Source: Apostichopus japonicus (taxonomy: Eukaryota; Echinodermata; Holothuroidea; Aspidochirotida; Stichopodidae). From it: a stretch of DNA of 64,000 nt. Positions 1 to 64,000 of this stretch are shown in pieces. Each line of letters starts with the position of its first letter. The stretch's first letter is position 1. Location: the NCBI RefSeq assembly GCF_037975245.1, contig NC_092576.1:13179611-13243610 (forward strand), given 5' to 3'. Position numbers and translations under genes: made by a program. The notes below the pieces were generated by a model, which searched no databases, was not told the origin of the DNA, and was given only the letters and a program-made list of their open reading frames with translations.

Positions 1-169
1 GCAAACAAATTATATTTCCGACTGAACATGATCACGTTTATGTAATATCACGCCACTAATTCATGATATGAACATTTCGCTGAAACTAACTGCAATAGCG
101 CATACTGTCCAGACGTTCACATTATTGTAGGCCTACTTTCATTTAGGAAGTGGCAATATCGGGGCAGCC
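1..169. other. unassigned leading sequence
   Basis: AT-rich sequence with no coding exon, splice-flanked frame or repeat that I recognise. Confidence 0.4.
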
Positions 170-1345
170 ATCCCCTGCAACCACCAAGGTTTTCACAATG
201 TGACCTCAAATGACCGTTGATCCCTACCAACGACTACAGGGTAATTGTAATCAATGTGGAAAACATACACATCAAATATGAGTTATGTCCAAGCTACTCT
301 TCTTGAGAAGTTGTTTTTACAAGGTTTTAACTATTTAACCTCTGGTGACTTCAAGTGACTTTTGACCTCCACAAAAAACAACAGGCTTCTTAAATATAAC
401 GTGTAACAACTACATTATAAATATTACATTGGTCCATGATTCCTTCCTTGAGGTATCGTGTTTACAATTTTTTTCACAATTGAATCCCTGATGACCCCAA
501 ATTACCTTCAGCCTCCCTGAAAACTATAGGCTAATTTAACGTAATATGGTAATCAAAATAGACCTAATTCAATTTCACACTATTCATATTCCGGGCACCA
601 AAATGGACAATTATTGTCTTCTTTTTGTTTTACAAGGTTTTCACAATGTGACCTCAAATGATTGTTGATCTCTACCAACGACTGCATGGTTCGTGTACTC
701 AATATGGAATACATACACACCAAACACAAGTTATGTCCAAGCTTCCCTTCTTGAGATATCGGGTTTACAAGTTTCTCACAATTTGACCCCTGGTGACCCT
801 AAATCAGATTTGTTCTCCACCAAAACGAAAGTCTACTTCTATTTAATGTTGTACTCCCACACACCTAAATATGATACTGGTCAAGCTTCTCTTGTAGAGC
901 TATCGTGTTATCAAGGTTTTCACAATTTGACCCTTAGTGACCATTGACCTCTACTAAAAACAATATGGAAATTAAATTTAACATGTCACAATAAGATATT
1001 AAATATGAGATTGACTGAAGCTTACCTTCTTGAGCTACGTGTTTACAAGGTTTTCTCAATATGATCCTTGTTGACCCCAAATGACCTTTGCCATCCCCAA
1101 GAAACAATAGGCTATACTTCTACTTAATGTGGTAATTTTACAAACGAAACATGAGATATGCCCAAGCTTCGCTTCTTGAGACATCGTTTTTACAAAGTTT
1201 TAACAATTTGACCTCGGTGACCCCAAATAACCTTTAACTACATACAAAGACAAAAGCCTTCTTCATCTTGATATGATACTTCCACACGCCAAATATTAGA
1301 TTGTTCCAAGCTCCTCTTCTTGAGATATCGTGTTGTGAACAAGGT
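170..1345. repeat. diverged tandem repeat, about 125-150 bp units
   Basis: About eight degenerate units each carry the ordered landmarks TTCTTGAGATATCG, TTTACAAGGTTTTCACAA, TTGACCTC..GTGACCCC, AAATGACC and a stretch near ATGTGGTA..CACACACC. Landmarks recur near 300, 440, 620, 750, 890, 1035, 1175 and 1315. Small open frames here are chance products. A related single copy lies at about 39165-39330 inside a NUP62 intron, so the unit is also dispersed. Confidence 0.75.
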
Positions 1346-1347
1346 AT

Positions 1348-1366
1348 CACACACACACACACACAT
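1348..1366. repeat. (CA)n microsatellite
   Basis: Short uninterrupted CA run, followed by related ATGCAACCATGCACAC. Confidence 0.8.
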
Positions 1367-1860
1367 GCAACCATGCACACTAAAAGAGGAACCAAAACTA
1401 TATCGTATTCTATCGTGCATTGAAACAAATGTGATTTATTCTTGAAGCTCATTAATATGCATTCTATTATAAATACGACATGACGTATTACTGTCGCTTT
1501 TGGTACTATTGTGTAATAAATAATCATACAATGACAACGATACATATTTTTGCAAAATTTTGGCCACTTCAAAGACATTATTGCTACGGAAGCGTATAAT
1601 ATTTAGAGGGAGAGAAAGAGAGGGTGGGGTGGGGGGGGGGTGAGTGGTGATGTCTGCGACTGTCATTACATTGGAGAGTACGTAAACCATAGATGGCATC
1701 GGGTTAGGGTGAGCAATTTGTTATATTTGGCACATCTAAATACCCGGATGTGGTACTCTCTGACTTAATCCCCATCCCACCGAATTGCGGACGCCCGTGT
1801 CTATAATCAAGAATTGTTATTATTTATAATTTATTATTTATAACTATTTAATTTTACCAG

Positions 1861-1986
1861 GTTTGGAATGCTATCTTTGTGAAGGGGTAAGAAATTGTTC
1901 CTTGCCATTGAATCAACTAACTACCACTGCATGTAGCGATGGCTTAGTTTGTTCGGTAGTCAACGTCACGGTAATCAGCGGATCGG
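1861..1986 (+). CDS. exon: first half of LU domain
   Basis: The acceptor TTTTACCAG precedes a frame starting LECYLCEG, the classic Ly6/uPAR opening (L-x-C-Y-x-C). Cysteines 1-5 of the domain are here, with an N-glycosylation site (NVT). The donor G|GTGAGT leaves phase 1, which joins the next exon as a glycine codon. Confidence 0.8.
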
Positions 1987-4900
1987 GTGAGTTTGCACAT
2001 ATCCAATATTGTCTGAGTCATACTATATCATCATTTCTCAGTTAAAGGATTGGTTCAGGTGTCTAACATGTCTAACTTGTATGAAAGAGCTTAAAAAGAC
2101 AAACAGAATAGTGAAGAAACTACCATGATAGCATTCTCTGTAAAGGAGATATCACACTTTGAAGATTTCAAAATTTCTTTGCAAATGACTGGTGTAGAAA
2201 GACTAACTATGAGGGTGTGATGTCACATCCTCACTTCCTTAACATGTGTCAATATATTTCATTAAAAAATAACAACATTTTTTGTCAAAAATCTAAAAAA
2301 ATATAATCAAACATTCTTCAGATGTTAATCTCAAATACTTCCCTTGACACATATGAGAACTCCTGACGTATCTTTTGGTTGTAAGTCATAAAATCTTACA
2401 AAATATTTTAATAAAATAACAAAGACTTTTCAGGACTGTGAGAATATGACGTCACAGCTAGTCTGATTTCAGCAGTTTCTACACAATCAGATAGAACTTA
2501 CAACTTGAATATCTCCTAAACGGAAAAAGATATTTGAATAATTTCTTCACTATTGTTTTTTTTTATTGTCTTCTTTCATATAAGATAAACATTTGTGACA
2601 CCTGAACTAGTCCTTTAAGCGTGAGTTCAGGCCTACATTTCGTTTTTGAATTAATTTGTTTTGGTTCTCAACCTTTTACTTATCTCGATGTATAGCAAAC
2701 AGATTAGGGAGGTTTGAAAATACAGTGGAGGAGAACCTTTTGAAAAATGCGGATAAATATTTATTGCCCTTGACACCCGATACACACAGAGTACACAGTT
2801 ACAACTGTAAATTGTAAAGTTTTTTACCACAGTAAAAACTGGATCGTGCTATAAATCGGTAGTATATGTGTTATAAGGATTACAGTAAGAACTGAGGATA
2901 TGTGTAATTCCAACAAATCAAGTTGTTGTTTTTTTAAAATTATTATTAAGATTACACATATCCTCAGTTCTTACTATAATCCTTGTAGCACATGCTACCG
3001 ATCTATCAGATTTATCAGCACGTTCCAGTTCTTTTCTGTGGTACAAAACTTTAAGATTTACAGTAGTTACTGTAATCTCTGCGTGAATCGGCTGTCCATG
3101 AAGGAAAACATTTTACCTTTAGTTGCCTACCCACATTTGCTCATTATAAAATGTACTTCTTGGCATGCGACCATTCTCGTGTGACCAGAAGACTGTTCTA
3201 TAAAATTGACAGGTGAACTGTTATACTACCAATTGAACACTGCTTTTTAATCCATAAACAAGTGCATTTCTTGTTTGTTAACTATGTAAGTTTTAGTCAT
3301 TGAGTTTACGCTGAATATTCATACTCGTATGCATACGCCACATATGAATATACATACGCGTATGCAGACGCCACCTTTTTTTAATATAACATTATTAGTA
3401 CATGATCGTATTTGTTTTGATGCACATCGTACGTTTGTAGTACATGATCCTATATGTTTAGAACATGATCGTATACTTTAAGTACACGATCGTAGATGTT
3501 TGGTACATGATCGTAAGTTTTCAGTACATGATCGTGTATTTCTAGTACATGATCGTAAGTTTTCAGTACATGATCGTATAAAATTAGATAATCATTAACA
3601 TCATCATATGTCGTGGTCCTTTTCGCGTTCCATAGTAAAGGTTGTGTAACAGGGGAGAACTATGTCCTCCGTAAAGTTGTTACTTTCGTTTATCTACAGG
3701 CTTCACTATGCAAGATAAATACTTATTACGCGGCTGTATATTTCCTATCAAAGAAGATAACTGCCTTAATTCAACTGATGTCCTAAACCAATACGTTCCA
3801 ACATTGGTCCCTAATATCAGTCAGATTTCATTGGACTCGGAATCATTTGTTTGTTTTTGTGGCACAAATCTCTGCAATGAGCAATTAACACCGGTTAGTT
3901 TAAGTAAGTACATTTTCGATACCTTAACTAAAACAAACGATAGTTAATATAGTAGTAGTAGTAGTAGTAAGTTGAGTCTCGTCTATCCGACATGCTCAGT
4001 GATTAACCTCCGCCAGGTATCACGATCTTGTGCAAGGTTTATTGCTTCCTCGAAATTGTTAATGTTAACGTCCTTAAATTGCGACTTTATTTTCCCAAGC
4101 AAGGTAGTCACGGGCCTTCCTACTGGTTAAGCAGTATGTCTCAATGCTTCTCTTAAAGCAACCTTTGCTGGAGCGTCCTCTTGAAGTCTTGCTACATGAC
4201 TGAAAAATCTCAATCTTCTATGTGCAGCTATGGATGACCAAGTTGTTTGGTTGGTGATTGGTTGTAGAGCTCATTGTTTGATAACCAATTGTTATTGGTC
4301 CATCTAATGTTGAGAATATTACGAAGTAGTCTCCTTTGAAAAGTGCCAATATGCATACTGTTAAATGACAATGACAACAAGTTTATTTTTAGCACATACA
4401 ACATATTTACAATCAGTGGCGTAGGAAGGTACTTTTGAGTGGGGGGCTGAAGACTGATGGCCGGCCTGGGGGAGGGGTCTAAGGATTTTTTTGCATTTCC
4501 AGGTGGCCTCAGATGCAATTTGGTGCAATATAGCACACTTCAACACCCACTCCATTTTTTAAACTTAATTTTGTATTTTCACCTGGCCTTAGATGCAATT
4601 TGGTGCTCCAAATGAGATTTTTTTCTCATTTGGAAATGAAAAAGGGGTTTTCTGACTTGCGAAGCGGGGGGGGGCGGAATGATACTTCCGCCCCTCCACA
4701 TTTTTCACTGGGGGGCTGGCGCCCCCCAGCCCCCCCGGTTCCTACGCCCTTGTTTACAATATTTACAGTAAATGAACTTGTAAACAAGTTCAACAGGAAA
4801 AAAGAAGATGTTCCAGAAAGGGAGGAAAAAAGAAGTAGAAAACTTATAAATGTTTTCCTCCGAATGATTCAAATTTCATAATAGTTTACAACTTAAGGTA

Positions 4901-7900
4901 CTAAAGCAAGGTTCATGTTATATTTGTAATGAAAGAAAATCATAATCAAAATTCAATACATTGTGACTTGGAAATAGAGAAAGTAAGTTTGCTTTGTAAT
5001 TGTATTTAAATGATGAAAGGGTTTTACTGTGATTAATACTTAAATCAATGCATTCCAAATAGTAACACCAGAGTAGGAGATACACAGCTGTTTTTTTTTT
5101 GTCCTTCTAGTTCTAATTTTTGGCAAACGAAAGTTTCCACAGTGTCTTTTATTATAGCTATTTGTTGATATGGTAAACTAATTTTGAATATCAGTATTTA
5201 TGAAATCAGTATTTTGGAAATCAGTATTTATGAGCAAAAACGCACAATTGTCAAATTCTGGATCTTGAAACTGTATTCTCTTTGAAGTTAATATTGTCGA
5301 TTCAGATGGCCTCATACCACTGACAGAACTCATGGTTCTAAATATAAGCAAGAACCTACACCATATAGGACGAAACTGTTTACCTTTCAGCAAAATTGAA
5401 AGTCATTTTGATGTATCTTTCTCAATTATATATATCTTTGTTTCTTATAATTCTTGTACCATAATGCATGGTGTGAACTGTTCTCCTGAAAGAGAGACAG
5501 GTTGGTTGCGAGGGTTAAAGTTTCTGATTAACAAAGTTTATCGATCCGTTGGGTAATCGCGAATGTTCCGAGAAGTTGGGTGTATGTTTGACTTCACCCT
5601 ATACACACAGAGAACACAGTTACTACTGTAAATCTTAAAAGTTTTGTACCAAAATGAAAACTTGGTCGTGCTCTATAATTCGGTAGCATGTGTTATTAGG
5701 ATTACAGTTAGAACTGAGGATATGTGTAATTACAACAATTGTAGTTGTTGGGGTCTGTTGGGATTACAGATAGCCTCGGTTCTTACTGTAAACCTAATAG
5801 CACATGCTACCGATTTATCAGATTTGTCAGCACAATCCAGTTTTTAGTGGGGTACAAAACTTCATGATTTACAGTAGTTACTGTAATCTCTCTTTGAATC
5901 GGTTGTTGAATTCGGAAAACAAATCCTAGTCAATCTCCTTCCTATCATTAAACTCATTACTGTTACCGATATTTGCATAATTCCTGTCATAACCTGTTTT
6001 TTAAAAAAGGATCTTTGTGATTCTAAATACTTCTCAGATAAGCCCGCTGAAGATCTCGAAACGATATTATCAGGAATCGCTTATGTAAGTCCACTTTCAT
6101 GGGAACAAATCTAATTTCTGATTTGATATTCAGGTTATCTCAACAAAATATGATAGTTTATAGGTACATCGTTTCCCTCATTGCATGCACGTAAATGTTA
6201 TATATAGAGAAAAGGATACCTAATGTTTTTTTATTTTGAAAAATATTCACGTAACGTGTTAGTTATTTTACTTTAACTATCTATTTCCTTGTAGACAAAA
6301 TTCCCATCAACAATGGCTTGTAAACTTTTTCTTGAGTCAGTGACTTGCTGAACACATAGGCTATGTGTAGGCACTGCATTTGAAAAAGGATCAGGTCTCT
6401 AAAACATGCTTATGATACAGGTCTAAAGCAACTAAAATGATCAATGTTGGATACATGCATACTTAATAATAATAAGAGAGATCAATATCAATAAATATCC
6501 TTTATTTTATCGTAACAAGTATTTACTAGACCCACCAAACACCTTGTTATAACAACAACAACAACAAAACATAATTCATAGATGTCAGGGCAATACTATC
6601 TCTGCTCTCAAATTTGAGATGTACCGTAAAGAATAAAATCACTTAATAATTTGACAAAATATTGTTTATTTTTTAGGACACAGGTGGAGACAACAGAACA
6701 GACGAGGAAGTTAAAATGTCAGCAGACGCTGTGCAGGAGGCAACTAGTGATGGCGAGTTTCTGGACGAGGATTCTGACAGGGTCGAATTAACAGTTTCTG
6801 CTTTAGAATCAGTTGTGGGAAGAGGTGTCTCTTCTATCGAGGTGAGAACAAGATTAATGTCCAAACGTTATAAGTATGTGTGTTAACTTTGCAGTACGTT
6901 AATAAGAGAACTGACACTTGACATGTAAATTGTATTCAAATAATATCAATTAAATTGTTTTACATTCTTTTCATCAGGTTACCGAATCAGTGATAAGAGC
7001 AGTCAATAATTTGATTGAAGCAGACGGCGATGTTAAAGATCATGTAATGGCAGTCGGTGGTAGATTAGTTGAAGCCTTGGAGAAACAACTCAGAAATTTT
7101 CAACAGAACGAAGGCAACTTTTCTCAGATTTATGGGAACATTGGCGTGGTCTCGATAAACGTTGTCCCGAGCAATGTCGGTGGCAGCCTAACTTTTGCTC
7201 ACGTACTCGAAGATGGTAGTAGGCGAAACGTTACCGGAGGCCTTAAAGGTGGAACAAATGAGATATACGGAGATGCCAGAGCAAGTGATCACATCAATAT
7301 CAGTACCAGCGAAGGTCCTCAAGTTACTTGATGGTAATACTTACTATTATCATTCCATTCTGACTAACAAAAATGACAAGTTCCTACCTAGACATGCTTA
7401 TATTTTGTCCTAAAATTTGAAATAAATTGAAACTTTCTTATTGGTAGAGTCTTTGATTCTATTATCTCAGCTTTACAAATGTTGTTCACGAGACTGACAC
7501 TAGAGCAATACAGTATAAAATACTTCACTTACGTTTTATTTTCTAAGGAAAAAATGGATATCACATTGTATATTAAGTAATATAATGATACGTGTTTTTT
7601 TTTTCAGGGATAACCACAGCTGAAAAATGTTAGTTAATTCGTTCTAGTAACTTTCACTTCAAGTTACTATCAGAAGGTTGTTACGTGTATTACATCTCAC
7701 AAATGGTATATGAAAATGAGTAACTCTGAGTCCAGTCCTAATGTTTATAACTCATGTAATAATCGAGTAAACAGAATTCGTTTTGATAACATTTTATAAA
7801 TGTAGGCAGAATTCATTTTATCTTTTAAATAGGTACAGGTGTGGAAGTTCCGATAAGCTTCATTATATATGATTCCGATACTCTATTTACCCCATCGAAG

Positions 7901-10900
7901 CCGACCAGGCGGAAGAGGGCAACTGAGAGGATAGTCAGTCACATCATATCAACCATTCAAGATGACGATCATGATAAAGATGACGATGAAGATAATGGAG
8001 ATCCAGTAGAATATCCAATCATATCGCAATTTTTCATATTGGAGGTAATAAATAAAGAGCTTTTGTGATACTCTTACATGTTAACTCGTGTTTATTTATT
8101 TTCACTCATAATAGTTTGTAATTGTTTTAAGATAATTTTGTAATTCATAGAAGTTTTGAGACATACAGGTGCTAAGCCTGCATGCTAAACTGTAAGTCCT
8201 TTTGTAGGTATATAATAAGTACATTAACGATAAGCATTTTCTATACATTTCGCTTTTCCGAACTATTTTAATATCTAGTACTACCTTCCTTTTAATAAAA
8301 GAAACTCCAATCAGAACTAACCTTGAATGACGATTTTTTAAATTTTTTTTTACAGAATCTTAACGAATCAGAAGAAAAACTGGACAGCTCTTGTGTCGTC
8401 TGGTTATATAACGAAGACACTGATGAAGGATTTTGGTCCGATGAAAGCTGCAAAATGTTATCGGACGATTCAGATCTTACCGTGTGTTCATGTAAACACA
8501 TTGGAAGTTTTGCAGTGTTAATTGTAAGTCACAAACTTCAAAGAAATTTGTAAATAATCATAGCAAAAACGTCAGTATAATTTAGACAACGGGAATCCTA
8601 CTCTTTCTAAGACAGGGTTCTATATTCTGTTGATATTGGAAATGATGAATATTGTCTGAACTTTCGTCGTTACATCTTCGCTTCGCTGTTATTCATCATC
8701 AACACTGAATCCCTATATCATTTGTGAAGAAATTATTAATAATGATTTGACATCTTGTTACTTCCAAGAGAATCTTACCGTAGCCAATTGACATGTATCA
8801 TATAAAGGAAAAAAAACACAAAATAAAGCTCATATCAGCTTGAAAAAATTGTAGTGCTCTTTTAGCATTGTATGTATGGCGTATGCCTTACTGGAATGAA
8901 TCGTGCTATAAAATGGTTTTGCATGCATGTACTCTTAGGATTACAGTAAGAACTGAGGATATGTGTAATTCCAACAAATACCTTTTGATGCATTTGTTGG
9001 GATAACATACATCCTCAGTTCTTACTGTAATCCTAATAGCACATGCTATGCTACCGATTTATCAGATTTGTCAGCACGATCCAGTTTTTACCGCGGTACG
9101 ATTTTTTTTAAGATTTACGGTAGTTTCTGTAATCTCTTTGTGAATCGGGTGCTAATGTCTATGTAAGTGAGTGTTATTTCATTTTGAAGGCTTGGATGAG
9201 AAACTTGTCCACACCTTTGTGAATCGATTGGGCACTAGTTTCAATTGTGGTGCCTAGATATCGCTTACTATTAATACTACAGAGACTCACCATTATTGAG
9301 AGGATATCTCTAGAAATCTTATCTCATAGAAATGAATGGTAGCCCACAGCATCACAAGGGTGAATCATGTGTTGTTTAAATGTGATGGTAGAATGATCAA
9401 TCTGCTAGTAATATCAGACCTACTTCCCTCGTCTGTAATCAATAAATGTTGAGTTATATTATTATTAAGATAAACGTAACCTTCGTTCTTTTACAGAGAG
9501 TCGGTCCTCTAGAACCAGAGATTGCTCTCTACTACATAACATTCATTGGATCAATAATATCTGGGATGTGTCTGATTTTCTGCATCGTAGCCTTTCTATC
9601 TATAAAGTAAGTACCGTCATTCTTTATTTATTATATACATTCAAAATTTGATGAATCTATACAGCACAAGATAACCCACACAACCATTACAGAGATACAA
9701 ATTGATAATGAACTAAAATACTGCTTTGATTTTACAAGAAAACAAGAATATAATTCCATTAAAATGCCGATACATGAAAATATCATGATTTCAAAGTCGA
9801 GACATTTTGCTCTGAGTTTAAGTTGTTTACAGTGGTGATTCAAATGGTCACAGTTCGTCTTTCAAGAAGATCCTGCTAGGAACAAGCATCCTGTCTCCCT
9901 GACGTTTATCTAAGATAATTGACAAAGAAACATCGCCATTAAAAATTGCTAAAAGAAGAAAAAAAAGTAACTGGTTGATAATATTGTTTGCTCTTTTTTT
10001 ATTATTATTATTTCAGATCACTTAGATCGAAGCATCCGACTCAAATCCATATCAACCTTTGTTTATCTCTTTTGGGTTTCTATATTGCTTTTCTGGTTGG
10101 TCCTCTCGCTGTAGGGAAGAAACAACACTGTGCCGCGCTCTCCGCGATCATTCAATTCTTCTGTCTGGCTACGTTGGCTTGGATGTCAGCAGAAGCTTTG
10201 AATATGTATTACTTGTTTCTCAAAGCTACGAAAGGGAGCATTCGTTACTTTACACCAATTTCATGCATGGTTGTCTATGGTAAATGTCTGTGTTACTGTC
10301 ACGTATGGAACTATAACAATCGGCGATAGGTGTTTATATGTACTACACGGAAAAGAGTCGTATAGCTCTAACCCAGGGTTGTCCAACGTACGGCCCGCGG
10401 GCCACAGTCCGGCCCGCCGCAGGGTTGAGTCCGGCCCGCCAGAGATGCTATACGGTGCGAAATTTTAGTGAGCAGATTTATTGATAACAATTTGAAGCTA
10501 TATAATCAATCATTCGAACCTTGTGGGTCCAAAAAACTGCATACAGGTCAGTTTGTGTGACACTCTCTCAGCGGAGGAGGGGGGGGGGGCGGCTGAACTT
10601 TATTAATCTGTTTTATCAGGAAGGAAAATAAATCAGTGCGCTCCGCGCAGTGCTCACATTTTGTTGCCTTGGGCTTCTGGCAAAAAAAATCGAAAAATCG
10701 AGTGTAGGGTTCATGCGGCCCCCTCCTTCATCATAATCATTCCATGTGGCCCTCCTCTGCAAAAGGTTGGACAACCCTGCTCTAACCCTTACTTGAACTC
10801 ATAGGTTTAAAAAGTACCGATGCTAGAAGTTCGCATCCTAATTGTGTTTCGGTCAAGCATAACGTTTACCTTCCATTCAACACTGTTTAATCAGGGAGTT

Positions 10901-12763
10901 GTTATGGAAAACAACTCCCTGTTTGAATGCAGTTCTCACCAACTTGTCGCAGAATCAACATAAAACTGGAAGGTTTCGGGAATAATAGGCTCTCACCTTT
11001 CTGTTTGTTTTGTTCGATCTCGTTAATAGATACATCAAACGTTAGACTAAGGTTCAATTCTCCTTTTGGTACTTTCCCGGTGGGGGGGGGGGGTCATTAG
11101 TGAGAAGCTTCTTTGACACATTTGTCCCGACCATACACGAAAATCATTTTACTTAATGTAAAGGTTGATACAACATTGATGAATTTCTCGCAAAAAAAAA
11201 AAAATGAATGGAGTGAATTAGACCCAGAGTATTAGGAAAGTTGCACCCCGAAACTACATATTTTTGTCGTCAATAAGTTCTGAATCATGTTAGCTAGGAA
11301 AGCTGTATATATCTACATACATTCCGTGGTCCAGTGTGTTCATATATATTGTGCTGGCGAGTACATTTCAATTATACATATATAATCTGCTTGATTTGGA
11401 TTTTCATAAAATAACTCCATAAATCACACAGAAACAAAACTTTACGGAAATCACACTCCGCTATTTGTGTATTATTTTGGACAGGTTCATCCTTAACATG
11501 CGCTATCCTGGTAGCTTTCCTTGACCGAAGCACAGATTATGAATCGGCTAACTAGTAAGTAATATATCTTTGGCAAAGAATTAAATTCATTTGTTCATTA
11601 ATCGCATAAAAACACCTTGTTTTAATCCTTGCCAGAGCACACCTGACTGGCCTCACCTGACCGGGACGTAGGCTGATTAACTCGTTTATTAACAGTAGTA
11701 CAAATGCTTGTTTTTTGTTTCTGTTTTTGTTTATATTTTTTGTTCGTTTCAGTGTGATACTTTACAGGATTACAAGTTCGTTCATTAATAGAGCCAATTA
11801 ATTGAATCAATTAAACAGCAAAAAAGAAAAGGCAGAAATACAACACACGAAGAATAACTCGCGTTACAAAACTTGACAAACAATTCCAGTGCAATATATA
11901 TCCCTTAGAGTTAGGATGATCCACAATAGTAACGTAGTAATATGCATTTAGTCTGAAATAACTCAATAGGCAAAGCAAACTATTACTTTGAAAGTTATAT
12001 TTGCATACATCTTGCTATTACGAAACTTGCACTGATGAATGTCTTAGAGCCATTTCCCACTCACATAATCAGAAACATTAATTGCATGTATGTAATGTTG
12101 AGTAAACGTAGTGCAGTATCTACCTCCGTTACATCATACAATAAAATAAAAATTGTGAATATATAATTACAAATGTCAAATTAATACAACGCATGACGCT
12201 TTGCATAATGTTTGTTTTATGTATTTAATACGAAAAATAGCACAAATTTTTATATTCTTTGTTTCCAAAGCTGTTTCATCCATCCTGGGTACGCCCTCTA
12301 TTTCGGATTCCTAGCAGAGGTCTGTGCGATGTTTTTATTCAATTTGATCATATTCGTGATGGTCATCCGGAAAGTCCTCTGTCGTCCAGTGATGGTCAGT
12401 AAAGCCAAGGAACATGCTAAGAGGAATGAAATCATCATAAGAATTCGACATGGTGTTCTCTTCTGGTTCGTTCTCGGCCTCTCGTGGATTTTTGGATTTC
12501 TTGCAGCTGTCGACCAATCAACTCTCATCTTTGACTATCTGTATTGCATATTCATTGCCTTGCAAGGTTTTCTGATGTTTTTGCTACTTTGTGTAGCAAA
12601 TCCTGACTTCAGAAAACGGTTTTCTGTGCAGAAAAGAAGCGAGAGCAGTCGAAGCCTTGGCACATCTAAACTTAGAAGTCCATCGACTGAAAAATCGACA
12701 TCGGAACCCAACCAGAGTGAGATCTCTGGAAATAAGAATATTATCAAAACATCTACTTGTTAA
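1861..12763 (+). CDS. adhesion G protein-coupled receptor with N-terminal LU (three-finger) domain, 5' partial
   Basis: Plasma-membrane receptor of the adhesion GPCR class. Exons read as 1861-1986, 3700-3903, 6038-6084, 6677-6841, 6978-7333, 7833-8044, 8356-8523, 9497-9606, 10017-10279, 11485-11554 and 12271-12763 (stop TAA). All junctions are GT-AG and the phases match, except for one apparent extra base near 7302. About 743 residues are visible: a ten-cysteine LU domain, a short linker, a GAIN domain, a GPS, seven transmembrane helices and a Ser-rich cytoplasmic tail of about 60 residues. Family hallmarks are the four GPS cysteines, SFAVLI after the GPS, LGLSWIFGF in TM6 and ALQGFLMF in TM7. 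The first visible exon is entered in phase 1, so a signal-peptide exon must lie upstream; none was seen in 1-1860. An alternative junction between the LU exon and the linker (3893 to 6010, phase 0) also keeps frame. The LU exons could instead belong to a separate gene, but phase continuity argues against this. Confidence 0.85.
2774..3094. mobile_element. long-TIR MITE, copy A
   Basis: About 150-bp imperfect inverted arms begin CACCCGATACACACAGAG and end ..GTGAATCGGCTG, around an AT-rich loop. The arms contain GGATTACAGTAAGAACTGAG and its inverse. Same family as 5595-5905, 8898-9151 and 16347-16655. It lies in the intron between the two LU exons. Confidence 0.85.
3390..3585. repeat. minisatellite built on AGTACATGATCGTA
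   Basis: About eight degenerate copies of a 24-30 bp unit centred on the near-palindrome TACATGATCGTA, inside the intron between the LU exons. Confidence 0.75.
3700..3903 (+). CDS. exon: second half of LU domain
   Basis: After TTTATCTACAG the frame carries LLRGC and then FVCFCGTNLCNE. The latter is the C-x-C..LCN end signature of three-finger proteins, here with CFC instead of the usual CC. Ten cysteines are present over the two exons. The donor chosen is TTTAA|GTAAGT (phase 1); a weaker one, CCG|GTTAGT at 3893, would leave phase 0. If unspliced the frame stops 14 codons later with no GPI-like hydrophobic tail, so this is not an ordinary GPI-anchored Ly6 protein. Confidence 0.78.
4414..4752. 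mobile_element. nonautonomous hAT-like element
   Basis: The ends are CAGTGGCGTAGGAAGG and GGTTCCTACGCCCTTG (inverted). Both sides are flanked by the exact 8-bp duplication TTTACAAT (4406-4413 and 4753-4760), the size made by hAT transposases. No transposase is encoded. Truncated relatives lie near 28400-28642 and 31570-31822. Confidence 0.9.
5595..5905. mobile_element. long-TIR MITE, copy B
   Basis: Same arms as copy A, beginning CACCCTATACACACAGAGAA and ending TTTGAATCGGTTG. Complete but diverged. Intronic. Confidence 0.85.
6038..7333 (+). CDS. exons: linker and GAIN subdomain A / start of B
   Basis: Exons 6038-6084, 6677-6841 and 6978-7333. The text is helical and acidic (KPAEDLETILSGIAY, then SALESVVGRGVSS, then VIRAVNNLIEADG), followed by NIGVVSINVVPS, GGTNEIYGDARA and SVPAKVLKLLDG. 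This order matches the helical GAIN-A subdomain running into GAIN-B strands. The last exon opens in one frame and must finish in the +1 frame to reach the good donor GATG|GTAATA, because the original frame stops at TGA 7329-7331. One surplus base, probably near 7302, would explain this. Confidence 0.72.
7833..8044 (+). CDS. exon: GAIN subdomain B with RRKR and acidic insert
   Basis: The exon enters in phase 1 and leaves in phase 0. It begins TGVEVPISFIIYDSDTLF, a typical GAIN-B strand pair, and ends YPIISQFFILE. Between them sit R-R-K-R (7907-7918), which fits the furin consensus, and an Asp/Glu run (7961-8002) with 10 acidic residues in 14. Confidence 0.8.
8356..8523 (+). CDS. exon: GPS motif lacking the cleavage nucleophile
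   Basis: This 56-codon exon carries the complete GPS cysteine set (SCVVW, ESCKM, TVCSCKH) and the EGFWSDESC block. It ends C-S-C-K-H-I-G-S-F-A-V-L-I. The family consensus is H-L, cleavage, then T or S followed by x-F-A-V. Here the +1 residue is glycine (codon 8503-8505), so self-cleavage is not expected, although the His general base (8497-8499) remains. Confidence 0.85.
8898..9151. mobile_element. long-TIR MITE, copy C (left end missing)
   Basis: The left arm starts internally at GAATCGTGCTATAAA; the right arm is complete to GAATCGGGTG. It is in the intron after the GPS exon. Confidence 0.8.
9497..12763 (+). CDS. exons: seven-transmembrane domain and C-tail
   Basis: TM1 is in 9497-9606 (LYYITFIGSIISGM). 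TM2-TM4 begin in 10017-10279, with IHINLCLSLL, the TM3 cysteine HCAAL, and LAWMSAEALNMYY. TM4 finishes in 11485-11554. TM5-TM7 lie in 12271-12763, starting with the ECL2 cysteine (YCFIHPG) that pairs with the TM3 cysteine in this class. TM6 has LGLSWIFGF and TM7 has ALQGFLMFLLL. The tail is rich in Ser, Thr and Lys. A 406-bp hAT element lies in the intron after 10279. Confidence 0.92.
10374..10779. mobile_element. nonautonomous hAT element (CAGGGTTGTCCAAC family)
   Basis: The inverted ends are CAGGGTTGTCCAAC and GTTGGACAACCCTG. The exact 8-bp duplication CTCTAACC occurs at 10366-10373 and 10780-10787. The 5' part is a GGCCCGC-rich imperfect repeat. The same family is at 22354-22768, and a truncated copy lies at 52649-52884. 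It sits in a receptor intron. Confidence 0.95.
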
Positions 12764-13164
12764 AACACAGCAAACAAAAAAATCTATGAATTATCAGCCT
12801 AAGTGCTGATTTCAACTTCTAACTAGACAATTATATAGTTTAGATTATTAAGAAAAAATGAAACAACGACACTTTTCATGTGAACTTCAGATGATGACTT
12901 TATCCATTTAGCTCTTTCCAGATTTTTTACAATAGACCACAAATTTGGAAAAATTCATATCTTTGCGATACAAAATGCTCTGATAATTCAAACATTTTGC
13001 AGCAGTTTTGCTAAGCGATCAATGTTAGTCAGCAAAAGTTATATTTGAGCCGAATCAGATATAACCACACATGCATGTAATTAGCTGCTTCTAGAATGAT
13101 ACTTGGACTGATGGAATTGCTAATTGTTACCTAACATTGTCACAAGGTATCTATAGGACGAACC

Positions 13165-13170
13165 AATAAA
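13165..13170 (+). terminator. candidate poly(A) signal of the receptor gene
   Basis: AATAAA about 400 bp after the receptor stop codon, and before the satellite that starts near 13385. No transcript evidence is available. Confidence 0.4.
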
Positions 13171-13290
13171 GCCCAATTATACAAAGTATCACGGGGAAAA
13201 GAACATTTGGCAATGTAAATTTTAAGAGATTTACTCTGTTCCTCCAAGTGAATCACGAATGTTATGATACGCTTAAACTAATACTTATTA

Positions 13291-15981
13291 ATACAATATA
13301 TTTGTTTCCATTTTAGAGGAATTGATTCCATTTTTATTATGTTTTTATTAGACGAAAGGTGTTTCAAAATGTTTGACAATACAAATTAAAGTGGCATTGT
13401 ATGTCATTTTTGTCATTGAAATATACAAATCATGTACGAAATTTCGTCTAATAAATAGTCCATTTTTACAACAATTGGACGGATTATGAGATTATTATTG
13501 ACTGGCAGGTTATCGAAAGGGCGCCAAAGATCCCACCCATGATTTTGGAATGAAATAAAAAGTCACGATTTTGGCCAAAATTGAGAAAATCATAAGGGTA
13601 TAGCCTTACAAAATGATCAAATTTGGCCTAAAAATGACACTTCTCAAATTTCATTTGGAACGCATTTTTCGGATTCACGTGGCTTATAAGCTCCTTTTCT
13701 TGTAGATTAAAGTGGCATTTTATGGCATTTTACGCCCTAAAAATATTCAAATCATGTTCGAAATTTCGTTAAATAAGTAAAACATTTTTGCAACATTGGG
13801 ACGGATTATGAGATTATAATTGACTGGCAGGTAATCAGAAGTGCGCCAACGATCCCAAGCATGATTTTGGAATGAAATAAAAAAGTCACGATTTTGGCCA
13901 AAATTGAGAAAAATCATCAGGGTATATATCTTACAAAATGATCAACCTTGCCTAAAAATGACACTTCCTAATTTTCACTTGGACGCATTTTTCGGATTCA
14001 CGTAGCTTATAAGCTGATTTTCTTGTAGATTAAAGTGCCATTTTATGGCATTTTACGCCCTCTTAATATTCTAATCATGTTCGAAATTTCGTCATAATAA
14101 ATAGTGCATTTTTGCAACATTGGGACGGAATTATGAGATTATTATTGACTGGCAGCTAATCAGAAGTGCGCCAACGATCCCACGCATGATTTTGGAATAA
14201 AATAAAAAAGTCACGATTTTGGCCCAAATTGAGAAAATTCATAAGGGTATAGCCTTACAAAATGATCAAATTTGGCCTAAAATGACACTGCTCAAATTTC
14301 AGTTGGAACGCATTTTTCGGATTCACGTAGCTTATAAGCTGATTTTCTTGTAGATTAAAGTGGCATTTTATGGCATTTTACGCCCTTAAAATATTCAAAT
14401 CATGTTTGAAATTTCGTCATAATAAATAGTGCATTTTTGCAACAATGGGACGGATTATGAGATTATTATTGACTGGCAGCTAATCAGAAGTGCGCCAACG
14501 ATCCCGCGCATGATTTTGGAATGAAATAAAAAAGTCACGATTTTGGCCAAAATTGAGAAAATTCATAAGGGTATATATCTTACAAACAAATCAAGTTTGG
14601 CCCAATATGACACTGCTCAAATTTCAGTTGGGAAGCATATTTCGGATTCATGTGGCTTATAAGCTGATTTTCTAGAAGATTAAAGTGGCATTTTATGGCA
14701 TTTTACGCCCTTAAAATATTCAAATCATGTTTGAAATTTCTTCATTATAAATAGTGCATTTTTGCAACAATGGGACGGATAATGGGATTATAATCGACTG
14801 GCAGGTAATCAGAAAGGCACCAACGATCCCGCGCATGATTTTGGAATGAAATAGAAAAGTCACGATTTTGGCCGAAATTGAGAAAAATCATAATGGTATA
14901 ACCTTACAAAATGATCAACCTTGCCTAAAAATGACACTTCCTAATTTTCACTTGGACGCATTTTTCGGATTCACGTAGCTTATAAGCTGATTTTCTTGTA
15001 GATTAAAGTGGCATTTTATGGCATTTTACGCCCTTAAAATATTCAAATCATGTTTGAAATTTCGTCATAATAAATAGTGCATTTTAGCAACAATGGGACG
15101 GATTATGAGATTATTATTGACTGGCAGCTAATCAGAAGTTCGCCAACGATCCCATGTATGATTTTGGAATGAAATAAAAAAGTCACCATTTTAGCCAAAA
15201 TTGAGAAAAATTATCAGGGTATAGCCTTACAAAATGATCAAATTTCTCCCCAAAATGACACTTCTCAAATTTCACTTGGGACGCATATTTCGGATTCCCG
15301 TAGCTTATAAGCTGCTTTTCTTGAAGATTAAAGTGGCATTGTATGGCATTTTTTGCCCTTAAAATATTCAAATCATGTTAGAAATTTCGTCATAATAAAT
15401 AGTGCATTTTTGCAACAATGGGACGGATTATGGGATTATTATTGACTGGCAGCTAATCAGAAAGGCGCCAACGATCCCATGAATGATTTGGGAATGAAAT
15501 AATAAATTCACGATTTTGGCCAAAATTGAGAAAAATCATAGGGTATAGCCTTACAAAATGATCAAATTTGGCCTAAAAATGACAATTTTCAAATTTCACT
15601 TGGGACGCATATTTCGGATTCCCGTAGCTTATAAGCTGCTTTTCTTGAAGATTAAAGTGGCATTGTACGGCCTTTTTCGCCCTAAAATATTCAAATCATG
15701 TTAGAAATTTCGTCATAATAAATAGTGCATTTTTGCAACAATGGGACGGATTATGGGATTATTATTGACTGGCAGGTAATCAGAAGGGTGCCAACGATCC
15801 CACGTATGATTTGGGAATGAAATAAAAAGTCACGATGTTGGCCAAAATATTAAAGTTACATTGTATGGCATTTTACGCCCTCTTTATACAATATTTTTGT
15901 TTCCATTTTAGCGGAATCGATTCCATTTTTATTATGTTATATATTATATATTAGACGAAAGGTGTTTCAAAATGTTTGACA
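13291..15981. repeat. 324-bp satellite array bounded by direct repeats
   Basis: Units are marked by ATTAAAGTGGCATT at 13385, 13706, 14029, 14354, 14679, 15002, 15326 and 15651, a spacing of 321-325 bp. There are seven units, and a shortened last one joins at 15847. Outside the array, 13291-13378 and 15886-15981 are direct copies of one sequence (ATTCCATTTTTATTATG .. AGACGAAAGGTGTTTCAAAA). No open frame persists through the units. Confidence 0.92.
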
Positions 15982-16165
15982 CACTAATAAAACACAATAT
16001 AATACTCAGAAAATCATCATCTTTGACTTTTGATATGTGATTTATAACTTAAATCAATATTAGATACACTGTATTATGATAGTGGATGGTACTGTTATCT
16101 TTTCACAGATATAGTTATACTCTGTATATAGGTATCGTAGTATTCTGGTTGTGTATGGATATAGT
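15982..16165. other. unassigned AT-rich spacer
   Basis: No gene, repeat or motif that I can support. Confidence 0.3.
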
Positions 16166-16868
16166 GTGTTCTTAAGTGATCTAACTTGGATATAAAATCA
16201 ATGATCATTCTTTGCCTATAGACAAAACAATTTCATGAATATATTTGGTACGTTTGAAACAACTGCGATATGTTGGTCCATGATGATGTACCATAGAACT
16301 GTGCATGAACAAGATGGGACAAATTGTTGATTAGCGTGTTAATTAACACCCGATACACACGGAGAACACAGTTACTACTGTAAAATGTTAAAGTTTTGTA
16401 CCACAGTAAAATCTGGATCGTGCCATAAATCGGTAGCATGTGCAACTACGTTTACAGTAAGGACTGAGGATATGTGTAATTCCAACAAATCAAGTTGTTA
16501 GGATTTTTTGGGATTACACGTATCCTCAGTTCTTACTGTAAACCTAATAGCACATGCTACCGATTTATCAGATTTGTCAGCACGATCCAGTATTTACTGT
16601 GGTACAAAACTTTAAGATTTACAGTAGTTACTGTAATCTCTGTGTTAATCGGCTGTAAATAAATAAGTGCTTTCTTTGATGTTTATAGGTTAGTGTGTTC
16701 TTAATTGATCTAACTTGGATATAAAATCAATCATTCTTTGCCTAGAAGAAACAATTTCATGAACATATTTGGTACGTTTGAAACAACTGCGATATGTTGG
16801 TCCATGCTGATGTAATATAGAACGTTACATGTATACAAGTTGACACAAATTGTTGATTAGCGTGTGAA
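16166..16868. repeat. about 180-bp direct duplication, one copy carrying a MITE
   Basis: 16166-16345 and 16690-16868 are about 85-90 percent alike. Shared landmarks are GATCTAACTTGGATATAAAA, GGTACGTTTGAAACAACTGC and TTGTTGATTAGCGTGT. The MITE at 16347-16655 interrupts the first copy; the second copy is an unoccupied equivalent site. Confidence 0.85.
16347..16655. mobile_element. long-TIR MITE, copy D
   Basis: The best preserved copy: CACCCGATACACACGGAGAA at the left, GTGTTAATCGGCTG at the right. Comparison with the empty paralogous site near 16865 suggests a TAA target duplication, as PIF/Harbinger elements make. Copies A and B do not confirm this. Confidence 0.85.
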
Positions 16869-17029
16869 ATAAATAAATGCCCTCTTTGAACTAACATCGT
16901 CGATGACGAAAATTAATGTGATATCGATAGGGGTTATAGAACCAGCAGAGACCTCTAAGTATGACTGGAAGAAAAAGAGATGCATGTAATGATGTCTAAA
17001 TATGATATTCGAAATGATGGCGTGGATTA

Positions 17030-17374
17030 ATAATAATAATAATTTTATATAGCGCCAAACAAACTATAAAATATTCTCGTAGCGCTTAACATAATCATAA
17101 CAATTATAACATATGCTTTGATGAAAAGATACGTTTTGAAAGCTGATTTGAAACCGTTCACAGTGTTGCACATTTTTACATGTTCTGGAAGTGAGTTCCA
17201 CAGGCACGGTGCACTGGATGCGAACGTTCTCAAGCCGTAAGTCTGTGTTTTTACTCTAGGGATGAGTAACATCAGCGATGAATTAGAGCGAAGTGAACGT
17301 GTGGATGATGGTCGGAGCTGAAACAAGTTGATGAGGTATCTTGGTCCTACATTGTGCATACATTTGAACACCAT
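17030..17374 (-). mobile_element. LINE 3' fragment (reverse-transcriptase tail, CR1/L2-like)
   Basis: The minus-strand frame ends with the widespread C-terminal block of CR1/L2/Jockey-type ORF2: KCMHNVGPRYLINLF, then TYGLRTFASSAPCLWNSLPE and FKSAFKTYLF. A short 3' UTR follows, with GGCGCTATATAAAATTATTATTATT. The 5' truncation is typical of target-primed insertion. Confidence 0.8.
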
Positions 17375-17399
17375 CAGAAGTAGTTTGTAGTTACAAAGT

Positions 17400-18740
17400 T
17401 AATACAAGTTTCCAGAAACAGAACCTACCACACACAAACATTGAAAAAACGCTTGCAAATTGTTTTAAATAATTCAATGAAATAACTATTTCAAATAGTT
17501 TTCTTTTGTTGATTCTGCGACAATATCAGATGAAATTATTTCGCAAATATGATGTTACATGCGCTATATATTTTTTCAAATAACCTACATATTAGAAACT
17601 TTGCCTCCCATATTAAACTGAAATGTATAACTTGTTTGTCAACAATGGAAGTTTTGTTATAGTTGAACCAATCCGTGATATGTTGTCAGTATACGGTATC
17701 TTCTCAATATTACATTCTCTGTCAATGGTGTCGCTTTGTTTTCCAGAATTATCCAGAGATAGTTTCTTTAACATCTTCAATCTAAATAGACCCCAGACTA
17801 AGATGCTACAATCATCCCGTCTTTAAACAACTTGGGATGATTTGTTTTGCTTAACTTCCATTGTAATTGCTCGAAGCCATATTTTCTTTGTTGGAGTAGA
17901 GTGGTTGTTGAGCTAAAATGGAGTCTTTTCTCATGACTCCGTCCGTTTGTTGATCATTTGCCAAATATGCTCTTCTAAGATCAGCACATATATTAAGTAA
18001 AACACAAAAAAAATGCCGTGCTGTTTATATGCTGATCTGTTAGCGTGTCAACTGTTTTTACCCTAGTTTAGCAATTGTTATTAATAATGTGTTATGGATA
18101 AGATCTTCATATTTGCATCTTGTAAATCTAAATTAGATGGTTCGCAACAGCAACCCTTTACGCTGAATGAAGGAAACAAAACGGAATAAAAAGATTCATG
18201 TTAATCTATGTTATCTTTCTGCAAAAGTGAATGGATAAAAGTGATAAACATCTACTAAATGTTACTTTCTTCTGTTTGTCACAAAGAAGGGAAAGATTGT
18301 GTCCAATAATCCAGTGTAGTATAATAACGCAATGTCGATGTCGATGCCCCATTAATCGAGTTTCTAACTGGTTTTCTATGTTCTACTCATACGGGTACGG
18401 TGAGGTTTGGGGCTTTGATAAATTTGAGCCAAGTTGAAACATTTCATGAAACAAATCTGTAAACAAATGATAATACTCCACAAGTATACCTATAGAATTG
18501 CATGGCTTCGAAATCTAAAGTCGTTATTTATCCCAATTTAAGTCATTTTTGGAGGAAAGATAATAGAAACCTTCCCGATGTTCCGTCACAATTACCAGGA
18601 CTTACTGTAGTGCTGCTGCCACCATTATCGGTACTGCTCTCTGTAATGGATGTAATTAACATACCAATAAAACGTTTATGAATATGCATAAATGAATAAC
18701 AAGTTTATGCTTATAACTACCAATCATAATTCTCTGTAAT
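17400..18740. other. unassigned AT-rich stretch
   Basis: Short frames only (for example 17623-17826) with no domain signature or splice context. No repeat was recognised by eye. Confidence 0.3.
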
Positions 18741-18789
18741 CTTGTGTTATTACCTGCAGTCGAGCTTGTCAATGTATTTCTCTCGTGGC

Positions 18790-20815
18790 TGGCATCTGTA
18801 TTACCTTATTATATTAATTATTATATCTTGATTACATCACTCCTGTGTATACTCCGTTCATTGCACTGGCTTCCCATCTCTCAGCGCATCCAGTTTAAGA
18901 TCCTACTTCACACCTACAAAGCGATCAACGGGCTTGCCCCTCAATATTACTGACCTCTTACTCCTTTGCGTCGGTCAACTACAGTTACGCTTCCCTCTTC
19001 CAATCATGCGCACTTGCAATTAACTCCTGGTCCACGTACCCGCACCAGCGACGTAGCCAGGAATTTGAAAGGGGGGGGGGTGCACTTTTTGCGATTGATA
19101 TGGATTTTCAAAGTTGTAGGTACGACTATCTGAGCAGAGCGCCACCATCAGTTGGCGCGGAGCGTACAAGAAACTTTTTGGTTTTACAAACCCCCAAGAT
19201 GGCTGGAAACGGCCCTTCCCGAGTGTTCATTCTGGTTCCCTGGCCTCTTGCTAACTTGAGACACCTCATTCAATATCACTTTTAAACCCAAAAAACAAAT
19301 GAGTTAAAATAGTACGTAATTCAATACTACATAATGTATTTAAAATTAGCAAGGTACATGTACAGAGTAGTCTTACGTTTCAACTTCTGATACTTATAGA
19401 TACAAAGATAGGCCTGAAATGTCTTTGATATAACTATAGCCAGTAATTGTCTTTGATACAACTGTAGCTATTAAATGTTTAAGTTAGCCTAATAAGAGAA
19501 GGCGAGAGGTATCCGACGATTGCAATCTGATGCAAATTTCTCAACTGTTTTCTCAACTGAAATATTATCTGCGTAAACGGGTTCTTAACTACATGTTAAA
19601 AAACTGACAAGATCGGATCCTAGTCTTTTTCGGCGGGTAGAGTGTTGAATGAAACGGCACGCGATAGAAATGGCAACCTAGATGACAGAAGAATAGGTCA
19701 CCTAATTTAGCCATATTCTTGCTACGTTCATTTCAATAGTTTTTCCTGTCTATAGACTCTTAAACTCGTCCAGCAAGCTTATCGATTTGAATTATGGGTG
19801 TTTTTAAAAAAAAGATAACTTGGCCAAAACAAATGTAGGCCCGGGCCTACAGTGCTACATACTGGCTACGCCCCTGATCATATGATATCATAATCAGTAG
19901 ATTTTGTTTCCTGTTTGAATTCTTTTACATGTTCTTTTACATAATATATCAGAAAGACAAACATAGTGCTCTTTTACAAGTTTTCCAGTAGGATGATTCT
20001 TGTTTATTGTCCAATGTCTGGACTTTAATACATTTGACGAACTTAACTGATGGACAATATAAACTTTCATATTTTGTAATATTGCCGGATATGCAGTGGC
20101 CTAAAAACAAATATCGTTATCGCAGTGCATTAGCAGTGTAATAATTATTTATAGGAAGTGCGTACCACGTACGATTGCTAGCTTAGCTTCATAACATGCT
20201 GTTCGTGCAACACCTTAGGACGACTCATAGAACCAAGGTTGTCGACGTTGTTGTGCATACAGTTCGTGACATTCCATAGAGTGCGGTTAGGTAGGCAATA
20301 TGTATTTTATTACACAGTGGCCAACTGTAGGCTTGTAATTGGCTATCAGCTAAATTTAGCTAATTGCATCTGCCAAACTAAGTAAGTAGTTGAATCAGTA
20401 GGCGTGAATGTTACTACGATTACAATCGAGTTAACGGAGCTGACGAGTATTCAAGATCAAAAGAGCACTGACAAAATACCATGCTAAAAAACGACAGTTT
20501 AAAAAAAAATCGACACTGAAAGGGGGGGAGCGGTCGCTCCCTCTGCTCCCCCCTGGCTACGTCCCTGACCCGCACTCGTTATGGCGATAGTGCCTTTTCT
20601 GTCACTGCCCCTTCTCTTTGGAACAAACTCCCATTTCACGTTCGTGACTCTCCCTCCCTTTGTATTTTCAAGAGACAACTTAAAACATTTCTGATTAATT
20701 CCTAGTTTTTTCCCCCTTGGTTTCCTTTGTCTCTTTCCTACTTTGTAAAGCGCTTTGAAACGCTGTATTAAGCGCTATATAAGTGTAATTTATTATTACT
20801 ATTATTATTATTATT
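18790..20815 (+). mobile_element. LINE 3' fragment split by a hAT insertion
   Basis: 18853-19045 encodes SLHWLPISQRIQFKILLHTY, YKAINGLAPQYY, and then LTPGPRT after one stop. The reading resumes at 20568 with RYGDSAFSVTAPSLWNKLPF, IFKRQLKTFL and the tail AAGCGCTATATAAGTG(ATT)n. The 1.52 kb in between is the hAT element 19046-20567. The same LINE family is at 56935-57360. Confidence 0.88.
19046..20567. mobile_element. 1.52-kb nonautonomous hAT element inside a LINE
   Basis: The inverted ends are CAGCGACGTAGCCAGG and CCTGGCTACGTCCCTG. The exact 8-bp duplication ACCCGCAC is at 19038-19045 and 20568-20575. An internal CTGGCTACGCCCCTG at 19861-19875 resembles an end, so it may be composite. No transposase frame. 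Confidence 0.93.
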
Positions 20816-21240
20816 CTCTTTGTTGTTGCATGTCAGTGTCTCTAATACCTCAATACATAAAGAGAAAAAAATAAACTGAAACTGAAACTACCACAATCAT
20901 TTAGATGTTTATGAATTAATTTAAATTGTTATCATGAAGGGTTTCTCTCTACAAAACGTTGTTATTCAGAGTATTAGAACTTAGGCGAACCCATCAATAA
21001 TCATGAATGATATACCACTGTGAAGTTCCTGAAAACCGTTGTTAAAGACATTTTCATTCATACTTAGTAAAGATTCCTGAATCCTATTGGTCCATTCAGG
21101 TCAGCTGACCGTGGTTAATCCTGTGAGTAACGCACGGTAAAATTACGGGGCATCACTTTAATAAATCTTTGGTTATATGTAACCAAAAATGTTTTGTTTT
21201 ATGATTTTTCCCCCACACAAATGGTAGTGTATGAATGAAC

Positions 21241-21405
21241 GGGGTTAATCAACGGTCTAGCGTGCGTTACTCACATGATTAATGCACTCCGGGTGTTAAT
21301 GCTATCGCTGGATGCACTCGGGCTCCGCCCTCGTGCATCGCTTGCATTATCCCCCGATCGTGCATTAATCCTGTGAGTAACGCACGCTAGACCGTTGATT
21401 AACCC
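21241..21405. mobile_element. foldback element
   Basis: GGGGTTAATCAACGGTCTAG..GTGCGTTACTCAC at 21241-21287 is matched by its reverse complement at 21359-21405, with a GC-rich centre that itself folds (TGCACTCGGGC / GCCCTCGTGCA). A partial extra arm (GTTAATCCTGTGAGTAACGC) lies at about 21113-21135. Confidence 0.85.
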
Positions 21406-21505
21406 CTTATTTAAAAGACATGGATGGCAGCGGAAAAGTCAGACAATGCAGGAGTTAGTAATCCCCCAACTCTAATGAGACGCTGTGTAATACATACACA
21501 CAACG

Positions 21506-21893
21506 AGAGGGCGTTGTGGTCAAGTGGTTAAGGCAGTGGACCTGTGATCTAAGGATAACAGGTTCGAGCCCTGGCCAGATCATTGCGTTGTGTCCTTGGG
21601 CAAGGCACTTATTCTCCATTGCCTCTCTTCACCCAGGTGAATAAATGGGGACATTCGACGTGACTTGTAAATATAGTTGCGTGCGCCGGTTTGTGGCTGC
21701 ACCCTATGGGAAGTCCCCCAGGGGACACGTGGCTGTGGTGCACTGTGGTGCCCCAGGAGAGATTGTTTGAATTGTGCACACTTTGGTGTGTAGGTGTGAC
21801 AAGTTACCAATGACCAGGGTTAAGTACAGCGCGGCAAGACTTTATTGTAAGTTGCGCTATATAAGAACTGTGAATTATTATTATTTGTTTGCT
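21506..21893 (+). mobile_element. tRNA-derived SINE with LINE-like 3' tail
   Basis: The head has a pol III A box (GTGGTCAAGTGGTTAAGG) and B box (GGTTCGAGCCC). A body with TGTGTCCTTGGGCAAGGCAC follows, a block common in fish and invertebrate SINEs. The end is TTGCGCTATATAAGAACTGT then (ATT)n, which resembles the LINE 3' ends at 20785-20815 and 17030-17060. Confidence 0.88.
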
Positions 21894-22353
21894 ATAAGCG
21901 CCGACAGAACTTGACAACACACCCTGTATGATAACTGCCAATGAACTAATTGATTTTATTCTTCAGTTATCGTTAAGGTAACACCTATGTTGTATGCTAT
22001 TATTATACATATGATGTCTGGATTGGGTCTCGGTCGACGCACATTGTCGGAGATAGTTAATACATATTAGTTAGAAAGAGTTCCACGTCGTCTCAGTTAC
22101 GTGTTTAGTTGTGTACATATATTTTAACTGTCTCGTACTACTAGCCGAATTAGCTGGTGATATGGCTATCGGTACACTAGCTATATCATTTCTGATCAAA
22201 CCATCATCATAATTAAGCAACAACAAAAAAATCCACATTGATTGCGATGGGTATAGTACTGATTTTTTTTCAAGTCATTTTTTCTGTTGTTACTCTATAT
22301 CCTTAAAGTTTTACGACACGTGATGTTATTGCACCATTGGCTATACTGTAAAC

Positions 22354-22768
22354 CAGGGTTGTCCAACCTACGGCCCGCGGGCCACAGTCCGGCCCACCGC
22401 AAGGTTGCGTCCGGCCCGCCAGAGATGCTTTACGGTGTGAAATTTAGTGAGCAGATTTATTGATAACAATTTGAAGCTATATAATCAATCATTCGAACCT
22501 TCTGGGTCCAAAAACTGCATACAGGTCAGTTTGTGTGACACTCTCTCAGCGGAGGGGAGGGGAGGGGGGCGGCTGGACTTTATTCATCTGTTTTATCAGG
22601 AAGGAAAATAAATCAGTGCGCTCCACGCGCAGTGCTCACATTTTGTTGCTTTGGGCTTAATTCGCGCACAAAAAAAAAATGAAAAATCGAGCGTAGGGTT
22701 CATGCGGCCCCCTCCTTCATCATAATCATTCAAAGTGGCCCTCCTCTGCAAAAGGTTGGACAACCCTG
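22354..22768. mobile_element. nonautonomous hAT element (CAGGGTTGTCCAAC family)
   Basis: Close relative of 10374-10779, with ends CAGGGTTGTCCAACC and GGTTGGACAACCCTG. The exact 8-bp duplication CTGTAAAC is at 22346-22353 and 22769-22776. Confidence 0.95.
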
Positions 22769-22945
22769 CTGTAAACTATTCCCTTTCAACCCTGTATTTG
22801 GCTTTGTGTTGTACCGTACCTGTGTTCCAAATTATATGATTTTTCTCAATGATAATTGGATATTCCATTATGTTTCAACTATCCAAATATCCAAATCTTT
22901 GAAGACCTGTGTCGTTACAACATTTTAGATACTCCTTTTACTTAC

Positions 22946-22988
22946 CAGGTATTCAAACTGCTCCAATATTGTCACGTTATGCTTATTC
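22946..22988 (-). CDS. possible orphan coding exon
   Basis: On the minus strand, TTCATTTTGCAG precedes a 43-bp frame reading NKHNVTILEQFEYL, and then G|GTAAGTAAAAG. Both splice sites are good (entry phase 2, exit phase 0), but no partner exon was found. It lies beyond the stop of the ML gene and does not match its phases. It may be a chance exon-like sequence or part of an unseen gene. Confidence 0.25.
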
Positions 22989-23574
22989 CTGCAAAATGAA
23001 TAATTATCAGCTAGATGTTAGCTAATTTTTACTTTGAGACATACCATCCTTTGAAGTACACGATTAACTCTACTGTGATCCATGGGCTAAATAAAAAGTT
23101 AATAAAAAAGAGTAAAGGTAACTTATATTTCAATGAACATATCACACAAAATATAACACACAATCATTTTTTTCTTTTATGTTACGTTACTAAGTAACTT
23201 CATTAGCAATTCTTGATGACCAGATTTAACCAGTTATAGACGGCTAGGTCTGCTTCAATAATCTCACAGGACGAACATGTAATGAACACATCCATTCATT
23301 TTGGCATACGCTGGTTTGGCAGATATCACTTGTCAATCTGGTCAATGAATATTCATTGCTGATGACGTAGAATACATTTCCGACGCAGTTTGCACAACTT
23401 CCAAAAAATAAGCCCTTTTGTTTTTATTTTCTCATCGCCAAAAAAAAAAAAAAAAAACATTGCTGATAACCTCATAGACTGCAATTCTCAAAATATTTAA
23501 TTTCTGATGTGAGAAAAGTACAAATAAGGCTGAATTTGCTACATTATTTTCTTGTGGTAAGACTAACGGTTGTC

Positions 23575-23952
23575 TTAACGGCATTGAAGACTCGCCCAAA
23601 CCGCGTGCCGCGCTCTGAAAAAGTTAACTTTCGGTTGCTTGCAAGTGAACTACTCTTCTTGTCGCTAAAAAATGCAGGCAGTAATGACACTTAATACCTT
23701 GCTATCTTTTATCTAGACCTGAGATGTCCATCGCTGATATGAACACTGTGTTGTGGGTATTGACCGTAGCTGTATGTTTTGACTGTACGCTAAGTAACGC
23801 TAGTGCCTAATTACCGACGGTAGCAAGCTGTGTGTGTATTTTCTGGGATCGATGGTGGTGTCTAACACTTCTGTTACACCTCATTCGAAACTATGTCAGA
23901 TTACCGGCATGAGACGTTTCTTTGTGCGCGAGTCTTGACACCCTTTAGGCCC
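23575..23952. mobile_element. about 370-bp MITE with CAAGACTCGC-type ends, copy 1
   Basis: Inverted ends GGCATTGAAGACTCGC and GCGCGAGTCTTGACACCCTT. The interior, with GGGATCGATGGTGGTGTCTA, is shared with inverted copies at 28018-28381 and 34608-34950. Confidence 0.8.
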
Positions 23953-23968
23953 TGTGATCTTCCGGCCT

Positions 23969-23978
23969 ATTCTTTGAT

Positions 23979-24062
<84 letters not shown>

Positions 24063-24064
24063 TG

Positions 24065-24148
<84 letters not shown>

Positions 24149-24155
24149 ATATATA
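23969..24155. repeat. (AT)n microsatellite
   Basis: About 185 bp of nearly pure AT repeat interrupted at 24059-24070 by CAGTGTATTTT. Open frames on both strands here (Tyr-Ile repeats) are artefacts. Confidence 0.95.
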
Positions 24156-24803
24156 ATACACTGCAGAGAGCGGTCATGATTAACGTAATGAACCTGTTCC
24201 CTGTTGTCGGCAATTAGTCCTGAACATGACCCATTGTCGTGATTTGTGAGGCATCGTCTGACTCATAATCATTTATGTTTTCATGCTTGCATGTTCAAGA
24301 GGATGAAAATCTAATTTACTGATGGTCTGAAAAATCTGGAGGTTTGAAAGTGATTTAAAGACATTTTAGAAAATCCTGGGGCGAAACAAGAAGATTCCTC
24401 AGCGAGAGACTGGCAGATGGGTTGGGGAGCACTTTTGCTGCTAACCGTGGAGCTCTCCTAGCTGAAAACCTTAACGGTCATGTGTGGCAGAAAGTTGAAT
24501 GACGATAGCCGAAGCCATGAGCTATCATATGGTGGGTAGGACATGACAGTGGACAAACATCTATCTATGCTCTAGCGGCCTTGGAAAGTGACGAGTTTAG
24601 TGTGTAAGTCAATGGGAGCAATCAATTGTGGTATGTATTCATGTATTTTAGATCCTACTGCAAGCAGGAACTCGCGAAGAGGCCTCATTGGCTTATCAAA
24701 GCAGCAAGCTAACCGAAGTCAGTCTCATACAATCATATTTAACGTCCTTGATTATGAATTGTCAATTGTCAACAACTCTGTAACTGGACGACATACATTA
24801 ATC

Positions 24804-24875
24804 TTGGAGTGACTCGAACCGGGGACCTTATGATTGGAAGGCTCCGGCGTTAACCATTGAGCTAACCACTCGACA
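24804..24875 (-). repeat. tRNA-like pseudogene or SINE head
   Basis: On the minus strand, A box TTAGCTCAATGGTTAACGCC and B box GGTTCGAGTC, with CCTTCCAA where an anticodon loop would be (TCC, glycine-like). The acceptor arms do not pair, so a functional tRNA is unlikely. Confidence 0.6.
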
Positions 24876-25106
24876 ATTTGTAAAACACCTGTATTAACAA
24901 TATAGGTGTTAAATATTGGGAGCAAGCAAATTGTGGTATGACACCTTTATTAACAATAACAATTACTAAATAGGAACAAGGAAGATGAATAGCTGTCGGT
25001 TCATTTAAAGTGCAGTTTAGTAAAGCCATGATCCTTCACAAGTATATAACACAAGTTTATATTAACATCGGCCAAACATTTTCTTGAAGCTTATCTCCGT
25101 CATCTC

Positions 25107-25111
<5 letters not shown>

Positions 25112-25203
<92 letters not shown>
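25112..25203. repeat. (AT)n(GT)n microsatellite
   Basis: About 60 bp of AT repeat runs directly into about 30 bp of GT repeat. Confidence 0.95.
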
Positions 25204-25204
<1 letters not shown>

Positions 25205-25576
25205 CTTTAAATCACAGAACATTGTTAGTCATTGTATCTTCCAGAAAATGACAAAAGACAGTTTGGGAAAAAGGATTATTAGGGTTTAAAGTCCCTGCGT
25301 TACGTTATATAATGGAAAATGAATCATGGCAGATCTGTTCCTTCAAGTGCTTGATCTGTTCACAAGTGTGTGATATTATCTAGATTTTGTTGCAAGATTT
25401 GATATAATGAGACACATAGCAACATGAATATCACGAATAACGTGAATAACATGAATAACATGAATATTTTCATCTCGGTTATAAATTGTAATGAAGGTAC
25501 ACAATTACTTCACATATACGGTAGTTAACAACAAGAGTCCATTCGCCTCTGAAATAGAATGAGATACAACGGATAG

Positions 25577-25690
25577 TCATTGTTGTGGCCGAGTAGATAA
25601 AGGCGGTGGCACTTTAAGCAATGAGGCTTAGCAATCAGGAGATTCCGAGTTCGATACCAGGCCGGGTCATATAGTAAGGTGGGTTTTTCA
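25577..25690 (+). repeat. tRNA-derived SINE head (Ser/Leu-like)
   Basis: GTGGCCGAGTAGATAAAGGC resembles the class-II tRNA A box. GAGTTCGATACCAG resembles the B box, about 60 bp later with a variable-arm-like insert. The sequence then continues without tRNA structure. Confidence 0.55.
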
Positions 25691-25904
25691 TCCAAAAGCA
25701 ATCATACGGTTTTCCCATCTGAATTAACTTTCTCAATTAAAAAGATTCCAAATTTGAGTTAAAATGTTAAACTGGAAGCCAACCGACGTGAAAGTTGTAA
25801 TCTACAAGCCCTTGCGGGTATCTCCCATACAAACTTGTGTTCGCTTAAGCGTCGTAAATAATAGCTGCTGCGTATTATTATTAATAAAGAAAAAGAATGA
25901 ACTG

Positions 25905-26365
25905 TTTGAATATGCACTAAGCGGTCTTTTGTTAGAATATTCACTAAACGGTCTTCTTTGAATATTCAATAAGCGGTCCTCTTTGAATTTTGACTAAGCG
26001 GTCTGCTTTGAATATTCACTAAGCGGTCTTGTTTGAATGTTCACTAAGTGGTCTTTTGTTTGAATATGCATTAAGCGGTTTTTTGTTTGAATATTCACTA
26101 AGCGGTCTTTTGTTTGAATATTCACTAAGCGGTCTTTTGTCTGAATATTCACTAAGTGGTCGTGTTAGAATATTCACTAAGCGGTCTCCTTTGAATATTC
26201 ACTAAGCGGTCTCCTTTGAATATTCACCATGCGGTCTCCTTTGAATATTCACTAAGCGGTCTTTTGTTTGAATATTCACTAAGTGGTCGTGTTAGAATAT
26301 TCACTAAGCGGTCTCCTTTGAATATTCACTAAGCGGTCTCGTCTGAATATTCACTTAGTGGTCTT
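25905..26365. repeat. 26-28 bp minisatellite, GAATATTCACTAAGCGGTCT
   Basis: About 17 copies with variable spacer (CCTTT, TTTGTTT, GTGTTA). It starts 13 bp beyond the ML gene stop codon, so it would be transcribed as its 3' UTR. Confidence 0.9.
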
Positions 26366-26377
26366 GATTTCTTCTTC

Positions 26378-29300
26378 CTAGAAGGGACAGTCATGGATAT
26401 AAAAGCCGAAAGCAAGATTGTAATCATCGTCGTATAACGATACCCAAGCTCTGTAGATTCCCTGCATGGCGAAAGAGAGATGTATACAATCCGATATTAT
26501 TATGATATTATATATGATATGATAATGTATGCAGAATATGTGATTGCTAATTGTAATTGCTAATTGCTAATTGTAATTTATACAGCGGGGTGGGGGAACA
26601 TCGAAGGAAAAGAAGTACATATAATTATATTTTATGGAAAGATATAGGGGAAGTCCTCTGCAATATAACGATAGATTCCGATGAAAGACACTACCTTTAA
26701 GCAGCTGAGATTCATACTATGGAAGCGGGATGAAATTCTTTGTTTAAACATGGAGCTATAACCGTTATAACTCCATAGTTTAAATAAGCGGACCATTGGT
26801 CAGTTCATCGGAAGTAAAACAAATCTCAATAGGAAAAAGTAGGATTTATGTGACTTCAATAAATACATCAGAAACAATATGTCAGACCTTAACAAGTTCT
26901 TGGACTATAACATATCAAAACTAACAGTACATTTCTTTCAATTCGAGTTTCTTCGTTTGGGCACATTCTTTACAATGCATTTTAGTAGCCTATTAATCCT
27001 AAACAACTAAAATAAGAAGAACGTCGCTCCTTTATTATTCCAATGTTGGAATTTTTGACTCCAACTTTGGGAGACGTCTATAGTGATAAAGTCTCGGATC
27101 GAAATGTTAAATCATCGATATCATGACTGGTAATAACTTATCAAAATGAAATGTGATTGAAAAAAAAAATTCACCCCCTTCAATCTTTTTGGCGGAATGT
27201 GCTGTAAATCAGTGACACAAAAAAAAAAGAGCCCGAAAAAGCGATGATTACTACTCTCACCTTTTCAAGGTACGGGGTTAGTGTGAGAACTGGAAACATG
27301 TATGATCTCTTTTCTGCATGGGAGAAAGAGAGATTAAGTAAGAGAGATTAAGTAAGAGAGATTAAGAAAGAGATATTAAGAAAGAGAAAGATAAAATTAA
27401 GAACCACAGTCGACACCAGTGTCATGAAACGGCGGTTACAGATAATTTCAAAAAAGGAGTTTTTAATCGTTTATAAATATTTTCCCCTTCTAACATCAAA
27501 CAAAATACTGTATGTAAGTACAGCAAAGAATTGTGTACAATTTGGATGTGTTAAAACTTCAAAGAATTGATTCACACCCCTGAAAACACTGTTTTGTAAG
27601 ATTAGCTAGTTTGAGTTTTAGCACATGATACCTGCTGTTCCTTCATGTTTTGACACGTAGCGGTTAACAAATTCATTACTTAAATGCAGTTTTAAACTGA
27701 TTTCTCAACAAAAATGAATTAGTTTTAAATAGTGAATAAAATCATCTTCTATAGTATCTTGAAACAGCATTTACACAAAGATCAAAATTTACAAGATATT
27801 GTATTATTTATTTATGTCTCCTTGTTCCCCTCCCCCACCGCCCCCCACCCATCCAAAAATGTTAAAAGCAAACATTTCTCGGAAAACCAACGTCAAAGGC
27901 AACGTCCAGAATATGTTAATGTGTAATAATGTGTAAGATTAACAATCAGTATCCTATACTGTGAGTATTGTGTATTGCAGCGAGTTATACTCCGATCCCT
28001 TTCGCCTCTATATCAGATTTAATGGGAGTGAAGACTCGCGCACAAAGAAACGTCTGATGCCGGTAATCTTGCCTAGTTTCCAATGAGGTGTAAAAGAAGT
28101 GTTAGACACCACCATCGATCCCAGAAAATTCACATACAGCTTGCTACCGTCGGTAATAAGACACTAGTGTATAGTCAATACATGCAGCTACGGTCAATAC
28201 CCACAACACAGTGTACATATCAGCGATGGACATCTCAGGTCTAGATAAAAGATAACAAGGTATCACGTTTCATAACTGTCTGCATTTTGTAGCGAAAAGA
28301 TTAAAACTTCACATGCAAGCAACGGATACTTAATTTTCAGAGGGCGGCACGCGGTTTGGGGCGAGTCTTCAATGCCTTTACAGATCGGGGTAAACTTTGG
28401 GACAAAGAATAGCACACTTCAATACCCACTCCATTTTGTAAACTTATGTAAAATTTCCAACTGGCCTAATTAGATGCAATTTGGTGCTCCAAATGAGATT
28501 TTTTTCTCATTTGAAAATGAAAAAGGGGCTTTCTGACTTGCGAAGCGGGGGGGGGGGGGGCGGAATGATACTTCCGCCCTCCACATTTTTCACTGGGGGG
28601 GGGGGCTGGCGCCCCCCAGCCCCCCGGTTCCTACGCCCTTGTGTAAATCTCATCCCGAGATCCGGCTTCAGGATTTCAGAAATGTTTTCGGATGTGCGTT
28701 TATCGTCTGCTTACCTCCCTCGATAATTGGGCAAAGGTTTTTTAAGTCACACAATACCCCATCGAATTGTTTACTCCACGTTCCATCGGTCTTGGTTAAG
28801 TTGGCCTTTATCGTAGGAAACGAAATGTTGTAGGCTAGAACACAAGCATGAGAGAACACAAGCATGTTTAATTAATGTTAGCAAGTCGGTAATTAGAAGT
28901 ACTTACATGAAAATCGCAATCGTAGATAAGTTACTCAATAACATTGGGAAATATTTGGGTGAAAAGCGATGTTCTAAACTAAAAAACAGTTTAGAGTTGA
29001 TCTATCATAGCAAATTAAACTCTTGAAATTTAAAAAGAAAAGAAAAGAAAGTACATTGCGTTTGTCCGTTATGGCATATGTATGGCATATGAAATTATGG
29101 GCATTACATCTCTTAACTTTAGCGTTACTCACTTCTTTTATAGCTTGATATTACATTGCGTGAAAACTTTCCCTAGAATGGTTTGTGTTTATGAGCGGAA
29201 TTACGATGACGCAGAACAATAAAAGGAATGCATTTTTGTAGGATAAAAGATCTTCATTCTTGAAACTGTTTCAAAATATGTCTAGGTTTGAGTGAAAGGA

Positions 29301-30216
29301 AACATACAGGAGTAAAGGCAAATTATTATATTACAGGCATGAGCTTTTTTCCGCGAATTCGCAGAATATCCGTGATTTCTTTTCTACCTCGGGGACAAAA
29401 ACTATTATCCTAACACACCGTATCATACGCAAACTGGAGCCTATACCGCAATATTTGCAAAGTTCCGTGATTTTTTTTTTTTTTACCCCAGGCTCATCCC
29501 TGTATATTAGGTTCTATGAGGGATATCTTATTAGACTTACAAACTAAAAAAGAAAAGATAAGAAAACAGACTTTAACACCTGCGTGAAAAGAGTAGGATT
29601 CGGAATTTTAAAAGTAGAAAAATAATGTAGTTAAATACAATCATTGCAATGTGATTCTTAGAGGGTCGGATTCGAATTTGCAAATTAGTCGATTGAGGGT
29701 TGTAATTATCATTTTCAAGTAGCTAGGCTAACAAATAACAAGGCCATTGCACGCGAGTGACAAAATATACATTTTCTGATAAACCTGAAAAGCCCCCCCC
29801 CCAAAAAAAAAAAAAAAGGAAAATAAAGTCAACAATTACATGGATAAAATCCAAACATAGCAAACAATGGTTCACCGCGTATAGGTGGATTTGGTGCGAA
29901 CGACATCGAAGCTCCGTCTGAAAAAATACCTGCAACAGAGAGGAACAAAATAACGAACCTCAGTCAGATATGGTTGGAACTAGAATTCATAGCTGCTACT
30001 GTTTGTCGTGCGAAACAATTCGACGCTTCGACATTTCGGCCAAATGTATAGGAGAGAGATATAGCATACGAATACTCATTCATGGAGCCCGAGTCAACAC
30101 TATTAACAAATATACGCATATTTACTAACTAACACCGACGAAGTTAGTAACTCCTTTAGTAGACCTAATTCTTTTTATTTGTTTACGTTGTTTGTGTGTA
30201 TAGCTATACATATAGG

Positions 30217-30257
<41 letters not shown>

Positions 30258-31270
30258 GCCTATATATATAGGCCTATATATAAATAGGCCTATATATAGG
30301 CCTATATATATATAGGCCTATATATATATAGGCCTATATATATATATATATGCCTATATATATATTGTCGTTTACCTCCATTGCATTAACATAAAGTCTG
30401 TTCAAAGTATCTCTTTCGAGATCCGGCTTTAGGAATCACAAATGATTTTTCGAGTTGGTTAGCATCATGTTTGATCTCTAGAGTAAGGCAAAATATGTCA
30501 CCAAAAACAGAACTAGTATTGTTCGATACAGGTGACAAACGCCTACAGTGGAATTACGACCTTCCTTACCGCTTTCGAACCTCTGGACATAAAATCAGCG
30601 TCCATAGCCCTAGTGGTTAGGGTGTCCGCGTACATTATTGTAATATATTGGAAGCTTTTGAAGGGGATTCAATTCAGCGTCCTACGAATCCCGAGTTCAG
30701 GAAGTCGTTTGCTAATATATGAGATCAATTGATTTGTTTAGATAGAGTATAGGTAACGCCCCGTCCAGACAGACATTCGTTACAGTGTTGTCTATTAGGA
30801 TTGACATTATTACGAATGATAAAAAGGAGTGGTGACTTCACCCAGGCGCACTGATTTTCTGGGTAAAATGATGTTCTTGATCCTGAAGTTTATTCGCAAT
30901 GTGCATTAGAATTCCTGAAACTAACATATAGGCCTAGCCTAAAAGAGCCTGCATGGTGCAATGAATGCATGGTTAAATCAATACAGACGTTAATTACACT
31001 TCGATTATCTGACACTTAAAATGGGGTCATAAGTTCGTCTTTCCCCCACCCCCCCCCCAGCCCTTACTCACCCCTCACATAATCGTTAATTAAGCTTGTT
31101 AACTTACCATATATAGAAAAGTTGCATGGTGTTGAGGCATTCAAAAAGCTCTCCGCTGATTCCATGGTTCTGTAAGGAACGGCCAGCGCAAATCCAATTA
31201 AAAACGGTAGAATCATAAATACGTCCATACTGGTGCGTAACATTGGCGTGGAGTGTTGTGTGAGTGTCAT
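26378..31270 (-). CDS. secreted ML-domain (NPC2/MD-2/GM2A-like) lipid-binding protein
   Basis: A complete five-exon gene: 31108-31270, 29876-29929, 28715-28834, 27261-27313 and 26378-26461 (stop TAG 26378-26380). It encodes 157 residues; phases run 1,1,1,0 and every junction is GT-AG with good pyrimidine tracts. Residues 19-31 are a hydrophobic signal core (MILPFLIGFALAV); initiation at Met10 or Met15 would give a more usual signal peptide. The mature part has Cys49, SFAPNPPIRG, then C101-DLKNL-C107-P-I. That C-x5-C-P-I spacing is the same as in NPC2-type ML proteins. GIYRAWVSLYDDD follows, the G-x-Y strand near the end of ML domains. ML proteins bind sterols, phospholipids or glycolipids in a beta-sandwich; the ligand here cannot be told. 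Oddity: the last cysteine (Cys155) lies seven residues after the usual position (F148). A (TA)n-rich sequence lies just upstream of the start. Confidence 0.8.
26480..28017. other. ML gene introns 3 (part) and 4
   Basis: Apart from the 53-bp coding exon at 27261-27313, this is low-complexity intron, with a short AAGAGAGATTAAGT repeat at 27328-27390. No other exon seen. Confidence 0.5.
28018..28381. mobile_element. MITE with CAAGACTCGC-type ends, copy 2 (inverted)
   Basis: Reverse complement of 23575-23952, ending GGGGCGAGTCTTCAATGCC. In the intron between ML exons 3 and 4. Confidence 0.8.
28400..28642. mobile_element. hAT-like fragment related to 4414-4752
   Basis: Shares GCAATTTGGTGCTCCAAATG and the right end GGTTCCTACGCCCTTG. 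The left end is missing. It contains G11-G12 homopolymers. Confidence 0.75.
29334..29502. mobile_element. 169-bp hAT-like MITE
   Basis: The ends are CAGGCATGAGC and GGCTCATCCCTG, with TATATTA duplicated on both sides. The interior (GAATTCGCAGAATATCCGTG, AACTGGAGCCTATACCGCAA) recurs at 34481-34608 and, inverted and diverged, in 38070-38359. Confidence 0.75.
30211..30364. repeat. (AT)n with AGGCCTAT interspersions
   Basis: Self-complementary TATAGGCCTATA units in an AT run, in ML intron 1. Strong hairpin potential. Confidence 0.85.
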
Positions 31271-31447
31271 GGCTTAATTATATATATTTGCTAATAAGGA
31301 AGCACTTTGCGGAAGTTTATTAGTAGTGAAGTAGCCCTAATGGATCTTACTTTTTCCCCCATTATATGGTGGAGTTTTGCGTGAGAGATATGGCTTAATT
31401 ATATATATATATATATACTGCTTATAAGGAAGCACTTTGCGGAAGTT
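31255..31447. repeat. short tandem duplication at the ML promoter
   Basis: ATGGCTTAATTATATATAT .. TAAGGAAGCACTTTGCGGAA occurs at 31268-31315 and again at 31390-31447. The first copy includes the ML start codon region, so the second may be a duplicated promoter with the TATA-like run. Confidence 0.7.
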
Positions 31448-31569
31448 CCGAGTACGTAGTTACCGTGTTTGAACATACAACTTTTGTGAAACGTTTTTTC
31501 TCTTGTATACTGTACTTTGAAGGTGTTTCACACACATTATGAACTATTGAACTTAAAAATGAATTTAAA

Positions 31570-31822
31570 ACCCCTTTTTTATTTCCAAATGAGAAAAAAA
31601 TCTCATTTGGAGCACCAAATTGCAGATAAGGCCAGGTGAAAATGCCAAATTATATACAAAATGGAGTGGTTGGGTTGAAGTGTGCTATATTGCACCAAAT
31701 TGCATCTGAGGCCACCTGGAAATGCAAAAATTTCCAAAGGGGAGGGGGACACCACCTCCCCCAGGCCGGCCATCAGTCTTCAGCCCCCCCCCCCCACTCA
31801 AAAGTACCTTCCTAAGCCACTG
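31570..31822. mobile_element. hAT-like fragment related to 4414-4752 (inverted)
   Basis: The right end TACCTTCCTAAGCCACTG is the inverse of the left end of 4414-4752. The interior CTCATTTGGAGCACCAAATT is shared. The left part is missing. Confidence 0.75.
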
Positions 31823-31861
31823 TCTTTATACTTATGTTTAAAGTTAAAGAACCTAACGGCT

Positions 31862-32760
31862 CAGGGGCGGATGCAGGATTTTTGACAGGGGGGGGGGGGT
31901 GTGACTGGTCCAGCCGCGCTTGATCGAAAGACTATCTAAGCGGAGCGCCACCATCGGTTGGCGCGGAGCGTACCAGAAAATTTTTGGCTTTACAAACCCC
32001 CCCAGATGGCCGGAAACGGCACTTCCCGAGTATTCTAAGCTGCATGTACCAAGCCTGAAAATATGGATCTCATGTCTGCAATTTCTCAATTGATGAGAAA
32101 AAAACTATCTATGAAATATGGTAATACATATCAGATGAGTTGAGATGATACAAAAATCATAATGCCTTTAGCCACCAATCCCCCTCCCGTTCCGTCACCA
32201 CTGTTTGATACAGGGCCGGATCCAGGATTCTGGAAGGGTGAGGGGTTTCGCCTCCAGTGATCCTAGGGTCTAAGGGGAGTGGGTTTCCCTCTATCCATTG
32301 TGAAATTCTTGGATATTTAAGTACAACAGGGAACCCCCTTCAATTAAGCCATTCAAAGCACCTACAAAAACTCACTCGAAATGTATCTGCATCAGTACGA
32401 GTTAGCTAGTTTTATTGATGATCTATTCATGGTAGATTGGAGAGAAAAAACGCCGTGGATGTTTCTCAATGAACTTTCGGACCACTTCGTCAGTGTCGAT
32501 AGAAGTGTTATAATACGTGTTCCAGACAGGCGCGGCGGAACGGAAATATTATTGGGGGGGGGGGGCTAATGTGTGGAGACTATCTAAGCGGAGCGCCACC
32601 ATCGGTTGGCGCGGAGCGTACAAGAAAATTTTGGGTTTTTTCAAACCCCCAGATGGCCGGAAACGGCACTTCCCGAGTGTTTTATGCTGCGAATACCTGG
32701 CCCTAAAATATGGGTCTCAAGCCTGCAATTTCTCAGATTGCACGTAAAGTCTGTAAAAAC
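31862..32760. mobile_element. nested GC-rich hAT-like fragments
   Basis: At least two partial copies of a family marked by CTAAGCGGAGCGCCACCATC, GGTTGGCGCGGAGCGTAC and ATGGCCGGAAACGGCACTTC (31930-32045 and 32580-32690). End-like CAGGGGCGGATGCAGG at 31862 and CAGGGCCGGATCCAGG at 32213. Element borders could not be resolved. Confidence 0.65.
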
Positions 32761-32847
32761 ATTGTAATTTGTATATTCGATGGTGTTTTAAGAGAGTAGC
32801 TATTACTCGTAGTGTACTCGCAAAGACGTTTTTGAGTGTAGTAAGGG

Positions 32848-33249
32848 CAGTGGCGGGGCTAGGGGTATTGGTCGGGGGGGGGCAAGAATGGTCTGTAGGG
32901 GCGCTTTCGACACTATCTAAGCGGAGCGCCACCACAGGTTGGCGCGGAGCGTACAGAAAATTTTTGAGTAAAGATACTCCCGAGATTGCAGGAAATGACC
33001 CTTTCCGGGGCCTTGCTAATTTGCAGATAAACGGAGAATAAATAGGTGTCGTCGCCATTTTGTCGGAAAATACACCGACAGAATATGACAAATGTCAATA
33101 GGTATATGAGAGCGCAATAAAATAGTCAAAAATCGCGAATAAGTAAAAAGTAGTGAAAAGCTGAAAAGGGCGCCAGCAGTCCATTTGAGTCCGTCGGGGG
33201 GGGGGGCATCCGCCCCTGACTGTATATATGGACGCTCGATCCGCCACTA
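32848..33249. mobile_element. 402-bp nonautonomous hAT element
   Basis: Starts CAGTGGCGGGGCTAGG and ends CGATCCGCCACTA. The exact 8-bp duplication AGTAAGGG is at 32840-32847 and 33250-33257. An inverted family member is at 63117-63519. Confidence 0.92.
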
Positions 33250-33519
33250 AGTAAGGGGATGTTGGAGAACTGGCTGAAATGAGGCAAGTCATTGGCCTAA
33301 TACGAAGTTGTGTTACGCTTACCGGTACTCACACTCACTGCTTCTACTTTTCACGGGTCGTGAAGACGCGGTTGGGATGACAATGTGGTCTATAGCCAAG
33401 GGACGGGCCGAGGGTCCCCAGCAATTACTAAAATTATTACACCTATAGAGTATACGTGTGCATCGGACAGATCGACAAGTATGCATTGAAAAATGGGCAG
33501 ATGTACGTTTCGGAGCCTT

Positions 33520-34045
33520 GGTAAATATTGGGGGGGGGGGGGGCTAATCAAGCATTTTCCCCCTCAACTTTTCTATTGGGGGGGCTCAGCCCCCCCAAGC
33601 CCCCCCGGTTCCGCCGCCACTGGTTCCAGAGAACAAGAGCTGTGAGACGTTCCTTACCCATTGTTGATCGGAGAACAGTTTATGCCTTCTCACCGCAGAA
33701 AACGATCTCTCATGAAGAATTCGTCGGCGCATCCTATGCAGCCTACCGCTCTGCCACCTCACCGCCCAAAACAATTCGAACACCACCTCAATTTTGAAAC
33801 TTTTCGGTCTGAAAATTGAGATTTTTAGGCATTTTTTGCACGTGTAGCACGCGTGCACACTATAGTTCATTTGACGGAAAAGACACTACTGGCTGACTTG
33901 TAAGGATAACCGCCCTTCTGACGTCCTACATGTTTAAAATTGGCGTTTAATTAAATTATTTTTTCTCTCTTTTTTTTTTTTGGCCAAGAGCAGGGGGGTC
34001 CGGACCCCCTGGACCCCCCCCCCCCCCTGGATCCGCGCCTGCGGC
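33520..34045. mobile_element. hAT-like fragments with long G and C runs
   Basis: 33528-33622 ends CCGGTTCCGCCGCCACTG. 33985-34045 is a GGGGTCCGGACCCCCTGG / CCTGGATCCGCGCCTG foldback. Both look like remnants of the same broad group as 31862-33249. Confidence 0.55.
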
Positions 34046-34480
34046 TCTCACATGGATACGTTGGTCAAAAATTAGCATCGAAATCCCTTCCTCATGCTGA
34101 ATCGCTCCAACCAAGAAATCAAACAAACAAAAGGGAAACTGCGCCCTCCCCCCACCCCCTTTGAAAAATAAGAAAAGAAAAAAAGCACTGATAAACAGAA
34201 TTAAATTGTTGACAAGTTCTTGCCAAATTCGAAATGTATATAAATGTCCAATTAAGATCTTTTCGCAATTGACATTAAAATTTATAGAAACATTACGTCA
34301 CTGAGCATGCCTCGAAAATTGATGTTGATTTTAACTTGAATTTATTTGTGACTATTTCTAATACTATGGTTTGATCAAAACTTGTAACACAAAACAAGAC
34401 ACAAGTTAAATCTTACCATACAGATAGATCCATGCATCTCTCTCACCTAGTGAGTTATTCAAAAAACAAAAATCTTAAAG

Positions 34481-34950
34481 GGTGTGCTTTTTCCGAGAAT
34501 TCGCAGAATATCCGTGATTTCTTTTCTACCGCGGGGACAAAAACTATTATCCTAACACACCGTATCATACGCAAACTGGAGCCTATACCGCAATATTTGC
34601 AAAGTTCACACGTCTCATGTCGGTAATCTGACCTAGTTTCCAATGAGGTGCAACAGAAGTGTTAGACACCACCATCGATCCCAGAAAAAAAAAACACACA
34701 GCTTGCTACCGTCGGTAATAAGACACTAGTGTACAGTCAGTACATACAGCTGTGGTCAATACCCACAGCACAGTGTATAAACGATATAGCGATGGACATC
34801 TCAGGTCCAGCTAAAGATAACAAGGCATCACGTTTCATTACTGTCTGCATTTTGTAGCGACACGACCAAAAACGTCACTTGCAAGCAACAGAAAGTTAAC
34901 TTTTTCAGATGGCCGCACGCGGTTTGGGAGCGAGTCTTCAATGCCTTTAA
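34481..34950. mobile_element. chimeric repeat: hAT-MITE piece joined to MITE copy 3
   Basis: 34481-34608 matches 29341-29467 almost base for base. It then switches at CAAAGTTC to the inverted MITE family of 23575-23952, up to GCGAGTCTTCAATGCC. Confidence 0.75.
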
Positions 34951-35363
34951 AGATTTCTGTATCCTTCCCTACGGTGGATGCCAGTAAGTGGTCTTTGGAG
35001 TAGATTTCACTTACCAATTTGTTGATCTATCCTTTTAAAATGTGATCAATTTTGAACGCTTGGCTTAGCTATCAATGTCCTTGATATTTGGGAATTTTCC
35101 TCAAAGTGTAACCTTCTTATTTTGGGGGTAAAGGTGTTAAACTTCCTCTGTGAATCATTCGAGTGGGGTAATATTATAAAGGAAAAAAAAAAAAGCTAAC
35201 AAACCTGAATTACCAAGAACACATCATTCAATCACAGCTATTGCTAGATGCATTCACAAAAGCATCACCCAATTTGAAAACAAAAAAATGCATACCTTTG
35301 CCACACAAACTAACATGTATGATGCATAACATTACAAGGATATTGTTCATACTTTTTATATAT

Positions 35364-35369
35364 TTTATT
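35364..35369 (-). terminator. candidate poly(A) signal of NUP62
   Basis: AATAAA on the minus strand, 1.27 kb past the NUP62 stop and the first clear one I see. The pyrimidine-rich 35370-36639 would then be 3' UTR. Confidence 0.35.
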
Positions 35370-36639
35370 TTAGAAATCAAATTCTGCTACATATCAGAAT
35401 GATATCTCTTTAATGGCTTTCTTCAAGGCACTGCTTATTTTGTGTTCCATCAATTAACATGCATCATATGCACAAACACTTGAAGCGATAGTTCCTACAC
35501 ATCATTAGACCAATGAAATTTCGTCTACCAACCTCAACAAGGGGCAATTTTCATTTAGACGACGGCTTTGAAAAATGTAGGGGCCAGGCATGATGTGTCT
35601 TTAGTTTTAATGTCCAATTTCAAAGACAAGAAGTGCCCCGATATGTCAATGAAAATTACCCCCTTTTTTCGTGAATAAGTGAGGTCGAGAACAAATCCCA
35701 ACCCCCCCCCCCCTTCACACTTTTCCAGTCATTCTAGCCTCATGACCTCATCTTCAAAAGTTACTACCCAACTTCCATTTTGGCTTGACACATATGTAGA
35801 TATAGCGCCCACAGTTTTTTAGTTATCCAGTGACTCATATGCTTGATGGGATTTCTTCCCTTTGCAACTACATAGCACCATCCCCCCCCCCCCCCCGCCA
35901 TACATACGACTCTAGTTCAATGCTTCATGTACATCAAAAATCTCCCGATCTGACGACCTCCTTTACAAGTGATATTTCTTTCATCTGAACATCTAGTCGA
36001 AGGCTTAAACGTATAACATTTCTTTCCTTCTATCTCTTGATAAGGAACAACTTTGATCTTAAGCAAACATTTGAAACTGTCGCCCTCATTTCTTTCCTTC
36101 TTGCCTTTTGAACAATCATGTCATTGTCCAAAGCCTAAGGTACACTGGTTTTCTCTTCTCTCGACTCTCTCACCCCCCCTATTTCAAGAAAAGTTAACCG
36201 TAAAATGGTGGGGCTCTTGCTATTTCTCTCTTTTACCTTTACAAGTTCTAAAACTGAGTTGAGTGCTAAATTTATGCGGGCCACATTTTTTTTTGGGGCC
36301 CTTTCCTGATATCTAAAGTGTTGGAAGCTCTCTTCTGGAAACTAGGCACTAAATGTCGCCCTCATCTTCTTTTCCTTCTAGTCATTACCACTCACTACTT
36401 GAGCTCAGATGTATATTCCGTCCTCTGCTTTGGCTTCCGGCATTTTTCAAGAGATCTCTCCTCCATCTGGCCCCGTAAATGGCACTCTTCAATACTCAAC
36501 TTTGAAAGTTCTTCGACTAGTCATCATCTCGATCAATGTTAAAACACAATACAACGTCTTCTTTCTGTCAGTTTCCATGACCGGTCTCAGGAGGACACTC
36601 GTCTCCGGACGTCAAACTGTCATTCCTTCTCCCGACGTA

Positions 36640-39600
36640 CTAGTCAAAAGCTAGATGCACATTCCGTTCTTGGTCTCTCTTCACGAGTTCGTAGATCCTA
36701 GAGACGTCTTCTACTTTCCCCTGAAGAGAGTCTGTGGAAACAATTAATAATTATATTAACGATGATAATAGACATTTCGCATAGCACCCCGGGATTAGTC
36801 GGACAGTGACATGACCAGCGTGGAAAAGGCAGAGTTTGAGGCGGTGAAATAACAGGGTTAAAGCAGGGGTGGGCAACCTACCGCCCGCGGGTCACAAGCG
36901 GCCCGCTAGTGTTTTTTTTTTTTGCGACCTGTGAGATGTCTCAAGAGCTAGCTGCTTAGAATTTATCTGCACCAATGATGCTGTCAGGTAGGTCTATTTT
37001 CATGAATACAGATTAAAGTACACACACCTATTGCTTGAAAGTCCTCAGAATCAAAGGTTTGAAATCAACAGCAGGTCGTTGTTAGGTGCAGCCCTGTCAA
37101 TCTTTCACTCCTAAAATCTGGCCCATTCATTCAAAAAGGTTGCCCCACCCCTGGGTTAAAGGGAGCGAAACAGTCTGCTGGCAGCTATCAAGAAACAGAT
37201 CTGTGTTTTTGAGGTGGATTTGATAGATGACAGAGACTGACTTAGTGTGACGGATTCGGGTGGAATCGTTTTCAAAGATGGCGTGGCAGCAGAAGCAGAA
37301 CAACAAACAAGATCACTGCCCAATGGCAACTGTCCAGTATAATCTCTAGCTAATTTCATGCTTTAGAAATGGACAGCAGCACAAACTTGATATGGAATGA
37401 CCCATATATATATAGATCTGTCATACCCATTTGCTACACATTTACTTCTTATTAACAGCTTGTAGGGTTCCCAAATACATATACTACTACTGTATTATGT
37501 ACTTGCTCTACTTCTACGTATTCAGCACTTTTGATGGTTTGGTTCAGGTTGGGATGTGATCGGTCCAGGCAGTGTGCCGGCTTGAAAACATGACGTTTTG
37601 GTGTCTCCATTAACTCAAAATATAAAGAAGAAAGGGGGCGAGAGGGGGGGGGGGGGGGGAGGGGGGGTGGACAGAGAAATTCTTACTTGTTGTCTGGTCA
37701 ATCCACTGCAGTGAGTTCATGTGGGCATTGAGAATCTTGGCAATCTGAGCAAGCTTGGGGAAACAAAAGGAAGAAAGCAAACTCAATGAATATTCATCAT
37801 GTAAATGAGCCAGTTTGTTGTCCACATATCTTTAGTTTTTAACCTTTGAAGCAAGCTGGATAAAATTTGAGGAAATACAAGAGCAACATAACAATTATTA
37901 AGGAAGGGTTACATAATATCCGATGGGGCTCTTTATACTCTTTTAACTATTTCAACCCTCGAATACATTTTGAAGATGCCTTGTACAATAACGAAAAGAA
38001 AAGAAAAAACCCTTATTTGATACAAAGTGTCAACACACAGTATGGTCAGTGACTGTGTGCTTCTTAATGCAGGGATGCCAGCAGTGTTTGCCCCTAGGGC
38101 CTGAAAGTTGTGGGGACTTGGATGTCCCAAAAACTAAGCAAAGCTAATGTTGCTAACTTTATGACAATCCAGAGGAAAAAAATGCGGTATAGGCTCCAAT
38201 TTGCCTATGCTACAGTGTGTTAGTATAATAGTTAGAAATTCGTGGAAAAAGCTAAAGCCTGTTTCAACTGATACAGAAAGATCACGTGGAGCCGGAACCA
38301 AATTTCAAAATCGGGAAAATGCCGGAATTGCTGCTATTGCCGGAAATCTGGCATCCCTGTTAATGGGTTTGTGGAGTCTCATGAGTTTCAAGAGGGAAGG
38401 TCTGATGTTGTCCGTGCAATCCGGCAAACCTTGTTGATACTTACCGGGTCCGTGGAGTCCCGGGGTGTGTTGACAGTGTTCATATGCTCGATGATCTCCT
38501 TCAGGTCTTGCACCATCCTCTTTAGTTGGCTATCTACCGTCTCTGCCATCTGATATCTGAGCGAAAAAGGAAGACAATAATTGAAAAAAAAAAAAAAAAA
38601 TTGAAAAAATTCCTTCACTCTTTCTCTCTCTTTCCTTTAGAATGAAAGCAGCTTTGGTGCGGCGTTCGTTTCCAATCGCAGCATTTCCAATGAACACCGA
38701 CATCAAAAAACCAACTTTGAGAGACCATTCAGTTGGAATTTCCTGCCCACCCTTTTTTTTTTCCAAAACCACTAACCGCAGGGTGCTTGGTTTTAGAAAT
38801 CCCACAATAATAATAACTCTGTAGCGCTTCAGTCTGCATATTTTCACAATAACTTGTTTTGCCTCCACAATTAAAAACCCCTCCCCCTTCCCCCACCCCC
38901 TGGAGGCCACGAATGACTTTCATTTTACTCTTAATAAATCAAAGAAGGAACATCAGCACATTCTTTGACGGTCTCAACACGTTCAACTATTAAATCAACA
39001 TCATTTAGCAAAATTCTTGACTAAGATCGCTGGACCAAGTCGTTCTTCGAGATGACACAACAAAATAGATAAACTAAAACCAGAATGCAAACATGCGTTG
39101 TGGTTTCGATGACCTTGTAACACAAGCAGTTTTCTTCATGAATCTAACGTAATGTATAGTGAGGGTGTAGTACACGTTTACAAGGCTTTCACGATTTGAC
39201 CTGTTGTCCCCATATGACCTTTGACTTCCACCAAAATCAAGAGGTCTCTTTTTTTACTCAATGTGGTACTTCTACACACAGAAATATAAAGTCTGCCCAT
39301 AATTCCCTTCTTGAGATATCGTATTTAAAAAAAAAAAAATTAAACACCACTCACGTTCTCTCCCTCTCCAAGTCTGTGTGCTGTGTGTAGGTAGCGCCCT
39401 CTGTGTTCCTCACAGATTCTTCCAAGGGTATCAACATGTCTTCTAGCTCCCTCTGCTGTGCTACCACGTAGTCCAACTCGTGACTTAACCTGTCGATAAT
39501 GGAAACACATAAAAGACAAAGGCAATAGGATGAGACTGAGACGGGGAAAAAAAAATCTGAAATTTATCGATTGCTGTCCTGGGGGAGGGGGTGTCCCCCT

Positions 39601-42600
39601 CCCCTTTAGAAATTTTTTGTCAGGTAAGGAGGGCTTAGATGCAAAATGGTGGACTCTAAATGGAATCTATCACATCACATAACTCGCCAAAAAAGTGTGG
39701 AATTTCTGCTTGTATAATTTATCCATTAGCTTTTTTGAACAAAAAAAAGGCTTTTTTGCTTGCTTTGTGCTACTTGATTCCACCACTGGTCAAATTCGGT
39801 GTTCCTTCCCTTCACAGTCCAGCATGTTCGGCGAAAAAAAAAAAAAAAAAAAAATCAAATCAAATCAAAAAAATAACAAAAAATCATAAAAAATGCGAAT
39901 TACAAGAAAAAACGCGAAAATGAAAAAAAAAAATCGGAAATCCGCGGAAGAGTCTCATGCCTGAATAACAAACACTGCTCATTAACTAAAAAAGATAAGC
40001 TCGGGTAAACTGAATCCACTAGGACTTAGGAACGCCACTGTGGGTCACGATTCTTCTCATGGGTGGGGGGGGGGCAGAGTAACGTGGGGAGTATGCAGCG
40101 GACACATAGACATTAGAATGTCTGGAGAGGTGAACCTATCAAATAGAAAGTAGAGTCTCTGGAGAGGTGAACCGATCAAATAGAAAGTAGAGTCTCTGGA
40201 GAGGTGAACCGATCAAATAGACTTTAGAATCTCTGGAGAGGTGAACCGATCAAATAGACTTTAGAATCTGTGGAATGGTGAACCAATCAAATAGACATTA
40301 GAGTCTCTGCAGAGGTGAACCAATCAAATAGACTTTAGAATCTGTGGAATGGTGAACCAATCAAATAGACATTAGTGTCTCTGGAGAGGTGAACCGATCA
40401 AATAGAAAGTAGAGTCTCTGGAGAGGTGAACCGATCAAATAGAAAGTAGTCTCTAGAGAGGTGAACCGATCAAATAGAAAGTAGAGTCTCTGGAGAGGTG
40501 AACCGATCAAATAGAAAGTAGAGTCTCTGGAGAGGTGAACCGATCAAATAGAAAGTAGAGTCTCTGGAGAGGTGAACCGATCAAATAGAAAGTAGAGTCT
40601 CTGGAGAGGTGAACCGATCAAATAGAAAGTAGAGTCTCTGGAGAGGTGAACCGATCAAACAGACTTTAGAATCTCTGGAGAGGTGAACCGATCAAATAGA
40701 AAGTAGAGTCTCTGGAGAGGTGAACCGATCAAACAGACTTTAGAATCTGTGGACAGGTGAACCGATCAAACAGACTTTAGAATCTCTGGACAGGTGAACC
40801 AATCAAATAGACTTTAGAATCTCTGGACAGGTCAACCAATCAAATAGACTTTAGAATCTCTGGACAGGTGAACCAATCAAATAGACTTTAGAATCTCTGG
40901 ACAGGTCAACCAACCAAATAGACTTTAGAATCTCTGGACAGGTGAACCAATCAAATAGACTTTAAAATCTCTGGACAGGTGAACCAATCAAATAGACTTT
41001 AGAATCTGTGGACAGGTGAACCAATCAAATAGAAAGTAGAGTCTCTGGAGAGGTGAACCGATCAAATAGACTTTAGAATCTGTGGAATGGTGAACCAATC
41101 AAATAGACATTAGAGTCTCTGGACAGGTGAACCAATCAAATAGAAAGTAGAGTCTCTGGAGAGGTGAACCGATCAAATAGAAAGTAGAGTCTCTGGAGAG
41201 GTGAACCGATCAAATAGAAAGTAGAGTCTCTGGAGAGGTGAACCTATCAAATAGAAAGTAGAGTCTCTGGAGAGGTGAACCGATCAAATAGAAAGTAGAG
41301 TCTCTGGAGAGGTGAACCGATCAAATAGAAAGTAGAGTCTCTGGAGAGGTGAACCGATCAAATAGAAAGTAGAGTCTCTGGAGAGGTGAACCGATCAAAT
41401 AGAAAGTAGAGTCTCTGGAGAGGTGAACCGATCAAATAGAAAGTAGAGTCTCTGGAGAGGTGAACCGATCAAACAGACTTTAGAATCTGTGGACAGGTGA
41501 ACCAATCAAACAGATTTTAGAATCTCTGGACAGGTCAACCAATCAAATAGACTTTAGAATCTCTGGACAGGTCAACCAATCAAATAGACTTTAGAATCTC
41601 TGGACAGGTGAACCAATCAAATAGACTTTAGAATCTCTGGACAGGTCAACCAATCAAATACTTTAGAATCTGTGGACAGGTGAACCGATCAAACAGACTT
41701 TAGAATCTCTGGACAGGTGAACCAATCAAACAGACAGAGTCTCTGGAGAGGTGAACCGATCAAACAGACTTTAGAATCTGTGGACAGGTGAACGACCAAA
41801 TAGACTTTAGAATCTCTGGACAGGTCAACCAATCAAATAGACATTAGAGTCTCTGGAGAGGTGAACCAATCAAACAGACTTTAGAGTCTCTGGACAGGTG
41901 AACCAATCAAATAGACATTAGATTCTCTGGACAGGTGAACCAATCAAATAGACTTTAGAATCTCTGGACAGGTCAACCAATCAAATAGACATTAGAGTCT
42001 CTGGAGAGGTGAACCAATCAAACAGACTTTAGAGTCTCTGGACAGGTGAACCAATCAAATAGACATTAGATTCTCTGGACAGGTGAACCAATCAAATAGA
42101 CTTTAGAATCTCTGGACAGGTGAACCAATCAAATAGACATTAGAGTCTCTGGAGAGGTGAACCGATCAAATAGACTTTAGAATCTGTGGACAGGTGAACC
42201 GATCAAACAGACTTTAGAATCTGTGGACAGGTGAACCAATCAAATAGACATTAGAGTCTCTGGAGAGGTGAACCAATCAAATAGACTTTAAGATCTCTGG
42301 ACAGGTGAACGACCAAATAGACTTTAGAATCTCTGGACACTGGACAGGTGAACGACCAAAAAGACTTTAGAATCTCTGGAGAGGTGAACCAATCAAATAG
42401 ACTTTAGAATCTCTGGACAGGTGAACCAATCAAATGCTTTAGAATCTCTGGAGAGGTGAACCAATCAAATAGACTTTAGAATCTCTGGAGCGGTGAACCA
42501 ATCAAATAGACTTTAGAATCTCTGGACAGGTGAACCAATCAAATGCTTTAGAATCTCTGGACAGGTGATCCAATCAAATAGACTTTAGAATCGTGCAATA

Positions 42601-45600
42601 GATTCTAACCGAGGATAAAGTTAATGTTACCAAAATCTTAGATGCTATATCTAGGGATGCACCGGATATCCGGTCCGGCCGGACTATCCGGCCGGATAGT
42701 GAGCAATTATCCGGTTCCGGCCGGATATTTTTCAAAATCCGGCCAGATCTTTTTCAAAATCTGGTCTGAATTATTCCTTAAAAAGGTGTTGGTATTAACT
42801 TAAATCAATGTAAACTATTTCCAAAAATTAATAAAAACATTCAAAGTAAGGAACAAGAGCATCAATGATGCAGTATCTCAATACTGGAAGTTTTAATTTT
42901 GATTCCTAATTTCAAATCTTTGCTCTGTCTCTACAATTATCAATATCAATCATGGTACAACAAATATATAACTTGCATTTTTGCTACTTTGCCACGAATA
43001 GTCTCTGCAGGTTACACTTTATCCTGCTAGTCTTGCCTTTAGCGCTCATTGCCTGTTAGTCAAAAGAACGACGTTGCAAGGTTTAGTAATGTCATAGAAT
43101 ATTTAAGAACTTGTTTTTCATGTGGTATCCTTCATCTTAGGTCAGTCTCTGTTGGACTTTTTGGTCATATAGTTTGATGTCAATGACAACAGCCAAATTA
43201 GAAGAGGCGAACAACTCGACCATATTCTTGATGCCTGCCTTGAGAGCTAGGCCTATTGACCTACTGTATGTTAATGTAGACTGTAGTGGTGACTACCATC
43301 AAAACTGCGTCCACTTCTAGATATCAAAACAACTCCCGTTTTTCCATCTCAATTTTTCGGACATGAAGATTTCATGGATTTATGACTTGGAAAAAATAAT
43401 GTAAAAGAAGATTTCAAGTTTTTATATGCAAGTGATGGGTGGCCTCCTCTTCCCCTAATAGCCACCTCAGTTCCTCTCCATTTTGTTATTTTATTTTAAT
43501 TCTTTGTACATTTGATGTCAAACATTACAGGTTCAAAAGAAAGCTAAACATACTTCTTATAACCTTATACATCTTAGGCCTATATCCTTATAAATAAAAC
43601 ATAACCTTATACAATTTTTATTGTCTTATCAAAGTTGTGATGCTATGGCCGGCTCCTCTTTTATACGTACCCATCAAACAAACTTACCCTGGTCCTTCCT
43701 AGGAAAAGCTGTCTGAACACCAGTACAATGCTAATGTGGCTATCACTGAAAGCCTAATAGGCCTAGTGGCCTATATATATATATATATTTTTTTTTTTTA
43801 AATTGCACTAGGCCTACAGTAAATAGCCTTCAGAAATACAAGAATGTGTATACGTAATTTTACAAAATACATGAAGGGCAATCAAACAAACTTATCATGG
43901 CCCTTGCTCTGAAAAGCTACCTGAACACCATTATAGTGTTCAACCGATTATGCATAACAGAAAATACCGATTACTGATTATTTTTTCATAATCGTACCGA
44001 TTCCGATTATTTGAAAATGAGAAAATATCCCGTTTATACGAAATCGGCAATAAAGTTTGACAGAAACAATTATTGTTGTGATTTTCCCCAGTTCCCTTTT
44101 GCTTCGTTGTTATACAAGGCTCTAAGGTACCATTTTGTATGTACCAAATTACCTCTGGAGTTTCTCGGAAAGAAATTTTTTTTTTTTTTAATTTCCAAAA
44201 TACGGAGATATGACATCCTACCTAGTCAGCACTGTGCTAAGCGAATGGCCTAACCACCTCGACGTAAATGTCACCTGTTAATGGCTTGAAATGGGCTACG
44301 AATAGTTACTCAAAATATCCATCTCAAAAAGTATCTCAGACAAACCATCCATCTGCAATCTTTACCAAAGTGTAAATTTTAATGACATATTGCCTTCATT
44401 CCGACAATATTTTGTACTTATTTTCAGTATTATACCGTTTATGAACAAATAGAAATGTTACGAACTTGAAGTTAAACATACCTATTCGTTACCTATATAA
44501 CTCCATTCAGGTTCAATTAGAATGTGTAGGCTTAGGCCAATCAAACTGAAAAGCAAATTGTACCATCGTAACTTGTTTAAAATTACTCTAAAATGTAATA
44601 CCAGATTGATGTAAAGAAATAATAACAACTAGAAACTACTCCAATATAAAATATAACATTCCCTCTATAAGACATATCACTTACATTACCTTCCAAACAA
44701 ATGCCGATTTCCAGCAAATTGAAAGTTGTAAACTAAGCTACGCAATTTTTTTTTTTTTTTTTTTTGCAAACCGATGGTTAGGCTACATTTCCCATTGACT
44801 TAGTGTGGTTGTTAGGCTAACATGTGGTCGAAGATTGCAGTTTCCGTGGATATTTTTAGTTTTTATTTGCGACACAACTAGAGCGAATAAACAGATGTCA
44901 AGTTTAGATTTCCATGCAGTTGATTTAGTGTGAAGTAAGGCTACTATGTGGTCGGAGATTTGTGAGGATTTTAGGTTATTTTCGCTGGTACTGCAGGCCG
45001 TAATTTACCACGGGAAGTTCCCGGTGATTGTGCGCGACCCTCTCGCACTGCTTCAAATTTTGATGCGGGGTGAGAAAACTGTTTGCGCGATTCGCGATGC
45101 AACTCCTAGCTAAAGCAAACGCATGTCACAATTAATTTTACACAGACACCTGATATAAAGAGGGCGATTTTTTTATATTTCATTTTTCTTTTTCGCACTC
45201 GTAATTGTGCTTTAGGAGGGCTTTTTAGCACTTGCGAGGGCGAATCGCCCGTTGCCCCCGCTTATTTCCTACCCTGTCCAGCACATTCCTGAATTCGCGA
45301 AATTGCTATTGCTGCTATGCTTACTGTGCCAAGAAATATGCAGCCAATAACCACGAAGGAAGCAAAATCGGCGACCCTGGCAGCCTAATTTGATGAAAGT
45401 ATACACTGTGAAAGACGTATAGGGGGTGCCTTTTTTTAATATTTCGTAGTAAAAGAACAAACCTAATTCATCAGTTGATATTTTCAACTTCCATATGTTT
45501 TTGAATAATGATATTTTCACCTTCCATATGTTTTTGAATAATCGGTATGACATAACTGGTATTCCACGTAATTTTTACCGATACCGATTATGTACCGATT

Positions 45601-48600
45601 ATGCAATATTCGTACCGATTCCGATTCCGATTAGGTTAATCGGTTGAACACTACACCAGTACTATCCTTAAATGGATGTTACGTAGAATTCAGCAGTACA
45701 GAATGTAATTAGCATGCAATACACTAACACCTCGCGTACCTAACTACAGAACAGAAAATTGTTCGCGAGGGTAGCCATTTTCGTATATCTAACATGTAGC
45801 TGTTATGAGTCATAGCCAATCTGCTACAAAACAGACTTGGGGGCGGGGCTTAATCATCAAAAACGGACCTTTTTACTAAACGTAGGGGCGGCAGCTCAGT
45901 GTTGTTTTAAGAAAGAAAAATCATTTAAACATCAAATAAAGCAAATAAAAGCCATTAAATGTCATATACAAGTAGTAAAATTCTTAATAATACCTACCTG
46001 TAAACAACAAATGGAAGTTTAAAATTTTAATAAAATATATAATACATAGGACCCTATCTTAGACGATACCACTGTTGAAAGACAGTTCTATTCTATTCTC
46101 TTTCATAAAACATAAGTTTTGGAGCGTGTGCAAAACAGGTCTGACAAAGTGTGTTTTCAGTCCAAATTGGCCCGATTTGGACATAAATCGGTGAAAAAGT
46201 CACAGAATGAGATACAATTCTGGAATAAAAAATAGTAACTTTTGTTGGTCTATATGATATATTCTTGCTCTGGAAATTCCAGAGAAAAAGAACTTTGTTT
46301 GAAGACGCTGAAAAATTTTTAAGAGAAGAGAAAGTCCCACTTACTGTTACAATATCTCTATACATGTAATGTATTGAGATAAAAATTGGGTTTAACATGT
46401 TTAAATTAATTTTCTCAATGGTCTGACCCACTGTTTCTAAAGATCAACCAAAATAATACAACTACTGTAATAATATCAAGGTATATACAACAAATACAGT
46501 TTGCAGTGAAATCATTTCTTGCAGCCTTCATCAGTTTAATGTTGTGCAGTTTAAGTAGACCATTCATATACTTATCAGTCAAAATACTGTTCCATTGAAT
46601 CTTTACTTTCCCATTATTGTTGGCATTCATGTTTTCTCTGAATTTTTATGTGTGAAACAATCTCTTATATGGTTAAATACGTCTGAATTTTTTTTAATTC
46701 CACAAAAACCACTTCATCTTAAAGTATGTAGATTACACCATTTCAAGTCATATTTAATCTCATAAATGGGGTCTTAATTTCACCTTCTTTATAATATGCT
46801 TATACCTCACCTAACATTTGCTCCTTGTTTCATACTTCTACTTCTTATTAATGATTTTCTTTTGTGTAATGATAAAATCAAGTTCCGGCCGGATTTTATC
46901 CGGCCGGATTTCATGTACTATCCGGCAAAATCCAGTTCCGGCCAGATCCAAAAATTTGGATCCCGTGCATCCCTAGCTATATCCAAACCTCTTAATGTTA
47001 TCTTCAATGAACAAAATATCCATTTTCAAGTTTTAGTTATGTTTGGTCATGAACTTCAGCCACCAGACTATCCCTTCAAGACACAATAACTGTATCGAAC
47101 CGCGTACCTGGATATGGTCAACGCTTTAAGGTTCCACCTCTACATGAAATGAAAAAATCTGATTTACCTTTTCTGGTCAGCTTTGACCTTCTCCATGTCA
47201 TTGTGAAGTGCTGTTATCTGATTTGGGAAAGTAAAAAAAATGGAAAATAAAAATAAAATTCAACGTACAGCCCTCGATAAAATTCTCAATCCTCGTCGTC
47301 GCGAGGAACTATTTTTAGATTCGGATGAGAGGTACCGATATCTCCTACACAGACATGAGAGAGGCAGTACAGTTGTAGAATACGTTATATACCACCCTTG
47401 ACTATAGGCTGTATGAAAGAATAAGGTAGCCAATAGTAGAACCTGCTCTCATAAGAAACAACGTACATTATGTCATTAAGCAGAATTTAACATCTTCAGG
47501 AAACAATACATACCAAAAAAAAAATTTAAATAAATTAAATATACAGAAGGAATTTCTAGTCAGGAATGTGAATCATGCTTTCAGATTCTTCACCCATTAT
47601 CGTAAAGGCATCTACGGGCACAAGCACAATGCCTCGTCGAGATGTCATACTTTCTCACACATTTAAGTCAAAAACTGTGGTTGATTTTGTGGAGGCTCTG
47701 TGCAGAGGGTATCAAGATCAAATTGTCAACACTAATAATTTTGTTTACCCGTGCAGGCTGATGCCTTCCCATTCTGGACATCTTATCATAGGGGCATTTT
47801 AAGTGCATCAAGCTTATGCACAAAAACAAAAAGGAGATTTTCATGTCTACATTCCTTTTGCAAACACATACATCTCCACGTCTCCCCCCCCCCCCATTCT
47901 CAGAGGATTAACTGATGCTCATTTTTGCTTTGTCACCAATCTCCCAATAATTCAAAAAGTCAAAGAGGGCATCTTAAGGCATCACAACTTATGCCAAAAT
48001 TACATTGCTTAAAAAGGTCATCAGATTTGCACCCCACCACCCCACCCCCCCCCCTCAATAAAAAATATGCTAGAACGTCAGATAATGGCCCCCCATGCTC
48101 AAAGTCCGACGAGAATCCTCGAAAGTAGAAAAAAATCTGCCCTGAATGTATTGAGTTGAATATTAAACACCAATAATTCCTTTAGGGCTGTAACGGTTAA
48201 ACGGTTAACCGGTTAACCGACCGAACGGCCGGATAAACGTCCGCCGTACATCGTATAAGTTTAACCGTTTTTGTAATGCCAATTACGCAGTTGCAATGGC
48301 GCGTCTTCACATCACTTTATTCCCGAAATAGACCGCAACATTTGCTTGCCGAAAATCACGTAACAATTGCAAACTTTATCACGCATCCATACAAAAGATT
48401 TTTAAGATTGGCGGTATGATTGAAGGGATTACCAAGCGGTATGCGACCCGTGAAGCGCCTATTGTTACCCCGTTCGACAACGTGGCGAGTCTGCATCTAA
48501 TCCTTTCAAATTTATATTGTATTTAAGCAGTAAACGTTTTCTTTATTATGATGTAATTTCAGTTCAGTGTTCCCTCTGAGGTGCGGGATTCCATTCAACA

Positions 48601-50638
48601 GACTCAGTAATCCCACAAAGAAAACATTTGTCTGCTGGAAATCCCCGCATCGTTTTCTTGCATTCGCGAAAAGTTTATACTCAATGCACAACGTATACAC
48701 TTGACTGTAAAAAAAAACTCTGAAAATCAGTAGAGAAATAACCAATTGTGTACGAAAAGTAAGTTGGTACACCTTTCAAATTTTACGAAAGATCGAGCAA
48801 AAAACTTTCGAAAAATTCACGCGAAACTGGCAAATCGTGCTAAATGCAACTAATGTCATGTAAACAAGGCTCTAGTAACCCAATTATGAATAAAACGTAA
48901 GAACACATCTGGTGTTAAGTGGCGAAAAAGTATTTTCTAGAATTTCCAAAATTACGGAGAACATAATATCCTACCATAGTTTAGTGTATAGCAAATAGCC
49001 TAACCACCTCGTCGGTTACGGATCTCACGTAACTACAAAAACACAACTAATTGTAGGCCTATATTGCGAAGTTTACGTTTTCTACAAGAACATGGAAACA
49101 ATATTAAGCATTTAGTTAATCAAGTCAAGTGGCCTTAAACATGTGATTACAAGGTTTACTTTCATATGTATCATGTGGAATAGATTGTCTTGTTCATGCG
49201 GAGGAGTCAGTTGCCTGTTTTACTTACCTAGCAGTTACGGGGATCATATTTTACCTACTTTTCTTAAACGTCTAAGATAATCATGTCATGTCATTTCCAA
49301 ATTTTCATCAGTTTCGTGACAATTTAAATTAAAAAAGTTGTCAGTATTTTGCATCCACAGCTGCGAATATTTTATCGCCAGACGCGCCAAATTTTCCGGG
49401 GCGTTAACCCCTGGACCCCCACAAGGGGTTCCACCACATGACCCCACCGGGGGACTACCCCACGCCATTATGCTACGCGTGCTAATTGTGTTTGCTGCGC
49501 GAACTCCGGCGGGAAATCGACAGGGTGTTCGCGGGAAATTTTACAATGTTATCCACACTTCCCCCCAACCCTCTGCCTACCCCGCCACAATGCACAAATT
49601 CAATATATCTGTGACCCATTGTTGTACTTGTAATTGCGTAGGCCTAGCCCTACTACCGTACACTTCTGTAGTAATCGCTTCCTAACAACCGACTTTCCTA
49701 ACCTTGGCCTAGCTGGTGAATGCCTTGTAGTCTAACACTCCATATGATCGCGAACTTCAATACACAATGCCAATATTAAGTAGGCCTAGTAATATTAGGC
49801 TTATAACTGCCATACAATGCCTGCGCTATTACAGTAGGGGCTACGCAATTAACGAAGAAATATTTGCTTCGAATATCTCTGTAACAGTTACCGATGAACT
49901 GAAAGAGGAACAAAAATCTGTTTAAAACGCGCGATTCGTCTTTTTCAATGCAACGATCGTCAAAACTAAGCAAATACAACCAAATTCTTGACATACGCGT
50001 TACGAAAAAACGATACGTTCAGCGCTATTTTGAGAATGTACTTCCGCATCAAAAGTGGTGGCGCTCTTTCGGAATTATAATCTGAGCTATATAATCTGAT
50101 TTTCGGCTCTTATTTTGAGGCAACAACACGGGTTACGTTTAAACGTTAACCGTTCGGTTAATAGAAACGGTTAACCGGTTAGTGAATTAACCGGAATGAC
50201 ACAGCCCTAAATTCCTTGAAACTTTTTTTTTGAAAAATGTCTACAATTTTTGCTTTTTAATTGCTATTAAAAGCATTTGACCTTTTAAGATGAAACTAAA
50301 AAGTGTTCCTCCTATTGAAAAACCAAAACGACATCTCTTCTTCTTCTTTAAATAACTTGACGTCTTTCCAAGTTCTGGGGGAAAAAGTCAACGCGGATGC
50401 AGGCATGAACGTGGCGCCCCCAAAAATCGATCGCTTATGGCATCGTCTGTTGGGAGGGAAAAAGAAAACTGCGATTATTACCTTTTCTCCGTTGTGTATT
50501 AGAATTTTATCCCAGTTGTTGACTTCGGACGCCTGCTGCAAGAATATCTTCTCCTGTTCTTCAAGCTCCACCGTCCATTTATTGATGGATTGCTCCAGCT
50601 GTCTGTACGTCATGGTGGATGTTGTCGTCGGCACACTT
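36640..50638 (-). CDS. NUP62: NUP62 coiled-coil exons 6-11
   Basis: Six exons carry the alpha-helical Nsp1_C region. Landmarks: ELEEQEKIFLQQASEVNNWD (exon 6), EKVKADQKR (exon 7), QQRELEDMLIPLEESV (exon 8), MAETVDSQLKRM (exon 9), ILNAHMNSLQWIDQ (exon 10), and KVEDVSRIYELVKRDQERNV (exon 11). In exon 10 the acceptor CCCCAAG|CTT restores the three residues LAQ expected from the family, in preference to the downstream GCTCAG|ATT. Confidence 0.95.
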
Positions 50639-53600
50639 CTGGTGGATTCACAGCAGGTCACAGCAAGTAGCGCAAAAAGAAAAAAAAGAGCACTACATTT
50701 AGAGACAGCCCACCACCACCGTCTCTGTCAAAACAGTCGACAGGGCCTTCAAATATCAAACACGATGCATTTTACCGTTGTTGGGTTTCTACTTCCCATC
50801 GTTCATGATCATAAAATTATTTTTATGTTTTTTCTGGTATCCTGTATATACAATTTACTGCCCTGTTTTTGTATGTCTATGTATATGCAAAATATATTAA
50901 CTGAATTGAACTGAACTAATCTAGGTCTATAAGCCAGACTTCCCCCCCCCCCCCAACCAGAGTACCGGTCGCAAACCAAGACACGAGTCACGAAGCTTTT
51001 CACGGTGAGTGAATCGCGAGCAGGGCGACCGAGATCGCAACATCTTGATTGGAAAGAGATCCTCTCCCAAGGAGAGTGACGGTCAAATTTGTCCCTGTCG
51101 TGAAGTGACTTTAGGTTCCCAACCGTTTGATCAAATGTGTGTGTGTGCTGTTGATGTATTAACGTTCAACGTACAGTGTGATCATCGGCGACCGAAAGTA
51201 CTAATTGGGAGATTTTAAGACCCTACATGTCCAAGGCTGATGTATTAACGTTCAACGTGCAACCAGTTCAGTCACCATACAGTGTGATCATCATCAACGA
51301 CCGGGAGATTTTATTACAATCAAAGTTTATTAAAATTAATGACGATGGCTGGTGACTAGCATTTATGCGCTGGGGTTCTCAATTTGCTACTGGCTTGGTA
51401 ATCCAGCCATCGGCAGTGGTGTTTTTGAAACGAGCAGAGCATTCGGGGTTTAGGTCGGGATAAGCACCCAGTTTCTAACCGAGAGGGAAGAAAATCAAGC
51501 CTTTGGAAACACCTACGCCAAAAGCCCTATCTGTCTCTGGGCGGTTAGCTTACGAAAATCCCAAGATGGGGTCTTCGACAGAAAAAAAGCGTGGGTGTAG
51601 TCTATCTAACGTCCGACACATAATTCATATGTCATATGGAGTATCTAAGCTGTTCAAGAAGAACGGGCCGGTGGAAAATTCTGAGAGTTGGCTGTTTTCA
51701 CTTACCCGGAACTGGTGGCAGTAGATGATGAACCAGTGAGGCCTATGCGAGGAAAAAAATGGAAGAAATGGTTAAAGACAACATCATAAGGTTGGGTTCG
51801 TGGCTTCAGAAATAATCTAGAGGTTTTCATCTTGCATAGGAATTGTGACGATACGGTCGTAAATGTCGGCAACGTATAGAAGGCATCCCGAACTGAATAC
51901 TCGGAGCAACGGCAGACATAAAAAGAGTAAAAAAAAAATCTTTTTTTAAATTAATTAAAAATAAAACAGAGAAAAGGGAAAATATGAAAATAATGTGAAC
52001 AGTCCGCTGATATAGAAAAACCAGAAGAAAGAATTCAGTGTCTAAAAAAAATTCTTACGGTTGTGAAAGAATCCACATGCTATCACGAATCACCTGCTTC
52101 AACCCACTCCTCACTTTCACGTCATCCCCCTCCCCACCTTCACCCATGCTGATGCATTTTCCCCACCACGTCAAGCATATCTGCTTACATGTCTGAATAG
52201 GTTAATACAGTCGCAGACATGAAAAAAAATCACATAATTTGCAGACCATCCTCCCTCCATATATTCTGAGAGGTGATCTGGAATACTTTAATTCATTCCC
52301 CCTTTTTTTTTTCTTTTTTTTTTAACTTTTGGTGACTCACCTCCAAACGATAAGGTCGGTTTCACGGCTGCCGATGTTGTCGTCATGGCAGCCGCCGTGG
52401 TAGATGTGAGCAGTCCTCCCAAGAGGGGATTCCCGACTGACGTAGTCGCAGGCTTACCGAGGGTGAGTCCGCCTAAAAGAAATAAGAAAAAAAAGAGAGA
52501 AGACGAGATTATTTATTACGGCAGTCACTTAGAGAGAGATTAACTTGTTTAAATGCTACGCCATGCCTTGAAGACATAATGCTTTTCACTTCCAGCCTAT
52601 GAGGTGGGAGAGATTAACTTGTTTAAATGCTACTCAATGCCTTTAAGACAGGGTTGTCCAACCTACGGCCCGCGGGCCACAGTGCGGCCCGCCGCAAGGT
52701 CCCGTCCGGCCCGCCAACCTCATGAATTTACAAATGTACTTTTACCCAGGAATTCTTTTTTGATAAATTTCAGAGATCATTATATCTCAATATAAAGATT
52801 GTTTTGATACAGATCAGAAGGCTTGTGAAGTGTCATTTCCTGCAATCTGGGGGTCTTTTGGGCGATTTTTTTTTCTTGCACGCGCTCAATGCCTTTAAGA
52901 CATAATGCTTTTCACTTCCAGCCTATGAGGTGGGAGAGATTAACTTGTTTAAATGCTACTCCATGCCTTGAAGACATTATGCTTTTCACTTCCAGCCTAT
53001 GGGGTGGGAGAGATTAACTTGTTTAAATGCTACTCCATGCCTTGAAGACGTAATGCTTTTCACTTCCAGCCTATGGGGTGGGAGAGATTAACTTGTTTAA
53101 ATGCTACTCCATGCCTTGAAGACGTAATGCTTTTCACTTCCAGCCTATGGGGTGGGCGAGATTAACTTGTTTAAATGCTACTCCATGCCTTTAAGACATG
53201 ATGCTTTTCACTTCCAGGCTATGGGGTGGGAGAGATTAACTTGTTTAAATGCTACTCCATGCCTTGAAGACATGATGCTTTTCACTTCCAGCCTATGGGG
53301 TGAGCAAGATTAACTTGTTTAAATGCTACTCCATGCCTTGAAGACGTAATGCTTTTCACTTCCAGCCTATGGGGTTGGAGAGATTAACTTGTTTAAATGC
53401 TACTCCATGCCTTGAAGACGTAATGCTTTTCACTTCCAGCCGATGGGGTGGGAGAGATTAACTTGTTTAAATGCTACTCCATGCCTTTAAGACGTAATGC
53501 TTTTCACTTCCAGCCTATGGGGTGGGAGAGATTAACTTGTTTAAATGCTACTCCATGCCTTGAAGACATGATGCTTTTCACTTCCAGTCTATGGGGTGAG

Positions 53601-56133
53601 CAAGATTAACTTGTTTAAATGCTACTCCGTGCCTTGAACACGTAATGCTTTTCACTTCCAGCCTATGGGATTGGAGAGATTAACTTGTTTAAATGCTACT
53701 CCATGCCTTGAAGACATAATGCTTTTCACTTCCAGCCTATTGGGTGGGAGAGATTAACTTGTTTAAATGCTACTCAATGCCTTTAATATGTAATGCTTTT
53801 CACTTCCAGCCTAATGGGGTGGGAGAGATTAACTTGTTTAAATGCTACTCCATGCCTTTAAGACATGATGCTTTTCACTTCCAGCCTATGGGGTTGGAGA
53901 GATTAACTTGTTTAAATGCTACTCCATGCCTTTAAGACGTAATGCTTTTCACTTCCAGGCTATAGGGTGGGAGAGATTAACTTGTTTAAATGCTACTCCA
54001 TGCCTTGAAGACTTAATGCTATTCACTTCCAGCCTATGGGGTGGGAGAGATTAACTTGTTTAAATGCTACTCCATGCCTTGAAGACATAATGCTTTTCAC
54101 TTCCAGCCTATGGGGTGGGAGAGATTAAACTTGTTTAAATGCTACTCCATTCCTTGAAGACATGATGCTTTTCACTTCCAGCCTATGGGGTGGGAGAGAT
54201 TAACTTGTTTAAATGCTACTCCATGCCTTGAAGACGTAATGCTTTTCACTTCCAGCCTATGGGGTTGGAGAGATTAACTTGTTTAAATGCTACTCCATGC
54301 ATTGAAGACGTAATGCTTTTCACTTCCAGCCTATGGGGTGGGAGAGATTAACTTGTTTAAATGCTACTCAATGCCTTTAAGACGTAATGCTTTTCACTTC
54401 CAGCCTACTGGGGTGGGAGAGGTTAACTTGTTTAAATGCTACTCCATGCCTTTAAGACATGATGCTTTTCACTTCCAGCCTATGGGGTGGGAGAGATTAA
54501 CTTGTTTAAATGCTACTCCATGCCTTTAAGACGTAATGCTTTTCACTTCCAGCCTACTGGGGTTTATCATTTAGTGTCAACAATAGGTCACTTGCCATCG
54601 ACCGTAGTGGCAAAAGATATTAGCTAGAAAAAGATGTTTCTTTTCGTACGACATCGGATGCCTACATTTCGAGAAATCCTGATATTATCTAAAAAATAGA
54701 TTTTCCCTTCGTCGAAGCCCTCCTTAAGTTCGGGAGTACCGAACCTTCGAGCCTTATAAATCTGCCGACTAACTTGGCTTTACCTTGGCCCCCTCTCACT
54801 CCACAATTTGGGCATTTTTGATTTCTACAATGCGGTATTATCTGGGTGACAGGCAAACTTCATTTTAAAGAATACAGCGTTATCATGCTGTCTAGAAAAT
54901 CTACTCCGTAAATTTATAGACTGGAGACTCAGATTCAGTCTCGATTCACGGTCGAAGGAGTCTCTTCTCTCACCTGTAGTAGAAGAGCCGGCCGGCTGTG
55001 AGGTCGAAGGAAGTGAGAAGCCCGTGGCAGACGAGGCAGGCTTCCCTAGTCCTAAGCTCAGTCCACCTGTGAGTGTGCTGGCAGAGGTAGCCGCTGCTGT
55101 GGTTTGGGCACCCAGCTGGAACCCGCCAGCGCCACCGCCCAGCGACAGTCCCCCGGATGCGGTCGTGGCTGCCGTCATCGTGGTCTTCTTCTGGGGTGCC
55201 GTACCACCCAGTTGAAATCCACCGGTCTGGCCACCGAGCTGGAAACCGGACGAGGCACCGAGCTGAAGCCCCCCTCCTCCTCCGGTGGAAGGAACGGTGG
55301 TGGCAGCAGGGGTGACCTGTGGTGTCCCTAGATTGAAGCCTGCACTAGGGTTGGTAGCAGTGCTGCTCGCTGGCGTTCCAAGCTGAAAGCTGAGCCCGCC
55401 GGCTGGCGGCTTACCGCTGTCGACCGCTGTCGTGGTCTGAGAGCCCAGTTTAAATCCCGACGCCGGAAAACCGCCGCCGGAAGCGTTGGTTGTGCCGGCC
55501 AACGTACTCGCTGCTGTTGCTGCTGAGTGTTTCAAGATTCGATGTAGAGAGGACGGAGAAAGAGAAAAAAAAAGATAAGCAAAAATTTATAGCGAGGCTG
55601 GTAAAAAATCTGTTATTTTTCTTTCTTCCTTTTCGTCATCATCTTAAAGTGCATTGAGCAAATTTATGTTGGATTTCTGTGCTATATAAGACTAGTTGTT
55701 GTCATTATTATTATTATCATCATCATCAACTATTTAGCTGATTGTGCAGGTAAATATATATATATATACAAATATATATATATATATATATATTAATATT
55801 GCAATATAATGTAAAGTGAAAAGCTATGATAAGACTAGCTAAGAGGAGAAGGAAGGTATATTGGTGCAAAAAGGAAAGGAAATGACAGTTTAATAACTGA
55901 AGACTCCACCAAACATAAAACTCCATCAATCTGATCTGTTCAGGACAACACAAATTTGTCCCAATCTTTCATCAAAGTTAGACAGGATACATCATAATAG
56001 GGGTTGCATACTTAATGGTTCTTGCAGTAGTATAATGAAGTGATGATATCATGAACTATTAATATAATCATAATAGTAATACTAGTAATAATATAATAGT
56101 AATTGTAGTAATAATAATGATAATGATAATAAT

Positions 56134-56166
<33 letters not shown>

Positions 56167-58239
56167 CATCATTATAATAATATTAATAATAATAATAATA
56201 ATAATAATAATCATCATTATAATAATAATAATAATAATAATAATGATCATAATAATAATAATCATAATAATAATAATAATTGTCAACCATTATCATTGCT
56301 TCTAAGACCATGTGTCATAATCACTACCCCGGTCATTTATATTGTAGTTAGACCACTGCTGTATCTAATTTTCTTTGCCAATACTGTCTACGAAATGATG
56401 GCTTAAGTCATCCATCAGTATCATATCAAATTTCCTCTCTGTCTCTATCATACATTTTTTTTTCCTTCTTTTGATCTAAGGACAAAGACAAGAATAAAAT
56501 TTACTTAATTTTACTTAACGTTACCTGGAGCGGGAGAAGAGAAGGAAAAACCGTTACTCGGCTTTGTTCCCGCAGACAACGAGAAACCAGACGCTGGGAC
56601 GGCGGTGGATTGTCCCGCGCCTCCGAAGTTAAAACCGAGTGGATTCCCGGCTTGAGGAGTCGAGGTCGCCCCAAATGGCAGCCCCGTGGCTGTCCCGACA
56701 GGCTTTGATGTGGTTTGGCCAATGCCGAACGAGGATGTGGCCGCAGTCTGGCTGGCAGGGGCATTGAAACTGAAGCCTGACTGAGCTGGAGGAGCTCCTA
56801 GGCTGAAACCGCTGGCGGGCTTTTGGCTAGCTGCAGCTGTTGAAGGTAAAAAATAAAATTTAAAAAAAAATTAAAAATACGGTAGATCACCAGGGAATTT
56901 CATTCCAAAAGTTTGTTTCTATTCCCCTACAATGTTTGATAATAATAATAATAATAATAATAAATTACATTCATATAGCGCTTAATACAGCTTTTCAAAG
57001 CGCTTTACAAAGTAGGAAAGAGACAAAGGAAACCATGTTAAAAAAAACTGAAACTTGGAATCAAAGAGCAAAGTTTTCAGTTGTCCATTGAAAATATAGA
57101 CGGAGGGAGAGTCACAAACATGAAATGGGAGTTCTTTCCAAAGAGAAAGCGCAGCGACAGAAAAGGCACTATCGCCATAACGAGTGCGGGTACGTGGACT
57201 AGGAGTTAATTGCAAATGCGCATGATAGGAAGAGCGTTGCCTAACGGTAGTTGACCGAAGCAAAGGAGTAAGAAGGTCAGTGATATATTGAGGGGGAAGC
57301 CTGTTTATCTCTTTGTAGGTGAGAAGAAGGATCTTAAACTGTTTGATTTTTAAATGTATTTTCCTGAAGGATCTAACTGAAGGATAAAATTGTTGGTTAA
57401 CATGAAAATAATAAATAAATTCAGTACCATTTTCACCTACTAGCTGTTCAGAAGCACACCAACTGCTAGTTACTTACCTCACCAGAAACAGGAAGAAGTT
57501 TTCGAGTCAAATACCGCAAACTGCAATTTCTAAGTGTTAAACTGTATTTTTTTCCTGAAGGACGTACTGTACGTACAGTAACTACGAAAATTGGTGGTTA
57601 ACATGTCAGAATAATGTTATACTTTTAACAGGATCAGGTTTGTGCTCATTTATCAATCGTGGTGAAACGGGATAACCCCCCCCCCCAATAGAGGCTATTT
57701 ACTGTCTATAGTACAATCCATTTACTGCTGACAAGTATTGTTGTACTCTTCAAAGCAGGCGTTGTAATTCAGGAAAATGCCACTGTTGAGTACATTACGT
57801 ACACGGTGCTGTACATTTGTTGAAGAACTGGTATTGTTTAACAAGTGGCTGAAAATTGTGAAATTCTAAGTCTGATATCTTCAAACTTTTATACAAAAAG
57901 GATACTGAAAATGGGCAGTTGTCTTTATATAGTGAAACAAAAAAAATATTGGCAAAAACTTATCAGTCCCACAAGGTTAAAAATAGGAAAACAATTGTAT
58001 GGGTATAAAAAAAAATTGCCCCAGTGTCTTTCTTTACCTCCAAATGAAAGACCACCTGAAGGTTGCGTAGTGCCTGCAGCTGGGGTAGCAGTCGAACTGA
58101 ATGAAAATGGCGAGCCTGTTGCGGCCGTGGTTTTGTTGGTCTGACCAAAAGAAAACCCACTGCCGCTTCCGAAAGACATCCTATTGTACTTGAACTATCA
58201 CGGGTGGGATTATAAGTAATTGTGTAGCTACACTGCACT
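36640..58239 (-). CDS. NUP62: nucleoporin p62 (NUP62), complete
   Basis: Central-channel FG nucleoporin; in the family it forms the p62-p58-p54 coiled-coil trimer of the nuclear pore and binds transport receptors. Coding exons: 58038-58179 (start), 56525-56836, 54974-55522, 52341-52472, 51706-51742, 50482-50638, 47168-47217, 39355-39489, 38445-38556, 37687-37753 and 36640-36731 (stop TAG 36640-36642). The sum is 1785 nt, 594 residues, with all phases consistent and GT-AG everywhere. Exon 1 has a 5' UTR part from about 58239. Residues 1-380 are FG/LG repeats, Thr/Ala/Gly/Ser-rich. The C-terminal part, from Met400 (MTYRQLEQSINKW) to NVHLAFD, is the Nsp1-type coiled coil. It is 195 residues long, as in vertebrate p62, and includes SQLKRMVQDLKEIIEH and KILNAHMNSLQWIDQ. 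Vertebrate p62 is about 520 residues; the excess is in the FG part. Introns are swollen by satellites and hAT elements. Confidence 0.96.
36864..37153. mobile_element. 290-bp nonautonomous hAT element
   Basis: The ends are CAGGGGTGGGCAACC and GGTTGCCCCACCCCTG. The exact 8-bp duplication GGTTAAAG is at 36856-36863 and 37154-37161. It lies in the last NUP62 intron. A GGCCCGC motif near the left end recalls the 10374 and 22354 family. Confidence 0.95.
38070..38359. mobile_element. 290-bp hAT-like element
   Basis: The ends are CAGGGATGCCAGCAG and CTGGCATCCCTG. TTAATG is repeated on both sides (six bases, so a decayed or atypical duplication). The interior is related to 29334-29502. It lies in the intron between exons 9 and 10 of NUP62. 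Confidence 0.75.
40106..42593. repeat. 37-bp tandem array, about 67 copies
   Basis: The period is 37 bp (for example GAGGTGAACC at 41161 and 41198). There are two main variants. Type A reads AAAGTAGAGTCTCTGGAGAG..CCGATC; type B reads ACTTTAGAATCTCTGGACAG..CCAATC. The differences travel together. It occupies NUP62 intron 7. No coding potential, and no unique spacers. Confidence 0.97.
42652..46975. mobile_element. 4.3-kb hAT-like element with palindromic ends
   Basis: Begins TAGGGATGCACCGGATATCC and ends GATCCCGTGCATCCCTA. Subterminal CCGGCCGGAT repeats occur at both ends. The exact 8-bp duplication GCTATATC is at 42644-42651 and 46976-46983. No transposase frame is visible. It contains the nested element 43934-45653. 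Confidence 0.93.
43934..45653. mobile_element. 1.7-kb hAT-like element nested in the 4.3-kb one
   Basis: Begins TAGTGTTCAACCGATTA and ends TAATCGGTTGAACACTA, a 17-bp inverted repeat. Subterminal ACCGATTCCGATTA repeats. The flanks CACCATTA and CACCAGTA match at 7 of 8. Confidence 0.92.
47218..48174. other. NUP62 intron, short frames without support
   Basis: Frames at 47575-47802 and 47803-48012 show no domain, no splice context and C-rich low complexity. Treated as noncoding. Confidence 0.4.
48183..50209. mobile_element. 2.0-kb hAT-like element
   Basis: Begins TAGGGCTGTAACGGTTAAAC and ends GGAATGACACAGCCCTA, with subterminal AACCGGTTAACCG repeats. The exact 8-bp duplication AATTCCTT is at 48175-48182 and 50210-50217. 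In the intron between NUP62 exons 6 and 7. No intact transposase. Confidence 0.94.
51706..58179 (-). CDS. NUP62: NUP62 FG-repeat exons 1-5
   Basis: Exon 1 opens MSFGSGSGFSFG. Exon 2 has GFSLG, GFSFN, SSFG, LPFG, GFNFGG and GFSFSS. Exon 3 (549 bp) is dominated by xLG motifs (FKLG, FQLG four times, FNLG, LQLG, LSLG) and has almost no FG. Exon 4 has LTLG and LSFG. Exon 5 is only 37 bp and converts phase 1 to phase 2; without it the coiled-coil exon would be out of frame. Confidence 0.93.
52532..54560. repeat. 74-bp tandem array, about 24 copies
   Basis: The period is 74 bp (ATGCTACTCC at 53101, 53175 and 53249). The unit runs GAGAGATTAACTTGTTTAAA, TGCTACTCCATGCC, GACGTAATGC, TTTTCACTTCCAGCCTATGG. 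It fills most of the intron between NUP62 exons 3 and 4 and is interrupted by 52649-52884. Confidence 0.97.
52649..52884. mobile_element. truncated hAT element inside the 74-bp array
   Basis: The left end CAGGGTTGTCCAACCTACGG matches the 10374 and 22354 family, but the right end is missing. The satellite resumes at 52885 with CTCAATGCCTTTAAGACA, already present at 52633-52650. A deletion running from the element into a neighbouring unit explains this. Confidence 0.75.
55655..55735 (+). mobile_element. LINE/SINE 3' tail fragment
   Basis: TGTGCTATATAAGACTAGTT followed by (ATT)n and (ATC)n, like the tails at 20785 and 21850, with no body. Confidence 0.5.
56040..56290. repeat. (AAT)n microsatellite
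   Basis: About 240 bp of AAT and ATAATA repeat with ATC interruptions. Ile/Met-only frames on both strands are artefacts. Confidence 0.95.
56935..57360 (-). mobile_element. LINE 3' fragment (same family as 18790-20815)
   Basis: The minus-strand frame encodes TRTRYGDSAFSVAALSLWKE, then FNGQLKTLLF, ending AAGCGCTATATGAATG and (ATT)n. In NUP62 intron 1. Confidence 0.85.
57361..58037. other. NUP62 intron 1, unassigned part
   Basis: AT-rich, with a C-run at 57679-57688. No feature seen. Confidence 0.4.
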
Positions 58240-59374
58240 CTAGAATGAAAGAGGTGAAAAGAAAAGAGAAATTAGAACTTTCCTATCATCATTCAAATAA
58301 TTACATGAAACAGCCTCAGTCAAGGTTCTACCTGTCCCTTCTTAGAATCTACTTCAACAAAATGGACTTGAATACTTCAACTCCAAAATCACTGCAGGAA
58401 TGTGTTCAAGGGCAGCCTTGTAAGTCTGGGTTTATTTATCCATTGATGATGATGTACATATAGCCTATACTGCATAGTTGTACCCTAGTCTTGTGGAAGC
58501 AGGGATCATATACTAGCAGGGAACATAAACTAGCTTAGGGATCATATACTTCTAGCAGTAGTAGCTGTACCGTTGCAGGGTTTGCACAGTAAAAGTTAAA
58601 ACGAATTGACAATTTGACATTTAAACAGAGCAACCCACGTTACCAGGCTCAAGTTTAGTTCTTCTGCATTGCCTGGCATAGCATTTGTATAATACAGTAG
58701 GCTACCGTACTTGAATAACCAGCCGACTGGTGGTGTTTGCACAGTATCATGCAGAAGTAGGCAACAGGTGAACTCATCCTGTTTATAGGCTACGCCTAAC
58801 GTTAGGCTATAACTTAGCCTTAGTTAGCTACAATTAAAGAGGCATGACCAATGATCCTGTAAGTTGTAAAGTTCTGTAACTTAGTTAGGCCATTTATAAT
58901 GGATAACCTATATGCTTCCAAGCCCAGCTCTTGACATAACTGCTGACTAATTCAGGCACATGTAGCATCCATGCCTAACGGTGTCACACTGTAACTGTAA
59001 GGTCTAGCCTATAAATCCTAACTCCGTCTTTAGACTTAAGTTAAGCTAAGTCAGTGAGTGCTAGGCCTACTGTAGCTACAGTAGTATTGGTGTAGCGTTA
59101 CGAACCTCATCCGTACGTTAGGCCTGAGCCTGTGTTTTAGGAATAGCATAGGATTTGAGGATGCCTTAGATAGTATGATTGAGATTTTTTACAAGCATCC
59201 AGTATTCATGAAATGATTAGGTAAAGAAACACTCAATTAACACAGTGCATTTATGGTGATAGGTACTTACCCTCACTTTTTAGGAGAGATTATAGCTGTG
59301 ACTAGGTAACGTATTTATCACACGAGACGGGCTAGGTTACATTTAGGCTACATATCAATTCAACTGTCGTTTAC
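58240..59374. other. probable NUP62 5' UTR intron
   Basis: Unique-looking sequence rich in TAGGCCTA and TTAGGCTA words. No coding exon seen. Confidence 0.4.
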
Positions 59375-59425
59375 CTGTTTGAAGGTAGCAGACATTAAGA
59401 GCAGCCGCTAACATCAGCCAATAGC
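59375..59425 (-). promoter_or_regulatory. NUP62: probable NUP62 noncoding exon 1 and promoter
   Basis: On the minus strand a CCAAT box (59418-59422, read as ATTGG) is followed about 40 bp later by the consensus donor AAACAG|GTAAAC (exon end 59375). It would splice to the acceptor TTTCATTCTAG ahead of 58239, after a textbook pyrimidine tract. No TATA box, as is usual for a housekeeping gene. Confidence 0.55.
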
Positions 59426-59702
59426 GTATACATCAACGTTTGTCGTTTTACAAATTGGCGGTTGTTTACAAGGTTACCAGCGACAATTGACAAATGAACG
59501 CTAGATTTGCCAAAATAAAACCCCAGAAAACGCTAGATATCAGTTTACACTAACTTATGAATTTATTTCAATCATTCGTTGCACTGATTAATATGATAGG
59601 CAGTCTAGTGATCACTTTTAATAACAAGGTATAGCGGTTTATAATAATCAGGACATAATACAAGAAAAATTAACTGTGGATTTAACAAACAGTCTTATTC
59701 AG

Positions 59703-60050
59703 GCCCAGGCGCGTAGCGAGGAATTGCCAAGCGAGGAGCGAAGCCTGTCTAAGCGTAGCGCCACCATATCGGCGCGAAGCGTACAAGAAAATTTTGGCCG
59801 AAAATGCCTCCCAGATCACTGGAAATGGCACTTCCCAGGGACCATAGGCCAGCGCGAAGCGTAGGAAAAGCATTTGGCCGAAAATGCCTCCCAGATCACT
59901 GGAAATGACACTTCCCAGGCCTTGTAAGTTGAATCTAAGCATTTTCTACTTTGAAATTACTAGCGATACCATAACAAAACTATGCTCAAGAGGGGGGGGG
60001 GGGGGGGTTGTGGTCGCCCCTTCGCCCCAAAAAATCCTAAGTATGAAAAG
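59703..60050. mobile_element. GC-rich hAT-like fragment
   Basis: Begins CCCAGGCGCGTAGCGAGG. Contains a direct duplication of GAAAATGCCTCCCAGATCAC (59799 and 59879) and a G14 run. The inverted relative is at 61735-62020. Confidence 0.65.
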
Positions 60051-61734
60051 TCTCTCATGAATACAGTTTACGCAGTATTATAGTGTAAAAGCCACGGAAA
60101 CATATAAACAGATCTTATTGGGTTGCCAAGTGGTCATTTGGTCTCGAAAGTTCAGAAAACAAGTAATTATTTTGTAAATTTCCAATTTTGAGCGAAAAAC
60201 GCTAGATTCCGCCAAATTTGAAAACAACGTACGCTAGAACCCTAGAAAAGGATATAAACGCTATATCTAGTGTAAAAACGCTAACGCGTGTTGGTAACCT
60301 TTGTGGTATACTATTGAACGCCGTTTTGAGCAATATTTTCACGTTCTGTGTTACACTGTTATTCTAATTTGAAATAGCCTTTATAGTGCTTCAACAACAC
60401 AAAAACGTTACGTTTCCGACAAAGTTGTTAAATTTGTTTCATAGGAAAACTAATAATGAGGGGGTATTAGAGGGGTAGGGGGTGGGTGGGGTGGGAGGTG
60501 TCATCCTCAAATTAGGGACCACAGTGGAAATGTCTCTGTGTCATCCCTGCACTTTGTTTTTGTTCCGTTTCTTTACATTATTTTTCTTGCTTTGAATGTT
60601 GTGCGAATAAGTCAAATCAACGATGTTAAGTTGAGAATGTTGACTTTTAATGTCGTTGGGGGAGGGTGAAGGAGAGTGGGGGGGGGGGAGGGTTCTCCTC
60701 CATTATCTGTTCAAAGTAAATATTTATGTACTGTACACTAGGATGTTTTTGGTAATAATTCAGACTGTCAGTGGGTGGGAGGCCGGATGGGGGTGTGGGG
60801 GGGGGGGCGTAAATGGGATAATGTTGGCCTAACGGCCAAGATTGCTGCTACGAGAACGAAAACACCAAATAGAGAAGGCTTCAATTTTGTTAATACATTT
60901 AGGCTACTCTACAACTGGAAAAGAAAACCCGGCACAACCTGCAGTATGGTATACTCGACGCCTTTCCGGTAAACGTTCTCGGGCAATTTCTCATGCTTTT
61001 TCATGTTCATTCGACTGTGATATATGGTTCTTATCTTTAGTTTTTTAGCCTGTGTCGCTATTTAGGAAATTTAATCAACACATTTTAAGCACTATAGGGT
61101 AAGCTCAGGAGGGCGCCAGCCGGAACTGAACCAGGATTTTAATTAAGCCGGATCAATCTGACTCCCATGTAGAGGGGCGGAGGGGTGGGTTAGGGTGATG
61201 GTACTCCCTCAATAGAAATACACCGTATTTTAGATATGGAATGGTAAATTCAAAAGGAATATTAAGGCCTTAAATTACATATAGGTCTACACGCAAGTTT
61301 GGCTCACAAGTACTTGTGATGGATTTATTAATTTTGAAGGGTTACACGAGTTGCCCGCAAACAACCGGTATTGTACCGAACTGTACAAATATTTACGCAT
61401 TTTTGAAGTAATTTGCTATAATAGTTTAGGGAATAGTTGTCTTCTTCAAGATTCTAAAAAAAATAAAATAATAAGAATGCGAAAATTATTAATATTTAAC
61501 TCAACTTATCGACCATCCTTTGTGAGCGCACCTCGTTCAGGTATCTATTACATTATGAAACATTGAGCTAAAATGTAATCCTATAAAAAGATGGATTAGA
61601 TGTCGAAGAAAAAATAGGAAATGAAGAAAGCATAAGATCACCTGATTTTGCCTATACGAAATGCTCACATAGACAGTAGCTATTGTGTTTTACATCATTA
61701 CGAGGTCCTGTACAAGACCCAGACATACCTGGGT
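60051..61734. other. unassigned sequence
   Basis: 60050-60180 resembles, inverted, 61795-61920 (GTGTAAAAGCCACGGAAACA), so it belongs to the flanking repeat family. The rest has G-runs and short unsupported frames. Confidence 0.4.
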
Positions 61735-62020
61735 ACCGGGCGCCTAGCCGAGGGGGGGGGGGAGGGGGCGAAGGGGGCGTCCGCCCCCTTATAATAATTA
61801 CTTGTTTTCTGAAACTTTTGAGACCAAATTACCGCAACCCAATAAAATCTGTTTATAGGTTTCCGTGGCTTTTACACTATATAATACTGCGTAAACTGTA
61901 TTCATGAGAGCCTTTTCATACTTTTCTTGCACGCTTCCCGCCAACTTATGGTGGCGCTACGCTTAGAAAGTTTGCCTACAGGATTCGCCCTCCCTTGGCA
62001 AATTCCTCGCTACGCGCCTG
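61735..62020. mobile_element. GC-rich hAT-like element (inverted relative of 59703)
   Basis: The right end AAATTCCTCGCTACGCGCCTG is the inverse of the left end of 59703-60050. The left end has GGGCGCCTAGCCGAGGGG. Flanking duplication not resolved. Confidence 0.65.
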
Positions 62021-62026
62021 CTGCAT

Positions 62027-62198
62027 GGGTACACATTCCTTACGAGTACAGTCATGGACCCCTTAAGAAAACTGTACAAACTTCATCCATACACAAACTG
62101 GTGTTGTCCGTGATGTGTTTTTAAGTTCAACGTTCCATTAGTTTTGTACAGTTTCCTTACGGGGTCCATGATTTGTACCCGGTAAGGGATGTGAACCC
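62027..62198. mobile_element. foldback element with about 55-bp arms
   Basis: GGGTACACATTCCTTACGAG..CATGGACCCC..GAAAACTGTACAAAC (left) is matched by the inverse GTTTTGTACAGTTTCCTTAC..GGGGTCCATG..GGATGTGAACCC (right), around a loop of about 60 bp. Confidence 0.8.
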
Positions 62199-63116
62199 GG
62201 TACTGAGTATGATACTTGTCTGTGTGTGGAGGAAGTTCAAGTCACACACAATTAGTTCACCTTCATTGAACAGTTGAGTGAATACAAGAATATTGCCCTC
62301 ACTAAGGGAGTGAAGTTAGCTTTCTGATCAGCGAGTGATTTTTAGTGGTCTTCTCTTTCTGTAGCAGCCGCTGCAGTGCTGCAGTATGTAATAGAAATGA
62401 TCTACTGCCATTCCTAAAGTTGCATCAATTAGAACAATTGCATCAATTAGTTAGTTCATCGTTGATTGAGTAACTGATCTAAAGCTATGTGCTGCCCTCA
62501 ATAAAAAAAGGTTGATAGTAAGCTGTTCAATAAGTATTAGCCGGTTGTCTTTGTTGTTGAAAACAACGATTGCATGATAAATAATGCCATCGTACCAATG
62601 TGGGGTGTGTGTATGTATACAATCTAAAAGCAACCTGGTGAAAATTCACTAGGAACTGGTGAAATTTTCATCAGGAGCTGAGTTTATATGCCACCCTCCA
62701 TATCCTGGTCGTTTTCAACAGGTTTCCTGGTGAATGAGACTTTAACAATTCCATGTGAATTAAACATTAAGCTAAACAATAAAACATACTTGATTTACAA
62801 CTATGAATGATTGCAAGGAGGTATGGGCTAACTTAAGGTTATACTTATATACAATATCGCGCGTACTGACTGTATCACAGAAATGACGAAACAGACATAA
62901 TCCCGGTATTTCACCTTTACCTTTAAACAAACACTCATTTAGGGTAACTCATACCCTATTGATCTAGCAAGAATTTGACCTCGTCATCTGCCATAATGAG
63001 ATAGTTATTTGCAGATTTCTTAGTTGTATTTGAGTTTCGTAGGCTTGCGATTGTCATACGTATAGGAAGCCGCTAGTTTCGAACGTCTTGAGTCGCGACC
63101 AACAAACCAATCAGAG
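62199..63116. other. unassigned sequence
   Basis: AT-rich. At 62640-62730 there are scattered CCTGGTGAA and TTCACCAGG words. No gene supported. Confidence 0.35.
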
Positions 63117-63519
63117 CAGTGGCGGAGCGTCCATATAGTCAGAGGGGCGGATGCCCCCCCCCCCACCTCCCTGACGGACTCAAATGGACTGCTGGCGCCC
63201 TTTTCAGCTTTTTACCACGTTTTACTTATTCGTGATTATTGACTTTTTTATTGCGCTCTCAAATACCTATTGATATTTGTCACATTTTGTTGGTGTAATT
63301 TTCTGACAAAAAGGCGATGACACCTATTTGTTCTTCGTTTATCTGCAAATCAGCAAGGCCCGGAAAGGGTCATTTGTGGCGATCTAGGGAGTATCTTTAC
63401 TCAAAAAAATGTCTGTACGCTCCGCGCCAACATGTGCTGGCGCTCCGCTTAGATAATGCCGAAGGCGCGCCTACAGACCATTCTCGCCCCCCTGACCAAT
63501 ACCCCTTGTTCCGCTAATG
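63117..63519. mobile_element. 403-bp hAT element (inverted relative of 32848-33249)
   Basis: Begins CAGTGGCGGAGCGTCCATAT and ends CCCCTTGTTCCGCTAATG. The exact 8-bp duplication AATCAGAG is at 63109-63116 and 63520-63527. Confidence 0.9.
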
Positions 63520-63872
63520 AATCAGAGGCGAGGATTGCAATATGCTAATAATCTATTTAATTAATTCACCAGAGTTATGTTAAGATCAGGTTTACCGCAC
63601 TAGATTAACCAGGCGTAACCAGGATTATGTTTACTAACGTAGACAATATCCAGGATAATGTTGGCAAATTCTTGACCAGGACATTTCCACCAGGAGGTTG
63701 ATTTTAGAGTGTATATGTGCATGACAATCTTGGCTTGTAAACACCTCGTCTCGTAGTATATTGCTGTCATACTTTTGCACGTAGGTGCCTCCTCGTGAGT
63801 AGGTGAACCATATTGTTTATTTGGACAGGTCAAAGATCATTTGGCGTCAGCAGAGGACAAAGTCTTATAACC

Positions 63873-63989
63873 ATGGAAACACGACGCTTGCTCAAAGAGA
63901 CTGAAAGCCTGCTCAAGCTGCTTATGTGTAGTATCAGTCTTAAGGAGAAGGATCAGAATAGAGCTGTTAATGGAGGTTCAAGGTCATGA
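63873..63989 (+). CDS. possible first coding exon, unidentified
   Basis: An ATG in good context (ACCATGG) opens METRRLLKETESLLKLL and continues 38 codons to a TGA. The text looks helical and the codons look gene-like. A TTTATTTGGACAG acceptor lies 44 bp upstream. No homology recognised and no convincing donor. The window ends 11 bp after the TGA. Confidence 0.25.
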   Translation: METRRLLKETESLLKLLMCSISLKEKDQNRAVNGGSRS

Positions 63990-64000
63990 AGGGGTAACAG

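Follow-up and report, generated by a model that had tools for sequence, protein, structure and literature searches.

The window analysed here is a stretch of 64,000 nucleotides from contig NC_092576.1 of the holothuroid Apostichopus japonicus (positions 13,179,611 to 13,243,610 of the forward strand). On the basis of its sequence, the window contains most of a gene for an adhesion GPCR headed by an LU (Ly6/uPAR) domain, which is one copy of a local family (Table 1). All 11 exons of this copy have AG acceptors, and GT donors with matching phases were found at each of the 10 internal boundaries.

Table 1. Features of the window copy (positions counted from the first letter of the window; A to D, relatives on the same contig)
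Feature	Position	Strand	Remarks
LU exon 1 (Cys 1-5)	1861..1986	+	phase 1/1; homologous exon in A, B, C, D
LU exon 2 (Cys 6-10, CFCGTNLCN)	3700..3903	+	phase 1/1; homologous exon in A, B, C, D
Linker exon	6038..6084	+	47 nt, phase 1/0; connects LU with GAIN-region exons
GAIN-region exon 4	6677..6841	+	probably subdomain A, from its position; compared across relatives
GAIN-region exon 5	6978..7333	+	natural donor 7333; frame broken by 14-bp deletion; weak in-frame donor 7314
14-bp deletion site relative to A	7277..7278	+	stretch also present in B, C, D
TGA on straight-through reading of exon 5	7329..7331	+	
GAIN subdomain B exon 6	7833..8044	+	contains RRKR site
GPS exon 7	8356..8523	+	CSCKHIGSFAVLI, P+1 = Gly; GPS 8.5e-11; same motif in A-D
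7TM exon 8 (TM1)	9497..9606	+	gene model, Pfam
7TM exon 9 (TM2, TM3, start of TM4)	10017..10279	+	gene model, Pfam
7TM exon 10 (TM4)	11485..11554	+	gene model, Pfam
Last exon 11 (ECL2, TM5-TM7, cytoplasmic tail, stop)	12271..12763	+	gene model, Pfam

A Pfam scan of the joined protein identified a secretin-type 7TM domain (7tm_2, 4e-30), which is complete, and a GPS (PF01825) adjoining TM1. The best PDB match was ADGRL3 (9.3e-42), with an alignment extending over GAIN-B, GPS, and 7TM. Besides this alignment, a putative GAIN domain is suggested by weak Pfam matches below the cut-off in +1-frame readings, and the frame-0 reading gave no such match.

The LU domain of the window copy is encoded by two exons with phase-1 introns on either side; LU genes usually have a signal exon and then a pair of LU exons bounded in this way (PMC6600238, in the excerpt available). 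Its ten cysteines (residues 4, 7, 13, 25, 31, 55, 64, 94, 96, and 101) show the LU pattern with the CN end, which bears out the claim of a ten-cysteine domain on two exons, and all ten are invariant in the five family members (window copy and A-D). When scanned alone, the domain matched QVR with an E value of 0.0015 (20 bits, curated cut-off 27.3) and UPAR_LY6 with an E value of 0.24 (12.3 bits, curated cut-off 24.8). In the joined protein, the expected LU domain was detected by QVR alone (0.48), again under the curated cut-off, and the value for the full-length protein of relative A was 0.45. At E values up to 1, QVR matched the LU domains of all five members (best 1.5e-5) and UPAR_LY6 those of four (best 0.02), and QVR is the best-fitting Pfam family; none of 10 shuffled LU sequences matched either family. 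No Ly6 structure was retrieved from PDB with the single window sequence, which had no match, or with a five-row profile, which matched three salivary-protein chains (0.19-0.20). Compared with the clear homology of the GPS and 7TM, the homology of the LU domain is weak but controlled. A separate whole-genome search with PF00021 gave no match and was uninformative, its control likewise being without a match.

The window copy was compared with the four relatives A-D. Relative A has an uninterrupted open model of 12 exons and 769 amino acids, including signal, LU, GAIN region, GPS, and 7TM, and in relatives B, C, and D the order of the LU, linker, GAIN-region, GPS, and 7TM exons matches that of the window copy. 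The signal exon was located in A, B, and C; that of D was not found in the 3.3 kb examined. EGF matches number 38 in B, 8 in C, and 2 in D, and A and the window copy have none; in the former three, the EGF exons follow the LU exons and precede the linker. It is very probable that the window copy belongs to a local family of adhesion GPCRs composed of signal, LU, 0-38 EGF exons, GAIN/GPS, and 7TM, and this judgement includes the mechanism proposed below.

Because relatives A-D share the exon order and the model of relative A is uninterrupted, these comparisons indicate that the LU domain is part of the receptor. The presence of an N-terminal LU domain on an adhesion GPCR is therefore supported, best by the relatives. 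An alternative is that the LU exons represent a separate Ly6-type gene located just upstream of the receptor. LU arrays are present elsewhere in the genome (C2:4.90-4.95 Mb), with no 7TM nearby among the matches listed. Such a gene would require a GPI-tail-like exon, and a simple scan behind LU exon 2 found one terminal exon candidate of this type (5391-5461, a stretch 98% identical in A), where 0.10 to 0.26 candidates are expected by chance over that length. However, the LU exons hold their position upstream of the receptor in all four relatives, and the EGF exons of B, C, and D intervene between them and the linker. Moreover, within 2.77 kb no other candidate exon bridges the phases with splice scores like those of the linker (control stretches gave an expectation of 0.07 and 0.20 such candidates), and skipping it would place exon 2 out of frame with exon 4. 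It was found in A, C, and D and, through a DNA match, also in B, and its splice signals (AG and GT in B) are conserved in all four. The complete and open model of relative A also argues against two genes. A separate Ly6 gene was rejected on synteny and phase despite the GPI-tail-like candidate, and its probability is considered very small.

It had also been claimed that the LU exons splice in frame into the GAIN, GPS, and 7TM exons. The exon order and splice phases agree with this, whereas an open frame was not found: 14 bp present in all four relatives are missing from exon 5, and therefore the frame breaks inside the GAIN domain. The natural donor lies in the +1 frame and has a score of 0.78, which is better than that of donor 7314 (-4.25) and below those of the other nine donors (1.90 to 6.18). 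Splicing at donor 7314 would keep the frame and yield a receptor in which a GAIN strand is altered. The phase of the GT at 7315 is correct, no stop interrupts the frame-0 reading before that point, and this reading weakly matches GPR128_GAIN_subdom_B (0.059), a value of little meaning because one shuffle matched at 0.051. On the other hand, besides its low score, this donor would cut out the ITSISVPAKVLKLLD stretch, which is recognizable in A-D. In addition, Pfam GAIN (PF16489) was absent for the frame-0 reading and for all eight shuffled tails but present for the three +1-frame readings tested (of seven built), with values of 0.0014-0.0081, below the cut-off. The family appeared solely for these readings: it was not listed for the full protein of relative A at E values up to 1, and exon 5 of C alone had no Pfam match. 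Codon usage in exon 5 gave no decision between the frames (7.2 vs 6.5). The exon-5 tail and exon 6 alone had no Pfam match in the +1 frame, which is uninformative, and weak GPR128 GAIN matches were obtained for the same segment in frame 0 (0.18) and for one of seven shuffles (0.044). Using phmmer, the GAIN part alone retrieved no adhesion GPCR in either frame, and adding GPS and TM1 raised the score of the +1 reading by about 2 bits. Use of donor 7314 appears improbable.

The window copy is not intact as assembled, considering both the 14-bp deletion, which comparison with the relatives indicates is derived, and the signal exon, no relative of which was found in positions 1-1860 of the window or in the 37.4 kb that separate A from the window. 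Thus, this copy should not make a full receptor in its assembled form, and its state may reflect recent pseudogenization, an allelic lesion, or an error in the assembly. We give roughly even chances to the reading that a recent tandem duplication of A, truncated at the 5' end, produced this copy, which has since become a pseudogene; this would fit the frameshift in exon 5, the missing signal exon, and the end of homology to A at a point within the first intron of A, about 505 bp before LU exon 1. However, a copy dead since duplication would be expected to show approximately 4 non-synonymous changes per synonymous change, and 13 and 9, respectively, were observed on the window branch. The counts on the A branch are 11 and 8, the dN/dS between the two copies is 0.39, and the branch counts differ from the neutral expectation (p 0.018 and 0.021), which argues against an old pseudogene; the substitutions of the window copy relative to A look constrained.

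The similar constraint on both branches and the departure from neutrality would also suit a working gene whose deletion stems from faulty assembly or from a rare allele and whose first exon is unrelated to those of A-C or located elsewhere. The remaining ten exons are open and spliceable, and four weak signal-like exons were found within 21.9 kb upstream. Such a gene is conceivable but doubtful, since the deleted 14 bp have AG on both flanks in A, unlike a homopolymer slip, and both the end of homology to A and the missing signal-exon relative count against it.

The GPS tripeptide is H-I-G in all five members, with Gly at P+1, and the stalk is conserved. According to the available part of PMC13197933, cleavage follows the tripeptide rule of His, Leu/Ile, and then Ser/Thr, and a TxFxxLM consensus is given. 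None of the five carries the cleavable form; as Gly replaces the usual Ser/Thr, normal cleavage is unlikely, as read from this one residue. The same text also names uncleaved adhesion GPCRs, and Gly at the GPS thus would not cancel membership of this class. Where the gene is unbroken, the LU head and any EGF spacers would bind a soluble or surface protein; ligand binding is a reasonable, putative function of the LU domain. The GAIN domain would remain uncleaved, and the receptor would signal via the tethered agonist with its N-terminal part not shed. The LU exon pair may have joined the receptor through phase-1 exon shuffling.

It is tentatively proposed that expandable EGF arrays (0, 2, 8, and 38) set the distance between head and membrane in an LU-headed lineage that has lost GPS cleavage (Gly P+1) and kept the tethered agonist, its members being non-shedding sensors diversifying by tandem duplication. 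No description of a family combining LU, 0 to 38 EGF exons, GAIN region, and 7TM with Gly at the GPS (5/5) was found in the literature. Most accounts present LU domains as single, repeated, GPI-anchored, or kinase-linked modules, and a 2019 review, in the portion available, regards them as a proto-module at most (PMC6600238). Here they head a multiplying adhesion-GPCR family, whose exon structure suggests how LU and receptor were joined. Its members all lack the cleavage residue and keep the agonist core, and may provide a natural family for testing adhesion-GPCR signalling without cleavage.

Neither the EGF-type adhesion GPCRs (ADGRE/CD97) nor ADGRL3 (latrophilin-3) are known to contain an LU domain. 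Relatives B, C, and D resemble ADGRE/CD97 in having EGF exons before the GAIN region and 7TM, whereas the window copy and A have no EGF match. In the alignment, the GPS of ADGRL3 is HL-T and that of the present family is HI-G. The first-pass remark that no adhesion GPCR with an LU domain was known concerned vertebrates, and the architecture is not unprecedented, given the starfish LU-GPCRs already in print, such as LyAr2 (Asterias rubens XP_033635706), LyAp2 (Acanthaster planci), and XP_033635539.1 (excerpts of PMC9410279 and PMC11595613). LyAr2 and LyAp2 are annotated by NCBI as adhesion GPCRs, according to the same excerpts. The three starfish proteins are likened to the present family by description, and the excerpted descriptions do not mention EGF arrays, the GPS residue, or exon structure. 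Activin/TGF-beta receptors are likewise membrane receptors with an LU domain on the extracellular side (PMC6600238, same excerpt); they differ in having a kinase and not a 7TM, and the LU domain of the present family best fits Pfam QVR.

A family of adhesion GPCRs headed by a three-finger (Ly6/uPAR, LU) domain is real and had previously been glimpsed in starfish, and the receptor gene of the window (hereafter the window copy) is a damaged member of it. The gene model forms a single chain of 11 exons on the plus strand (1861-12763), with an AG acceptor at all 11 exons and a GT donor with matching phase at all 10 internal boundaries. Exons 1 and 2 encode a domain with ten cysteines. The joined protein matched the Pfam families 7tm_2 (4e-30) and GPS (8.5e-11), and its receptor part retrieved adhesion GPCRs from the PDB, with ADGRL3 as the top match (9.3e-42).

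Parts of the window copy, its closest relatives (A-D) and the EGF-bearing blocks of B and of a fifth relative (E)
Feature	Location	Strand	Description
Window copy, exon 3			47-nt linker
Window copy, exons 4-6			GAIN region
Window copy, exon 7			GPS
Window copy, exons 8-11			full 7TM and tail
Relative A	C16, ~51 kb upstream of the window		
Relatives B and C	C16, near 8.51-8.55 Mb		
Relative D	C16, near 4.23-4.24 Mb		
B, EGF tandem array	C16:8517790-8525842		38 matches, unit mostly 218 bp (exon and short intron)
E, LU/EGF block	C16:4268001-4278000	minus	

The window corresponds to C16:13179611-13243610 in a 671.6-Mb assembly (35 contigs). By searching this assembly with the 7TM query, at least 150 scored exon matches spread over many contigs were detected. 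In each of the four closest relatives, the two LU exons and the exons for the GAIN region, GPS and 7TM lie on a single strand and keep the order of the window copy. The linker exon was detected by protein match in A, C and D and by DNA match in B (85% over 106 positions, AG and GT retained). Upstream of LU exon 1, the signal exon reads MFTSTAVRIVLPGIVLMTVVSS in A and MFTSTVVRIVLSGVLLIDVVSS in B and C; none was found for D within 3.3 kb. Among the four, only A has a complete spliced model, comprising 12 exons (all GT-AG) and 769 aa with no internal stop. A further LU exon pair at C16:4246651 (minus strand), approximately 7 kb upstream of D's LU exons, represents either D's second LU or another gene.

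The LU assignment of the first-pass annotation is best supported by the relatives; the scores of the window copy itself fall below the curated cut-offs. Its LU part by itself matched the LU families QVR (0.0015) and UPAR_LY6 (0.24), both below those cut-offs, and none of 10 shuffles (five full and five with cysteine positions fixed) matched either family. Within the joined protein, QVR at 0.48 was the only LU match, and the full-length protein of A gave just 0.45 and 0.75 for LU families. No PDB match was obtained with the window LU part. Across the window copy and A-D, all ten cysteines are invariant, QVR was matched by five of five domains (best 1.5e-5) and UPAR_LY6 by four of five (best 0.02). 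Elsewhere, C2:4900750-4952347 carries a dense array of at least 12 closely similar two-exon LU domains, with no 7TM nearby among the matches listed, which is either a many-LU protein or a Ly6 gene cluster. LU exon matches also occur at C2:10611369 and C2:10616368 (minus strand), with a 7TM match (C2:10580687) lying approximately 30-35 kb downstream of them.

That LU and receptor belong to one gene is supported best by the shared exon order in A-D and the complete open model of A; the frame of the window copy is broken in exon 5. Direct splicing of LU exon 2 to exon 4 loses the frame in the window copy, and exon 3 is alone in 2.77 kb as a phase-bridging candidate at its own splice scores (chance expectation 0.07 and 0.20 in control stretches on two strands); because the thresholds came from exon 3 itself, this uniqueness is supportive only. 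Against the link stands one candidate GPI-tail-like terminal exon (5391-5461) in the intron scanned for the linker, for which control densities give a chance expectation of 0.10 to 0.26. Three introns of the window gene contain copies of a hairpin-forming, MITE-like repeat (2866-2995, 5684-5809 and 8925-9048), and a 21-bp-spaced repeat around TACATGATCGTA occupies 3389-3598 in the intron within the LU domain.

In-frame splicing, as first proposed for the window copy, does not survive inspection of exon 5, where 14 bp that A carries are missing after 7277; B, C and D also have this stretch. Reading on past the deletion leads to a TGA at 7329-7331, and the in-frame donor at 7314 scores only -4.25, compared with 1.90 to 6.18 for the remaining nine donors; a donor at 7333 scores 0.78 in the +1 frame. 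Pfam GAIN was found in all three +1-frame readings tested of the seven built (0.0014-0.0081), and the frame-0 reading gave only GPR128_GAIN_subdom_B (0.059). Shuffled exon-5 tails yielded no GAIN match in eight, one matching GPR128_GAIN_subdom_B at 0.051. The exon-5 tail and exon 6 alone were uninformative between frames, and GAIN was absent from the Pfam matches to the full-length protein of A. Upstream, homology with A ends 505 bp before LU exon 1. The 37.4 kb separating A from the window and positions 1-1860 yielded no sequence related to the signal exon; the strongest DNA match has an E of 0.006 across 35 bp and lies on the opposite strand. Near this end of homology, directly upstream of the LU exons, lies a diverged ~145-bp repeat (267-1334). 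Over 591 codons compared in exons 4-11, 13 base changes on the window branch are non-synonymous and 9 synonymous, against 11 and 8 on the A branch (3 changes unassigned, two-change codons counted twice); dN/dS between the two copies is 0.39, and tests against a neutral expectation derived from this ratio gave p values of 0.018 and 0.021. The substitution pattern of the window branch speaks against a long-dead copy, and the damage is therefore probably recent, allelic or artificial. Farther along the window, exons at 50299-56870 (minus strand) resemble an FG-repeat nucleoporin (Nsp1_C, 2.7e-16, at 50299-50727; Nucleoporin_FG2, 0.004, at 56514-56870) and probably belong to a Nup62-like gene.

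Between LU and linker, B carries an array of EGF matches, 37 of which span almost the whole query (one of them internally gapped); in 36 of the 38 listed units, the splice acceptor and donor both occur at the predicted offsets. The repeat unit is an EGF domain (Pfam, 2.2e-11). There are eight such matches in C (two imperfect), two and a degenerate third in D, and none in A or the window copy. Genome-wide, identity of at least 80% to the EGF query was confined to B, C and D among the matches listed. The fifth relative, with LU at 4.275-4.278 Mb, carries a pair of LU domains and, after them, nine EGF matches (one in two pieces), and this block is connected by position only to a downstream 7TM match at 4.258-4.260 Mb.

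All five copies compared, the window copy and A-D, share the GPS sequence CSCKHIGSFAVLI. According to the available text of PMC13197933, cleavage uses a tripeptide of His, Leu/Ile and Ser/Thr, and the tethered-agonist consensus is TxFxxLM. The family retains His and Ile with Gly in place of Ser/Thr (P+1), and F and L of the agonist; DRLGSFA(I/V)LI was present in five of five more distant loci showing the site with the query. Decay is unlikely to be the cause because the trait is so widely shared. The receptors would remain in one piece and may signal through agonist exposure without shedding, a possibility discussed in the same text as a non-dissociation model. Ligand binding probably falls to the LU head, with the EGF units as a likely spacer.

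Uniting an LU domain with a GPCR has been described, in the text available, in two papers on starfish three-finger proteins, one of which (PMC9410279) lists LyAr2 and LyAp2 as adhesion GPCRs per NCBI's annotator. Neither the accessible part of the adhesion-GPCR review PMC13197933 nor PMC12716839 mentions uPAR, Ly6 or three-finger, and literature searches, within the text they covered, turned up no publication describing LU-EGF-GAIN receptors. Neither the anatomy of the family, with its EGF arrays and the Gly common to the P+1 sites, nor its exon structure was found in print. As outlined in the portion of PMC6600238 available, the usual LU gene consists of a signal exon plus a pair of LU exons, with phase-1 introns on the flanks and an inner intron that falls on the loop 2 tip, and the model of A fits this form.
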